Shown one piece after another: positions 1-64,000 of a DNA stretch of 64,000 bases. Source of the stretch: Straminergon stramineum (Eukaryota; Streptophyta; Bryopsida; Hypnales; Calliergonaceae). The notes under the pieces were generated by a model. That model saw only the letters and a list, made by a program, of their open reading frames with translations, was not told the origin of the DNA and did not search any database. The position numbers and the translations under genes are program-made. The DNA lies in assembly GCA_963920665.1 (NCBI GenBank), contig OY987269.1, positions 498,501 to 562,500 on the forward strand, written 5' to 3'. How positions within the stretch are numbered: the stretch's first letter is position 1; every line of letters begins with the position of its first letter.

Positions 1-696
1 CAATGTCTTTAGTGTGGACTTCTACAGGTATAGACGTGGAGATCTTAACAAAGTTCATGGAAGTACAATTGAAGTAGAAGTTCATTTATAAGATTGGGTC
101 ACTACTCTATTAGTGTGTACAACTTATAATTACAATAATACTAATTATCCTTACTTTTTTCTTGTTTTTGTATCTATTTTTGGTGTAATTATTATATCCA
201 ATTGCGATATTGGCTTCTACACTTCAATAGGAGTAGAAAATTTGAATTAGAAATTCCCAACCATATGTAATAAAAACATGTAGAACTCGGAGGCTCCTAT
301 GAATGAATGAATGACCACAGAATGTAAAATACTTAATTTAAGGCTTAGGAGAATGCAATGGCACATGGAAACTGAAGGATCCTAAATCGTGAGCAAGATT
401 GAAATGGTTGTTATATCCATGTTTGCAATTGCAACAGCACACGAGGTTGCTCTTAACCTTTAACGGATGGACTAGTGAGTATGAAAATGATCTCCAATGG
501 AACTCTGTGATGTGATGTACTTGCCTTTCCCCTCACAAAAATACTCATTTCCGGTATGAGGACTCAGTAAGATCTCTCTCTTGGGAATTGGGACCCAATT
601 TTCAAAGATGGACAATTGCATTTATGTCGTATATTAGAAGTTCTTATCATCCACGGTACAAAAGAAATTCCTTGCGTATTGGATAAAGCCAAGATC
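1..696. other. Noncoding sequence at window start
   Basis: No convincing coding sequence is seen on either strand. The first 250 bases are AT-rich with scattered GAAGT words like those in CACTA subterminal DNA elsewhere in the window. By position it lies inside the hAT-like element that ends at 1153, or in something nested in it. Confidence 0.4.
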
Positions 697-946
697 GCCC
701 TTTTCCTTACACTTGTGGTCGCCTTTACATCCTCAGTCGCCCTGAGTTGGACCCGCAGTCGCCCTGGATTTTGGACCCACAGTCGCCCTCATTTTGGGAC
801 CTGCGATCGCCTAGGATTTTGGACCCGCAGTCGCCCTCATTTTGGGGACCCGTAGTCGCCCTGGATTTTGGACCCGCAGTCGCCCTCATTCCGGTCCCCG
901 CGGTCGCCCCACCTTACCCACACGTGCCCCACCCGCAGTCGCCTGT
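697..946. repeat. GC-rich minisatellite, CAGTCGCCCT unit
   Basis: About ten imperfect units of 20 to 24 bases are built around GACCCGCAGTCGCCCT, alternating GGATTTTGG and CATTTTGGG spacers. The same unit family recurs at 7316-7690 and 9780-10440. Short open frames here are repeat translations, not genes. Confidence 0.8.
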
Positions 947-1153
947 GGTGACGTGGCCAAAGCTTTCTACGTCACTGTTGACAACCCGCTACGTAAGATA
1001 AAATTTTTGGCTGCCCTGCCCGAAAACCCTAAACCCTAATTTCGCGCTCATCAAATTTGTCTCATATATGCGACACTCGTCGTATACGACATGCGACATC
1101 AAACGAACAACTTGACACCCAAACCCCAAAACACGTTCGACAGAACAACCCTG

Positions 1154-2437
1154 CTTCTTCTCCTCGTGAACCTTCTCGTCGAATAGTTTCGCCTTGGCAG
1201 TAGTCGTTCCTGTCTCCCCGAATATGGCCTTTGCCTGCTCCACCATCTTTTTGAGCCTCCTCCGCCATGGATCGTGCGGCTGCGAAATTATCCTTGAGAA
1301 CAAGGAGTTCCGCTTTCGTTCGATCCAACTCCTCCTGTAGTCTCCGGATTTCCGCCTCTTGCCTTCGAGACTCGACTGGATCGAAAATGCAGCCGACTAC
1401 CTTCTTCGGTAGCTCTCTGTCGGGTGGTGCCCCTACCAATTTTACGATCGACAATAGGATCCACCTCTTCAGCTCCCAATTAGCCCTCATATCGCACAAG
1501 ATCTTGACGAGCGGGTCGAACGGGTCGTTGGGATCGGATTTCTCCGACACGATCTTCTCTACTTCCGGTTTTTCTTCCGAAGCTGGGGTGGTCCGAGTGG
1601 GTGGCGTTCCCCACTTGTTGGGAGAGGTTGTTTTCTGTCACTTGATCAATGGCAGATCCGGTTCCTCCTCCTCTGACTCACTATTTTCCTCAGGCTCGGA
1701 ACCGGATTCCATCTCCTCATACGTTTTCAATTCCCTGTACCATAGGAGAGTTTCTTGAGCCTTCCACGCCTTCTCCTCTCTTGCACTGAGAAGTTGGTGG
1801 GAATGGTAGAGGTGAATAAGGTAGGGACACACTGGAGTGGCCCTACTCTTTCCCACTCTACCCACAAGTTGGGCAACCAAATCGGAAATGATCCGGGCCT
1901 AGTCCACTTTCTAGTCTCCCCTCAGAGCACCGAAAATAGTGTTGGCGAGGGAGATGGTTACCCTCGTTGGCTTTTCCGGGTGCAAGACCAGAACTAAAAA
2001 CTTGAGTAGTCGGCGTTGTCACTCATCGATGCAGTCCTCCACCGCGTATCCGTCCTTTGGGTTCATTGCACCCTGGAACTTTCCACGGCAGAACTCATCC
2101 TTTTGGCTCGCTATTCCAAGCCCTCCTGCTCGGAAACTATAGACTGCTCTCCAAACGTTTTCCATCCACAGATGCGGAATAGCTCTTAGAGTGTTGTCAA
2201 ACTCATTGGACAGCTTGCCCAAGAGTTCTCTCACTATGGACTCCTCTCTGAAGCCCCAGGGTTTCTCCACAAACCCTAGGCAATCCATGGAGTTTAAATC
2301 CTCCATGAGTTGGGACTTGGCCGGTTCAGCGGAGGGAACAATCGGAATTACTTTTCGGAGCTTTACCTCCACTGAAGATGTACCAGCCTGTCCGCCTCTT
2401 GCTCTCCTAAGTTGTGGCATGGACACGGGTGAGTGCA
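1154..2437 (-). pseudogene. Gag-like ORF of retroelement-like family, copy A, disrupted
   Basis: The minus strand encodes a protein closely related to copy B (35970-37658) and more distantly to copy C (23242-25214). Shared landmarks are MPQLRR near the start, SLANTIFG, VCPYL.HLYHS, an acidic tract, then a coiled-coil-like EAEIRRLQEELDR region and GETGT...AKLFDE. The gene is broken by a TAG just upstream of the VHSPVSM region, a TGA where copy B has Trp (DEW), a TAG in GD*KVD, and a TGA after PLIK. It is cut at HEEKK by the hAT-like insertion. I do not recognise the family with certainty; it resembles gag or the putative plant transposon protein domain. No reverse transcriptase or integrase is visible nearby. 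Confidence 0.6.
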
Positions 2438-2937
2438 CTTGGAACCCTTTCCGATTCTATCTCGCTTTCTCTCCTAGCCACACGTCTTGTTCTCCCTTTC
2501 TCTCGCCGATCTCAACCAGAAAGCTAAATTATAATGCTCACACTCACAAACCCTTGCAGCAAACACTGACACGGAAAACTAAATGTCAGGCACAGACTGC
2601 AAACACAGAGCATAGAGAGCGCTTGGAAAGTGAAAATGAAAAAGAGTTTGATCTGGGTAGCCCAGCTCTTTTATAGCCATTGGACTCCCTGCCACCTCAT
2701 CATGACCCGTTCTAGATCCGGTCCCTATATGGTATCCGGTCCATCACCTATCCGGTCCGACATCCGCTCCTATCCGTTCACTCTCTAGGACCAGATTCAG
2801 AGAATCACCTCACTATCTCATTTTCCTTTCTTATTTTCGACCTAAATGGTTCCGTAGCTAATTCCGGATACTTATCTTTAGTTTTCGGTTAGATTTCCTA
2901 GGTAAACCAAAAAAATTGACAGTTCCACGTTGTCACA
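2438..2937 (-). mobile_element. 5' leader or LTR-like end of gag-like element copy A
   Basis: This CCGGTCC-rich, TATA-containing leader aligns with 37659-38141 of copy B. On the minus strand it starts TGTGACAACGTG, against TGTCACAACGTG in copy B, followed in both by a T-rich stretch and GGTTTACC. A 5'-TG start suggests an LTR, but I could not find a second matching LTR for either copy. Confidence 0.5.
2664..2680 (-). promoter_or_regulatory. TATA box of gag-like element copy A
   Basis: The minus strand reads GGCTATAAAAGAGCTGGG, about 240 bases upstream of the MPQLRR start and about 260 bases inside the element edge at 2937. The matching position in copy B (37867-37884) has GTATAAAAG, so the element is conserved within the family. 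Confidence 0.5.
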
Positions 2938-3759
2938 GGCGTCTCCGACCACGCTTCTTACCTCCTCCATGTCCTCGAAGGCCTCACCACGTGGGAACAG
3001 TGCGCTTCACTCTCGTTACTTTCTTCATGGGTTTAGGATTATTTGGGTTCTCTACCTTCCCCAATTCTAAATCACTGGAACGCAAGCACACAACAAAATG
3101 TGTGAAGAAAACAGAAAGTGAAGGCCTATTGTTTTGAAGCCACATACACTCATCCTAATCAGTGGATAGTCTAATACACAAGAGCGAAGTTTGCAAGATG
3201 GTCGCAGATGAAGTGAACTCCCACATTAGGGTTTGGGCATACATAGGCTTCCAAGAGGGTACTCATGGCCCCCTCGAATAGGGAGTTCCACGTGGCCCGC
3301 TTGTGTTTGCAGTCATTGGTCCCCTTTGACTGCAACGTTGCTGGAGTGCAATTTCAGTATGACAGATGGAGTCACGCTTAAGTCACGAGATAGAGAAAAA
3401 TACTCATGTTCAAGTTCACGACAACTACGCAAAACCTAAGGAACAAAATGGCGGCTGAATTTATTGAACTGAATTAGGAAACCCTAAATCAATGTCCCAT
3501 AAGCTTCTTAGAGGAATTCTGCGGAAAGAGTTGTGACTATGACTTGTGGACAACAGGTAGGATGGAAGCTAGTCGCATAAGGGAAGGGTCAGAATGCACA
3601 AGCTACAGAAAGTGGACCTCATAGTTACAAAAGAAGCGACTCATACGATTGAGAGAAATGACAGATGTAGTCATAAGTACGTGAGGGAATTGTAGTAGGT
3701 CAAAAATAAGCGAGGGAATTGTAGAAGAGCAAGGGTGGTTGTACAAAAGTATCTTACAA
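2938..3759. other. CACTA 1 internal sequence, no clear gene
   Basis: This lies between the edge of gag-like copy A and the surviving TnpA-like exon. By comparison with CACTA 2 it should be the first intron and remains of exon 2 of the TnpA-like gene, but no confident exon is recognisable. Part of it (GGTTCCACGTGG context near 3285) resembles 31270-31290 in CACTA 2. Confidence 0.4.
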
Positions 3760-3999
3760 TTGTTTTTTCGCGTGGAGTATAGGTTCGATTGCCTTGTCAA
3801 CCTTAGCCATCCTCGCGTCTTGGAAGAGCTCATACTTAGTTTTTAGGTAAGGAAGGCTTTCCAGCTCGGATTCCATGTCGCTGAGTTCCACATCGATGTT
3901 GCTGCCCCTATTGCTTCCAGCACTATCTGCTACAAGTAACTTTGTCACCGAGTAAGCGAAGTTCCTACTCTTCCAGTCTACAGGAGCGCATGGACACAT
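3760..3999 (-). pseudogene. TnpA-like gene, first exon fragment (CACTA 1)
   Basis: The minus-strand peptide ends KTKYELFQDARMAKVDKAIE followed by PILHAKKQL. It matches KTEYELFRDKLVAEMQKALE then PALLALKEL of the CACTA 2 exon at 31750-32058. Both exons stop at the same place before a good donor: CAATT|GTAAGA here and GAATT|GTGAGT there. The rest of the gene (Transposase_24-like, FCP1-like and DUF8039-like exons in CACTA 2) should lie further left but has been displaced by gag-like copy A, so only this fragment is visible. Function is inferred from the CACTA 2 homologue. Confidence 0.6.
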
Positions 4000-5169
4000 T
4001 CACCAAGCTCTCGGGAAGCAGGAGTGATCCTGAGCAGCACTTCGCCGCCTCCCTGCAAGAAAGTAAACTGCAATAGACGACGCTCAAACAGGTTTGGGTT
4101 CTTCACTTACAGTTGCAAGTAGAGACTTGGGGGATATGACGACGGAAGCCCATTTTGACAGTAGCTATTTAATTCCTTGATTTTAGAGGTACCTGGGATA
4201 GCCAACGGAGTTAACAAGAACCAACTCCTCTCATCTTCCCCCGATCTCGAATTCATTGCCTTCTATAGCTTTTCAATGATTGTCTCCCGACTGATGATTA
4301 GGCCTACAATTGTAGCCTGATACTACATTTTCTGAGGTCTGCATTGAAATTACTAGCCTTGAATTAGTCCTCTGTCTACGGGGTAGGGAAGCTCAATGTA
4401 CAACACAAGGTCCAAAACTTTGGCACAACTTAGAGAAGTCATTTAGAAGTGATAACATTGACTTCATCACTGAGTCTTGACTTCTTGAAGTCATTTGTGT
4501 CTCACGTAAGGATGATGAAGACTAGTAAATGACTAATGTTAGTCGTGTAGAAGTTGAAGTGAAGGGCCAAGACTTGATATTTTTTTTCAGTCCTTCTCCC
4601 CTCAGTTAGACACATTTCGTTCAGCCAAGCTTCGTATACATCTCTAGGTGCCACATTTTTAATCCAATTACCGCTCTCTATGGACATGACTGAATTTGAT
4701 GTGAAAATTATTTGGAATCATGGACATCACATGTGGTTTCATAGGACTTCTTGGCACGTCCTTCATCGCGTGTCACGAACGAATAAGTACGGAGAGGAGC
4801 TCTAAGTCATGTACTGGACACGGGAAGACTTCTACGAGCATTCAGCCATTGTTGATGGCCTACCTTCATGTATTCATTCGTGTTCACTGTGCGTTAGGTT
4901 CTCTTAAGACTTGAACTTCATTTTGTCCTCACCCTAGAATATATAATTGGGAGTGCCTTTCTAAGATTTCTATGGGTGGTCCAGATGTGTGGACAAGTAA
5001 GAGAAAGTCCACTTCCTCTTTCGGGCAGTTCAGATATGGGAAGCAACAAGTGTTGGACTTTTAAGAGCACCAAACATGTAGGTAGCCTACACACACAGCC
5101 ACTCAGTATTTGTAGTGAGTTCAGTTGAAGCCGCTAGAGTGGTACAAGGACGCATCACCCTTTAGTACA
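4000..5169. promoter_or_regulatory. Divergent intergenic region of CACTA 1
   Basis: This 1.1-kb gap separates the minus-strand TnpA-like gene from the plus-strand tnp2 gene. It carries repeated AGTCATT, GACTTC and GAAGTCATTTGTG words, notably at 4436-4502. Such words also crowd the subterminal regions of both CACTA elements and are plausible transposase binding sites. A bidirectional promoter is expected from the layout, but no core promoter is obvious. Confidence 0.4.
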
Positions 5170-5655
5170 ATGCTAAAGCATAGAGTTTTAAAGGCCACGC
5201 CCTTGTTTCGTAGGAAGAGGCATAGAATTTTCACTTCTGATTTTGATGAAGAAAGAGACGTCTTCAACGGACCATCTACCCTTAGTTCCATCAGTGGAGG
5301 CTCCACTTCCTCAACCGTGGTGGAAACTGGAAGTTCAAGGAGGGAGCCTTTGATGCACGCTACAACCGTAGGCACATGCACTTGTGGTACGGCCATACTT
5401 TGTGAGACAAAGCCTGAATGTGCTTCTAATAAACCTGAAGTGTCTTATGTTAGTTAGAAATTGATTTCTTTCAAGGGAAAAATCAGTTTCCGCTATATGG
5501 TAGAGGAGGCTCTCAGTCCTGGCTATATGACATTAGTAGAGCAAGACAATATGTCCAATGCAATAAAAGTAGAGCAACATTCCGAAGAGCTAGCAGGAAG
5601 TGAGGAAGCAACCCCTATTTCAACGAAAAGGAAGTTTTCAGTGGCCCACATGTAA
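5170..5655 (+). pseudogene. tnp2 gene, N-terminal exon (CACTA 1)
   Basis: The ATG at 5170 opens MLKHRVLKATPLFRRKR then TSDF, matching MPKRRVLRAAPLHYRKR then TSDL encoded at 33792 in CACTA 2. A later segment, ISFRYMVEEALS, matches SSFRDRVEQALS there. A TAG at about 5455-5457 separates the two parts. The start is chosen because it is the conserved Met; an earlier in-frame Met (5125) lacks a counterpart. This is the family-specific N-terminus before the recognisable tnp2 domain. Its function is unknown. Confidence 0.55.
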
Positions 5656-6390
5656 CGTCTTGAAAAGTAATAAAAAGGGGGGGAGGGGGGTGCGCCATTC
5701 CCTTCTGATGCATTGTCTTGACAATTTCTGCTATTTCTCTTTCTGGGCTCAAATCTGTCTTCCTCTATTGTGGTTTGCATCTGCTGTCCAAGATACATAT
5801 GCATCACAGGAAGCACATGGCTTTGTAAACTTTTTGTGAATTGACATGGACCTTGAACTTCCATGATAACTTCATATACATGAATTGCCCGCACTTAAAG
5901 TCACAAGGACAAACAAGGGGCATATTATAGTCATTCCGAAGTGCATAAAGACATTTTGAAGTCAATAGGAAGTAACGTTTTCCATGTGTGTAGTCATTTT
6001 CTAGCGAATCCAGTCATATTGAAGTAGAAGCGTCATCCAATTGGAACCCAAACCCTCTGTAACATTATAAATCCTCAATATGGGCATTACTAACTTTGCC
6101 TACATATCCTATGCATCAACGTTTGATGAGATGGATTGTTATTCTCAACAAATATGGTTCTTGGAAGATTGCCACTATTAGACAGTCGAAGACAGAGACT
6201 ACGTGATGACCGCCTGTGGGTGCGAGAGCTGTAGAGGGCAACAAAGAACAATGTGTCAAAACTACATTGTCCATCCACTCAGTGCTAGGGTAGATGTCGA
6301 TTGTTAATTTGGAATGTACGCATACACCTCATCCGCCATGGTAGAGATCCAAAATCACGAATGTGGAGAGGACCAGGCCCTTGAGATTTT
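5656..6390. other. Intron of tnp2 (CACTA 1)
   Basis: Noncoding sequence between the N-terminal exon and the tnp2 domain exon, with GAAGTCA words as in other CACTA introns. The exact splice sites were not fixed. Confidence 0.4.
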
Positions 6391-6953
6391 TTGGACAAAG
6401 AGTGGGAGAAGCAATTTCGGGAACCAATTGACGAAGTAACAGTGGAAGTCTCTAGTCACGTGGATGCAAGGGGGCAGGTTCAAGAGGTAACTACAGAAGT
6501 TGATGCACACATGGATACACAAGGCATGCTACAACAAGCATCAAGGCCAGTGGAAGACCATGAGAATTTAGAGGAAAGAATTGCCCGAGAAGTTGCCGAT
6601 GCTTTTGCTGTAGTCGACTCCCTTCATCAAGAAAACGTCGAAGGAGGTCCAGATGGAGGTGAAGACATTGAAGAATGTGGTGGCATACCCTTGGATGAGG
6701 ATGTAAGTGACCCTAGTTTTGATGCCATTGTAGTGGATGAGTATTAGGAAGCCTTATACAATGGGTGCAGATCTAGCAAGTTGGCGGCTACCGTGTTGCT
6801 CATGAACCTCTACACCATCCACGGTGTGAATAATCACTGCGCCAATGAACTATTCAGTCTCCTACACCTCCATCTCTTGCCGGAGAAAAATACGTTGCCA
6901 AAACATACCTTTCTGTAAAGACACTTACAGCAAAAGTGGGATTGACATACAAT
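6391..6953 (+). pseudogene. tnp2 transposase, N-terminal part of domain (CACTA 1)
   Basis: An acidic coiled-coil-prone stretch (EDHENLEERIAREVADA) leads into YNGCRSSKLAATVLLMNLYT, then ANELFSLL and LPEKNTLPKHT. This is the standard start of plant CACTA tnp2 (YPGC..FSKL..LV.LL..K and ..LL.LL...LP..N.LP). One TAG lies at 6745-6747 just before EALYNGC. The exon is cut at 6953 after LTYN by the hAT-like insertion and continues at 10644 with SIDACERGC. Confidence 0.75.
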
Positions 6954-7315
6954 CATGGTTGTTCCGGCGGACAGTTCGACAACACGACGAACACGACGTC
7001 CAACACGTCAAGTAGACCCTCTTGTCCGTCTAATAGAGTCAAACTTAGCTTTGACTTTTTTTTTAAAATTCACCCTGCCCGTGAGGCCACCTGGATGCCA
7101 TGTGGCAAACACGTGTCTTCTACGTGGCATCCTAAAGGGGCGCATGTGGGTGTGGGCGACCTCGGGTGTGGGTGACCACGGCTATAGGCAATTATAGATA
7201 GGGTGACTTCGGGTTCACGCTGCTAGGCGACCGTGGGTGGGAAGTACTTGGTGACTTGTGAGGCAAAGACATGAAGTCGGAGCCTAAAGAGAGTAATGCC
7301 TCACAAATACCCGCA

Positions 7316-7690
7316 AGCGCCTCAAAAGACCTGCAGTCGCCCTCTAGAGGACCCGCAATCGCCCTACCCAGAACCCTCAGTCGCCCTCTCCAAGACCTAC
7401 AGTCGCCCTCCAGAGGACCCGCATGCGCCCTTGGACTCGCAGTCGCCCCAGGACCCGCTGTCGCCCTGTCCAGGAACTCCAATCGCCCTGTCCAGGACCT
7501 GCAGTCGCCCTAGGACCTCCAGTCGCCCTGTCCAGGACCTCCAGTCGCCCTGTCCAAGACCTGCAGTCGCCCTGTCCAGGACCCACAGTCGCCTTGTCCA
7601 AGACCTACAGTCGCCCTGTCCAAAACCCGCAGTCGCCCCTAGACCCACAGTCGGCTTGTCCAAGACAAGTAATCGCCTGTGGACCCGCAG
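7316..7690. repeat. GC-rich minisatellite, CAGTCGCCCT unit
   Basis: About 16 units of 20 to 24 bases carry the consensus TCCAGGACCTGCAGTCGCCCTG. Because many unit lengths are near multiples of three, all frames stay open for long stretches; the resulting proline/arginine/serine peptides are not credible genes. Confidence 0.85.
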
Positions 7691-8590
7691 TCACCCTACC
7701 AGACCCGAGGTCACCCCCCACCCGAAGTCACCCCCCAATTTACCAAATTGGACTCAACAACAACAAGACTCGAACTCGCCCTCACTCGCGGTCGCCCAAG
7801 ACCCGAGGTCGCCGTCCATTCCACCAAATTGGGCTCAACAACAACAAGACTCGAACTCGCCCTCACCCGCGGTCGCCTATGACCCGAGGTCGCCCCCCAA
7901 TTCACCAAATTGGGCTCAACAACAACAAGACTTGAACTCGCCCTCACCCGCGGTCGCCCAAGACTCAAGGTCGCCCCCCACCCGAAGTCGCCCCCCATTC
8001 CACCAAATTGGGCTCAACAACAACAAGACTGAACTCGCCCTCACCCGCAATGGCCCAAGACTCGAGGTCGCCCCCCACTTCACCAAATTGGGCTCAACAA
8101 CAACAAGACTGAACTCGCCCTCACCTGCGGTCGCCCCCCACCCGAAGTCGCCCCCCATTCCACCAAATTGGGCTCAACAACAACAAGACTCGAACTCGCC
8201 CTCACCCGCGGTCGCCCGAGACTCGAGGTCGCCCCCCACCCGAAGTCGCCCCCCAATTCACCAAATTGGGCTCAACAACAACAAGACTCGAACTCGCCCT
8301 CACCCACGGTCGCCCAAGACTCGAGGTCGCCCCCCATTCCACCAAATTGGGCTCAACAACAACAAGATTTGAACTCGCCCTCACCCGCGGTCGCCCGAGA
8401 CTCGAGGTCGCCCCCCACCCGAAGTCGCCCCCCAATTCACCAAATTGGGCTCAACAACAACAAGACTCGAACTCGCCCTCACCCACGGTCGCCCAAGACT
8501 CGAGGTCGCCCCCCATTCCACCAAATTGGGCTCAACAACAACAAGATTTGAACTCGCCCTCACCCGTGGTCGCCCAAGACCTATATTCAC
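7691..8590. repeat. GC-rich higher-order tandem repeat
   Basis: Units of roughly 90 bases carry CCAAATTGGGCTCAACAACA (a short CCAATT..AATTGG palindromic core plus CAACAACAACAAGA) followed by CTCGCCCTCACCCGCGGTCG and CCCAAGACTCGAGGTCGCCC. Some units are combined into about 180-base repeats, clearest at 8236-8560. Roughly nine units are present. Confidence 0.85.
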
Positions 8591-8798
8591 CTCTATCTTA
8601 AAGTCACGTCAGTGCAGGAACCAACATACCACAAGATGTGAGCCATCTCCAACTCTAATGAAGTCAAGCTTAATTGCATCTTCTTTACACTATAATTGAC
8701 ATGTCCTTCAATGCTCGTAGTTAGTTAATACTATAGAATTAGTCTATAAATACAGAAATTTTAGTATGACTAATTAGAGAAATTGAAGAGGGTTTTCC

Positions 8799-8835
8799 AA
8801 ACCCTAAACCCTAACCCTATACCCTAAACCCTATA
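8799..8835. repeat. Interstitial telomere-like run
   Basis: Five adjoining CCCTAAA / CCCTAA / CCCTATA variants, i.e. degenerate plant-type TTTAGGG on the minus strand. Shorter AAACCCTAAACCCTAA motifs occur at 1024-1039 and 10506-10521 in the hAT-like right ends. Confidence 0.6.
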
Positions 8836-9143
8836 GAAAAACCATGGACCTTCTCCATGTATGCGAGTCCAAAAGTAATGTACTTCTATTTTTTAGGATG
8901 GATAAAATGACACACACATGTGAGTTGCTTTTCATTATATGTCGTAAAAATGTTTGAACTCTTAAACCTTGTACTTGTATGATAAAAACCATTCAAAGTG
9001 TCATTTCCTAACTTTTTAATCTTCAATAAATTGAATATTCATTCACCCCTTCAAATGTGTTTTAAATCCCCTTGATGTATCAAGGGGAGGACTATATTGA
9101 AATTCCTATGTTGGAGGATGGAAAATGAAATGATGAGGAGAAG

Positions 9144-9612
9144 GGCTTCCCCAAGTCTCCATTTCGTAAACCACTTCTTATGTAGATAAAAAGATTTCTT
9201 CTTCATGCATCCCACAATGTTAGTATTTTTTTTGTACATGGTTTCCTCCAAAAGGGAAGGTCTCCTCTCAATATACTCCCTCCAAAAATTAAAATATGAA
9301 ATGGTCATGTTGAATTTGACATGAGCATGAGGAAAAAAAAAATGTCAATTAGAAGAGCTTCCCCAAGTCTCCATTTCTTAAAACCACTTCTTATGTAGAT
9401 AAAAAGATTTCTTCTTCATGCATCCCACGGTGTTAGTATTTTTTTTGTACATGGTTTCCTCCAAAAGGGAAGGTCTCCTCTCAATGTACTCCCTCCAAAA
9501 ATGAAAATAGGAAATGGTTACGTTGAATTTGACATGACCACAAGGATGGATGAAGGAGAAATGAAATGTTAGGAAAAAGGGCTTTCCCAAATCTCCACTT
9601 CCTAAACCAATT
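9144..9612. repeat. Tandem duplication, unit about 213-222 bp
   Basis: Unit 1 starts at 9144 (GCTTCCCCAAGTCTCC), unit 2 at 9357, and a truncated third at about 9580. The two full units are highly similar, including TTCTTCTTCATGCATCCCAC and a T-run before GTACATGG. Small minus-strand frames through it are not supported as genes. Confidence 0.8.
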
Positions 9613-9779
9613 TGCTTTCTTTATTACTTAATTAACTTTTGATCACTTAGTATTGAATGCCTTAGTTTTAGGATTTTCTGAAGTTATTCCTAAGAAAAGG
9701 GGGGAGCGGTACTTGAAAAGTTTGAACGCCTTCCCTCCACTTTGTAAGGGGGGAAACTCAAACTCATATTTTCTGGCGC

Positions 9780-10440
9780 CCCTAACCCACGGTCGCCCCA
9801 TACGCAGCCGCCTCCATCGTCATGAACTAGAAGACTTCTTGAGTCTAAGACCTACAATCGCCCCATTAGTCGCGGTCGCCCAAGAAATGACCTGTGGTCG
9901 CCCCCCTAAGCCCCCTTCTACCCGCATTTACCCCCCCTAGACCCGCACTCACCCCCCTAGACCCGTAGTGGCCCCCTTCTATCCGCACTCGCCCCCCCTT
10001 GGACCCGCACTTGCCCCCCCTGGACCCACACTCGCCCCTCCTGGACCCGCACTCGCCCCCCCTGGACCTGCACTCGCCCCCCCTGGACCCGCACTCGCCC
10101 CCCTCCCTCGACCTGTAGTCGCCCTGGATTGGACCTATAGTCGCCCCGGATTGAACCTGCAGTCGCCCTCATTCTAGGACCCAAGGTTGCCCCATCTTAC
10201 CCGCACGCGCCCCACCCGCACTCGCCCCCCCTACTCGACTTGTAGTTGCCCTGGATTGGACCCGCAGTCGCCCCAGATTGAACCCACAATCGCCCTCATT
10301 CTAGGACCTGCAGTTGCCCCAGATTGAACCCACAGTCGCCCTCATTCTAGGACCTGCAGTCGCCCCAGATTGAACCCGCAGTCGCCCTCATTCTAGGACC
10401 TACGGTCGCCCCACCCATAGTCGCCTATGGTGACGTGGTC
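9780..10440. repeat. C-rich minisatellite with potential G-quadruplex on minus strand
   Basis: Imperfect units of 19 to 25 bases; the densest part, 9930-10110, repeats CCTGGACCCGCACTCGCCCC with runs of five to eight C. On the minus strand this gives regularly spaced G-runs. The later part (10115-10420) returns to the CAGTCGCCC unit with GATTGAACC and CATTCTAGGACC spacers. Confidence 0.8.
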
Positions 10441-10643
10441 AAAGCTTTCCACGTCATTGTTGACAACCCACCACGTAAGATAAAAATTTTGGCTGCCCTG
10501 CCCGAAAACCCTAAACCCTAATTTCGCGCTCGTCAAATTTCTCTTGTATATGCGACACTCGTCTTATACGACATGCGACATCAAACGAACAACTCGACAC
10601 CCAAACCCCAAAACACGTTCGACAGAACAACCCTGCATACAAT

Positions 10644-11660
10644 AGCATTGATGCTTGCGAGCGAGGATGTGTACTCTTTCTTGGGGAATATGAACATGCC
10701 GTCCGGTGTCCTACGTGTGGTGGTCGCTGATATAGAGATGAAGAGCGATGTTGCTTCCCATTGAAGGTTCTTCGGCACTTTCCCCTTATTCCAAGGTTGC
10801 AACAAATGCTACAAAGTTCTTCTATCTCAAAGTTGATGGTTTGGCACTCTGAGAATTAGAGCAACCGGGAGGGAGGGGATGGGTTGGTGAGGCACCCTTG
10901 CGACTCGAAGGCTTGGAAGCATTTCCATGAGAATGTGGACCCAACATTCGCCGAGGACCCTCGGAATTGTCACTTTGCCTTAGCTGCAAACGATGTCAAC
11001 CCTTTCAAACAAAACTGCTCTACATGGTCCACTTGGCCAATGCTTTTGTTGAATTACAACCTACCCCCATGGTTGAGCACAAAAAAGTTCTTCATTATGT
11101 TGTCCCTCTTAATTACCGGGTGGGATTCAATGACATCTGATGTGTTTGATGTTTTTTTGGAGCCCCTTTTGGAGGAGTTGCTAGAGTTGTGGGATGGAAA
11201 GCCGGCTTATGACATTACAAAGGATGGTTGTGAAAGATCATTCCAACCATGTGCCATGTTGTTGTGGACAATTCATGACTTCCCTAGCTATGGCACTCTA
11301 GGTGGGTTCTCTCATCAAGGATACGCTGCTTGTCCATGGTGTAGTGCTGATGTAGGCGCAGAGCATTCCATAGAGCTCAGAAAGTGCACATATTGTGGAA
11401 CACGCCGATGGTTACTCGAAGGTCATCTGTATAGATTAGAGGCCATGAAGGATCAATTCAACGGTGACATTGAAAATCAACAAGACTAGAACCAGTCATA
11501 GTGGAGGAACAAATCCAGTATGTAATGGAGTTTGAAGCCTGGAAAGCAGCTGGAAATAGAGATGGGGCTTCTAGAGACCCGTCAAAAGTGCATGGCCTAA
11601 AGTGACTGAGCAGTTTGTATAGATTGCCTTATTGGAAGGTAAGAGACACCAATCAATCAC
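10644..11660 (+). pseudogene. tnp2 transposase core domain (CACTA 1)
   Basis: Resuming after the hAT-like insertion, the frame reads SIDACERGCVLF and CPTCGG (Cys pairs), FPLIPRLQQM, then LVRHPCDSKAWKHFH, DPRN, WPMLLLNYNLPPWLS, FLEPLLEELLELWDGKPAYD, LLWTIHDFPSYGTLGGFS and ACPWCSADVG...CTYCG..RW. This is the Transposase_21/tnp2 order of plant CACTA elements. In-frame stops at the positions after CGGR (TGA), HSEN (TAG) and ENQQD (TAG) show that it is dead. RLPYWK| meets a donor GTAAGA at about 11637. The other CACTA element in the window has lost this core. Confidence 0.85.
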
Positions 11661-11954
11661 TGGTGGATGACTTTGTAGTGACTGTGGAGTCTTGTAGGAG
11701 TCATGAAGAAGTCATTTGTATGCCTATGAGGCACAGTAAGCAACTTCTTTATGATTGGTAATTTGCGAGAGTTTCGGGATGGGGTAGACAACCTTACAGT
11801 ACAATAGTCAAAACCCTAAACGCGAGGGAGGATTTGAACTAAAGTTAATTTTATTTCATGCCATGAATTTCTTCCCGTGTTGATGTTCCGGGTCACCACT
11901 TATTGTCTATGAAATCGCCTTTCCTTAAACTAACCCCGTCGTTGACTTCGTCTT

Positions 11955-12862
11955 GTGCAATTTCTTCTCATTCGGTACACACTGGACGTGATGCACAACG
12001 AGCTGAACCTGGCTAAGAACTTCCTGAAAACTAAAACGGGTAAGAAGGACACTGTCAAGGTGAATAGAGACTTGCAAAGGAAGAATGTACGTAAGCACCT
12101 ATGGTTGACACCTCATCCACGGAAGCGTGGAAAAATGGTGAAGCCTCGTGCATCATATGTCTTGTCCGATGATGAGTTCGAAAAATTTGCGCAATGCATT
12201 GAATCCTTGAAGACACCAACCGGGTATTCTTCTAACCTTAGCAAGTGCATTCGGAAAAAGAATTTTGAGGGTCTAAAATCCCATGATTACCACGTGTTAA
12301 TGCAAGAGGTTTTGCCACTAGCACTTCACGGACTCATGGCACCCGGGCCACGAATGGCAGTCATGAGGATGTGCAAGGTCTTCCAGCACCTATGCACGAA
12401 GGTTTACAACCTGGCCGACTTTCCATCACTAGAGGCAGATGTCACGGAAAGTATGGCTCTATTGGAGATTAAGTTTCCACCATCCTTTTTTGATGTAATG
12501 ACACATCTACCCTATCATCTTGTGAAGGAACTAGACTTATGTAGACCTATGAGTGCAAGGTGGATGTATCCTATGAAGCACTATCTGAAAGTTCTAAAGA
12601 ACCACGTGCGGAATACGGCGTGCCCCGAAGCATGCATGGCAAAGGGGTATATGAAAGACAAATGCATTGGCTTCGTCACAGAGTACCTACAGAGATTTGA
12701 GGCCACGTAGAGACACGTATGGGATGCTGACGAAGAGTATGGTGATGCCGAGGAGGTGCTGTAAAGTGTAGGCAAGCCGTATGTGATGAGCCTTGAGCTT
12801 AGAGACGCAGCCCACGAATATGTATTGGCAAATGTGTCCATTATGGCAAATCTTTATGCATA
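11955..12862 (+). pseudogene. tnp2 C-terminal DUF4218 exon (CACTA 1)
   Basis: The exon follows a 0.3-kb intron and opens YTLDVMHNELNLAKNF (the LDVMH.EKN block of tnp2 proteins). It then gives CIRKKNFEGLKSHDYHVLMQ, LPLALHGLM and FPPSFFDVMTHLPYHLVKEL, the DUF4218 signature. It ends in VGKPYVMS...VLANVSIM. TAG after RFEAT and TAA after EEVL interrupt the end; CACTA 2 reads Thr-Arg and Gln there. Identity to the exon at 38620-39553 is high. Confidence 0.85.
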
Positions 12863-13199
12863 AGTCATATCTTGAATCGTCTTCTCTGTCGTCATTCTAC
12901 CCATAGCACAGGCAGTGCCTTCCTAAACCTGCCATGCACATTGTTGGTAGATGCACTATGCATAGTTAACTTTCTAGTACTGCAAGAGATATAAATCAAT
13001 CATTTTGAAGTCATTTACCTGCTAATACTCTTCTATACTAGTTCAAAATGACTTCTTCAAGTGATGTGCAAGTCATATTCAAATTAGGGCCATTGACTTC
13101 CGCTTGTTACTGGAGGTACAACCTAGTCTCTCTTGTATGTTATGGAATTTTTCTTTTGGAAGGGGCTTGATAAGAATTTCTAGTTTTTGACACAGGAAG
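12863..13199. other. Intron of tnp2 (CACTA 1)
   Basis: AT-rich, with several TGAAGTCATT and AAATGACTTC words (13001-13100). The same position in CACTA 2 (39556-39840) is also noncoding. Confidence 0.45.
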
Positions 13200-13921
13200 T
13201 GGGTAGAGGAATCATGAACAAATCCAAGAACTCCACCATTGACTGAGTGGATCACACCGCTGTGGAGGATTCTATTTCAGATTTGAGAAGCATAGAGGAG
13301 ATGGATCGAGTCCTCTTGAGTAGGAAGCTATTGCAGCGCACAACTCGGTATGCATGGATCATGGCATTTGGAAACCACTTCCAAGTGGAGGATGAGACAA
13401 CTGCTCAAATGGTTTCCTACAATAGTGGCGTAGCTTCCATGTTTCAATTGCCATCAGAGAGTGCTGAAGATGTATTAGTGAACTATGTTGGAGTGTTGAG
13501 AGACATACTTCAACTAGATTATGGAGGTCTTCATACCCAAATTATCCTCCTTAGATGTGAGTAGGTGAAGCACACCGACAATCGAGGGAACCTGACGTAT
13601 ATGCGTGATGACTCTAGCTTCCTTGTGAACTTTTGTCACAAATTACCTCGCATGGTGGAGCCCTTCATTTTCCCAAGTCAAGCCACTCAAGTTTTTTTCT
13701 CTGATGTTGTAGAGAAGCCTAGGTGGAAAGTAGTTTTACACTCGGAAGCAAGAGCAAGATGGAAAGTTGTGGAAACCACGGACACCTTCATCAGCATGAA
13801 TGTAGAGTCCACAAGGCTCACTACTCCCACAAGGTGGCCTCATCGGGAGCAACCAATGAATTTAGTAGGGACCATCGAATTGTTGGCAAAAGAGAACTTA
13901 TTAGCCCAAGAAGAATACTAG
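13200..13921 (+). pseudogene. tnp2 C-terminal DUF4216-like exon (CACTA 1)
   Basis: The frame reads FGNHFQVEDETTAQMVSYNS, YVGVLRDILQLDYGG, ILLRCE, NFCHKL, EPFIFPSQATQVFFSDV and WKVV, the order of the DUF4216 domain found at the end of plant CACTA tnp2 proteins. TGA before VDHTAVE and TAG after RCE (CACTA 2 has Trp, RCEW) break it. It ends LLAQEEY with TAG at 13919. Confidence 0.8.
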
Positions 13922-15238
13922 GGTGCTAAGCTACAGTTTCTTCTAAAGTAGATGCTTGGACATGTCATGGATTCCATAAACCTTTCATAGTTCTCTACAT
14001 ACTTGGGAATAGAAGTCATCTACGGTGACCCTAAACCACAAACCAAATCGTAGTGTAGTAGACACTAAAGCAAAGGAGAAGTAGTTGTGAAGTAGTGAAT
14101 GATCTTCTCTAGTTGCATATGTGTCATCTGAAGTCATTCTTGAGTAACGTTGGAGAGGCAACGTAGTAGTAAATGTAATAGAAAACCGGAATGAGATGGG
14201 ATGGGAACCTAAATGAAATCGATTGTGAATTTCTTGAAATGTAGCAAAATTCTATTCCTAAAATGTGCACAAATATTTGTTGCCATCTTCACTTCAAGCA
14301 ATTTTCCTAGTTCTACCAAACTATGATGAAAAAACATTATATTCAACGTGCTATAAACCAAATTGAAGAGCCCACCAATTTCACAACATTTTCAATACTC
14401 AGAAGAATTAAAAGAAACTCGATAAATGAAAAACAATTGAAAAACATTTCGAGTAGGAGGGAAAAAAATCAAGAAAGACTAGCCTTGCAGTAAGATACAA
14501 ATGAGTATTAGAGGAATGTGAAGGGTGAAAAAAGGACAACAAATAAAAGAAAATTGAGAGTGGAAAACGTTTTCAAATATAGTGCTCAAGAATTCAGAAT
14601 GGAAGTTGAAAAAATAAAGAAAGTGGGGAGAAATCATGAAGATTATGAAGAAACGAAGATTAGGCTATTCCAAGGAAATTTTATAGGCTTCTGGTGAACG
14701 CTCCACAAATACAAGAAAGGCAAACCAAAAAGAAGGAATTACGAAATAAATAAACCACCCTAAACCTGACAATGAAATGAAGAATCAAAATTCCATTAAC
14801 GGAAGTAAATGAATTAGTAGAAAATAGGTCCTACATGCCTTCCTCTTGCATCTCTTCCTTCACTACACTCTACAGGAAGTAAAAGAAGAGTCGAAGGACA
14901 CGTCAGCCATCTTTCAACTTGTCATTTCTCATTCACAACTGTCCTAGCCATCTTAGTCATTCCTGAGTCTTATTTCAGTCATTTTTCAATCATTTTTAAC
15001 ATCAATCAATCATTTTGTATGTGACAGTGGCCTCCACATTGGAAGTTACAGTGCCCACATGACACAATTGACGAAGTTCTGAATGGAAAGCAAGGTTGAA
15101 AAGTAAACTTCCTCCAGTCCTCATCCTCCAGTCATGCTAATGACTGCGAAATGACTTGGGCGTTGTTGGACCTTCGTTATTGGTGCAATTAGAGAGAGCA
15201 AGTTATTTTCTAGTCACATTTTTCTAGGAGTCACATCT
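13922..15238. other. Right subterminal region of CACTA 1
   Basis: No coding sequence. AGTCATT, TGACTT and AGTCACAT words become dense toward the TIR, especially 14880-15240. The last 100 bases align with 41420-41480 of CACTA 2. The middle (14200-14800) is A-rich. Confidence 0.5.
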
Positions 15239-15271
15239 TGCAGTCACATTTGTGCCCACTTTCTTGTAGTG
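15239..15271. repeat. Right TIR of CACTA 1
   Basis: 33 bases beginning TGCAGTCACATTTGTG and ending TTTCTTGTAGTG, differing at a few inner positions from the CACTA 2 right TIR (41481-41513). Confidence 0.85.
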
Positions 15272-17388
15272 TAAAAACAACTCCAATGAAGTCAACTCCG
15301 AGAGCATCCATCCGGGCACCATCAAGTCAAGGTGGGAGGAGTCAAAAGAAGGTGTGAAGGGCAAAGTAGTTAGGATTTAATTAGTTAGGATTTGAATTTT
15401 GAATTTGAACTGGGTTTCTAGGTGTGAGCCCGGATTCCGGATTTGTAGGATTTGACTTTCCATATTTCTCGGGAAATCAGTGATTGGTCACTTGGATTTC
15501 TAGATGGCCTTTATGGCTTTGGATTTTTGAGTTTTTAAGGGAGGGCAAGCTTGATGTCTTCTCATTCCATCCTAGCTGTTATGCCCCTATCTCCATGGAG
15601 TGACCGAAGTGCCTTAGTGAGCAAGGAGGACCTTGGTGGTAACTTCCCAAGCCTTGCAATAAGCTAAAAAGGGAGAAATGAGAGACTCCCGAGCAAACAA
15701 GGCACAATAGCGCCTCGGTTATGAAGGGCGTAGATGCATGTCATACATTCTTGGAAAGCTCTTGAGAATACGCTTCTAACCATACAAAGAACACATGATT
15801 TGGACTAAGAGGCTAGAAGTTATGGCCGTTCAAAGTTGGGGGTGTCCCGGTGGCACCAAGACACTCAAAGGCTAGGTGTGACCGTATGAGGGGTTCTTAA
15901 AGAATCACTCAACAAAGCATGACATTTAGCATATCAATAGAAAGCTACAAAGACAAGGAACCTAGAATACCAAGCATTACGAGGTTCTAAGCCATGAGCC
16001 AAAAGTTATAGCCAAGAGAAGGGCCGTGGTGAAGGCGTGATGCCACTCCCGATGAACCCGAATCTTTAGAGGGCCATAACTTTGTGAGAACTTGTCCAAA
16101 TGGGACAAGTGAGCAATCTATCGACATCTACTCATCGCGTAAATATCCTAAATGGACTCGCATGTGGGATTTGAAGCCCTGACAACAAAGTTACGCCGTT
16201 TGGAAGTTCAGAAGTCCAAACAGAGTGGGAACTTGGGGATTTTGGGTGGAAATAGGTGGTCTTCCAAAACCCAAGGGGATTTGCGTAGTCCCTTTGACCC
16301 ACAAGGGGGGGCTACCGAAGACTATAGAGAGTACTATAGGAGGGGTTGGTCTCCCTCCTCACTCCCTTTTAGAGCCTTGGTGAGTCTCAGTTCCTCATGG
16401 GTGGTGATGTAACTTCCCCACCAACTTCAAGGCTCCTTGGGACACTTGTATGTGTCTCTCGGGGCACCGGTTGGTTGGAAGTCCCACTCCTTGCTAGGCC
16501 TTTGGTCATATTTCCCGAGTTGTGAGTCCCGATTAGTGTTGATGTAAGAGTAGCAAATGCACCAAGAGCCTAGTATAAAGTGGGGTGACAACCAAGGGTG
16601 GTTAGGACTATGGTAAGCAATGCCACCATAAGTCCTAGCATAGTAAGATGGAAGTTCCACCCCATGTCACCAAGTGACATGCCAAGTGCCACGAGTGGAG
16701 TGCATGCTAGAAGTCCCGGGCACCAGGATTAGCAATGTGAGTTTGAAATGGGAACTAATGCTGTAGTACGTGGCATGTACAGTGCTAGTTAGTTGGGTCT
16801 AAGTGATATCAATATTGGAGAGTGGTGAGCCCTGAAAGTTATGAAGGGCTCTTGAAGTCTAGTTGGAGCTGTAAGGTGTTACTAAGACTGCGGCACTAGC
16901 GCTCATAGTTAATATCTTGTCATCCTTTCTTTAATCTGAGCCATGAAGTGGACATTCAAGACTTGATTTGTCGTATGTCCAGCTTTTCTGTGTTTGCTTG
17001 TGAGAGCTTTAAAGTGTAAGAAGGAGAGAAGAAAGGAAGAATCTAGATCTGAGGTGACTAGAGTTGATTTGGGAAGGAACGTTTGTGACATAGTATAGGC
17101 TTGTGAATACAGTCTTGTGCGTGGTACCTTTAAAACACTGGAACAGAAATTTGGTAAGGAGTGGCGTGGGTGCGAGTCCAAAATACTAGAGAGGGTTCTG
17201 TGCGGAGATAAGCAACCGCTAGCGGAAAAAATCCCCATTCTACACTTTGGAAGGTCTCCCAAACCCTAGAATCAGTCTAGTGAACGACTAACAATCCCCC
17301 ATTGGTTCTAATTTTTGTTGATTTGTCGTTGTAGTGGAAAGGAATTGTTATGGCTCTAAATGACCTACCTTTCGAATTGGCCATCTAT
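15272..17388. mobile_element. Host element flanking CACTA 1 (gag-like element, downstream part, H1)
   Basis: 15272-15571 plus 16901-17388 align collinearly with 41514-42272, the sequence right of CACTA 2. Its first bases (AACTCCAATGAAGTCAACTC then CGAGAGCATCC) align with the end of gag-like copy C just left of CACTA 2 (25166-25214). So both CACTA elements sit in copies of the same host element. Divergence begins at CCATCTA, about 17388 and 42272. Confidence 0.7.
15577..16895. mobile_element. Solo LTR, 1319 bp, with 5-bp target duplication
   Basis: It begins TGTTATGCCCC and ends ACTGCGGCA, and is bordered by perfect CTAGC direct repeats at 15572-15576 and 16896-16900. The related sequence at 41790 has a single CTAGC and no insert, giving an empty-site comparison. 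TG...CA ends, a 5-bp duplication and absence of gag-pol mark a solo LTR left by LTR-LTR recombination. The other strand was not resolved for orientation. Confidence 0.85.
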
Positions 17389-20300
17389 GAGCCCTCAAGT
17401 TGGCACTTGGAACTCAGGATTTTCTTTTTTTGTTTTTATTAGTATTTTAGCATAATTATATGCAAAAATGCATAAAAAGAGTGTTTGAGTGGTATTTGGT
17501 AGAAGTCCCTACCAATACAGTGAGGGGTCATCCTAGAAGTGTAGAATATATAAAATACTCAAATTTCATATTTCTAATGCCTAGTTGAGAGTTTGAGAGG
17601 TCAATTAAGTATTTCCAAGAGAATTAAGGGTTTGAGTATTAGCTAGTCCTAGTAATTGTCCATGTTAAATGAAGTTTTACAATTGCATGTGACAAGCTGG
17701 CTAAGTCCATTTTAGGTCTAGAGAGTCTAGTATAGGTCACCATCCAATTTATAAAGAATTTGAATTGGTAAGTTCTTATTTGCAAGTAACTTATAGAAGA
17801 ATGATCCAATCTACAAATAAAGTGATGGGAGAGCGACCGAAGTATGAAGAAAGGTGCTTTTACTCTAAAAGCATGCCAAAAGCCGACATTGGAGTTGGTT
17901 GTTCCAAGATTTCCTGATACAAGAATAATTTTCCCCTCGGGTGGAAATTAAAAGGGAATTGCTAATTTTAGCTTCCCTATGAATAGTGCAAAGTGAAATG
18001 TAATGTTACACTTTGGTTTTGGGAGTTTCTTAGAAGCTACCCAAAAAGTTTCGGAATTTTTCGAAACAATTACAATGACTCCATGGGAAGTCAACTGCCT
18101 TTAAACATGGTCTTAAATTCCTATGAACTAACCATGTTGCGGTAAAATCCCACTAAAAATTAGGATAGTGTGTTGTATGCTAATAAAACGTTCCACAAAG
18201 TTTGAAGACATTCTGACATTCCTAAGTACCAAAATTGGCAACAACATTAGACTTTTGGATTAATTTACGACTTTACGGCGGATTGACTAGCATACCAGGA
18301 GATGGCGGTGTCCAAATGACGTGAATGAGGAGTCTTTTCTTACTCCCACAAACCTTCTAAGTAACCCTAGCTAGACATTTTCCTCAAAAGAAACAAATTC
18401 CCAAAGTTAGAGTTTTCATCTTTCTTTGGAGTTACCGTAAGTTAATTTTACACTTACAAATGGTTGGAAAGAAGGGGGTAGGGAAGCCGCTAGGCTAATT
18501 TGGGTCTTCTAAACACAATGGTGCAATCATTTTTCAATTTGGAGTTGTTTCCTAGAAGATAGGAGGGGTCCAGTAGTAGGTTTGACTTTTTTAGAGTAAT
18601 TAGTGGTAATTCAAAGTTAATTTCACATATATCTTTTGGAAAATTGAGGATTGGATTTGGGTAAGACCTCTTTTCTTGTGTAACAATCCATCTTTTGTTT
18701 AAAGAAAGACAATTTAGAAATACTTTGGGTTAATTAGCAAAATATCTAGGTTAATTAGGGTTATTTTCAAAATATCTTTGGGAAAAGATCTTGGATTTGA
18801 TTTAGCCAAGATTTATTAGCTAAATGGAGAGGGTTCTAGAGAATTCTTCCATTAAACAAAGATTATTTTGGAAGTACGTTAGGGTAATTTAGGAAATATC
18901 TCGAGATCAAAAGTAAATGTTTTTCCACCGACAACTTAACAGGGAGGGGCCTAGGACAAGTATAAAAGGCCTTTCCCTCGAGATTGTCGGTACCCTCATT
19001 CTTATAACCAACTTTTGATTTCATTTCTCTCATGCTACCGGAGCGGTCAGAGCACTAATCTAGGTCGAGATCCGACCTGATTTTCATTCTAATTCTTGAT
19101 TTGTACACTTTGAAGAACAAGAGGGTCCCTTCAAAGTGATTTCTATTTTATTTCTTTAAGTTCTTGAGGCGAAGCCTCTATTTTCTTTGAATTGTGAGAG
19201 TTTTGAAAGGGATAGACCTTCAAACTCTAATTTCGTTTAAGATTACTTGAATACCAGCAAATTGTATTAATTACAACAGATTTTGGTGTTAATAGACTTA
19301 AGGCGGTGAAGCTTGACTTTGCCAAAAGTTTATTAAACCAACCCCTATCTAAAATTCGTTGTATAACGAAGATTGGGACTTTAATTGCTAAAGTTCGATT
19401 TAAACACTATCATGCGTACCTCCTTTAGTGATTAAATCTTGGATACGTTGAAATTTTGAGAGATTAGTCTTTAATGTTCGGTTTAAACACTGTCATGTGT
19501 ACCTCCTTTAAAGATTGAACTTTCAAAATACTATAATTTGACCATCAATACCGTGTATACTTGGAGTTGCCCCTGCATAGTGAAGCTTTGACTTTAATAT
19601 ATTCAAAATTGACATTTTTTAAGATAATTCCTAGTATTTAAGTACTTGAAACCATTAGAGAAAACATTTTTCTTTGCTTGAAAAATATCCTTGCATGTGG
19701 TAAGTAATTGGGGACATTTGATTTTGTGAGAAAAATTAGAGAAAATTAGTCAAAGTTCTTTAGTTTGAATTCTTGATAAAACCTTTAGTAGTAGTTAGAA
19801 AAAAACCCCAAAATTTAGATTAGTTTCCCTTTAGTTAGAGTTATTTAAATTATTTCAAAAAGAGAGCTCCAATTAGATTAGAACACTTTGATTTTTTAGT
19901 TTAGATTTTTTCCCCAAATCCCCAAAATTAGATTGTTAGTTTAGAATTTAGAAAGTTGACCCCCCCCCCCCCCCAAACCCCCCAAATCAATTAGTTTAGT
20001 TAAAAATTAATTAGTTAAAATCAGCGTAGTTAGTGAAAGTTTTCAAAAATTAGTGATAAGAAGGGCCATAATCCAGGGCCAGAGATCAAAACAAGGTGAC
20101 CATCTCACAGAAGATCAATACTAAAATTTAGGACAGAGAATGATGGGCCAGCAAGGTTACGATTGGGGTATCAATAGGGAATCAAGGCCCAGCGAGGTAG
20201 AATCAAGGTGCCAACTGGGGGACAAGCTACTTCTAGTCACATCGTGACACGTGGTGGCTGGCAAACAAGTAAACGGGAGGGGTTGTGCACACCTGTAGGG

Positions 20301-23241
20301 AAGACTAGATCAACCACAAGTAGGTGTAGGAAGAACAGCTCGACTAGGATACAACGAGTCAATGACTACTTGTGAGGAACCAGTAATTGGAAGTTGGAAA
20401 GGATACACCAAAATTTAAGGTAAGTTTCTCAAACGTTTGGAAATTTTAAAAATACTAACACTCTTAACAATTATTGAGCACTCATTGAAACATCATCAAC
20501 TCATAACACTCTCACTTAACTCTTAAAAACACAAATCGCAAATGAGAAAGTTGAAGAGTTGAAGGGAAAGGTTGAAGACGAAAGGAAGAAGAAGAATAAA
20601 AGGAATCTAAACAATTAATAAGGTAAGAATCTCTTGGATTTTATTTGAATTTTATTCTCATTACTATTCATTAAATTGTTAGTTAGTCATTAATTAGGAA
20701 TCCTATAAGAGTTAGAAGCTAGGCTTTGGTTAGGTTTTGTTCTATTAGGCTTAATAAGATAAATAGATAAAGACAAAATGCCAACTAATATCTTTTGGAT
20801 GATTAGGAAATTAGAAAATAATTAGGATTTATAAGATTTGATTTGATTTAGTGGATTTAAAAGGTTTTGAGGTATTAAAATAATTCCTTATTAATTAGGA
20901 ATTATTTTAAATACAACCAAAATTAATAAAATTCCATAACCATTAGTAGGAAAAGCAAAATTGAAATTCAAATACAACATTGAACAAGGATTAATTTCAA
21001 ATGGCATGATGGATTAGCAAAATGAAGGATGGAGCGGGTTACTACAAAATCATTCATTTCGTGATCCTTGAGGACGGTACGATCGACCACTTTATGGGAA
21101 AGGTACGTTAAAATTCTTCATATTTTATTTTTTTCATTTGATTAAAATTTCGCTTAAACCATTGAAAAATTTAGGAAAATTAGAAAAGAAAATTAACATT
21201 GAAAAACTACAATTACAATTTAATTTAGAAAATAATCCAAAATTTAACCAATCACAATTAGATAAACCTTATTTGAAATTTGGATGAAAAATTAATATTT
21301 CCATCCAAAATAATCAAACAAAGGAATCTTAAAATTTTGGGAGAATTTAAAATTTAAAATTAATTAGAAATTATAATCATTCATCAAACTAAGAGTTATT
21401 AATGAATGAAATTTAATTCGTTAGGCTTTTAAAACAAATTTCATTCATTAATAATTTTTTTGTTAGGAATTTAGTTTTTTAGTGTCTTACCTTGTTGGGA
21501 AGGTAATTTTTGAGTTTCCATTTAAAAATATAAAATCCTAAAATTAATAATTTTAGAATAGAAAGTTTGATTTAAGTTAGATTAGAAGATAATTAAAGAA
21601 TTTCTAAAGAATCTTTAAGGAATCATTTAAATTAGGAATCAATTAGGGAATTTTTTAAAGATTCCAGAACCTATTTTTATTTTAAAAATACTTTAATTTT
21701 AAAGTGAGAAAAGGTTGGATGAAGTTTGATCTTAATTTGGATGAAGTTCTTTAATTAGTGGTCAAATTAGATTTAGTCTTAGAATTAGGTAACTAACATA
21801 ATTAAAAACCTCAACCCTAAAATTTAGATTCATTTCGATTAGTTTTACTATTTTTAATTTGTGGATAAAGGTTGTGATGTAGTTTAGGGATCAACATTTC
21901 ATCCATTCATTTCTTTTATTAGGAAAGTCAAAATTTAACTTGCTTTATCATTTTGGAAAGGGCAAATTACATTCTACAAGTTAGGTTAGATTGATTTTAG
22001 TTTGAATTCATTTTTTGATTAGTTATTTGATTTAGTTAACCATAGTTTAAAAAATTAGGATTTACATGATTTCAGTTCAATTTGGATATTTAAAAACAAA
22101 GTGTCCATTGCTTGGAAGGCACAAATTGAATTTAGATCAGAAACACCCTAAGGAAATTGATTTAACAAACCGTAGAACCCGTGTGCACACTTTAACTTAC
22201 AAGGTGGAGTTTAAAACACTCACACCTGTATGGCAAAGCTTTGAACCCCTGTGGAATAAAAAGTCTTAGCGGTGTGTTAAAAGAAGAAATGACGGCGAAG
22301 CTTTGAATCCCCTTGGGGTAAAAAGTCTTAGTGGTGCATTAAAACCACCTCACGGGAGAATCGTAAGACCACGTGGTCCCTCTCTTCACAAGGTTTAGTT
22401 CCAAAATCGCATTGGGAACAAACCAAAGTTTAGATAAAAAAAATAGGAACTAGAGGTCAAGATTATTGTAGGAGATAATTAGTGATAATTAGAGTAAGGC
22501 CTTTGCCTACGCAAGCCTAACCCACCACCTACGAGCAATAACATGACTTTTTAACCCCCCTTATTTAGAATTTAGCATAAGGAGGAAAACAACAGCCCAG
22601 TCCACACCCCCTACACCCCAATACCCGGGGAAGGGGAGAGGGGAGGCACTAAGCCGGGTACCGCCAATGGGTAGCACCTACCGGTAGGGGCTCGGAGTAG
22701 GCATACAATTCAAAGGTCAGGGTGGGGTTATAGCACATGGGCTAGGGAGAGGGTGTTGTAGGTGGGGGAGAGAAGGAAGGTCCAACAATAAAGAATAGAT
22801 GTCACGAGACGTAAACCCGGAATCCATCGGGTTAATATAAAATAGGTCTATAATAAATATAGAATTTTTTAAAAATTCCAATAGGGAAACAAAATTAGAA
22901 TCCTCTTAGCCTAAACATCACATTAAGGCTGAGAGGATGATCCAGGTGTTTTGTAACAGGATTTAGGACAAATCCAAATTCCGGAAATCCGGATAGTGAA
23001 AGCCTACACTTTAGAGTTCCGGTCTAGGAATCTAGGAAACCATTACAGGTAAATGGCCCGCTTCTAGAACGATTGGTAGGATGACGGGTACTTAACCCCA
23101 CTACTTCCATTTGTCCTCCTTCTTTCTTCCGTAGTGGTTTTGCGCTCGTATAGTTGAGCGAAAGAGTGGTGAGTTAGTGATCAATTCAAGAGCTATTGAT
23201 TGTTTGTCTCCACCAGATTTGAACCTAGTGTCGGTTTTCGA
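17389..23241. other. AT-rich noncoding region, probably decayed LTR retroelement
   Basis: No credible coding sequence in 5.8 kb. A possible promoter TATAAAAGG sits at 18981. Paired short repeats occur at 19395/19480 (TTTAAACACT.TCATG.GTACCTCCTTTA) and at 22236/22299 (AAGCTTTGAA.CCCC..., then AAAAAGTCTTAG.GGTG). The last 300 bases before copy C are CCGGA-rich like the leaders of copies A and B. Leader or LTR sequence of a large retroelement is plausible but unproven. Confidence 0.4.
19960..19974. repeat. Poly-C run
   Basis: Fifteen consecutive C followed by AAA and six more C. Confidence 0.9.
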
Positions 23242-25214
23242 TGGCGGAGGGAGATATCCAGAAACCACTAGTTACTGCATGGATGGTCTGTTCGACCATT
23301 CTGAAAAGGTTGAGAGATCGGTCACAATTAGAAGACGACCTAAGCACGATAGGGTGTGTCGGTCTGTTGCTTAGGTCGTGGACTGTAAAGAATGACCGGA
23401 TGATTTAGGAGCTCATCTTAGGAGCCCCAAATCAATATGAGCTGATAGTGAGGGGGCGACCTGGAACCTAGACGAATGAGGTTTAGGCAAAGGTATATAG
23501 ATTCTCGAGGAAGGGATTTGGATTAGCCTCTTGAACGGATAAGTTCGCAGTAGGGAAGTCTAGGAATGCAGCCCATTCTAAAGAAGGGTATGCCATTAGT
23601 GACTGTCTAGATGGAAGGCAGAAGGAGGTCTTAGAATTCCTTATCTCGATATTCTATCCGAAAAATCCTACCCGGGTTACGGTTATGGTAGCCAACACCA
23701 TTTTTGGTGCCATGGAGGGTAGACCAATCAATTGGGGCAAAGTGATTGGAGCAGTAGTCTACAAATTTGCTGCCAGTGTAGGAAAGGCTAAGACTAGTCC
23801 AATTGGTCCTTACTTGTTCCACCTCTACCATCATGCGGAACTTTTGAGTGATGCAAAAATGGTAGAGTACAACATTGGATCCACAATCCTGCATTACGAC
23901 CTCACAGACGAAGAAGAGGTAGAGCAATCGGCATTCGAAGAAGAGGAGAGCCGGAAGAGGAGGAACAGCTCATAGATCAAAGACGAAGGAAATCTACCGA
24001 TCCGGCTTCACAAGGGAAACTCCCTGTTTCGGAAAAGCTAGAGGAGGACATTTCCAGGTTCTTCAAGACCAAATTCGACTCGGTCTTGCAGGGATAGGAG
24101 TACCATGAGACGTTGGCAGACCTAGTGAGGGCAATCAGCAAAGAGTTGAAGGTCGAGCCAGAGGACATACTCGACGTAGTCAAGAAACTTCCGAATCCGG
24201 AAGAATTAGGACGGAAGGAAAAGTAGATCGAGAATCTAGAGAAGGAGAAGTCTGAACTTCAAGCCAAGTAGAGTTGGGCAAAAGGAGAGTTAGCCATAGC
24301 GAAGCAAAGGGAGAAGGAAGCTTTACAGCTTGTCAAGAACTTATCTGGTTTGGTGGATAGACCTGCGAAGCTCGTCATCAAGGCCTCTCTCGTCTAGAAC
24401 CGGCTAATAGAAGAAGGACATCTCACCGGATCCAAGGTAATCTGGATCCTGGTCGATTTCTCATCCAGGGTGGATTCAGTGCTGAAGGAGATGAGCCAAC
24501 TCTTAGGGCGGATTGATCCGGACCGTGTCATGGATTTATCCCAGTTTGTGGAAATCCACTATGACATGAAAACTCTAGTGAAGATGACGACATCACTACT
24601 ACTACCAGCTAGACCGGAAGTTCCTAGGGAGACTCTCTGGCATTCAATAGAGCCCTTCTCAACTGAGCTCGAGAAGACCATCTAGAGGAGTGTGAAGACA
24701 ACGCAGAAGCCAGCCAAGCAATCGAACACAACACGAGAGTTGGCGCCACCGGAAGTTATAGTCTCACTATTGATTCCAACAATCCGTCTTCTTGAGAAGG
24801 AAACCCTTCAGACACTCAAATTGCTTATCCGGAGTGATTTGGTGGACCGTATAGGAAGATTGAAGAATGCGGCTCGGACTCATCCGGAAATCTTCGAGCA
24901 CATGCAATAGCCTCAACCAAGGGAGGAGAAGACCACCATCGTGTTAGATGAAACATCTCCAAGAGAAGAAGAAGATGAGAGGGAGATCTTTGAGATTGAG
25001 AAATCTGAAGAAGAGGAGTACCAAATCGGATTAGAAGAAGAAGAAGAAGAAGAAGAAGAAGAAGAAGAAGAAGAAGAAGAAGAAGAAGAAGAAGAAGAAG
25101 AAGAGGACATGGAAGAAGAAGACTCACCTCCAAAAATCCGGAAGATCCAAACCCGGGTAACATTGAAGACGACTCCAGTGAAGGCAACTCTGAAAGCAAC
25201 TCCGAGGGCATCCT
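23242..25214 (+). pseudogene. Gag-like ORF, copy C, interrupted by CACTA 2
   Basis: From the ATG at 23242 (MAEGDIQKP) the frame tracks copies A and B: GCVGLL.RSW, KEGYAISDCLD, NPTRVTVMVANTIFGA, NWGKVIGAVVY and PIGPYLFHLYHHAELLS. One frameshift lies near 23945. Downstream come FFKTKFDSVLQG, a coiled-coil-prone EK-rich block, and a long poly-Glu tract. Ten in-frame stops are present; nine are TAG and one is TGA. The reading frame runs to 25214 and is cut by CACTA 2; its homologous continuation starts at 41514. No zinc knuckle, protease, RT or integrase is visible. It may be the gag-like product of a non-autonomous LTR element; family uncertain. Confidence 0.6.
25034..25105 (+). repeat. (GAA)n microsatellite coding poly-Glu
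   Basis: About 24 uninterrupted GAA triplets inside gag-like copy C. The minus-strand poly-Ser/poly-Leu frames across it are artefacts. Confidence 0.9.
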
Positions 25215-25247
25215 CACTACAAGAAAATGGCCAAATATGTGACTGCA

Positions 25248-26130
25248 GAAGAATGAGTGCAATTTTGTCGTTTTGGAGTCATTCGACTCAGAAATGACTT
25301 CACAGCACTAGAGTCATTATTGTTCAGTCGTTTACATAAATGACTGCAAACGTATTATCACCATCCAATTCTACCTTGGATGTATGACGAATGATATATT
25401 GACTAACACTAGTACATGTGGAAGGTGAGGTGGAAAGGGCGTGTGTTAGGCACACGCCCTGATATTAGGGACATGGCAATTGCTCATTTGCCGGAAGGTG
25501 GTTTTAAGCCTGTCATTTACTAGTCACTCTGGAGTCGCAGTATGCTGACTCATATTGCCGATGTGGACTGCCACATCAGCAGTCACATCGGAGTCATGAT
25601 GAAGTTGATCGCGGAGGGAGTCACGTTAATGTGGCAGTGCATGGAGCCCTATCATTTGGAAGTTGTCTGTGAGTAATGCTAGGTTAGGGGGGCCAGTTCA
25701 GGGTTCATAGGTAGTCTTGCAGGAGTCATTTTAGAGTGACATTTCAGTTATCTTGGAGTTGCGAGTTCAGTCATGGTCATGAAATTGAGATGCACATGAC
25801 TATCATTTGTGTCATGTTGTAGTCACTTGCTACAATGAAATGTGTGCCCAAATGGATCACAATTGAATATCACAACAGTCGCCAAAGGCTAGAATAACGC
25901 TAGCGCATTGTAAATGAAATGCAAAACCACATGAAAGACTTCTGACGTTCAATAAAAAGGAAGATCATGCACAGAAATAGGAGATCAAAAACAAAAGTTG
26001 TCTTGGTAATAGGGTAGAGAGATGTCCTGCATATGTAGAAATTGTCTAACTCCATCATAGTGCTGCCCTACAATGCAACGCCTGAAGCGCACCCTAACTC
26101 CTCTATGTGAGCCACATAAGGAATATACCA
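25248..26130. other. Left subterminal region of CACTA 2
   Basis: Dense GAGTCATT, AGTCACA, AGTCGTTTACAT and TGACTGC words in both orientations between 25248 and 25810, no coding sequence. These are candidate TnpA-type binding repeats. Confidence 0.6.
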
Positions 26131-29100
26131 TCAATTGCACGACTTCAAGTACTTCTCCCCCCACATTGCGGAAGAACCCTTGACGTCCTCTATATTGTAT
26201 TGATCTCCTTTTTCATTGGGGTACATGAGTGCCACCCCCTCATGAAGAATGGTGCAGACGTCCACCTTCCACCATCCCCCTGGTATGTTCTCAAAGTGGT
26301 ATTTATGTTCCCCTGGCACTCCACTAATGGTCCCCTCGGCTAGTTTCTGCCGTACCGATCGCGGATTCATTAGGAAAACTTCGTCACCGAGTTTGAACTG
26401 CAAAATAAAAGACATTAACCTCAAGGTTTGAAACCAATGCACAATTTCTCCAAAACACTAACCACTTAACTTTTGCACAGCTTCCCAATGACTACGGCAT
26501 GAGTCATGTTCGAAAGGGACTATGAATGAACTTCCACATGACTTCACGCCTACACTTCGATGAACACGGAAGAGGAAGTAAACAACAGAGATGCTAGAAA
26601 TTCAGGATCACAAGATCTCTATGTGTTACCTAACATTTCTGTAAAATTCTCGGGCAATAGGAATCATGAATCGGCAAGAATTTCAATGTCTTCCCTACAT
26701 TTCAATTATACGCTTCATATGACAATTCATTGCTAAGAAAGCTACCTTTTCAGCATTTGTTACACCATAACTCCCTATGAACTCCTCTATGTCGTGAGAC
26801 CTGCAAGATTGCCTTCAATTTCTCATACTCTACCACATTCTCCCTACAATGGACCGCTCTGGCTTCGGCCTTGGCACTTAGGATGATGATGTCCAGGATG
26901 CAGTGGTGTACCATACTACGGCAATCATTTCAGTGCAGGATGCCTACTGCACTTTATGCAGCGCACGACTAAGAAACAACTTCGACCCAACTTGTACCTC
27001 ACTTCCAGTAGACATTGGCTTCTGGCGCACTCCTGTTTGACTTCTAAATGACTACAACAAGACTTCATAGTACAGAAAACCTCAGAAGCAATTGAATGCG
27101 AATGCACCCTAGGATTACCTTCTTCGTGGGAGCGTCCTTTCTCTTTTCCATGGTCAACACTTGCTTGCTCCTTGTCTCCCTCTTCTGCGTTTTTCCCTAC
27201 AAACACATACATTCCATCAGATATGCAGTTGAGTTGAAGGTGAGGGAGAGCACATGGACACGTTGAAACGTGGTCTACTAGCCCCCTCACCTTCCACAAT
27301 GTCAAGGTATTCATAAGGTGAGCCACTGTGCTGTTTTCGAAGCATTTGTGCAACAAACTCGGTTACAATTTTGGGATACTTCGCACGGAAGGCAGGGACG
27401 TCTGGACATTGCTGTAGCACCTGAATCAGCGGCTATAGATAGCACTTCAAGTACTCTTTGTCGTCGGCTAGAGTGTGTAGCCACTTCACGTAAAAAGGAG
27501 TAGTGATGAGGACGTTTGCATCTGGATTGCACGCAACTCTACAGACTTTGCTATCTATAATTATAGTGTTCAATGCACTAAACCTAGGCCATGTTTCATA
27601 GACCTTTGCCAAGTTCTTCCCACCATGTACTCCCGTACCTTCTTCACCCTCCTGTCCCTCACAATGCTTACTGGACCAACAAAACAAGGAAATTGCTTGG
27701 AAAGGACCTGCAAGAAAGGCAAGCATAGTTAGGACAACATCATCCATATATGAAGCACTCATGCTGCCCCAGAATGCTACCTCGAACTGGCTAAAACATT
27801 TGGATAGAAAAGGTTTCAACAAAGGCCTCATTAAGATTCTCCTCAGCCTTGTTTTTTTGGTGCCCCGGATTCTAGTATTGGGATTGTTTCCACCAAGGAC
27901 ATTGCAATCCAAAAGACTGCCATGAACATTAAAAACGAGTAATTTCAGGGTCCCACACAGACGGTTGTAGATTAGGGAGTGCATTGATAAGGTAGGCTTC
28001 ACCTCCATTGACGTACGTTGAAGGACGTTGGAGGGGGCTTTTACCTTGCTCGGAGACTTGGGCACTTTCTTTCCCTTCTTCTGTAACAACTCCACCACTC
28101 GGAGTTCTGCAATTCCGTACAGCTCCAACTCCACTTGCGGTGCTGAAGCTTCGGTCGTCACTCCCATTGCTTCTACAACGTCCGAGGTGGAAGGCAGAGG
28201 GTCTTCTTCAGGGTTTGCATGCGCCGGGCTACCACTGGCAACGGCTTTGGTAGTAGCACTTCTGCCTGCTGCCTCATTTTCAAGCTCGGTACCGGTGTCG
28301 TCCAAGTGCTTCGTTGATTTTGGGGTATTGGTGCTCACGGCCTCCACAGTTTGCACAATTTCGGTGATGCCATAAGGTCCCCCACTATCGAGAGTCCTTA
28401 CGAGGGGTGTGTCTTCATTGTGCGGTCCAGTCATTGCATCAGGGCTTTTTCTTCCTTTGGCCTCCCACTCTGGACCAAAATCGATTGAATTGATTGCTGG
28501 AGTGCCCTTCACAGTGACATCTGTGTCCGAAGACAAAGTCACTTCCTTGGTAGTGGCTGTGACGTCTTGCTCACGCCGCGTGCCTTCCTCAATAGGCCTC
28601 TGTTTCTCAGTAAGTGCGCCTCCTCTCTTTCGAAGAAGGGCATCCACTAGTAGATTCTTCTTCTGGGAATTTGGAAGCGCCCCCACAATGTCACCAGCAT
28701 TCAAGCCACGAGATTCTTGGTTCTCCAGCGCTGATTGAGTCCGAGATGGGCTGCCGTCAGAGAAGGGCTTTGACTTCCCCATGAAGTCACGAAACATTGA
28801 CCGCAGGTCTTGTATGGCTTTCGAGTGAGCTGCTGAGGTCGCCATGATGTGGCTGAACTTTGAGTCCACGTCCTTCTTCAATGCGTCCATCTCCAGAAGC
28901 AAAGCCGGCGATCTTGCACTCCTGCCCTAGTTCCCCAGAAGTAGACACCATGTAGTGCCTAGTGACGATGAAGTGTTGTAGAGTCACAGTGAAGTACCTA
29001 CACAGTTACTAATTCTGATGTAGTGATTTAGAAACGACTCACAGACGACTGCGCCATGACTTCACAGAAGTCATGGGCTGACCGGACCATTGGATGCGCA

Positions 29101-32058
29101 CCTATTCAATATAACTTCTACACAAGTACTAAATTAAACAAAAATTAAGTGAACCATGACCCATGTACACTTGTGTCATACGAAAGAAGGAGATTCCTCT
29201 GCAGTCGTGCTGAAGAACTAAGCACTACGGACATATAAGACGACGGTAGGAAAACATGGAACTACAATAGGAGAACACCTTCATAAGGCCTGCAAAGACG
29301 AAAGATCTAGTTGAACGTGAGAAACATACCATGTTTTCTGGTACTACGGCTATTCCAATGCTTTGCATGCCATCAGCGAGGTTGGTGATCCCAGGGCTCG
29401 TTGACTTGCCTTCTCTCTACAACCTTACCGTCTGAGCGACATCACATGCAATCCATAGATACATAATACATGACGGGCCCAAGAAGGCATATGCTTCAAC
29501 ACAATTTCAGAAGATCTGGGAACATGGTAGTGAAAGAATATGCTCACCAATGAAGCTTCCACACCGGCTCTCCCTTTCCTCCCCACTCCACTATAACTCT
29601 TTACACTTTGACGGGCGACAACCATTTTCTTGGACTTCAACTTCTGCGCATCCGTTTGCCAATACGCTATGAGGCATTTCCATTGCTCTGGGTCTATGTG
29701 TACAGGTGGGGTATCTTTGCCCGACAGCCACCGAACTTTTAGACGAGATCTCTCTGATTTCATGTACCTCGTCATAGTTGACCGGAATCCAAACATGCTC
29801 AAAGTTCCGCCGATATACTCAAACTCGTTGTCAAGAACTTCCCTCAACTTCTTTAGCGTGTGTGGCTTGTGTTGCGACTAGTCCACGATGCTCATGTCGA
29901 CAATTTTGGGGACGAAATTCCGTACAGCTAGGTCCTAGGCATTCTTGCCCTCACAGTCAACATCTACTTCGCCACCCTCAAGTACTTCTACAAAGTTCGG
30001 CTTCCCACTACCTATACCTTGCTCTTGATTGCTGAATTCAAAAGCAATCTACTTCCTCCTCCGAGTATAGTAGTCAGATGGGCGCTCCCCTGGATCAGTT
30101 GCCTGCATGACATTTTGGTAAGGCAGTAGAGGCCCAGCAAACCATGGAGGTGGTACTTGGCTTGGTTGCTGGGGCATCCACTGCTCGGGCACCCAAGACC
30201 ATCCGGATCCAAATTGCCCTAGAGGTGGTGGTGCTTGCTGTGTGGACGGGCCACAAGCCTTCACCTTCGCAGGCGACTTCAAAACTGCCACAGGTTTGAA
30301 TTTTTTTGTTCTTCGGTCTAGTAGTGGCTCTTTTTCTTCGAGCTCCTCGTCACTGGAATCGACGAGATGTCCGTCTGTGCTTATGAGACAATCAGTGATG
30401 AGGTTGGGGAATTTTCCACCTATGAATTGTAAACAAGCTTCTATTCAATGACGACTCCATTGAAAGGAGACATACCTTGCCTCCTATGATGTAGGCATTT
30501 CAACAATGACAACATTTCCATGAAATGGCGCAAGCACAGCTGCAATTGCAATTTCATGGCTCAAAATTCAAATTACTTTATAAGGGCACGCTCACGAAAC
30601 AACGAGCACAGAATTGAGAATGGTACATGGACTTCAGGTTTTGAGAGAGGACTAACAACACCACAGACAATGGCAGCTGCTACATGGCGTCCATGCCTGA
30701 TGACTAAAACCCTAACCTCGGAGCGAGAAAGCATACTGCAAGTGTTACCTGCGGCACTTGCCTTGCAATTCGATTGGTGCCGAACATGATTACAAGCAAT
30801 TGCTAAGTGCATCATACCTGCTGCGATGGCCTCTTCATTGGACTCCATCGCCTTGGAGGAGGAATCACACTCGCTACTCATGTCTGCAGATTTTGTGCGC
30901 TCTGCTCCACCAATTGATGGAGTACGCTTCCCCCTTCCGCCCTATCCTCAGAGGCCCTGCTGCCTCAAACTTCTGCGCAAACCCGTCCTCCACTTCTGAC
31001 TACGAAGTTTATTCGACCTCACTGGTTTCTTTGTCGTCCGGTTCTTTCCTAACTCTTCATCGCTGCGACATAGAGCACTGTTTTTGAGAAAGCACGATCA
31101 CCATGCAAGGCACACATACTCCAGCATGGTAAAAAATTGTGTAGCAAAACGACTAAAAGAGAGAGATGTGGAACAGAAAGGAAGAGCAACGAACAGGAGA
31201 TGGCTAAGAAAAAAGACCCAAGTTAGGGTTCCGCCTTGCAGGTCATGGGGCGAAGAAGCACTCCATTTATCCCCCCGAGGTTCCACGTGGATGTCTGGGG
31301 TTTCCAAGGTGCTTTGAGAGCACTTGCTACCTACCCAGTTTGAGACGCGACTTCCATACAACTAGAGTGTCACTTTGAGGGAGTTGCTCAGAAGAAATAA
31401 CTTGGACATAGAGACTTCAGCACTACTGAAAAGCAACTGCACAATGCCCGATGCATTAAAGTGGCATGCTTTTCAAAGCAAAACCTACGTTAAACCCTAG
31501 CGTCGACGGGACATAACGCAAGTTGGACGTTAGTATGTAGTGTGTACCTCCTATCGATACAAAAGAATACAGCACGAAGTAGTAACTGATGGCTGCAATG
31601 AGTACTTTGTTATATCTTCCCCCAGTCATGCGACAGATAGCCAATAGTATCAGCGCATGTTTTTGCGACGCCTGCATTGCAACGCTGTAGATAGACTCAG
31701 AGACTATGTCGTCAGAATTTTGTACAAGAAGTCTACCACAAGGACAAACTCACAATTCTTTCAGAGCAAGGAGGGCTGGCTCCAAAGCCTTCTGCATTTC
31801 TGCCACAAGCTTGTCGCGGAAGAGCTCATACTCCGTCTTCTCTGGTGGTGGGTTGTCCATCGGCGAGTCTTTTGTACGGGACAACATTACATTGCAAGGG
31901 ATTGCAAGTCGGATCGTCCCTTGTTGCAGGGTGTGCGGACGTTCCAGCTTCAACAGAGCTTCAACAAAAGGCGGGATTAACTGCATGCGAGAGCACAGAA
32001 GTAATTGGAGGACAACGCGGTGGTGGACTGTAGTCGAGGTAGCAGCTACCTTCATCAA
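26131..32058 (-). pseudogene. TnpA-like CACTA gene with Transposase_24-, FCP1- and DUF8039-like parts
   Basis: Minus-strand multi-exon gene. Exon 1 (32058-31750) ends LVAEMQKALEPALLALKEL before donor GTGAGT. A Ser/Glu-rich exon (near 30880-30780) ends NEEAIAA before GTATGA. The next exon (about 30290-29510) has LKVRWLSGKDTPPVHIDPEQ, CLIAYW, AR.SVK and SGVGRKGRAG, like the Transposase_24 domain of En/Spm proteins. A small exon (about 29410-29330) follows, then the FCP1-like exon (27291-28925), a small acidic exon (about 27195-27118), and a last exon (26410-26131) with GDEVFLMNP, VPGEHKYHF and GWWKVDV, like DUF8039. Four or more in-frame stops, nearly all TAG, interrupt it. Exon joins are inferred from donor and acceptor consensus, not from transcripts. 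Confidence 0.6.
27291..28925 (-). pseudogene. FCP1/NIF-type HAD phosphatase-like exon within CACTA 2 gene
   Basis: This long exon first encodes a coiled-coil-like segment (DALKKDVDSKFSHIM...), then about 200 low-complexity residues, then an FCP1-like domain from about residue 318. Landmarks are LLVFNVHGSLLD (324-332), RPLLKPFLSKCF, FEVAFWGSM, FCWSSKHC, NTIIIDSK (445-452) and CNPDANVLI. Plant FCP1-like proteins have LLVLDLNGLLVD, VWSS, FCWDQSHC and LLLDDSPYK at these positions. Here the nucleophile Asp of DxN/DxD is Asn and the DD pair is DS, so phosphatase activity is unlikely. The exon continues through a TAG at 27433 (YLKCYL*PLIQVLQQ) to donor GTGAGG. Presence inside a CACTA gene suggests domain capture. 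Confidence 0.65.
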
Positions 32059-33791
32059 CGGTGCATGAGCAAATGCGCGACCTTGTGTTCAGTGAAGCAA
32101 GTGCGCATTTCTTTAGACTATCATCTAGAAGATGTAGTGGGCTTCAATACGCTAACGGAATTTGGCGGCTGACAATTAATCTTTTCGTAGCGTGCAACCT
32201 AATGAGCTGTCTATGATTGGACATGTTGAGCTCTGGCAATCCGCCATAGATTTGGAATTGAGAGGCCACTCATACACTGAGACTTCAATGCTCATGTGTA
32301 TAGTCGTACCTATTGCCGCCGTCGGTCGCAAGTAATTACTGTTGGCGCCATGCAACACGCCTCCTTCGATAGAAGACACTATCAACATCTAAAGACTTCT
32401 ACGTAACTTATATACAACTTCAGTAAGTCACGTGGAAGTCATGATTACCCTATAGTGACTGAAATGCAACTTGAACAAGTCATGTCGTAGTTGCGTTGTA
32501 GAGAATGTGGGCGGTTAAGGCAGAGTCCTCATTGAACTTCGATGTCCACAATGCGGATTTGTAGGCTTGATTAGTAGTGAAATGTTCTTCATAAAAGAGA
32601 TTGTGGTATGGTTCAAGTGAATTGTAACCTCTGATTTAAACTCACAACGGTTTAGGTACAGAAAGGGTCCCAGAAGTCATAGTGAAGCACTACCCGGTTT
32701 AAAATGTGGTATTCAGGGTTTAATTAATGAAGGCATTGTTCATGAACTTCTTCAAAGAAGTTCCAAAATCAAAGACATGTTGACTGAGTCAATTTCATCA
32801 AGGATTCCTTCTTGTAATATTCCAAATTTCTTTGGCCCTACCCACCCTCCACTGAATTCTGTCCCTATGCCCTAAACCCTAATGCAAGTTTGGGAAGTGT
32901 CAGAAGATTTGATTATGCAGTTTATATTTTGAAGTAGAGTTCCAATGCTTTTTCTCTTGGGATTCTATATTTTCGGGACTCGACATTCACTCCCATATAA
33001 ACTACCCCGAAAGCTTGAAGCCCATGAAGAAGTACATGTAGCGATTACGACCCTTATTGTTCGAAGGGATTTTAGGATGTCTAAACCTGCACTCCCTTTG
33101 TGGACCCTAAAATTCGAGGGATCCACCTACGAAACAAAGCGTCCCATTCTGCAAAATCGGAGTCGTGGAATTGGCTTCACTTATTCTTCAGGTCCTTTCT
33201 CTTGTTCATATCTGACACTTGCACTTGCTTGTATAAATTTATGTTTCTGGGGGGGAATTTGGTGTTCGAAGACACCGTCTTCAATTGTTTTCATACTTTC
33301 ATTCTTGACATCTGTGTACCTTGAACCCTGAAACCTTTACAGGTCATCGGTAAAACAATTGCATACTAATTAGTGGAGTACTTGAAGACTTTGTTTTCCA
33401 TGGACATTCCTCGAGCAATGTCTTGGGTAGTAATCATGGAAACCGGACGTGTAAGAGCTGAAAGTTGAAAGTCACTTTCGCTCACGTCATGTATATGTTG
33501 TCTATGTTTGCACAGTGGGACTTCTTCGTCATTGCAAAAAGTCATTCTGTAGTGAGCGTCTGTGGAAAACGACTTAGGCGTAACTGATTCAGTGAAGTAA
33601 AAGTTGTTGTGAAGTCTTCCAGTACAAGAGAGCAACGTTGCACAGAGGAAGGGGCAACGGTGATATCACTGCTACGTAGTGTAGTGGACATATTACAGGT
33701 ATTCAGGTTACATGCCCAGAACATCTGTTTATTCTGTAATATTTGAATTCTCATAAAGAGCTCACCATCAAAGGTACTACCTTCGCTGGCA
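32059..33791. promoter_or_regulatory. Divergent intergenic region of CACTA 2
   Basis: Between the TnpA-like and tnp2 starts, equivalent to 4000-5169 in CACTA 1. It contains scattered GAAGTCA/TGACTT words (32380-32500, 33460-33600). Short open frames at 32945-33331 and 33366-33754 have no counterpart in CACTA 1 and are not supported. Confidence 0.4.
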
Positions 33792-34290
33792 ATGCCTAAA
33801 CGGCGAGTTCTCAGGGCCGCACCCCTTCACTATAGGAAGAGGCCCCCAATGATTACCTCGGATCTGGAGTACAGACTACAATTACAGGAGACATCAGAGT
33901 AGACGAAAATTATTCCACCTATTCTAGGATCTTCAGATGTATGTGGCCGCCCCAGGTGCAAGAGGACGGCCGTGGTACCTCTTGTTGATAGGGAGTCATC
34001 TGGGAAACTTCAACATAGTCTTGGCTACACAGTGTGTGCAGAGCCTACTACACTGCATGTGCCTGCAACTCCTTCGGAATTTGGGACAGTAGAGTAGAAA
34101 TCGAGTTTTAGAGATAGGGTTGAGCAAGCACTATCTGAGCATCATGTTGCACTAGGACAAAACCTCCCTGTAGCCACTTCACTAGCGGGAGTAGGACTAC
34201 AAGAATTGGTATCCGCTAACGTCGGGGCTGCGTCTCTACAGAGGAAAAAAAATTCTCTTTGGCTAAGTTGTTCAAAATTCCTCATTAAAT
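33792..34290 (+). pseudogene. tnp2 gene, N-terminal exon (CACTA 2)
   Basis: The ATG at 33792 opens MPKRRVLRAAPLHYRKR, homologous to the CACTA 1 exon at 5170. Two in-frame TAG codons occur, after QETSE and after GTVE. The conserved FRDRVEQALSEHH block follows. The frame closes with TGA near 34289. The following tnp2 domain exon present in CACTA 1 (6391 onward) is absent. Confidence 0.55.
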
Positions 34291-34870
34291 GAAAAGGGGA
34301 ACTGTGCCCCCTAATTTGTAGTTGTGCTTATGCAGAAGTCCACTAACAACACTATAGTTGAATTGTGCATTGTATACCATCTTCGTGAGAACCCAGTAAC
34401 CCTAGTGAAGTCGAATATGAAAAATTTGTTTACATGAAACAAAGGAACCCCCTACCCCCCTTCAATTTTTTCTTCACATTTATGTATTGCCGAAGTCGCT
34501 CAATCGAGGACTGAGAGTATATAGACATTCTAAAGTTGCTTAGAAGTCATGGAAGTTGTGCATCAGTTGCATACCAGTTGAACTTCCAATGACAAGCTAG
34601 CGGCCATGATGAATTAGCCTAGAATGAAGGCATCTCTTGACTTTTCCGCATATATTCTTCACAGGAAATAAAGGTGAAGGAAATTCCTAAACTAAAACGA
34701 GATGATACTTGCTAGATTGCCCCTCACTGACAGTCATAGGTGTCGCAGCACAGGATAAGTAAATTCCCTATTATGCTCACAAAAATCACTCTAGAACATA
34801 ACGAAGTGACTCTAAAGATTGAACCTACGAGATTCTGTGAAGTATTTACTTGGTTTGGGCGAGTAAGCGC
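34291..34870. other. CACTA 2 noncoding remnant before gag-like copy B
   Basis: Contains GAAGTCATGGAAGTTG-type CACTA words to about 34830 and no coding sequence. The boundary with copy B, near 34860-34900, could not be fixed; the composition changes to CCGGTCC-rich there. Confidence 0.4.
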
Positions 34871-35969
34871 TCTCACCCTCTAAAACTTCCTTTCCGGTCC
34901 TAGATCTAAAACTGGAAACAACCAACCACCAAGATAATCCGGACCGGATTACTCCCCATCCGATCTTTCAATCCTCCGGTTAACTTACTTCTTCCAATTT
35001 CCAGGACCTAAACAATTCCGGTCCTGGTACTACTCTGAACCAATCCGCTCCGACTGGTTCCTGTATCTTCCCAACATTCTTCCGGTTTAGTTTTGCCTCT
35101 GTTGGACCATCAGAGGGTTTGCCGCTTTGGTTTCTGAGTGGTAGGCCCACCACTCCTTCTGCGGATTATAGTGGTTGAAGGCCCACTGTTCTCTCCCTTC
35201 CTCTCCTAACTAACTCGGATCCGGTTTCATCCCTCACAACAATCCGGACAGAAAACCGAAATGCAGGTCACACAGAGATCCCCCATACGATCCGTTCTTA
35301 CTACAACGACCTCAATGTCAGTTCCTACCCGTGCGAAGCTAGGTGGCTACAAGTGTAATCGTCCGTTCCAACAGTACCTAGGATCATTCCGTTTACCAAT
35401 CTATGGTGATGAGACCTCTCAGAAGGTCGGACACTCGACCGGACTACCCATCCAGGAGTTCTAGCGCGACTAAGGATACCCTCCCTATCCGCCTAGCCTA
35501 ACAGCGGCTATCTCACTCGGAACTTCAAAACCCTAGATCTTGCCGAGGCACTGAAATACACTCCCAACACTTACACAACCTGCGCACACACTAAGGATTG
35601 GAAACTATCACACTAAGGGGAGAAATCTAACCACAACTCTGCCTTACACCTTCCTAACTTCACATCATGCAAACCTGCCAAGCTTGGGAGACACACACAA
35701 CGAGAGAGCGCATACAAAGGTACAACAGAAATTGCAAAAAGAAGACTCCCAGTGTCCCTCGCGGGCGCTGACTATATACATTTCAAAAAGTTACAAATGG
35801 GCGGGAAAACTCATGAAAGTTCCGCCGCCATCTCGGTCAGACTTTCCGGTCCTACCTACTCCCCACTTGGACCGGAACATGTTCCGTATCCGCTCCTACT
35901 CCACCTACTATGTACATCCTAAGTCCCTATCTGCGATCCGATGGTCGTGCTATCTGCTCCCGTGTCCAT

Positions 35970-37658
35970 CTACTCGAAAACCTCGTTGAGGTTCTGACTC
36001 CTCTCGATCTCCTGAGGTCGAGGAACCAGGTTGCCTTCTGTGGACGCGGGCGGTGAGTCCAAGTTAATGGCGGTCCCAGGCGTGCCGGCCTGGGTCGTTT
36101 TCTTGGACTTCGGGGTCGTATCCTTCCCCTCCCCAGCTGTCACTTCCGGGAACGAATTCGGGAGGGAGATATCCGAGAGTCGAATACCGCGAGAGCAGGT
36201 TGCTCCCGACAGCATCCGGGTACTCTCCTCCATCCGGTCCGCTGCCTTCCGTGCCTCCTGCATTGCCGCTTCTACCTGCTCAGCAAAGTCGTTGAGGATC
36301 CGCACCATCTGGGTACTGGATAGCTTCTTCTCCTCATGCACTCGCTCGTCAAATAATTTGGCCTTGGTGAGGGCCGTTCCGGTCTCCCCGAACGTGGCCT
36401 TCACTTGCTCCATCATCTGCCGAGCATCCTCTACAATCGATTTGGTGGCGGCGAAGTTCTACTGATGCACCAGGATCTCCGTCTTCATTCGATCCACCTC
36501 CTCCTATAGCCGGCGGATCTCTGCTTCCTGCTTCTAGGACTCGACTGGATCAGAAATACAGGCCGCCACCTTTTCCGGTAGCTCTCGGTCGGGTGCTGCT
36601 CCCACCATCCTCCCGATTGCTATCAGCATCTTCCTTTTCATCTCCCAATCCACTCGTATATCGCAGAAGTTCTTTACGAGTGATCTGAACGGATCATCGG
36701 GATCGGATTCTTCTGACACCGTCTTCTCGACCTCCAGCTTCTCCTCTGGGGCTGGGGTGTCGCGAGCGGGCGGCGTCCCCCTCTTGTTGGGAGAGGACGT
36801 CTTCTACCGTTTGATGACTGGCATTGGCGTCTCCTCTTCCTCCAACTCACTGTTCTCCTCGGGATCGAAATCGGATTCCATCTCCTCGTCCGTTTCCGAT
36901 TCTCCGTATTTTAGGAGAGTTTCCTGAGCCTTCCACCTCTTCTCCTCCGGTGCGCTCAGGAGATGTTGAGAATGATAGAGGTGCATGAGATAGGGGCACA
37001 CCAGAGTGGCCCTACTCTTCCCCACTCTTCCTATGAGTTGAGTGACCAGCTCGGAAAGGATCCGAGCCCAGTCAACTTTCCGATCTCCTCTCAGAGAGCC
37101 GAAAATAGTGTTGGCGAGGGAGATAGTCACCCTTGTCGGTTTTTCCAGATGAAGGACCGGAACTAAGAACTTCAGCAGCCGATGCTGCCACTCATCAATG
37201 CAGTCGTCTACCGCGTATCCGTCTTTTGGGTTCACTGCTCCCCCGAACTTCCCATGACAGAACTCATCCTTCCAGCTTGCCATTCCTAGCCCTCCTACGC
37301 GGAAACTATAGGCTGTTCTCCACATGTCTTCCGTCCACAAGTGTGGAACGGCTCGCGGAGTGTTGTCAAACTCATTGGACTGCTTGCCCAAGAGTTCTTT
37401 GACTATGGACTCTTCCTTAAAGCCCCAGGGTTTATCTACAAAACCTAGGCAGCCCATGGAATTCAAATCTTCCATGAGTTGGGACTTGGCTGGTTCGATG
37501 GAGGGAACAATCGGAACTACCTTCCGGAGCTTTACCTCCGCTGGGGGCACACTGGAACTGGCCTGTCCGCCTCTAGTCCTCCTAAGCTGCGGCATGGACA
37601 CGGATTGGTGCACTTGGGGTCCTTTTCGATACTCCCTCGCTATCTTTCCTAGCCGCAT
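35970..37658 (-). pseudogene. Gag-like ORF, copy B
   Basis: The best preserved member. The ATG at 37658 starts MRLGKIAREYRKGPQ; an internal MPQLRRTRGG matches copy A. A 284-residue open stretch holds GCLGFVDKPWGFKEES, DGYAVDDCIDEWQ, TRVTISLANTIFGSL, KVDWARILSELV, VCPYLMHLYHSQHLLS and an acidic tail. After a TAG at 36804 the frame continues with SEESDPDDPF, a Glu/Arg coiled-coil region and GETGTALTKAKLFDERVHEE. All five interruptions are TAG; in RRL*EEVD copy A has CAG (Gln). It ends near 35970. Family not certain; gag-like by position, coiled coil and lack of catalytic motifs. Confidence 0.6.
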
Positions 37659-37866
37659 GTCTCGTTCTCACTTTCGCTCCCCGATCTCAACCGGTAATTA
37701 AAGCTCGAACGTTCAAGGACCACAAGTCTTGCAACGGACACTAATCGCACAGGTCTCGCACAAAAGGCTGTCACGGAAAAAACTAGTCGACAGGCACAAA
37801 GGCAAACACAGAGCACAGACAGCGTTGGGCAAACGAGAATGAGAAAGAGTTTGACCTAGGTAGCTC

Positions 37867-37884
37867 CAGTTCTTTTATACCCGT
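37867..37884 (-). promoter_or_regulatory. TATA box of gag-like element copy B
   Basis: The minus strand reads GGGTATAAAAGAACTGG about 215 bases upstream of the ORF start, matching the site at 2664-2680 in copy A. Confidence 0.5.
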
Positions 37885-38141
37885 TGGACTCCCTGCCACC
37901 TCATCCTGATTCATTCCGAATCCGGTTTGTCTAAAGTATCCGGTCCATTCCTATCCGGTCAGATATCCATTCCTACCCTTCCACTTCTTGGGATCTGGAT
38001 TGGGTAAATCTTTCCACTATCTCATTTTCCGCTTTTTATTTAGATCTAGATGGTTCCTTAGCTAATTCCGGATACCTATATGTATTTTCCGGTTAACCTG
38101 ACCTGGTAAACCAAAAAAATCTAAAACCGCACGTTGTGACA

Positions 38142-38620
38142 ACAACATGCAATGAATTGTGAGGCATGGAGAGCATCGGGGCATAGAGATGGTGCTGCCG
38201 GGGACCCTTCCAAGCTACACAATGTCAAGTGACTAAGCAGTCTCTTCCGATTGCCCTATTGGAAGGTAAGTCGAAGCACTCCATTCCCTTAGTCACAACA
38301 TCGACTTCTGGGTGACTCTTGGGCACTTGGTGAGTGTCCTAATAGTCAGGTCTGAGTAGAAGAAATGTACGCAGTCACACCTAGTGACTTTGAAATGACT
38401 AGTCCCACTAGGGGTTTGATTGGAACCGTCCTGCAGTGCAATTGCAGGCGGAGAAGAGAAGTTTGAGGTTGTTGTGGTTATGGAATGTTTGGTATCCTTA
38501 GAATCGTGTCCCGTCTTTTACAAGGAAGTTCTGTTGCTTTGACATGATGAAGCCTACGAACCACTACTTTGAGAATCTGAAGTTCCTCTACTAAGCCTGA
38601 ATGTGTTGCTCCACAGAAAC
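38142..38620 (+). pseudogene. tnp2 remnant exon end plus intron (CACTA 2)
   Basis: GHRDGAAGDPSKLHNVK then LSSLFRLPYWK| matches the end of the tnp2 core exon of CACTA 1 (about 11540-11637), including a shared TGA before LSSL. The donor is AAG|GTAAGT near 38267. Everything upstream of this in the tnp2 domain is missing. A noncoding intron follows to about 38600, acceptor CTCCACAG. Confidence 0.6.
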
Positions 38621-39555
38621 TTCTGATTTGCTACACATTGGATGCCATGCATTGCGAAATGAATTTGGCAAAGAATTTTTTGAAAATCATTACAGGGAAG
38701 AAAGATACTGTGAAGGTGAGGAGAGATTTGCAACGGCGGAATATTAGGAAGCACCTTTGGTTGACACCAAATCCACGAAAACCGGGGAAGATGGTGAAGC
38801 CTTGTGCTTCTTTTGTTATATCGGACAGCGAATTTGAGAAGTTTGCAAGTTGCCTTGAGTCTTTGAAGACACCGAGCGGCTATTCATTTGACCTTGGCAA
38901 GTGCATCCGGAAGAAAAACTTTGGTGGCCTCAAGTCCCATGATTACCATGTGTTAATGCAGCAGGTTCTGCCATTAGCACTACGAGGACTAATGAAACCC
39001 AGGCCATGCATGGCTGTGATGCGAATGTGCAAGGTCTTCAGGCGCTTGTGCACGAAAGTTTACAATCCAGCAGACTTTGCATCACTAGAAGTTGATGTTG
39101 CAGAGAGCATGGCTCTATTGGAGATTGAATTTCCACCATCTTTTTTCGACATAATGACACATCTCCCTTATCATCTAGCAAAGGAGATGGACTTGTGCGG
39201 ACCAGTGAGCGCAAGGTGGATGTATCGTGTTGAATGATATATGAAAGTGTTGAAGAACCATGTGCGGAATATGGCACGCCCCGAAGCTTGTATGGCAGAG
39301 GGCTACTTGAAAGATGAGTGCCTTGGCTTCATAACAGAGTACTTCCAGAGATTTGAGGCCACAACGAGACGAGTATGGGACGAAGACGAAGAGTACGGTG
39401 ATGCTGAGGAAGTGCTCCAAGGAGCAGGCAAACAGTACGTGATGAGTCCTCAGCTCCGGGATGTAGCACACCAGTACGTGCTGACAAATGTGGCAGTTAT
39501 GGAAGATTTTTACGAGTATGATCCAGTCGCATCCTTTCCTTTTCAAGGGACCTGA
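38621..39555 (+). pseudogene. tnp2 C-terminal DUF4218 exon (CACTA 2)
   Basis: YTLDAMHCEMNLAKNF, CIRKKNFGGLKSHDYHVLMQ, LPLALRGLM, FPPSFFDIMTHLPYHLAKEM and GAGKQYVMSPQL give the DUF4218 module. One TGA at 39236 (YRVE*YMKVL) is the only interruption; CACTA 1 reads through there (MKHYLKVL). It ends FPFQGT with TGA at 39553. Confidence 0.85.
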
Positions 39556-39840
39556 TACATATCCCTCATGCACCCATTGCACAACACTGCAGTGTAGGTA
39601 TTTAGCATGTCCAGAATGTCACCTGGTAGTTGCATGCAAGATGCGATGCAGTCATTTATGCAAAGTGAGATGAGGTCATTCCCTAGTTTTACAACTCCAT
39701 AGCGACTGTACTAAGTCACTTGTAAGTAGTATATGTGTGCAGTGTCTAGTCGCATCACACAGTCCCCTTACGCCTTGCATGTTTCTATTTTCCCTTTCCG
39801 AAATTCTATATAGGAGTCCACCTGATTGTGCAAAGTTTAC
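39556..39840. other. Intron of tnp2 (CACTA 2)
   Basis: Short noncoding stretch with CAGTCATTTATG and AGTCACTTGTAAG words. Confidence 0.4.
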
Positions 39841-40583
39841 CTTCTGGTAGGAAGTGGAGGACCGAGGAGAGGACAAATCCGTCCATTTCAACATTAGCTG
39901 AATGGATCTGGAACTCTGTCGAGGAGTCCAACTTGAATCTGAGGAACGCGGAGGACATGGACCGCCTCTTATTAAGTAGGAAGCCATCTCAAGTGGCAAC
40001 TTGGTATACGTGAATGACTGCATTCGGTAATCACTTCCGTGTGGAGGACGAGACATTTGCCCGAATGGTGAGCTACAACAGTGGTGTAGCTTCAGTGTTC
40101 GAATTACCCTCCGAAAGTGAAGCGGATGCAACAATTCCATATGTTGGAGTTCTGCAGAATATATTGCTTCTAGATTACGAACCATTGCAAACGAAAATCA
40201 TTCTCATGCGATGTGAGTGGATCAAGCCCTACGATAACCGAGGTCTTCCAACGTACACTCGATACGACGCTGGATTTTTGGTGGTGAACTTCCGTCACAA
40301 ACTCCTACGCTTAGCTGAGCCATTCATCTTTCCTAGCCAGGAAACTCAGGTTTTTTTCTCGGATGTTGTAGAGAGACCAGGTTGGAAAGTTGTTTTACGA
40401 AAGGAAGCCCGAGCAAAGCAAGAAGTTCTGGACACAACAGATGCCTTTATCAGCACAACAATGGAGAGTCTAGGCCTTAGTGCTCCCCGTCAACTGCCAG
40501 CACCGATAGATACAGTAAATCTAGTTGGTGCCATAGATTTATCTGTAGAAGACAACCTATTGGCCCAAGAAGAATACCAGTGA
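39841..40583 (+). pseudogene. tnp2 C-terminal DUF4216-like exon (CACTA 2)
   Basis: After RTNPSISTLAEWIWNSVEES and one TGA at 40011 (CACTA 1 has Trp), the frame is open for 189 residues. Blocks are FGNHFRVEDETFARMVSYNS, YVGVLQNILLLDYEP, MRCEW, VVNFRHKL, EPFIFPSQETQVFFSDV and GWKVVLR, ending NLLAQEEYQ. This is the DUF4216 module, the last part of tnp2. Confidence 0.8.
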
Positions 40584-41480
40584 GAATACAAAGCCTTATT
40601 GTTGTAGTCATTTCTGAGATTGTCGACAATTGTGTCTGTAGACATTTGACACTTGAAAGCTATGGCTTACATGACACTCACAGCTTTTCCACATAGCTAC
40701 AACATTGAAAGCACAAGTCATGTGGTTCAGGAGTTCATTAGTAGTCAATGTCCCTTACATTACCCTTGCAGTGACATCTTAATCAGTCCCTAGTGGTAGT
40801 GCAAACATGTAGAAGTCATTCAGCAATCACGTTGACGCCTACGGGTAATGGGAAAAATACACATGGCCCCAGTTTGGAAGTTTCTTGTACTATGCATACA
40901 GTGACCCTCTAACTTTGGGCATTTTTGAAATGTATTAAAGTATCCTTGGCCAAAAATTTGCAAGTTTCCTATCACCATGACCCACTACAATGCAATTCTG
41001 TAGTACTGAGTGCCTTCCATTTAACTTTTGCAAAAGCAATTATACTTGCCATGATGAGAAAATCATGGATTCTGAAATCATGTGGCAATGCACTTCGACT
41101 TTTCTGTTATTGCCAGCCCCTAATTGACACGGATTCACTTGCTTGCGAAAAGGATATTTTGTCCTTGAACTCCATTGCATGTCCAAGTATCCCATAAGTC
41201 AACTTCTAGTCGTGTCGAAGTCAACGTAAGTTATAGTGTATGACAACAACTAACTCCCTCATGACTGCGTGTCCACGGTGGAATTCTATCGTGCCACATT
41301 AGAAAATCTCCGACACCGTGAACAAAATTAGGCGGATGAAACTGCCCCCCTATCATCGAGGACATCCTACAGTCACAAACACAACTGCACCCTAACTCGA
41401 ATGCTGTAGAGCTACCCACAATGGTGCAATTAGAGAGCTCCAGTCACACTAAAGTCACATTTTACACGGAGTCATTCTTT
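40584..41480. other. Right subterminal region of CACTA 2
   Basis: Noncoding with AGTCATT, AGTCACA and TGACTTC words, densest at 40730-40840 and 41200-41480. A 90-residue open frame at 40925-41197 has no counterpart in CACTA 1 and is not supported. Confidence 0.55.
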
Positions 41481-41513
41481 TGCAGTCACATATTTGGCCA
41501 TTTTCTTGTAGTG

Positions 41514-42272
41514 CATCCAAGCACCATCAAGTCAAGGTAGGAATAATTAGAAGAAGGCGCGAAAGGCAAAGTAGTTAGGGTGACAATTAGTTAGGATTTG
41601 AATTTTGAATCTGATCCGGGTTTCCAGGTGTGGGCCCGGATTCCAGATTTGTAGAATCTGACTTTCCGAGTTTCTCGGGAAGTCTATGATTGGTCACTTG
41701 GATTTCCGGGTGGCTTTTTGGCTGGGGGTTTGGGGGTTTTAAGTGAGGGGCAAGTTTGTTGCCCTCTCATTCCATCCTAGCGCTTGTAGTTGGTATCTTG
41801 TTAACCTTTCTTTAATCTGAGCCACCAAGTGGACATTCAGGAATTGATCTGTCGTATATCTAGCTTTTCTATGTTTGCTTGTGAGAGCGTTGAAGTGTAA
41901 GAGAGAGGAGGAGGAAAGGAGGAATCCGGATTTGAGGTGACTAGATCTGATTTGGGAGGGAACGTTTGTAACGTAGTTTAGACTTGTGAATACGGTCTTA
42001 TGCATGGTGCCTTTAAAATACTAGAATGGAAATCCAGCAAGGAGTGGCGTGGGTGCAAGTCCGAAATACCAAGGAAGTTTCCTTGCAGAGATAAGCAACC
42101 ACTAGCAGAAAAATCCCCATCCTATTCTCCCCAGAAAGTCTACCAAACCCTAGGATCAATCTAGTGAATGACTAACAATCCCCCATCGGTTCCGGTTTCT
42201 GTTGATCTGTCGTTGTAGTGGAAAGGACTTGTTACGGCTCTGAGTGACCTACCTTTCGAATTGGCCATCTAG
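41514..42272. mobile_element. Host element flanking CACTA 2, downstream part (H2)
   Basis: It directly continues gag-like copy C: joining 25214 to 41514 gives GGGCATCC..CATCCAAGCACC, matching GAGCATCCATCCGGGCACC in H1. It is collinear with 15272-17388 minus the solo LTR. Many stops in all frames; noncoding or decayed. Confidence 0.65.
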
Positions 42273-42445
42273 GAAGTTGTGAGAGTGTTTCTTGGTCTTA
42301 TCTAGTGCAACATTTGGTATAAGTGTGTTTTGTGTAGTTTAGAGAGAGAAGAGAGTGTGAGGAATACGAGTGGTGAGTCCCTACCCCTCTACAAGATCAA
42401 AGGCGGACCTTCTGAGAGTAAAACAAAGGCACCAAAAACCAATGT

Positions 42446-42739
42446 GTGTGTGAAAAGAGACAAATCCGGATTCCAGAAAGGAGAGGATCCGGACTAGATT
42501 CTAGAAAGGTAGTGATCCGGAAAAGAGAGGAAGAGGTAAAGAGAGAGTTGGACCTAGTAATACGGATAATCTCGGCTTGTAGGAACAATCTAGAATCCCC
42601 TGGGATGATATTTCGAGTCATTTTACAACATTTTGGTGTTGTAACGATACTTATGCTCCACTGCACATATGACAAATGTATACACCTTGAAGAAGAAGGT
42701 ACCTTAGGAAGGAAAAGCATAGAAAAATTCTCTAAGTAG
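42446..42739 (+). other. Open frame of 97 codons, unsupported
   Basis: A Lys/Arg/Glu-rich frame containing VIRKREEEVKRELD, downstream of the H2 homology. CCGGA words around it resemble the gag-like elements, so it may be a decayed 3' part of that element. I recognise no domain. Confidence 0.2.
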
Positions 42740-43282
42740 GAGAACTAGAAAAGTGCAAAATCTCATGAAAATAGATACTTTCATATTTTAATTTGTAAAA
42801 ATTAGGAAAAAAGAATTTCAAAGAATCTAAAAATTGGCCATTTGGGAAGACTTCATGGTGAAGAGATTTCACGAAGAGAATGATCTTGAAACCATTTTCA
42901 ATGTTCAGAACTACACATGCAAGGGAGTCCTGTTTGCATGAACGTATAGGACATAAATTATGTTTTTTTATGTAATCTTTGGTAGGCACATTCTTGACTA
43001 GTGTGGGAATATACTACAAAAACTTCATTTCTATATCATTAATTTTGGGTACTCCCCAATACTAAAAAGTAAAAACCCCTCAACCGCAAAGTGTGACAAG
43101 TTAGCTAAATTAAAATTTAATTATAAATTGATTTTTGAAAATTTCTGAAAAATAAAGGATCTAATTACTATCAAGTTATCCATATCAAATAAAAATTTCA
43201 AATTAATTGGGTTCATACTTCAAAAGTTATAGCATATAACAACTCCATCATTCCAAGTTTGACGCAAAATAGTACTAGTCTT
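42740..43282. other. AT-rich noncoding sequence
   Basis: No coding or repeat feature recognised between the H2 flank and the minisatellite that borders the Mutator-like element. Confidence 0.4.
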
Positions 43283-43392
43283 TCTTGCAATCACCCCTAT
43301 GTTATAAGCACCTTCCATGGTTATAGCATGTTTATATAATAAGTGACCAATTATATTATGGGTGCCTATGTTTTAGGTATCTATGTTATAGG
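43283..43392. repeat. TATGTTATA minisatellite left of the Mutator-like element
   Basis: Two to three degenerate units of CTATGTTATAAGCACCTTCC and ATGGTTATAGCATG... The same repeat continues at 56643-56775 on the other side of the element, so the element interrupts one tandem array. Confidence 0.65.
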
Positions 43393-43722
43393 CAGGGTTG
43401 CTAGCATGTGAGCCTGTGAGCCTATGAGCAGGAAATTTTTTTGTGCGAAAAAATGGTTGAAGGACCTATGACCGTGGACATGAGAAAGTAAAAAGTGCAA
43501 AGAATGTAGAGTTTATTTCGCAAAATTCAAAGCGCTTACCCCTTTATTTGATTAAAGGGTTTTCTAGAACAAAATGTATTTCACATAGATGAAATTCTTA
43601 TAGTAGGAAATAAGAATTAGAAGAACGCATGTCCAAGATATAGCCATAAAACACACAAATCCAATCATAATAGAAAACAATACACAATAGTACGACTCAT
43701 GAGATATGTCAATTTCATGAGT

Positions 43723-46700
43723 CTAAGTCGTAGTGCAGTCGGTCGCGGATTCGGAGGACTTGGATGAATTTGAAGACTCTCTACCCTCAGATGCAGACCC
43801 ATCTATGAACTATAAGACATTTAGAGCGTATGTGTCTTTACGGCGTTTTGGTTTGGAGCAACCAAAATCCACAAAGGCTGTTGCCATTTGGTTGGCATAA
43901 ACTGGAAGCTCGTATGTCTTCTCCGGACTACATAGAAGACTCTGTTTCTTCATCATTGGATCAGGTGACATCAATCTTCGATGATTGCAAATAGAAATGT
44001 CACCACATTAGAGTTTTGAAAGGTAGAAGGCATCATGTACAAAGAGAATTAAAAAAGTGCCTACTTACTTACTCAATTTTCCCTTCCGAATGAATTTGCA
44101 AGGCACCACGTGCATGGCATCTGGATCCTGTGAAATTGCAAATGTTGGAGGCTGTGGCGTCACTTCCTTGGCAATAGTGGACTTCCGCATGGGTTTAAGG
44201 ATGGCCTCGAAGATGTCCTTGTTCTCCTCCAAGGCCACAATGTGACAGCCCGTGCCATGACAAGCGACGATGGATGCACCTGTAGGCACAGAAATTTAAA
44301 AATATATTATGAGAAACTGAAATTGTACTTTGGTTACAATTGGGAGGTAGAGTAGTATAATTGAATATTGACTTGTGGATGCGGTGCAGTCAAGAATCAG
44401 ATCTCCTGGGACGTTGGTAGCTTCAAGGAGGATTTGAAAGAACCGTGGATCTTTTTCGCAAGCCCCACGCCAAGGCTTCCCGTCATCCATGGCCATGTCA
44501 TCTGGATGGGTGTAGTTCATTAGCATGTTGTCTCGTGCGATGTCGACACCAGCCTTCACCATCATGGTAGTGCGCTTGAAAGAGAAATTGGATTTCCCTT
44601 TCGTGCCCAAGTCCTTCACCACCAAGGTGATTCCAAATTTCTGTGTCTGCACAATCATCCAAAATAGGTGTAGAATCATGAGCAATGCGATGAAAGTAAT
44701 GCATGTGAAATTGCCATTTGGAATTGCAGAAATCGAATGTAGTTTACCGTCTTGGTTTTGTCAATGGCCGAGGTCAAGTGCATGCGGTTCATCCCCATCC
44801 ACTCCTTCTTCTTGACCATGTCATATGTTTCATACAACCCTGCAATATCCGACTTTGCTTTGGCACTCCACGAATGGAAGACTATGATGCGGCCGTGGTC
44901 TTGGAGATGATTGGAAGCAAAGTTGAAGGCCGACTGCAGAGCTTCATCTCCCACGTCCTTGTTCCAATCCGGCACCTCATGTGGCGGAGAAGACAGCCCA
45001 GGCACAGGCAAGTTCTCCGGGTAGTCAAAGAACATGACATCCACCCCTAGCCTAGCTTTAGGGACACCATGGAACATGGATGTTTTCCCTACCGACACCT
45101 GCAAAGGCATAGTGGATCCTACGATGACGATAAATGAACTCAGAGTACAACCATGTGAATGAGAACTTATGACCGTATTTTCAAATCCCAAGAGACATGC
45201 ATACCTTGTTCAAGAAGTCCACGACTTCTTTGTACCATGTCTTTGTCTTGGACTCCATGTCATCCACAAGGTCGTCAATGGAGATGTTCAGAATGAGATT
45301 CTCAGACGTGTCCAACTCGTCGTCACTGAGAACGATTGCCTTTGTCACATGAGTGATGACCTCCTCCGTGAGTTGTGAGAGGGTGGCCTTCCTCTTCACT
45401 TTGCAATCCAACTTGTAGCTCGGAGCCTTGATCCACCATGGAGGATGCTAGGACTTGGCCATCACCCGAGGCCTTCTTCTTCCCTTTGGCCTTGGCCTTT
45501 TCTTCTTTCTCCATCTCCTTCTCCTTCTCCTTCTCCGCCATCTTGGCAAGTCTTTCGGCTTCCTTCTTCTCCTTGGCGGTGAGAAGGACTTGAAAACGGG
45601 CCTCTTTTTTTCGGTCATTGGCTTCCCTCCTCGCAATGGCCTTCCTCTTTTGCCTATCCGTCATTCCTACAAACTCGTCCACATTCAAGTCTATGGCCCC
45701 TTTTCCATCCAACAATGCTCGCAGTTGCACCTCGGACGGATGAGTGAATGCCAGTGCACAGTCCAAGTACCATGTTCCTCCACTGAGGTGAGCCGTGGTA
45801 AAAGTGCATAGTTGGTTTGCTGAGAACATGCAGTCCCCTAAGCTACGGTCCAACCATGACGCTAGGAAGGGAGGCAAGTCTTTCCTTTCGATGGCACCCT
45901 TTGCTTCGAGCTCATACTTGAAATAGCTGTGGAAAGAAGAATCAATCATTCTAGGCAATTAGAGACATGACTACAACAACGTCTACGAGCTCAGCACATA
46001 CAATGGAGTTTCACAACCATCCACATTCCATCTCATTCAATGTGACAGAAGTAGATGTTTTGAAGGGTTTTGTCATGCACACATCAGAATTTGAAGAAAT
46101 GAGTTGTTGCCAAACTGATTCCAATCTCATAGGTCTAAGAACATACCGATAGAGAACCCTCCTAACCACCAAGTTGGACCCCTCAGAATTCGTAAAGGAA
46201 TCCCCCTTCTTGAAATAATTTCCTCCTTTCAGGTAAGGATGGAATCCTTGGTCCTAGATCTTCCTCCTCCATCCCTCAATGTACTCTTGCAAGGTTTCCA
46301 GTTGGAGCGGGACCTTCATGTCAATCTTGATGTTGTCTTGTCTGACGACCGCCTCGAAGTATTCCACTACAGCATCTTCGAGCTGCACGAATTGATGATC
46401 CCAATAATTAGTTTCAGTCCACTATGAAGAATAAAGGGACATTACGAATTGAGACATGTTATAATCGATTGTCATAACGAAACCGTGGAAATCAACAAAT
46501 GAAGTCGGCTGAGGCACTTACCCCCACAAACCAAACACACTTGTTCAAAAAAGGGCCAAGGTGTGTTTTGGAGACTGGCCTGGCTGGGAACTTCCTCGCA
46601 TCACAAGATGGGATGGAGGAGTTCCACCACTACAAGAACTTCACTTTGTGCTCTGCCGTGGTGTTGCACGTGGTCACCATTTGCAATTTTTCGAGTGTCA

Positions 46701-48107
46701 TCTCTGGCACCTCGTTGGGGCTCCAATGCCTCTCCACCTACATTACCATGAATGAATTGAGTCATGATTGTATAGGCAGATCCGAACCTAGATACTTTAT
46801 TGGCATGATTTCATGAACATGAGGACTCACCTCTTCAAGGAAGCCTGCCCCGTAAGCGGGATTGGCCACTGTCAGGAACTTGATCATTTTCATGTACAAC
46901 TTCATGTTTTTGTCCTTGGCCCCTACCCTCATGGCATGAGCTGCTCCTTCAGCACTCTTTTCATCAGTTGGTGTTGTCTCGTGGTATCTTCGAAGCGCCG
47001 CATCTACTGCCTGTGCAATCTCTTGTTGTGGAGTCCCAAGAGTATATTGTGAGGAAATTGGACGGGCAAGAAGCACAAGAACACCAAAGAAGATTCCAAT
47101 TGAGTACTTCACGTATATAGAGAATGTGTATCTCACCCTGAAGACGAATGAGGTGAAGACCTTAGTCGGCATGGTGGACCATGTCTTCCTCGATGGCATT
47201 GCCACACATTTTTTCTTCTCCGATGGCCTGAGCATGTCATTGAACCTTTCCATCGGTAGCAAGCCATACTTTTGCACCCAGTACAAAGTATGTACCAAGT
47301 TCGTCTTCACGTGGGAGTCCTCTATAGATCTGCATAGTGGTTAGAAGTTCCTGCTTTGAGTACATCATTTTGCAAGTTTATCGGAACATGAGATTCAGGT
47401 ATAAAACTGAGAATGAAATGATAGTGGGAATAGTGACCTCACTTGTTGATGTCATGCATGACTTGCATGACAATCTCAATTTTGCCTTTGGTGTCCAAAA
47501 CAATATTGTCCACCGCAAAGTGCCAATCAGGATTTGTGGAATACATTCTGGAAATGACATTCATCCAACCCAGGCGTCGGTGGTTTCCGTCACACTCGAA
47601 GAACTTCAAGTTCTTGAGGAATTTCACTACGGACTGTGAGTCCACGTACTCCTCAAATGTAGCATTCTTTTCCTTCCAGAGAGGGGCCCATTCATCCATC
47701 TCTTGTGTTGGGAACTGTGACATCTCGCCCGCCTCATTCATGGTGGAAACGTAGATGACTGCTGCCCCATCACGGTATCCACATGCAAACTCTTGCTCAA
47801 GAAATTGCACGTCGCATGAGAGAGTTGGCCGCACCATTGGCATAGCGAGAAGCCGGCAAAGAGGAATCGGAAATCGGAACATGTGTTCCGGCTTCATCCT
47901 CAACACATTGATGGTGGAGACGAAGTCAACTCTCTGCAGCCTCTGTAGGTCATCCTCCAACAAGTCTTTCTCCTCTTCATCCAACATATCCTCCTCAATT
48001 AGGTGTCCTTCTTCCTCTACTCCGATTTCAAGTTGGGTAGTGTCATCGGTCCCTGGTGTTTCTACAATTCTATCATCTTGAGTTACATTTAGAGGCGAGA
48101 CATCCAT
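43723..48107 (-). pseudogene. ParB-like plus N4/N6 amino-methyltransferase-like protein
   Basis: Minus-strand gene from ATG 48107 with about ten exons. Exon 1 (to about 47440) is acidic, then has FPIPLCRL, LSCDVQFLEQEFACGYRDGA and FFECDGNHRRLGWMNVI, resembling the GxHR box of ParB/sulfiredoxin-like domains. Middle exons lie at about 47327-47137, 46999-46828, 46758-46520, 46425-46150 and 45940-45207; the last has a K/E-rich coil and a frameshift near 45450-45600. The domain exons follow: 45095-44751 with LGVDVMFFDYPENLPVPG (motif IV position) and GRIIVFHSW; 44646-44385 with RTTMMVKAG, PWRGACEKDPRF and NVPGDLILDCTAST; 44280-44060 with ASIVACHGTGCHIVALEENK (motif I/II). The last exon (43975-43723) ends SESATDCTTT. 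The order, motif IV before motif I, is the beta class of DNA amino-methyltransferases (PF01555-like). DPPY is DYPE and FxGxGT is TASTGAS, so catalysis is doubtful. Three in-frame TAG codons (46630, 46254, 43810). Confidence 0.6.
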
Positions 48108-48336
48108 CTACCAAGACAACCACGAAAGAGGATGACCAAATAGGCATGGATAAGAATAAATGTACATGAGATATACCAAGGCCAAACTCCACGGCAATGG
48201 ACCCAACGCATCACTTCAATGACCAATTGAAACAACACTTGTAATAAAATTTCTGAAGATGTTCAAAATATGGTTTCCTCAAAGGTCACACCTAGCATAC
48301 ATCATAATTTGTAATTATAAATGACATCAAGTCCGG

Positions 48337-50904
48337 TCAACCCTCAAGAATCTCAACATCACTCTCTGAATCCGAGCTCAGAAGAATCATGACCTCTCCA
48401 TGCCTACCCATACTATCGGTACAATCACATTCCTCAAATGAGGGACTAACGATGGACATGGATGTCTGTGGCTCTAAGCTATATTTGGTATCAGAACTCT
48501 TAGAGGAAAACTCCAGCTGCATGCGTTTGCAAGTGTATCCTACAATCAGGTGACCCGGCCAATTGGTATTCCAACTGAGCATCAAGTCTTGAGAAGCCCT
48601 TACCAAGTCCTCCTCCTCGCCTTCTTCGTCTTCAGAGTCACTTGATACATCGATGTCTTCATCCGCGGGAGTTTTGGGCTCGAATTGCTCTCCACCGTCT
48701 TCCTCTGTGCGAGGCGTCACTGACTGCAACAAGGCTGACGGTAATCCGCTAGGTCCTTCCGAAACCTGAAACCAAAATTATGTAAGATGCGTTGAACTAC
48801 CAAGAGGTCGGATCCGACTGATCCTCTGGGCGTGTCTGCTCCACCCCCAAAAAATGGGACCCCAAATATTTTTTGGCATTCAATCTCAAACTAAGGAGGC
48901 AACAATTGAAACTAGAATTCAAGGGCAAGGGGATCCCTGGGCGGCCCAAAGCCTGGACCTCGCCCACAGCGGCAAGGTAACCCGCATAGTATCACTGTAA
49001 GTGGGACACAGAGACACGGCCCAGCGACGGGGACCGCGAGGCCACACCTCCGCCACGGCCCCTGTGCTCGTGCACCATGAGCTCACAGCGGCGTCCAAAT
49101 TTTTTGAGAATCCAAAAGGTCCCATTTTGGGGGGGTGGAGTTGGCACCTGCCAGGGTCAAGTCGGATCCAACTGATCCTCTGGGCGTGTCTGCTCCACCC
49201 CCCAAAAATGGGACCCCAAATATTTTTTGGCATTCAATCTCAAACTAAGGAGGCGACAGTTGAAACTAGAATTCAAAGGCAAGGGGATCCCTGGGCGGCC
49301 CGAAGCCTAGACCTCACCCTCAGTGGCAAGGTGACCTGCATTATATCACTGTAAGTGGGACACAAAGACACGGCCCAGCTTAGGGACCACGAGGCCACAC
49401 CTCCGCCACGGCCTTTGTGCCCGCACACCGTGAGCTCATAGCGGCGTCCAAATTTTTTGAGAATCCACAGGGTCCTATGCATTTTCAGAATTCTAGAGCA
49501 AAGGCTTCAATGTCAATTTTGTGCTATGGGAATGGGCATGAAGTTTGAACCTTGTGGTAGCCGCCGAGCTTGCGTGGCTGCAACGTTGGTGTCCCTTCGA
49601 GGTCCTTCGCGTCATCTTTCGCGCGGCTTCGTGTTGTTCGCTTAGCAAGCGCACTCTCCTCCCTCTGCGCTCATGTCATGGTGGACGCCGCGTGAGAATT
49701 TGGCAACAACGCACACACTCTTTGAAATTTGAGATCAGGTTTTCAAGTGGGGAGGTCAACTGCGCCCAGGATGTGGGGCTCGGCGATTTGGAAGGGGATG
49801 GACTGTGTGAATCGGGGTGGAGCCCGATAGGGCGGGGACCCCAAAATTCGGAGCAGGAGGACTGGGCAGGCGGCCCAGGCCACGGCCGACTTCGGCGCAC
49901 CTCATCTCGGGGAGAGGAAACTGCAAAAGGCAAGGAATGTGGGAGGGTTGGGCAATGCTCTCTCTATTTTCAGGTTTCATGATCTTTCCACCAACACCCT
50001 CACTCAATTTACAAAGTGCATGCACTTCTCAATCTCTCGATCTCTCCGAGAACGTGATTGACAAAATGCGGCCATGCAAAACTGATGCCATGCACGTAGT
50101 GGTCGCGACTACGCAGGGACTCGCGGGGCTTTACTTGGGCTTCACCGTGCTTAGATTAAAGAATAGACGACATTTTTAATCTGTGTATCTCATGCTTGTC
50201 AAAGGTCTATGATTTTTCTGTCTTCGTAAATTCTACAAAATAATTCGACCTGTCGATTGGAAGTCGTTAATTACATGGCCCTTGGATTTTAATTTTCTTT
50301 ATGCCGAATTTCACAAACGACGGGCATGATTTGTAACCATAAAAACGGCTCGCTACTTCTATATAGTCAAAGCCTACATTTCTTCCCAAAAGACTTCCTC
50401 TTGTGACGGAGACTAATCAGTCATTTCTCTCTAGGGATCCACAATTCCCCCTAGACTGTGATCTAAGGGTAATTGAATATCCTACGGGATCGTATTTTTT
50501 TTAATTGTTCTATTTCACAAACACATTGGACGCACTGATTTCTGGAATCATAAACCTCCTTTGCACAAGAGAAAAACGAAGTATGTCACTTGGGACTAGA
50601 AGAATAAAAAAGCATAAATGGAATTAATACTCACAGTGGCCCTAGAGTTGTCTTCTTCATGCTTCCAATTGACACGTGATTCCTCCAACATGGATTGACT
50701 TCCACCACCATTTTTTGGTACGGGGCCATCCTCTCCACTACTTCCTCCACCAGCAAAGCGAAGGGACTTCCTCAGCTCTCTAGGTGTAGACTGAGAAGTC
50801 CTAGACACTACCTTCTTCTTGTTCATCCTAGACTTCTTCAAAGCCTTGGAGGAGGAGAAAAAAAAACTACGACGCCTCTTTCTACTCCTCACGGCAATAG
50901 GCAC
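48337..50904 (-). CDS. Two-exon gene of unknown function, acidic SIM-like C-terminus
   Basis: Exon 1 runs from ATG 50904 (MPIAVRSRKRRRSFFF, strongly basic) to NWKHEEDNSRAT at 50635 with donor GTGAGT. Exon 2 starts after TTTGGTTTCAG near 48766 as VSEGPSGLPSALLQSVTPRT and joins in frame. The roughly 229-residue product goes from basic to Ser/Glu-rich and ends SSDSESDVEILEG. That end resembles a SUMO-interacting motif (hydrophobic V-x-I-L core beside acidic and serine residues). No stop interrupts it, unlike its neighbours. I do not recognise a family. It is divergent from the transposase gene and upstream of the methyltransferase-like gene on the same strand, inside the same element. Confidence 0.5.
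48767..50634 (-). other. Long intron of the SIM-tailed gene
   Basis: Noncoding on this gene's strand. It holds the 354-bp tandem duplication at 48807-49476 and a GC-rich stretch (49500-50160) with overlapping open frames on both strands, none convincing. Confidence 0.4.
48807..49476. repeat. Two-copy tandem repeat, unit 354 bp, with internal inverted repeat
   Basis: Copy 1 starts at 48807 and copy 2 at 49161, both with GTCGGATCC.ACTGATCCTC. They are about 93 to 95 percent alike by eye. At the junction GGTCCCATTTTGGGGGGGTGG (49128) faces its near-inverse TCCACCCCCCAAAAATGGGA (49194) across about 45 bases, so the boundary could form a hairpin. Confidence 0.8.
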
Positions 50905-51487
50905 AAGTTCAGCTCCTCAGGATTCTCCAAGCATAAGGTGAAAGAACTCTACATGAAACCTCCCTCTCCTCCCCACAACCTATAAGATGGATGCCAAATA
51001 AAATGGACATGGCGAAGTTGAGACTCAAATCACATGCTCTAGTTTCAGAGCTTCGGCCCAGGTGTACGACATGGATTTGATGAATTCCTATGTGCTTGTC
51101 GGGCTGTCAAGCGGATTAATTCCACCTCATGGCAAAAATTTGAATGTGCCGCTTAGAGGCAATTATAGAAGTCGGGGATTTCGACATCAGCCCACACAAT
51201 TATTTTTGCTCCTTTTCCAATGCATCGGTGACAAATCTAGTGCCTCCACTTAATGAACAGCAAGAAATAAATGATGAGGCCGTTTCAGTTTCCCCGAGGT
51301 CTCGGACATGCAATAAATGAATACTTGGATGGCGGTGCATAATGGGTAGCTACCTCTGGCGGTGGATTTTATCACTCAAATAACATGATTAATTATCATA
51401 CCTACCCTAATTAACGTATTGCTCACCCAAATTTAAATTCCAAAATGAAAGGCTACTACATAAGGGCATAAGGCCATCTGAATTTGG
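50905..51487. promoter_or_regulatory. Divergent intergenic region in the Mutator-like element
   Basis: About 0.6 kb between the SIM-tailed gene (minus) and the transposase gene (plus). No coding sequence or clear TATA box was recognised. Confidence 0.35.
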
Positions 51488-54400
51488 ATGCCTTCACTGA
51501 TACCAAAGTTCCATTGCCTCTCAACGTCCCTCAGCTCCTGCTTGTGTTCCACGAGGATGGCTTGTATTAGAGTGAATGGTCAAGATGCTCCGCTTGTGTT
51601 TCTTGTAGACGATGGACAATTAGCCAAGATCATGAGTCACCTCCTATACGTACGCTTCAAATTTGTAGAGTCCTCCATCTACATTGAAGAGGAAAAGTTG
51701 TCCCAATCAGGTGAATTGGTGCAATCCATTTCGGTTGTCAAGAGTCTAGATGGAGATAGCCATTGCTGGTACCTAGCCCCAGGGAACTACAGGGCTTATG
51801 GACTTCCGCTTTCCATGCTAGGGGTTTCAATAGAAATTTCGAGTCAACAATCGGATAACTCCACAGTCGACATGCCATATGTTGCGCGCACAGTGTCACC
51901 GAGACCGGCCCGTCAAGGCTTCCCAATTCTCCTTGAGAGTACAATTCTATGGTCAGTGAAGGTAGAGAAACTAGAATCCATCATAGAATTGTCGAGTGAA
52001 TCAGAAGGGGAGTCACCTAATGTGATGCTTGAAAAGAAACAACGCCCAATCCCTCTTGAGTTGAGGGAAAAGGCTTCTACACACTCAGAACCAAACACCC
52101 CCTCCAATAGTCCAGCCCCATCTCTATTGTCACGTCCTCCGGTGCACCCATCACCTACTCAACAGGTCAATATAATGGAGTGCTTGAAGAGATTGGTGAA
52201 TGTGCGGCGTTCGCAGAATGAACTATCCAATATGGATGTCAACGCCTTTAAGCATCACCGTATGCAGTACTTGCCAACTAATTTCAACGGGGACGTCATC
52301 TTCGAATTGCCCCCGTGTCAATCTACATCCTCCTCCTCAACGGCCAAGAACCTTGAGGGAATGGACAGGTGGTACGACGGACACCTGTGGTGTAAGCTGA
52401 TGACCACGAACATTCACAATTCCAACAACCTCAAGTTCCATAAGTCATACTGCGCCGGACACCTTGCTTGTCAAAATCCTAAATGCGATTATGTAAAAAG
52501 GGCTTCCAAAATGAACGAAACAAAGTGGACCGGTTACACGATTTGCCCTTTTGATAAAGGGGGGACTCCTCCCAAAGATTGTACTCTAGTATGCAAAGTT
52601 TGCAAGAGCCCCCCTCTGTGCTTGAATACATGTGATGCTAGAATATACTATGTATATTGCGATAATGAAAAAATGACTAGGGCCGCTATACACTTCGGAG
52701 ATCATACGCACCTTGTAGTGAAGGGTGTGTACAAAGACTTCACAGAGAAAATCTCGAGATTCATTGCACAGCAGGTGGCCAAAACGCCCACGGCCACCAA
52801 CTCTGCAATTGCACTCTCTGCCAGCAAAGAGTTCCTCACGAACTATTTGTTTCACAATGGAGAGGGGGAGAAAGAGATGTTGAACGGAGAGGAACTAGAG
52901 GAAGTGATGGATCGATTCCAATATCTTAGCAGTCCGAACATTAGGAATGTCATTTCATCGTTTCGCTCCAACAATAAGGGAGGGGTCATCGACAACATCA
53001 TGACAATGAAGAAAGAGTCAAAGTTTGAGTTCATACATGACAGTGTCTTCCCAGGATAAGGAAGGGAGAAGGTCTACCTCTTCAAAATGCTCACAGAAGG
53101 ACCCGGAAGTGGAGTGGACCTCGTCAAACGAATGCAACCAGGAGGGGATTTACAAAACGCATGGATAATGTTTGACCACGTCAGACGCATCAACGAGTGG
53201 AGTACCATGGCATGCCATGTGTACGATGCGGAGTACAAAAAAGTTATGACCGTGGCCACCTGCAATATGCAATCGGAGAACACGGAGATCCAAGTCCAAT
53301 TTTGGAGATCTCTAAACACAGTCATGGCAAGACATGGAGTGGAACACACCAACTTCAAAGGATTCATGGCAGATAGCGTGATGGCCAATTGGAATGCGGC
53401 ACGGATTGTCTACGAAAGTGGGTCACCCAATGAGAAAATGGAGAATCGTGAGAAGACGTGCTTGCTACATTGGAGTAGTTCGCTCCACAAGCATACCCAA
53501 AAGCACATCAAAGAAGCATTCCAACAACAACACATTACCCTCTGCAAACAATACAAAGAATTCAAGACTGTCGAAGAAGCAGAGACACGATACCTTGCAA
53601 TTCGATCTTGGTGGTTGTCATCAGGTGCTGCAAGTGAAGAAGATCTTCATCACTTGGACCACTGGCGAGCCTTCTGGCATTTCCGATACCTATAGTGGGG
53701 AGGCTTCATGACTATGGTAAGTGACTTCCTAAGTTGATTTTGAAGTATCCATCCTCCTCTATCTAAAGCGGTTGTTGAAAAATAGAGGTGTACCCTCCAA
53801 ACTTAGAGGCATGTACGTGGAGACTTTAATTGAGAATATTCCAGTAGGAATTACTTTTAACTTCTATGAATTCAGTGATGAGCATGTGAAGGGGGACCCA
53901 AATGGGGGGTCAAGGATAGGGCACCTAGACCTTAGTCGGATCCAACTGAAGGTTTTGGGCTGAAATATGTTACTCTTTTGGAGAAGACTCCCACTCAAGA
54001 AGGAGCTCCTAGACCCCCTCCTAAGAATCTCATGTGAGTCTTTTTCCTCAAAAGTAGACGTCTTCTGTAGTAATCATTTGTACATAAAATAATCTCTTTT
54101 GTATTTTTACATTAATGAACGTCTTCGTCTGTAAGCAAATGAAGTTCATACACTTGGAATGAGTCCGGCTATTAACCCTCGAAAATGAAATTGGATGTCC
54201 TCACTCCTGTGTTATGGATGGATGGATTTGTAGAAATTGAGTTTGGAAGAGATGACCGACCTACCTTTCTGCAATTTGTCCGAAACAATTCACAACAAAT
54301 GGCTTCAAATGTCAGGAAAGTGAGGAAACAACCTCTTCGACGCAACTTGCAATGACAGCATTTGTGCATGGATGCAAATGACCAACTACCGGGCACACCT

Positions 54401-55622
54401 TAGAGGACATGCATCTAGATCAAGGCCGTCCAAGGGGGAGCTCAAACTCAGAGCTGCGAGACGAAGTGGATGTCCCAAGAAAATCGCAGAAGCATTGAAC
54501 ACGTTGCCTAGAGCAGAGGGAGTGGGAACAAGAATACCACACTTGGAAGGAGAGGAAATCTTTGGGAGCACAAAGAGGAAGTTGGACATACCCATTGGTG
54601 ATGTCGGAGATTCACATAGACCGGACAAAGTGAACTTCTCTCAACCACATGTGAGAACTAGGTCTACAACGGCTTCTCTTCAATCTTTGGAGGGCCCAAG
54701 TGAACAACCTCAAACCTAGAACCCTAAATATGTCACTACGGCATTTGAAAGTGACTGTGACACCTCCAAGTGGCACATTGCTAGGATTAGCCACAAGTCC
54801 AATGCAAAATGCCACGCCCAACAACGGACCACCAACATTAGGTGCGCCTCCAAAATCGCAAGGGGAAGGAAGGGAACACCAGCTCCAACCTATCGAGGCA
54901 GGAAAGAAGATTATGGGAGCAAGTGGGAGGTGGTGGTTGACTTCTGGTTTTGTTGGGATGACATTGAATGATGTGTAAAGGGTACGAAAAGGAAGTGGGT
55001 CATTAACTTGCCTGAGGTACCAGAGGTGTGGCCCGTTCTCAGTGGAACCAACTTCGATAGGGAGGAGACTCTGCTGCTGCAACATGCAGGCTTCCACCTT
55101 CAAGAAAGGCCAACATTGTCCCCACGGCGACTCTTCACCATGTCGAAAGTTTTCCAAACTGTCTCCTACGACCAACCAACGCCCAAGAACCCGGATGCAT
55201 ATCCAACGGTTAGGAACAACCGAACCATTCGAAGGATAGCCAATGCACCAACTACGAAACAACGGGACAAGTGGGAAAGTGCAGCAAATGTTAGAGGAGA
55301 AATAGTGGGAGTCACCTTGCTCCCCTTTCCAGGCCTTGGTGCAATCGTGGCGCTTGAGATAGGGACAGACACTAACAAAATCATCTATCGAATTACAATG
55401 GGTATGTTCCCCACTTGCACATGCCCAGACTTTGTGAATATGGTTGTTTCAGCTATTGGAGGTCGACAGCAATATGTGAATTGCAAACACCTATACTACT
55501 TGTATAGGTACTTTTGCAAGATGGACATCCATGAAGACAAATTCATTCATGCACCTAGTTATAGCTTCAATGAACTGAAGGTACTCCTAGTTCGAGCAGG
55601 AATCATTACAGTTCCAGAATAA
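51488..55622 (+). pseudogene. Mutator-like transposase: WRKY-GCM1-type zinc finger, DDE, SWIM
   Basis: The first 523 codons (51488-53056) have a Ser/Pro-rich linker, then WYDGHLWCKL and C322, C328, C333, C369, C372, C378, C382, closing GDHTHLVV (H406, H408); this is a WRKY-GCM1-type chelating pattern as in MULE transposases. Next come the catalytic regions: MACHVYDAEYKKVMTV (first Asp), FKGFMADSVMANWNAAR (second Asp), CLLHW, then, after an intron from 53715, FCNLSETIHNKW (Glu) and ELKLRAARRSGCPKKIAEAL. The SWIM finger is CTCPDFV...QQYVNCKHLYYLY near 55418-55503. The last exon ends at TAA 55620. Stops at 53057 (TAA), 53693, 54231, 54717 (TAG), 54321 and 54969 (TGA) inactivate it. An alternative start is the Met at codon 24. 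Confidence 0.75.
53715..54160 (+). other. Intron in the transposase gene
   Basis: It starts with donor ATG|GTAAGT after WGGFMTM. A 63-codon frame at 53772-53963 (RGVPSKLRGMYVETLIENIP) looks protein-like but I could not place it; it may be an unrecognised exon or an inserted fragment. Confidence 0.4.
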
Positions 55623-56580
55623 GCATGGCTACATTTATCCGCATACTTCAATTACATAGTATTCATTCACATATATTGCGATTGAAATGATTTGCAGTGT
55701 ACAGAGGAAAAATGTTAATGCATTCATCAAATATAGAAGCATGTTTCATAAGTGAAGTGATTTGTTGCCAATTCATGGAAATGACTATATTTCCAAGTAT
55801 TTTTCCTACTTTCAAAACGTCTTCATAGTCTTTTTACTTCCAATGTGTTCCCATTCATTTTCCCATTTTTTTATTTTCTGTCCCCAGGGTTTTTTCCCCA
55901 TTTTTTTACCTTTCCCCATTTTCTCCCTTTCCTCATTCTTTGGATTCCCCGGGTTTTTTTCTTTTCACATTTCGTTTATCTTCTCCATTCCCTACAATTT
56001 GGGGGAGGATGTCAACATTTTGGCAGTTCTTACAAATATGAAGAGAAATGAGTTTTATAATTGTAAATTATGTAAACCACCAAAACTTAAGATTCGAGTC
56101 AAATGCCGATCCTAAATCCACCATGGCTTCTACTCATCATCTCACCCAAACCTTGAGGTTTTGTACTCAGCCTACACAAAGTCACATGAAGAATCCCAAT
56201 TGTTCTAGGATATTCACACACCAAATCCTATGTATTTAAATTAGGTAGTGACCACAACACCACTAAGTTGTGTCCAAATGGCATCTATCTATAATATTGA
56301 AACCATCTAGCATATTTCCCACTATAATCATTGAACTAAATGCTGCAACTTCCCAATCAAATTTGACAATCTTTTTCTATAGTAATAAGCAATTTCAAAA
56401 GAAAAAAAAAGAACTCATTCCAGAGTCCACGGTTTTAGGGGACACGGTCATAGGTCACAATTTTTACTAAAAATAGGAAATTTTTGTCCATTTTGGGAGA
56501 AAAAATGAACAAAAAAAATTGGGGGGCAATTTTTTGCTCCAAAAAAGTTTTGGGGGCTCTAGGCTCACATACTCCATGCT
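55623..56580. other. Right subterminal region of the Mutator-like element
   Basis: AT-rich with a pyrimidine-rich block (55790-56000, TTTTCCCATTTTTT-like). No gene. Confidence 0.45.
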
Positions 56581-56642
56581 CACATACTCCATGCTCACAG
56601 CTCACAAGCTCACGGCTCCAAGCTCACACGCTAGCGTCGTTG

Positions 56643-56775
56643 ATGTTATAGGCACCTTCCATGGTTATAGTATATTTATATTATAGGTACCTATGTTACA
56701 AGCACCTTCCATGGTTGTAGGGTACTTATATTTTAATTATATATGTTATAAACACCTTCAATAGTTGTAGAATAT
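56643..56775. repeat. TATGTTATA minisatellite right of the Mutator-like element
   Basis: Two to three units of ATGTTATAGGCACCTTCCAT with GGTTATAG, period about 55 to 65 bases, continuing the array at 43283-43392. Confidence 0.7.
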
Positions 56776-56832
56776 GTACTTACACCTAGGCTCAAGGCTC
56801 ATAGACTCACATTTCTAGGCTTATATACTAGC
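56776..56832. mobile_element. Degenerate second Mutator-like right end
   Basis: AGGCTCAAGGCTCATAGACT and CTAGGCTTATATACTAGCATCATTG resemble the true right end (GCTCACAAGCTCACGGCTCC ... GCTAGCGTCGTTG) and again follow the TATGTTATA repeat. It may be the remnant of an older related insertion. Confidence 0.4.
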
Positions 56833-59800
56833 ATCATTGGCATCCACAAGCCTCTTGGAGATTGTTCTTTACAACAATTTGTACCAAATCATATGCAAAA
56901 TTAAATCCTATTTTACAAGATCCTATATTAGTTATACATCCTTGCATTTATGCACGATATCTCGCTAGTGCTATCGGATTTTGCTCATGTCCAGCCAAAA
57001 TAATGAATGGTATCTTTGCACTCTATTTGCTGATGTGAAGAGAAAGCAAGGCCAAAATTTTTTATGCTTTCTTTCACATAACAAATGAGCTGATTACCCA
57101 GGAGAATGCAAAAAAAATTCTAAAAATTCTATTTTAAAATACCTATTCACTTCATCCCAGTTTTGCTTTCATATTGCTAAGCAATAGAAGCCTACTCGGG
57201 GTTCAGCACTTGGTGTCGCCCTCTTCGCTTTGGTCAAAAGAGCAGCTAAATCTTACAAAGAGCCAGTAGACAAAGTGTGTTGTTCGTAAAGTAAATATTG
57301 CATTTTTGTATTTCGGTTGGACCTGTAGAGCAAATAAAGTAATCTTTGGCCCACAATACCATGAGTGATGAGTGGAAACAACTTCAAATTTGGATCTTGA
57401 AATGCTGGTGTTTTTTTACTGTAGGCATATTGCTAGGATCGTAGTTCTTTTCTAGTCTACCTTACACTCATAAAAAGTGAGAATATTCCCATCATCAAAA
57501 TAAACTATTCATTATAGATAGTGGGGTTTGGAAAGGAATCAAAGAAGGGCTCAAAGTCCCCTTGTATACCAAAGAGGGATCCAAGCACTTTGTGAAAATC
57601 ATGGTAGATCCATCCTAGATCAAAATGATCACAAATTTTTGGTAGTGACTTTTGATTTTTAAGTGGCCACCTTTGGACTTCTTGAGATTTATCCATAATT
57701 AAATTTTTTGCAAGCCAAAATGGTTTTTGAGATAAATGGGTATCTAAAATGAATTATTGGATTTTGTTTTTTCCTTCACTTCTTCATTATGATTAAAAAA
57801 ACAATTTGACATCCAAGGAATTTAATTTTTATGAAGATCGAACAACTAGAAAACAAATTTACCCCAATTTGCCTTGGGAGAGCACAACATCGTTCTACTT
57901 TGGAGATTTGCATACTTTTTCCTAATACTATACTAAAATTTGAAGTCTTTAGATCTTTTTTGAAAGAAATATTTGATAAATGGGGCTAAAATGCCCTACA
58001 AGAGGCCACATTGTCAAAAGTCCAAATAAATCTTGAAAATATATTTTGCTCCACTTTACAAGTATGCTTTTTAAACAAATATTTTCCTTTGAATCCAAAC
58101 CTTTTACATGTAACCCTAATACTAGTCAAAAATAAGTTTTGACAATTACAAATTCAAAAACATAAATGAAATTTGATCAATAGTCCTTTTTTTAAAGTTG
58201 ATTTTTGGCAGTTTCAAGGGTATTTGCTAACTTTTTACTAACAAATCTACAACCTTTAATAATATTATAATGGATAACTAAGACAAATGCACATTCAATC
58301 TCTTGTTACTAAAAATCCCAAAACAGGTTAAGGAAAATTAGCCAAATGTTCATTTTTGGAAGAGCTTTTTGAATTTAATACTAAGGACATGACAAAATTA
58401 AGTAGCAACCGAGCAAAATTTATCCAGTTATAGGATTGTAGTCGTTATAGAATGTCAGCCAAGACTTTTGGAAGGAATCCTAACTCACACAATATTCAAT
58501 ATACAATTAGTGGTCATTCTGGTTATGAATAGATTAGGTCCAATTATGGCACTAGTGATCTTGGCTTCGTAAGATTAAATCTTACAATAACTTTTTGTTT
58601 TGTTTCATTAACCCCTAAACAACCAAGTTTTGTTTTTTGGCAACATAGAAATTTTGGGCAGGTATGTGTGACTAGAGATTTCCATGTTTTTAGCCTCAAA
58701 TTTAATATAAGGTGTAGACAAGGAATATCTTTCATGTGCGCTAAATTTCAAGACATTTTGAAATATGAGTCCAAAGCTATGGCCTAATATGTAGTTTGTT
58801 TCTCAACTCGGGCATTTGGGGAAGATCTAAAAAAATTGCTTTTTCCAAAAATAAAAATTTGAAATTGATATTCTAGATTTATATATACATAGAAAGCTTT
58901 GAATCATTCCATTTTGATCATTGAGTCCAAAGTTATGAGATGGTTTAGTTTGCAAGCAATTATGGATTTTCTACTCTAAAATAAACTTTGAAGTCCTTTA
59001 TTTAACTCAATTTTCAATATTTTTCAAAACAAAAAAATAATAAAGTAGATGTAGATTATTTATTATAACATTACAACCATTGGGATTCGCATTTTTCAAT
59101 TCCAGTATTAAGTTGTTAACAATTTAGTATTTCAAATCATTCTTTACATCTTTCTACTTACTATTTTTTTCCTACATGTTGCACAATTCCAAATGATCTT
59201 GAAATTTTCAAGCATATAGCCATCTTACTTTGAAGAATGAATCTAAAGAAGCACCACCATTTGGGACATTTTTTCTTAGAAATGTGACCTTGTGAAGTGC
59301 AACTGCCCAATTTTTCACAGGGCCAAAAAAAGGATTTTTGTCACTTCAAATGCTAATATCTTGCAATCTACAAGGTGAAAATTTCTGAATTTTTTTTCCA
59401 CATCTTCTACAACTAGAGTACTACAAGATCCTATAGTTACATGTGTCCAAAAATGATATTTTTCAAAAATTTGGCACTTGTATTAGAAATGAGAGTTTTT
59501 GAGAGTTTTTGGTGATAACTTAGTCAAGAAAATTTAGGGGTAAACTTCTTGCTTGGAGAGAGTTTTGATACAAGTTGCACTACTAGCATCTTTCAAATTG
59601 CACCTTAAAAAATTCATAACCAAATCAATGGATGTTATCCATTTGCACAACTAATTGCATCATTAGAAGATATTTGATAGCTTGAAGAGGCCACAAGTTA
59701 TTTTGAGTTCCCAAGGTGTGGGAACTCACCACATCAGCCATATGACATGGCACAAATACTGCCATGTTAGAAACTAATATTATTTTTAATTATTTTTTAA

Positions 59801-61189
59801 ATTCAATTTTAGGTTTATCAATACTTTTTAGAAATTTTGGAGAAAAATAATTTTTAATTTTTTTTCCCAAATATTCGTAAATTTAGTCCATTATGGGTTG
59901 GTTCTCAATTTTTGGCACCACAAGGAACAATGCAGGGAACAACCTTGAAACGGGCTCTTGAAGCCCTCAATTCTCCTCTAATGTTTTCTTTAGTAGGATT
60001 TTCTAGGAGGCTACATTTCTTCAATATAGAAAAGCATGCTTCCAATGCCATGCCCCAAATTTGATTGGATAGTTTCAAGTGTGGACCAAAGAGGAGTTTA
60101 GAATTGAGATAATATAGTTGTGTCTCTGAACCTAGTTGGCCCTTATGAAAACTATGGTAGAACCACCCATGACCAACCAAACCTATAGTCAATATATAGG
60201 TAATGGGAAATTCAACATAGAGATGATTGATAAATAACCAATAGTTTCTTGGTTTCCCACCATCTTCTATCCATCATTGTTATGACACATGTGCTTCAAA
60301 TTAAGAGCCAAATTAGTCTTTAGATGAGCAGTGTTAAGAAGAATCTATGTGTTGGAGATGGGTGCAAGACAACTTCTAGCTTTTAAAATTTATAACAATT
60401 TGAAATTAAGGAAAAAAAATTTGAAAATTTGACAACATCCATCATTTCTATCTCTCTACAGGACAAAAATTTAGAAATGCCTTTACTACTCCAGATCATT
60501 CACAAAATGCTTCAGTGGCTGGTAATGGGTGGTTCTACTCTAAGTCGTACAGTAATACTAACCCCTAAATGCCCAGGGCCTGTTTGGAGCTCCTGGAAAT
60601 TTGCTCTAAATTGAACAAAAAGTCAACATTTTCACAAGTTGTATCAATTTATTTTGAATTGTAACCATACAAAGTCAAACTAGACATGTTAGAGATCACA
60701 TAGGAAAAGAAAACATAACCATATCACTTATAGATTGAAAGATTATAATGTTTGATCATGAAGGTGTAAAAACTGTGAAAATTTTTCAATTCACTTTTTG
60801 CATGTCAACTCTAAAAATTTGGTCACTAAAAAAATATGAGGTTATAGGGCCTAGCATGCAAAACCCCATTCAATTTACGTTTTTTCAAAATCTATTCTAC
60901 AATGTTTTTAAATGAATTTCTAATGCGATTTTGCCTCCAAGATCTAGTGTATTTGAGGCTCATTTTCAAGAGCCCTCAACACTACGAGAAGTCAAGATTG
61001 CAATTGGTATCCTTGCACTAAATCTTCAATAGAAAAATCATAATCCTTTATTTTTCATATCAACTTTTTGATCCTAAAACTAGACTTCAAAAAGAATTCT
61101 CCAAAAATATAAACTAATAATAATAGCAATTTGGTTGGATTTTACTTAACTTCAAAGTTTTCAAAACACCAGAATCTGGTGCCTTGGGC
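56833..61189. other. AT-rich region without recognisable genes
   Basis: No coding sequence, RNA gene or TIR seen. Two minus-strand frames, 57505-57696 (LGWIYHDFHKVLGSLFG) and 59905-60192 (HGWFYHSFHKGQLGSE), are related to each other and probably mark decayed copies of one repeat. Confidence 0.4.
58830..59150. repeat. Degenerate AT-rich dispersed repeat, copy 1
   Basis: Shares order and wording (GAAAGCTTTGAATCATTC, AAAGTTATGA, TTTAACTCAATTTT, TTTTTCAAAACAAA) with 63080-63380. Confidence 0.45.
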
Positions 61190-61930
61190 ATTTAGGGGCT
61201 AATCCCCCCTTTCAGTTGGCTTCCGTCCTCCCTCCCTCCCTCCACTCCATCTTGAATTTCATCCAGGTCCCTGACCACTTGGCAGAGGCCGAGGTGTCAG
61301 GTCTGCCATGAAATCTCTTCGTTCGAGTTACGTTAAACCAATACCAACAAAAGCCTCCCCTTTTTCATTAATTGCACTTGACATCCAACATCAACCCTTG
61401 GGAATCTCCGTGTTAACTTCGCATCAGATGGCGCAATGCATTGAATCCCACGTCCTGGGGTCCTTGCTCGCTAGCTCGCTATAGCGATTCCATAATTGCC
61501 CATTGGGGATGTGGATTTGTCCTCCCGGCATGTGAGCTCTGCTTCGTCCTGGGGTGGCATCTGCCACTTACAAATTTACAATCAAACTTGGTTGGCTGGC
61601 TTGCTTGCATGGGTTGCTGCTCACTTGGGGTCGGGTCGGGCCGGGTCGGGCCGGGCAGGAATGTGCCCCTTCCCGGTCCAGTACACCAGCAAGGACAATG
61701 AGTTGATTTCCAGGCATGGCGAGGGAAGTCCATTCGGTCCTTGCAACTCAATAATGGGGGCAACGACAAGCTTGCATTCCAGGCACACAAGCTCTGCTGC
61801 TCTCTGGCCCTAGGGCTACAGGACAGGAGGGCAGGATAAGGAGAAAGCTGGAGCAGTGCGGCTCCGCTCGGGGAGACTGAGGGACGGATAGGAGCAGGGC
61901 ACAGTTCTTTTAATAGTGTGTAAGATTCCC
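61190..61930. other. GC-rich island
   Basis: It stands out from AT-rich surroundings. It has CCCTCCCTCCCTCC at about 61230 and repeated GGGTCGGGTCGGGCCGGG at 61629-61656. Overlapping open frames on both strands are probably due to high GC. It could be a promoter or first-exon remnant; nothing specific is recognised. Confidence 0.35.
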
Positions 61931-64000
61931 CGGGAAGAAGAAGATGAAGAAGAGCATAAGAATCAAATTACACTACACTAAAAACTCAATTTCGTCTCAT
62001 GGGCACGGAAATGTCCAGAGATTGCAAATAGGTTCAGGTAACTCCTAAAGGCTTAAAATCCTGGAATGAGTTTGTAAGAATCTCGAGAAAGTTCCTCTGA
62101 TGTCAAATTTTATTGTAATTTTTCAAAATAAAATTAGAAGGAATCTTGGAATGTACGGAGTACTAACTATCTAGGATTTGATTGTTTTTATTTCATCATT
62201 GTGTAAGAAAAGTAAATTGTGCCCTCTTAAACCACAAAATGTTCAAGACCGGGAAGCCAATAGAATACCTCCCAAACTTGCAATTAAATTTAACCTCTTG
62301 AGTTTTGTGGTGTTTGGGGCCTCAACACTTCTTCAAAATACTCTTATCCAAAGAAGACACTAGAATCTTCACCTTAAATTTTTCTTTAATAAACTAAATG
62401 AAAGAATCTTTTCATTTTAATTGTTCAAGCATATCCTTCATCATTTTTAGAAGGGATTGCAAGATAAATGTACCTAAACTTTAAAACCTTGTTTTTATGC
62501 AATTTAGTCCAAATATGAAAAAGTGGTTTGAGTGTACATGACAAAGAATTTAATAGGATAAAGCTCATATTTTAATCTTTAAAAAAAATATAAAGTAGAA
62601 GATGGTACATGATGATAAGAAAACCTTAATTGGTAATATCTCTGGCAAGAAATTGAGAATTGTAAATTCCAACAGTGAGAATACTCTAGTTATTCATATA
62701 CATCTCATATTTTTATTTATTTATTTGCAAATTCTCAAAGTTGAGTTCAAATAACATCATATGTTGTTTTTTGCCCTCATTGCTTATAAAATAAACTTAT
62801 CAAAACTTTCAATTCATTATTTGGAATAGAATGGTTCAAATGTTGTTTTTTACATAAAGCAATCTATACAATCAAATGAAACTAACTGATCTTTTTAAGA
62901 ATGAATTTTTAGTTGCTACTTTCACATTGATTTTTTTGTAATTATAATTAATGCACTATCAATCATAATGATGTAAAACAAATCTTCACATGTAGAGTAT
63001 ATTTAGGGGAAGCTATCCAATAAATTTCAACAAAAAATTCCCAAATGTAAAGTCAATAGACTCTATCCAAATTCTCAAAACATCCAAAATAGACTCTTAC
63101 ATCCTTTGGGGGGAAATTGTATTTTTCTCATTTAATATATATGAAAAGCTTTGATTCATTCATTTGAAAAGTTATGAAGAGTCTTATTTGTCGGCAATTG
63201 AAACATCTTTGTAAAAAAGAACATGTAGAATTTTTTTTTTTAACTCAATTTTTACAATTTTTCAAAACAAAGAGTCTTATATTGTAGATTACATACTACA
63301 ACAATCTTACGTTCAAGATTTGTTTGTTTCATTTTGTGTTTGAACTTTTGATTTTACTTTCCAAATATAATTTATTTCTCCAATAATTTCTTAAACAAGG
63401 AAAATCAATTTATTTTTGTTTTAGAATTTTCAATTCAAATATAAACTCCAAAGATAAAAACTGAAAAATTATGCATTGCACATGGCGCAAATTTGCATTT
63501 AATCCCCTCTTTCTAGAAGGATGATTAGATTGCATGCAATCTTGCTCTCTTGTTATTTACCCCCTACAAGTTGAATAAAAATTCAAATGCAATCTAGAAT
63601 TAAAAGCAAATTAAGGACTAGAGAAAGTGCAACTTTCATGACTTTTAAGAAAATTCTAGTACCAAAAAATAATTAATATGACTATAGCATAACTCAATAA
63701 CAGAGTTGTACAAAAATGGATGAACAATATCCGTTTATGGAGAAAACGGCGACTGCCATTCATAAGCCACTTTTTGAGTCCAGTCATCTTTAGGCTTTGG
63801 ACCACTATAGGCTAATTGAATCTGAGAAAGCAGACTTTAAATTTACATGGTACATTTGACTAGCCGTGGCAGCATGAGGATGAAGAAAGAATTCTTTTTA
63901 AAACTCTTGTAAACACAGAACCATATACAAGCTCTACTATCAAAACATATCCTGTTAGCCAATCCAGTTGAAAACGATCCCTGCAGTGTGTGGCTGGAAA
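61931..64000. other. AT-rich region without recognisable genes
   Basis: No credible coding sequence. Contains copy 2 of the dispersed AT-rich repeat (63080-63380). Confidence 0.4.

Follow-up and report, generated by a model that had tools for sequence, protein, structure and literature searches.

A high-copy DNA transposon of Straminergon stramineum with 10-bp target-site duplications encodes a ParB/sulfiredoxin–methyltransferase-like protein

The Ectocarpus transposon Sola1-1_Ec32 bears an accessory gene with a ParB-like and an N4C/N6A methyltransferase part, encoded on the strand opposite to the transposase, and the available text of the same paper cites similar proteins for green and red algal transposons (PMC12477816). 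The kind of accessory gene described here is therefore already known. Another relevant system is VANC of the Arabidopsis VANDAL elements, an accessory DNA-binding protein that recognises tandem-repeat targets in a sequence-specific manner (PMC5735166), while Mutator-like elements (MULEs) make target-site duplications of 8–11 bp (PMC6446971). The locus studied here lies in a 64,000-nucleotide stretch of S. stramineum DNA (hereafter the window, whose numbering is used throughout). Positions 43393–56642 are occupied by one copy, now decayed, of a DNA transposon that is present in high copy number and duplicates 10 bp of its target site. Its three conserved genes specify a transposase, a ParB/sulfiredoxin–methyltransferase-like protein and an acidic protein with a SIM tail.

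As far as Sola1-1_Ec32 is characterised in the available text, the two accessory genes are alike in their ParB-like and methyltransferase parts, in their orientation opposite to the transposase and in the length of the product (1104 aa there, 1016 aa here). They differ in their surroundings: the transposase is of the Sola1 type there, whereas here it is MULE-like, without superfamily assignment and with 10-bp duplications, and a third, SIM-tailed gene is found in the element here. In addition, the catalytic motifs are degenerate here, Sola1-1_Ec32 being compared by its description and not by its motifs. The likeness to VANC is by description only: DNA binding is predicted for the protein here, and the available text does not describe VANC as related to ParB or to methyltransferases (PMC5735166). 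A preliminary description of this locus had stated that no described plant MULE with such a gene was known to it. This claim, limited as it was to plant MULEs, agrees with a survey of literature titles and abstract openings that returned no land-plant or MULE case, but the algal transposons already provide ParB–methyltransferase genes.

Table 1. Features of the transposon copy (window positions; strand relative to the window)
Feature	Positions	Strand	Evidence
Left target-site duplication, ATGTTATAGG	43383..43392	.	Flank comparison; window flanks rejoin local repeat unit
Left terminal repeat, CAGGGTTGCTAGCATGTGAGCCTGTGAGC..., 2 GTGAGC units	43393..43429	+	End kept in 8/8 left-end matches
ParB/methyltransferase-like gene, nine exons (48107-47443, 47329-47137, 47010-46831, 46737-46522, 46382-46147, 45926-45205, 45098-44748, 44646-44373, 44279-44065)	44065..48107	-	Exon order shared by other copies
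Exons 7-9, beta-class N4/N6 methyltransferase-like domain	44065..45098	-	PHROG profiles, best E 1.2e-4
Exon 1, ParB/sulfiredoxin-like domain, motif FFxCDGNHRR	47443..48107	-	163 database relatives; AF2 model
SIM-tailed gene, 3' exon, acidic, ends ILLSSDSESDVEILEG	48337..48777	-	10/10 other copies; dN/dS 0.35
SIM-tailed gene, probable 5' exon, basic, KRRR...SSSKALKKSRMNKKK...LRKSLRF, putative join to 3' exon	50596..50916	-	10/10 other copies; dN/dS 0.48
Transposase main exon	51557..53692	+	9/10 other copies; dN/dS 0.18-0.31
Transposase middle coding stretch	54324..54719	+	8/10 other copies; dN/dS 0.34
Transposase C-terminal exon, SWIM-like CxC...CxH	54972..55619	+	Motif in aligned copies
Right terminal repeat, 6 GCTCAC units, ends GCTAGCGTCGTTG	56563..56642	-	Shared ends
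Right target-site duplication, 10 bp	56643..56652	.	Flank comparison

The borders of the element are exact. When both end regions were compared by blastn with ten other copies, similarity began at 43390–43393 in all eight copies with a left-end match (none was obtained for c4 and c8) and stopped at 56642 in five of the six with a right-end match, c3 being the exception with an end at 56584; c4, c5, c6 and c9 gave no right-end match within their fetched stretches. The termini, CAGGGTTGCTAGC.../...GCTAGCGTCGTTG, are short, imperfect and common to the copies. The candidate 10-bp duplication of the preliminary description was borne out: read from the flanks of the complete copies at one common offset, it is perfect (10/10) in four of five, namely the window copy, c1, c7 and c10, and 9/10 in c2, while in the window copy and c7 automatic picking had chosen an 11-base match displaced by 1–2. 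Joining the window flanks regains one unit of the local repeat ATGTTATA(G/A)GCACCTTCCATGG. The terminal repeat of the window, taken alone, is not beyond chance (score 54, with a maximum of 46 in 300 shuffles and a score of 62 reached by one of 300 random window stretches); it is accepted as real because other copies have the same ends, and it is by these copies only, the window being insufficient, that chance is rejected. As for the GTGAGC arrays, which are inverted at both ends, the window ends hold eight units in total against a shuffle maximum of six for any hexamer (1000 shuffles), and the ends of four other copies hold 5–7 (raw counts, shuffles having been made for the window only).

The ParB-like exon occurs in at least 150 places of the same genome. 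Gene order and strand are kept across ten fetched copies, which were picked for a near-intact exon 1 and are thus biased toward complete elements; the transposase is absent from the fetched stretch of c6. The single gene order in ten copies, together with the shared ends, rules out a chance pairing of unrelated genes and upholds the earlier proposal of paired ends with three genes between them, also found in other copies of the source genome. In eight of 13 diverged copies a transposase match was absent 3.0–5.6 kb upstream; two of these eight were followed further and have the transposase at 6.6 and 7.0 kb. ORFs resembling the probable 5' exon of the SIM-tailed gene are present in the diverged copies L058, L065 and L067.

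The exon borders of the ParB/methyltransferase-like gene were set by eye at GT-AG. In the window copy exons 4 and 5 are each interrupted by an in-frame stop, exon 6 has a frameshift, and the joined reading gives the 1016-aa protein. A search with this full-length protein returned no match, a probable consequence of relatives having been called as separate exons. The AF2 model of exon 1 matches ParB, Noc, KorB and sulfiredoxin proteins, and the DGNHR motif sits at a helix start in the model, as in the ParB/sulfiredoxin fold; a common fold with these proteins is therefore moderately supported by the prediction. Unlike them, the family has no match to the Pfam ParB family in 54 members, 19 of which match the ParB-like phrog_1033 (best E 0.039).

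Five PHROG DNA methyltransferase families match exons 7–9, and it is on these profiles that the predicted methyltransferase homology rests. Pfam and NCBIfam gave no methyltransferase match for the domain, and the best E-value in a phage tblastn was 0.02 among the 20 matches listed. The SAM-binding half can be aligned with beta-class N4/N6 methyltransferases (PF01555) such as Bacteroides phage BF766P4 WAX07520.1, a weak similarity (search E 0.09); the phage protein scored 105 against a shuffle maximum of 58, a comparison that takes no account of its having been picked from the search matches. These phage alignments cover motif I and leave motif IV unaligned. In contrast to the phage and bacterial enzymes, the transposon family lacks DPPY and FxGxG. 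Motif I of the window reads LDCTASTSAS and motif IV FDYPEN (FDC.EN in most copies). Among 22 copies, the most diverged with 54% identity in exon 7, the canonical [DNS]PP[YFW] was found in none, at a motif IV position assigned by eye, where the region reads D[CY]x[EK]N; nor was the SAM-binding FxGxG loop found in any, the motif I region reading DC[ST][AT]S in 20 copies and two being unaligned there. Because none of the 22 keeps either motif, these sequences favour a methyltransferase that binds DNA but is catalytically dead over a modifying enzyme. The preliminary description had inferred a DNA-modifying or methyl-sensing factor; of these, the DNA-modifying one is unlikely.

The transposase main exon encodes an N-terminal ubiquitin-like/DIX-like domain, a SIM-like IIELSSESEGES, a Cys/His domain and a putative DDE core. 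Its first 500 aa have 84 database relatives. Stops interrupt the window transposase at two places; an in-frame stop lies in the main exon at 53057-53059. At the first place six of nine other copies have no stop, two have one and one is unreadable; at the second, none of seven readable copies has a stop. The SWIM-like motif of the C-terminal exon is complete in six of eight aligned copies, window included, and its Pfam SWIM score is 10.4 bits, under the cut-off of 19.6; the C-terminus of one relative had no SWIM match. PF10551 found no match in the window ORFs, in nine relatives, or in 33 relatives at E <=10, many of the 33 being without the catalytic half. The Pfam labels named in the preliminary description (ParB, PF01555, PF10551, SWIM) were thus not confirmed. 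The AF2 model of the transposase core is of low confidence, and the transposase model gave 385 PDB matches at E <=10 and none at E <=0.001, the best being DIX and ubiquitin-like domains. PDB sequence searches yielded nothing useful, and no relative turned up when viral contigs were scanned with one relative of the transposase.

Selective constraint was estimated as pooled pairwise Nei–Gojobori dN/dS, in which pairs are non-independent and decayed copies raise the ratio. By this measure the ParB/methyltransferase gene (0.22–0.32) is constrained comparably to the main exon of the transposase, and its place inside the element, proposed earlier, stands. Its methyltransferase part lies at 0.22–0.30. 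For exons 7–9 of the 13 diverged copies, dN/dS is 0.22 and dN/intron 0.36; near copies give 0.45–0.46 against introns. Constraint is smaller when measured against introns (0.36–0.46) than against dS, introns being less diverged (JC distance 0.10 near, 0.48 diverged) than synonymous sites (dS 0.15 and 0.81). The stretch 53733–53963, with dN/dS 0.57, was left out of the coding set.

These results suggest that the accessory protein serves to bind or protect the DNA of its own element, not to methylate it. The ParB-like and dead methyltransferase-like domains would grip this DNA, plausibly via the inverted arrays of GTGAGC found at either end, and the bound protein, an accessory DNA-binding factor writing no methyl mark, would assist the transposase or protect the element against silencing by the host, in the manner of VANC in VANDAL elements. 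The SIM-like motifs of the transposase and of the SIM-tailed protein may put the complex in SUMO-rich chromatin, the weakest step. We consider this explanation as a whole somewhat better than an even bet. A functionless passenger, i.e., a captured host gene or fragment of the Pack-MULE type, could account for c4, which has no exon after exon 1 within its 5-kb downstream stretch, and for the just moderate constraint against introns. However, methyltransferase exons are present in 8/9 near copies with a long enough stretch (that of c8 stops short of exons 7–9) and in 13/13 diverged copies, all chosen for a near-intact exon 1; we reject the passenger on constraint, seen in both dN/dS and dN/intron, as very improbable. 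SAM binding may persist in some proteins whose motifs are atypical, and the domain could be an active enzyme whose motifs are non-canonical and which writes 4mC/6mA on the DNA of its own element. Its constraint and PHROG homology to DNA methyltransferases agree with this, and self-modification is stated as an idea for the algal relatives, including that of Ectocarpus, in the available text (PMC12477816); the loss of DPPY and FxGxG throughout the 22 copies makes such a writer unlikely.

The protein might also be a subunit of the transposition complex, acting in end synapsis or target choice and unrelated to silencing. ParB-type clamps load at specific sites, the terminal arrays are inverted, and the constraint resembles that of the transposase; but nothing in these findings tells this role apart from anti-silencing. 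We regard the subunit role as possible, if doubtful. Doubt of the same order attaches to the view that the element belongs to another or new transposase superfamily and is not a MULE. In its favour, Pfam recognises no transposase domain with a meaningful E-value in the 33 relatives (the only label is zf-Tnp_2 in two, best E 6.9), and hhalign against the genome's own PF10551 proteins, with shallow profiles, gave E 0.48, i.e., no match. Against it, the 10-bp duplications fall in the MULE range (PMC6446971) and the tail is SWIM-like. The "Mutator-like" label holds for the duplication and the terminal inverted repeats, but Pfam's MULE models do not recognise the transposase. A bolder version of the DNA-binding reading, in which a selection-kept, non-catalytic ParB-clamp/pseudo-methyltransferase recognises its own element and, together with the SIM-tailed partner, blocks the silencing machinery of the host or displaces it, in a superfamily missed by existing models, is tentative and rather improbable.

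Since the catalytic motifs are missing in 22 copies, the suggestion of self-modification gains a testable alternative, binding without modification; and, given the large number of copies, 4mC/6mA and small RNAs can be assessed on them directly. In this genome a ParB–methyltransferase gene is present in diverged element lineages and appears constrained like the transposase. Transposon-borne genes of this kind now reach a second DNA transposon type, one with 10-bp duplications.

The proposed element was tested at three levels, namely in the window itself (C7:498501–562500 of a 326,016,511-base genome in 59 contigs), in the protein database, and in other copies within the same genome. Judged from the window sequence by itself, the terminal repeats make a weak case: their local alignment scores 54, as compared to at most 46 in 300 shuffles, and the highest score among 300 random stretches of the window was 62, above this value. 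Comparison with ten other copies (c1–c10) settles the element ends. Similarity begins at 43390–43393 in all eight copies with a left-end match (absent from the fetched stretches of c4 and c8) and ends at 56642 in five of the six with a right-end match (absent from those of c4, c5, c6 and c9), c3 ending at 56584. The paired ends of the preliminary description are thus boundaries common to other copies, and its candidate 10-bp duplication also holds: such duplications flank all five copies with both ends, being perfect in the window, c1, c7 and c10 and matching at 9/10 in c2. The window copy is hosted by a local repeat, whose unit is restored when the flanks are joined across the element. GTGAGC repeats occur in inverted orientation at the ends, two left and six right in the window, and 1–2 left and 4–5 right in four other copies.

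Coordinates of features in the window
Feature	Position	Observation
Transposase, first 80 residues	51557-51820	
Direct duplication, 319 bases	48807-49125 / 49161-49478	units share 91% identity; accompanied by inverted repeats; separates the SIM-tailed 3′ exon from the probable 5′ exon
Degenerate second right terminal repeat (CTAGCATCATTGG)	56790-56845	~190 bases beyond the element
Larger element, first copy	1153-17390	extra DNA between 2937 and 11520
Larger element, second copy	36323-42274	diverged from the first; pieces 68-84% identical, same order
Tandem arrays	7275-8600	units such as 22, 81, 179 bases; long P-, S- and Q-rich open frames

The proteins of the larger element appear to resemble CACTA-type transposases.

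The minus-strand ParB/methyltransferase-like gene consists of nine exons, with borders picked by eye at GT–AG, and carries two in-frame stops and one frameshift in the window copy. A first look for exon 1, its ParB/sulfiredoxin-like part, gave 809 candidates in the same genome; all 150 scored places match (64–100% identity), and 40 of them, window included, have no internal stop (counted from the listing). The ten fetched copies were picked from the closest ones, with no more than a single exon 1 stop allowed. The three genes previously placed in one element keep constant order and orientation among them: the SIM-tailed exon is present in 10/10, the N-terminal transposase in nine (not in c6), and the three methyltransferase exons in eight; the c8 stretch stops before exons 7–9, and nothing was found past exon 1 in the fetched stretch of c4. 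Interruptions occur in some copies: c4 and c5 lack a SWIM match, and the c9 transposase is split. In 13 diverged copies, selected for 65–80% identity in exon 1 and no stops there, the methyltransferase exons are invariably at the expected place. The transposase N-terminus lies 3.0–5.6 kb upstream in four and a C-terminal fragment in one; no transposase was found at that distance in eight, but in the two of these that were read further it lies 6.6 and 7.0 kb upstream. This is an element with three conserved genes.

In the database, exon 1 has 163 relatives (E ≤ 0.001) and a 500-aa N-terminal transposase stretch has 84. Among the matches listed, contig sizes of ≥10 kb were compared, 64 for the transposase and 45 for ParB, and nine sizes (15,646 to 422,261 bases) are shared; 119 of the 120 listed ParB matches (of 163) were entered, the remaining one lacking a length. 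Unequal size pairs within 10 bases numbered zero, and within 50 bases one. Equal size would indicate a single contig carrying both relatives.

The description of the transposase as a MULE stands in part. The 10-bp duplication and a SWIM-like tail (6/8 aligned copies) point to MULE; no Pfam transposase domain reached a meaningful E-value among 33 relatives, and a comparison to PF10551 proteins encoded in this genome found nothing. AF2 modelled the core poorly. We use the label MULE-like, which assigns no membership in MULE. At least 26 PF10551 matches occur in the genome (L001-L008), and therefore ordinary MULE transposases coexist with the unrecognised one. The first 80 residues have a high-confidence model in a relative (P0001), matching PDB entries for DIX and ubiquitin-like domains, and are followed by a SIM-like stretch, whose strict pattern fits 20/33 rows as a raw count without chance control.

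Across the window and near copies, pooled pairwise dN/dS stands at 0.22 in ParB, 0.32 in exons 2–6, 0.30 in the methyltransferase domain and 0.35 in the SIM-tailed exon, with transposase parts at 0.18–0.31; a separate calculation for the 13 diverged copies yields 0.22 in the methyltransferase domain, at dS 0.81. Introns diverge less than synonymous sites, and with introns as yardstick the values become 0.46 (near) and 0.36 (diverged) for this domain and 0.45 for exons 1–5. Constraint stands, yet it is milder than dN/dS alone implies; the yardstick weakens the strength of selection and leaves the ranking of explanations unchanged. The methyltransferase domain was therefore retained by selection while its catalytic motifs stayed lost. 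Regarding the two window transposase stops, the first is absent in 6/9 other copies (present in two, unreadable in one) and the second in 7/7 readable ones. The window copy is dead; the element family was not.

In the accessible text of PMC12477816, a brown-algal Sola1 element carries, on the strand opposite its transposase, a gene that combines a ParB-like part with an N4C/N6A methyltransferase, and red and green algal cases are cited alongside. Since such algal genes are already reported there, what is new here, as compared to the Sola1 element as described in that text, is the transposon type, the third gene and the loss of the catalytic motifs. We infer a mechanism in steps of decreasing strength: the ParB/methyltransferase protein most likely binds DNA; it probably does not methylate; its targets may be the element's own ends, where the inverted GTGAGC repeats lie; and it could aid transposition or oppose silencing in the manner of VANC, the accessory, sequence-specific DNA-binding protein of VANDAL elements (PMC5735166).
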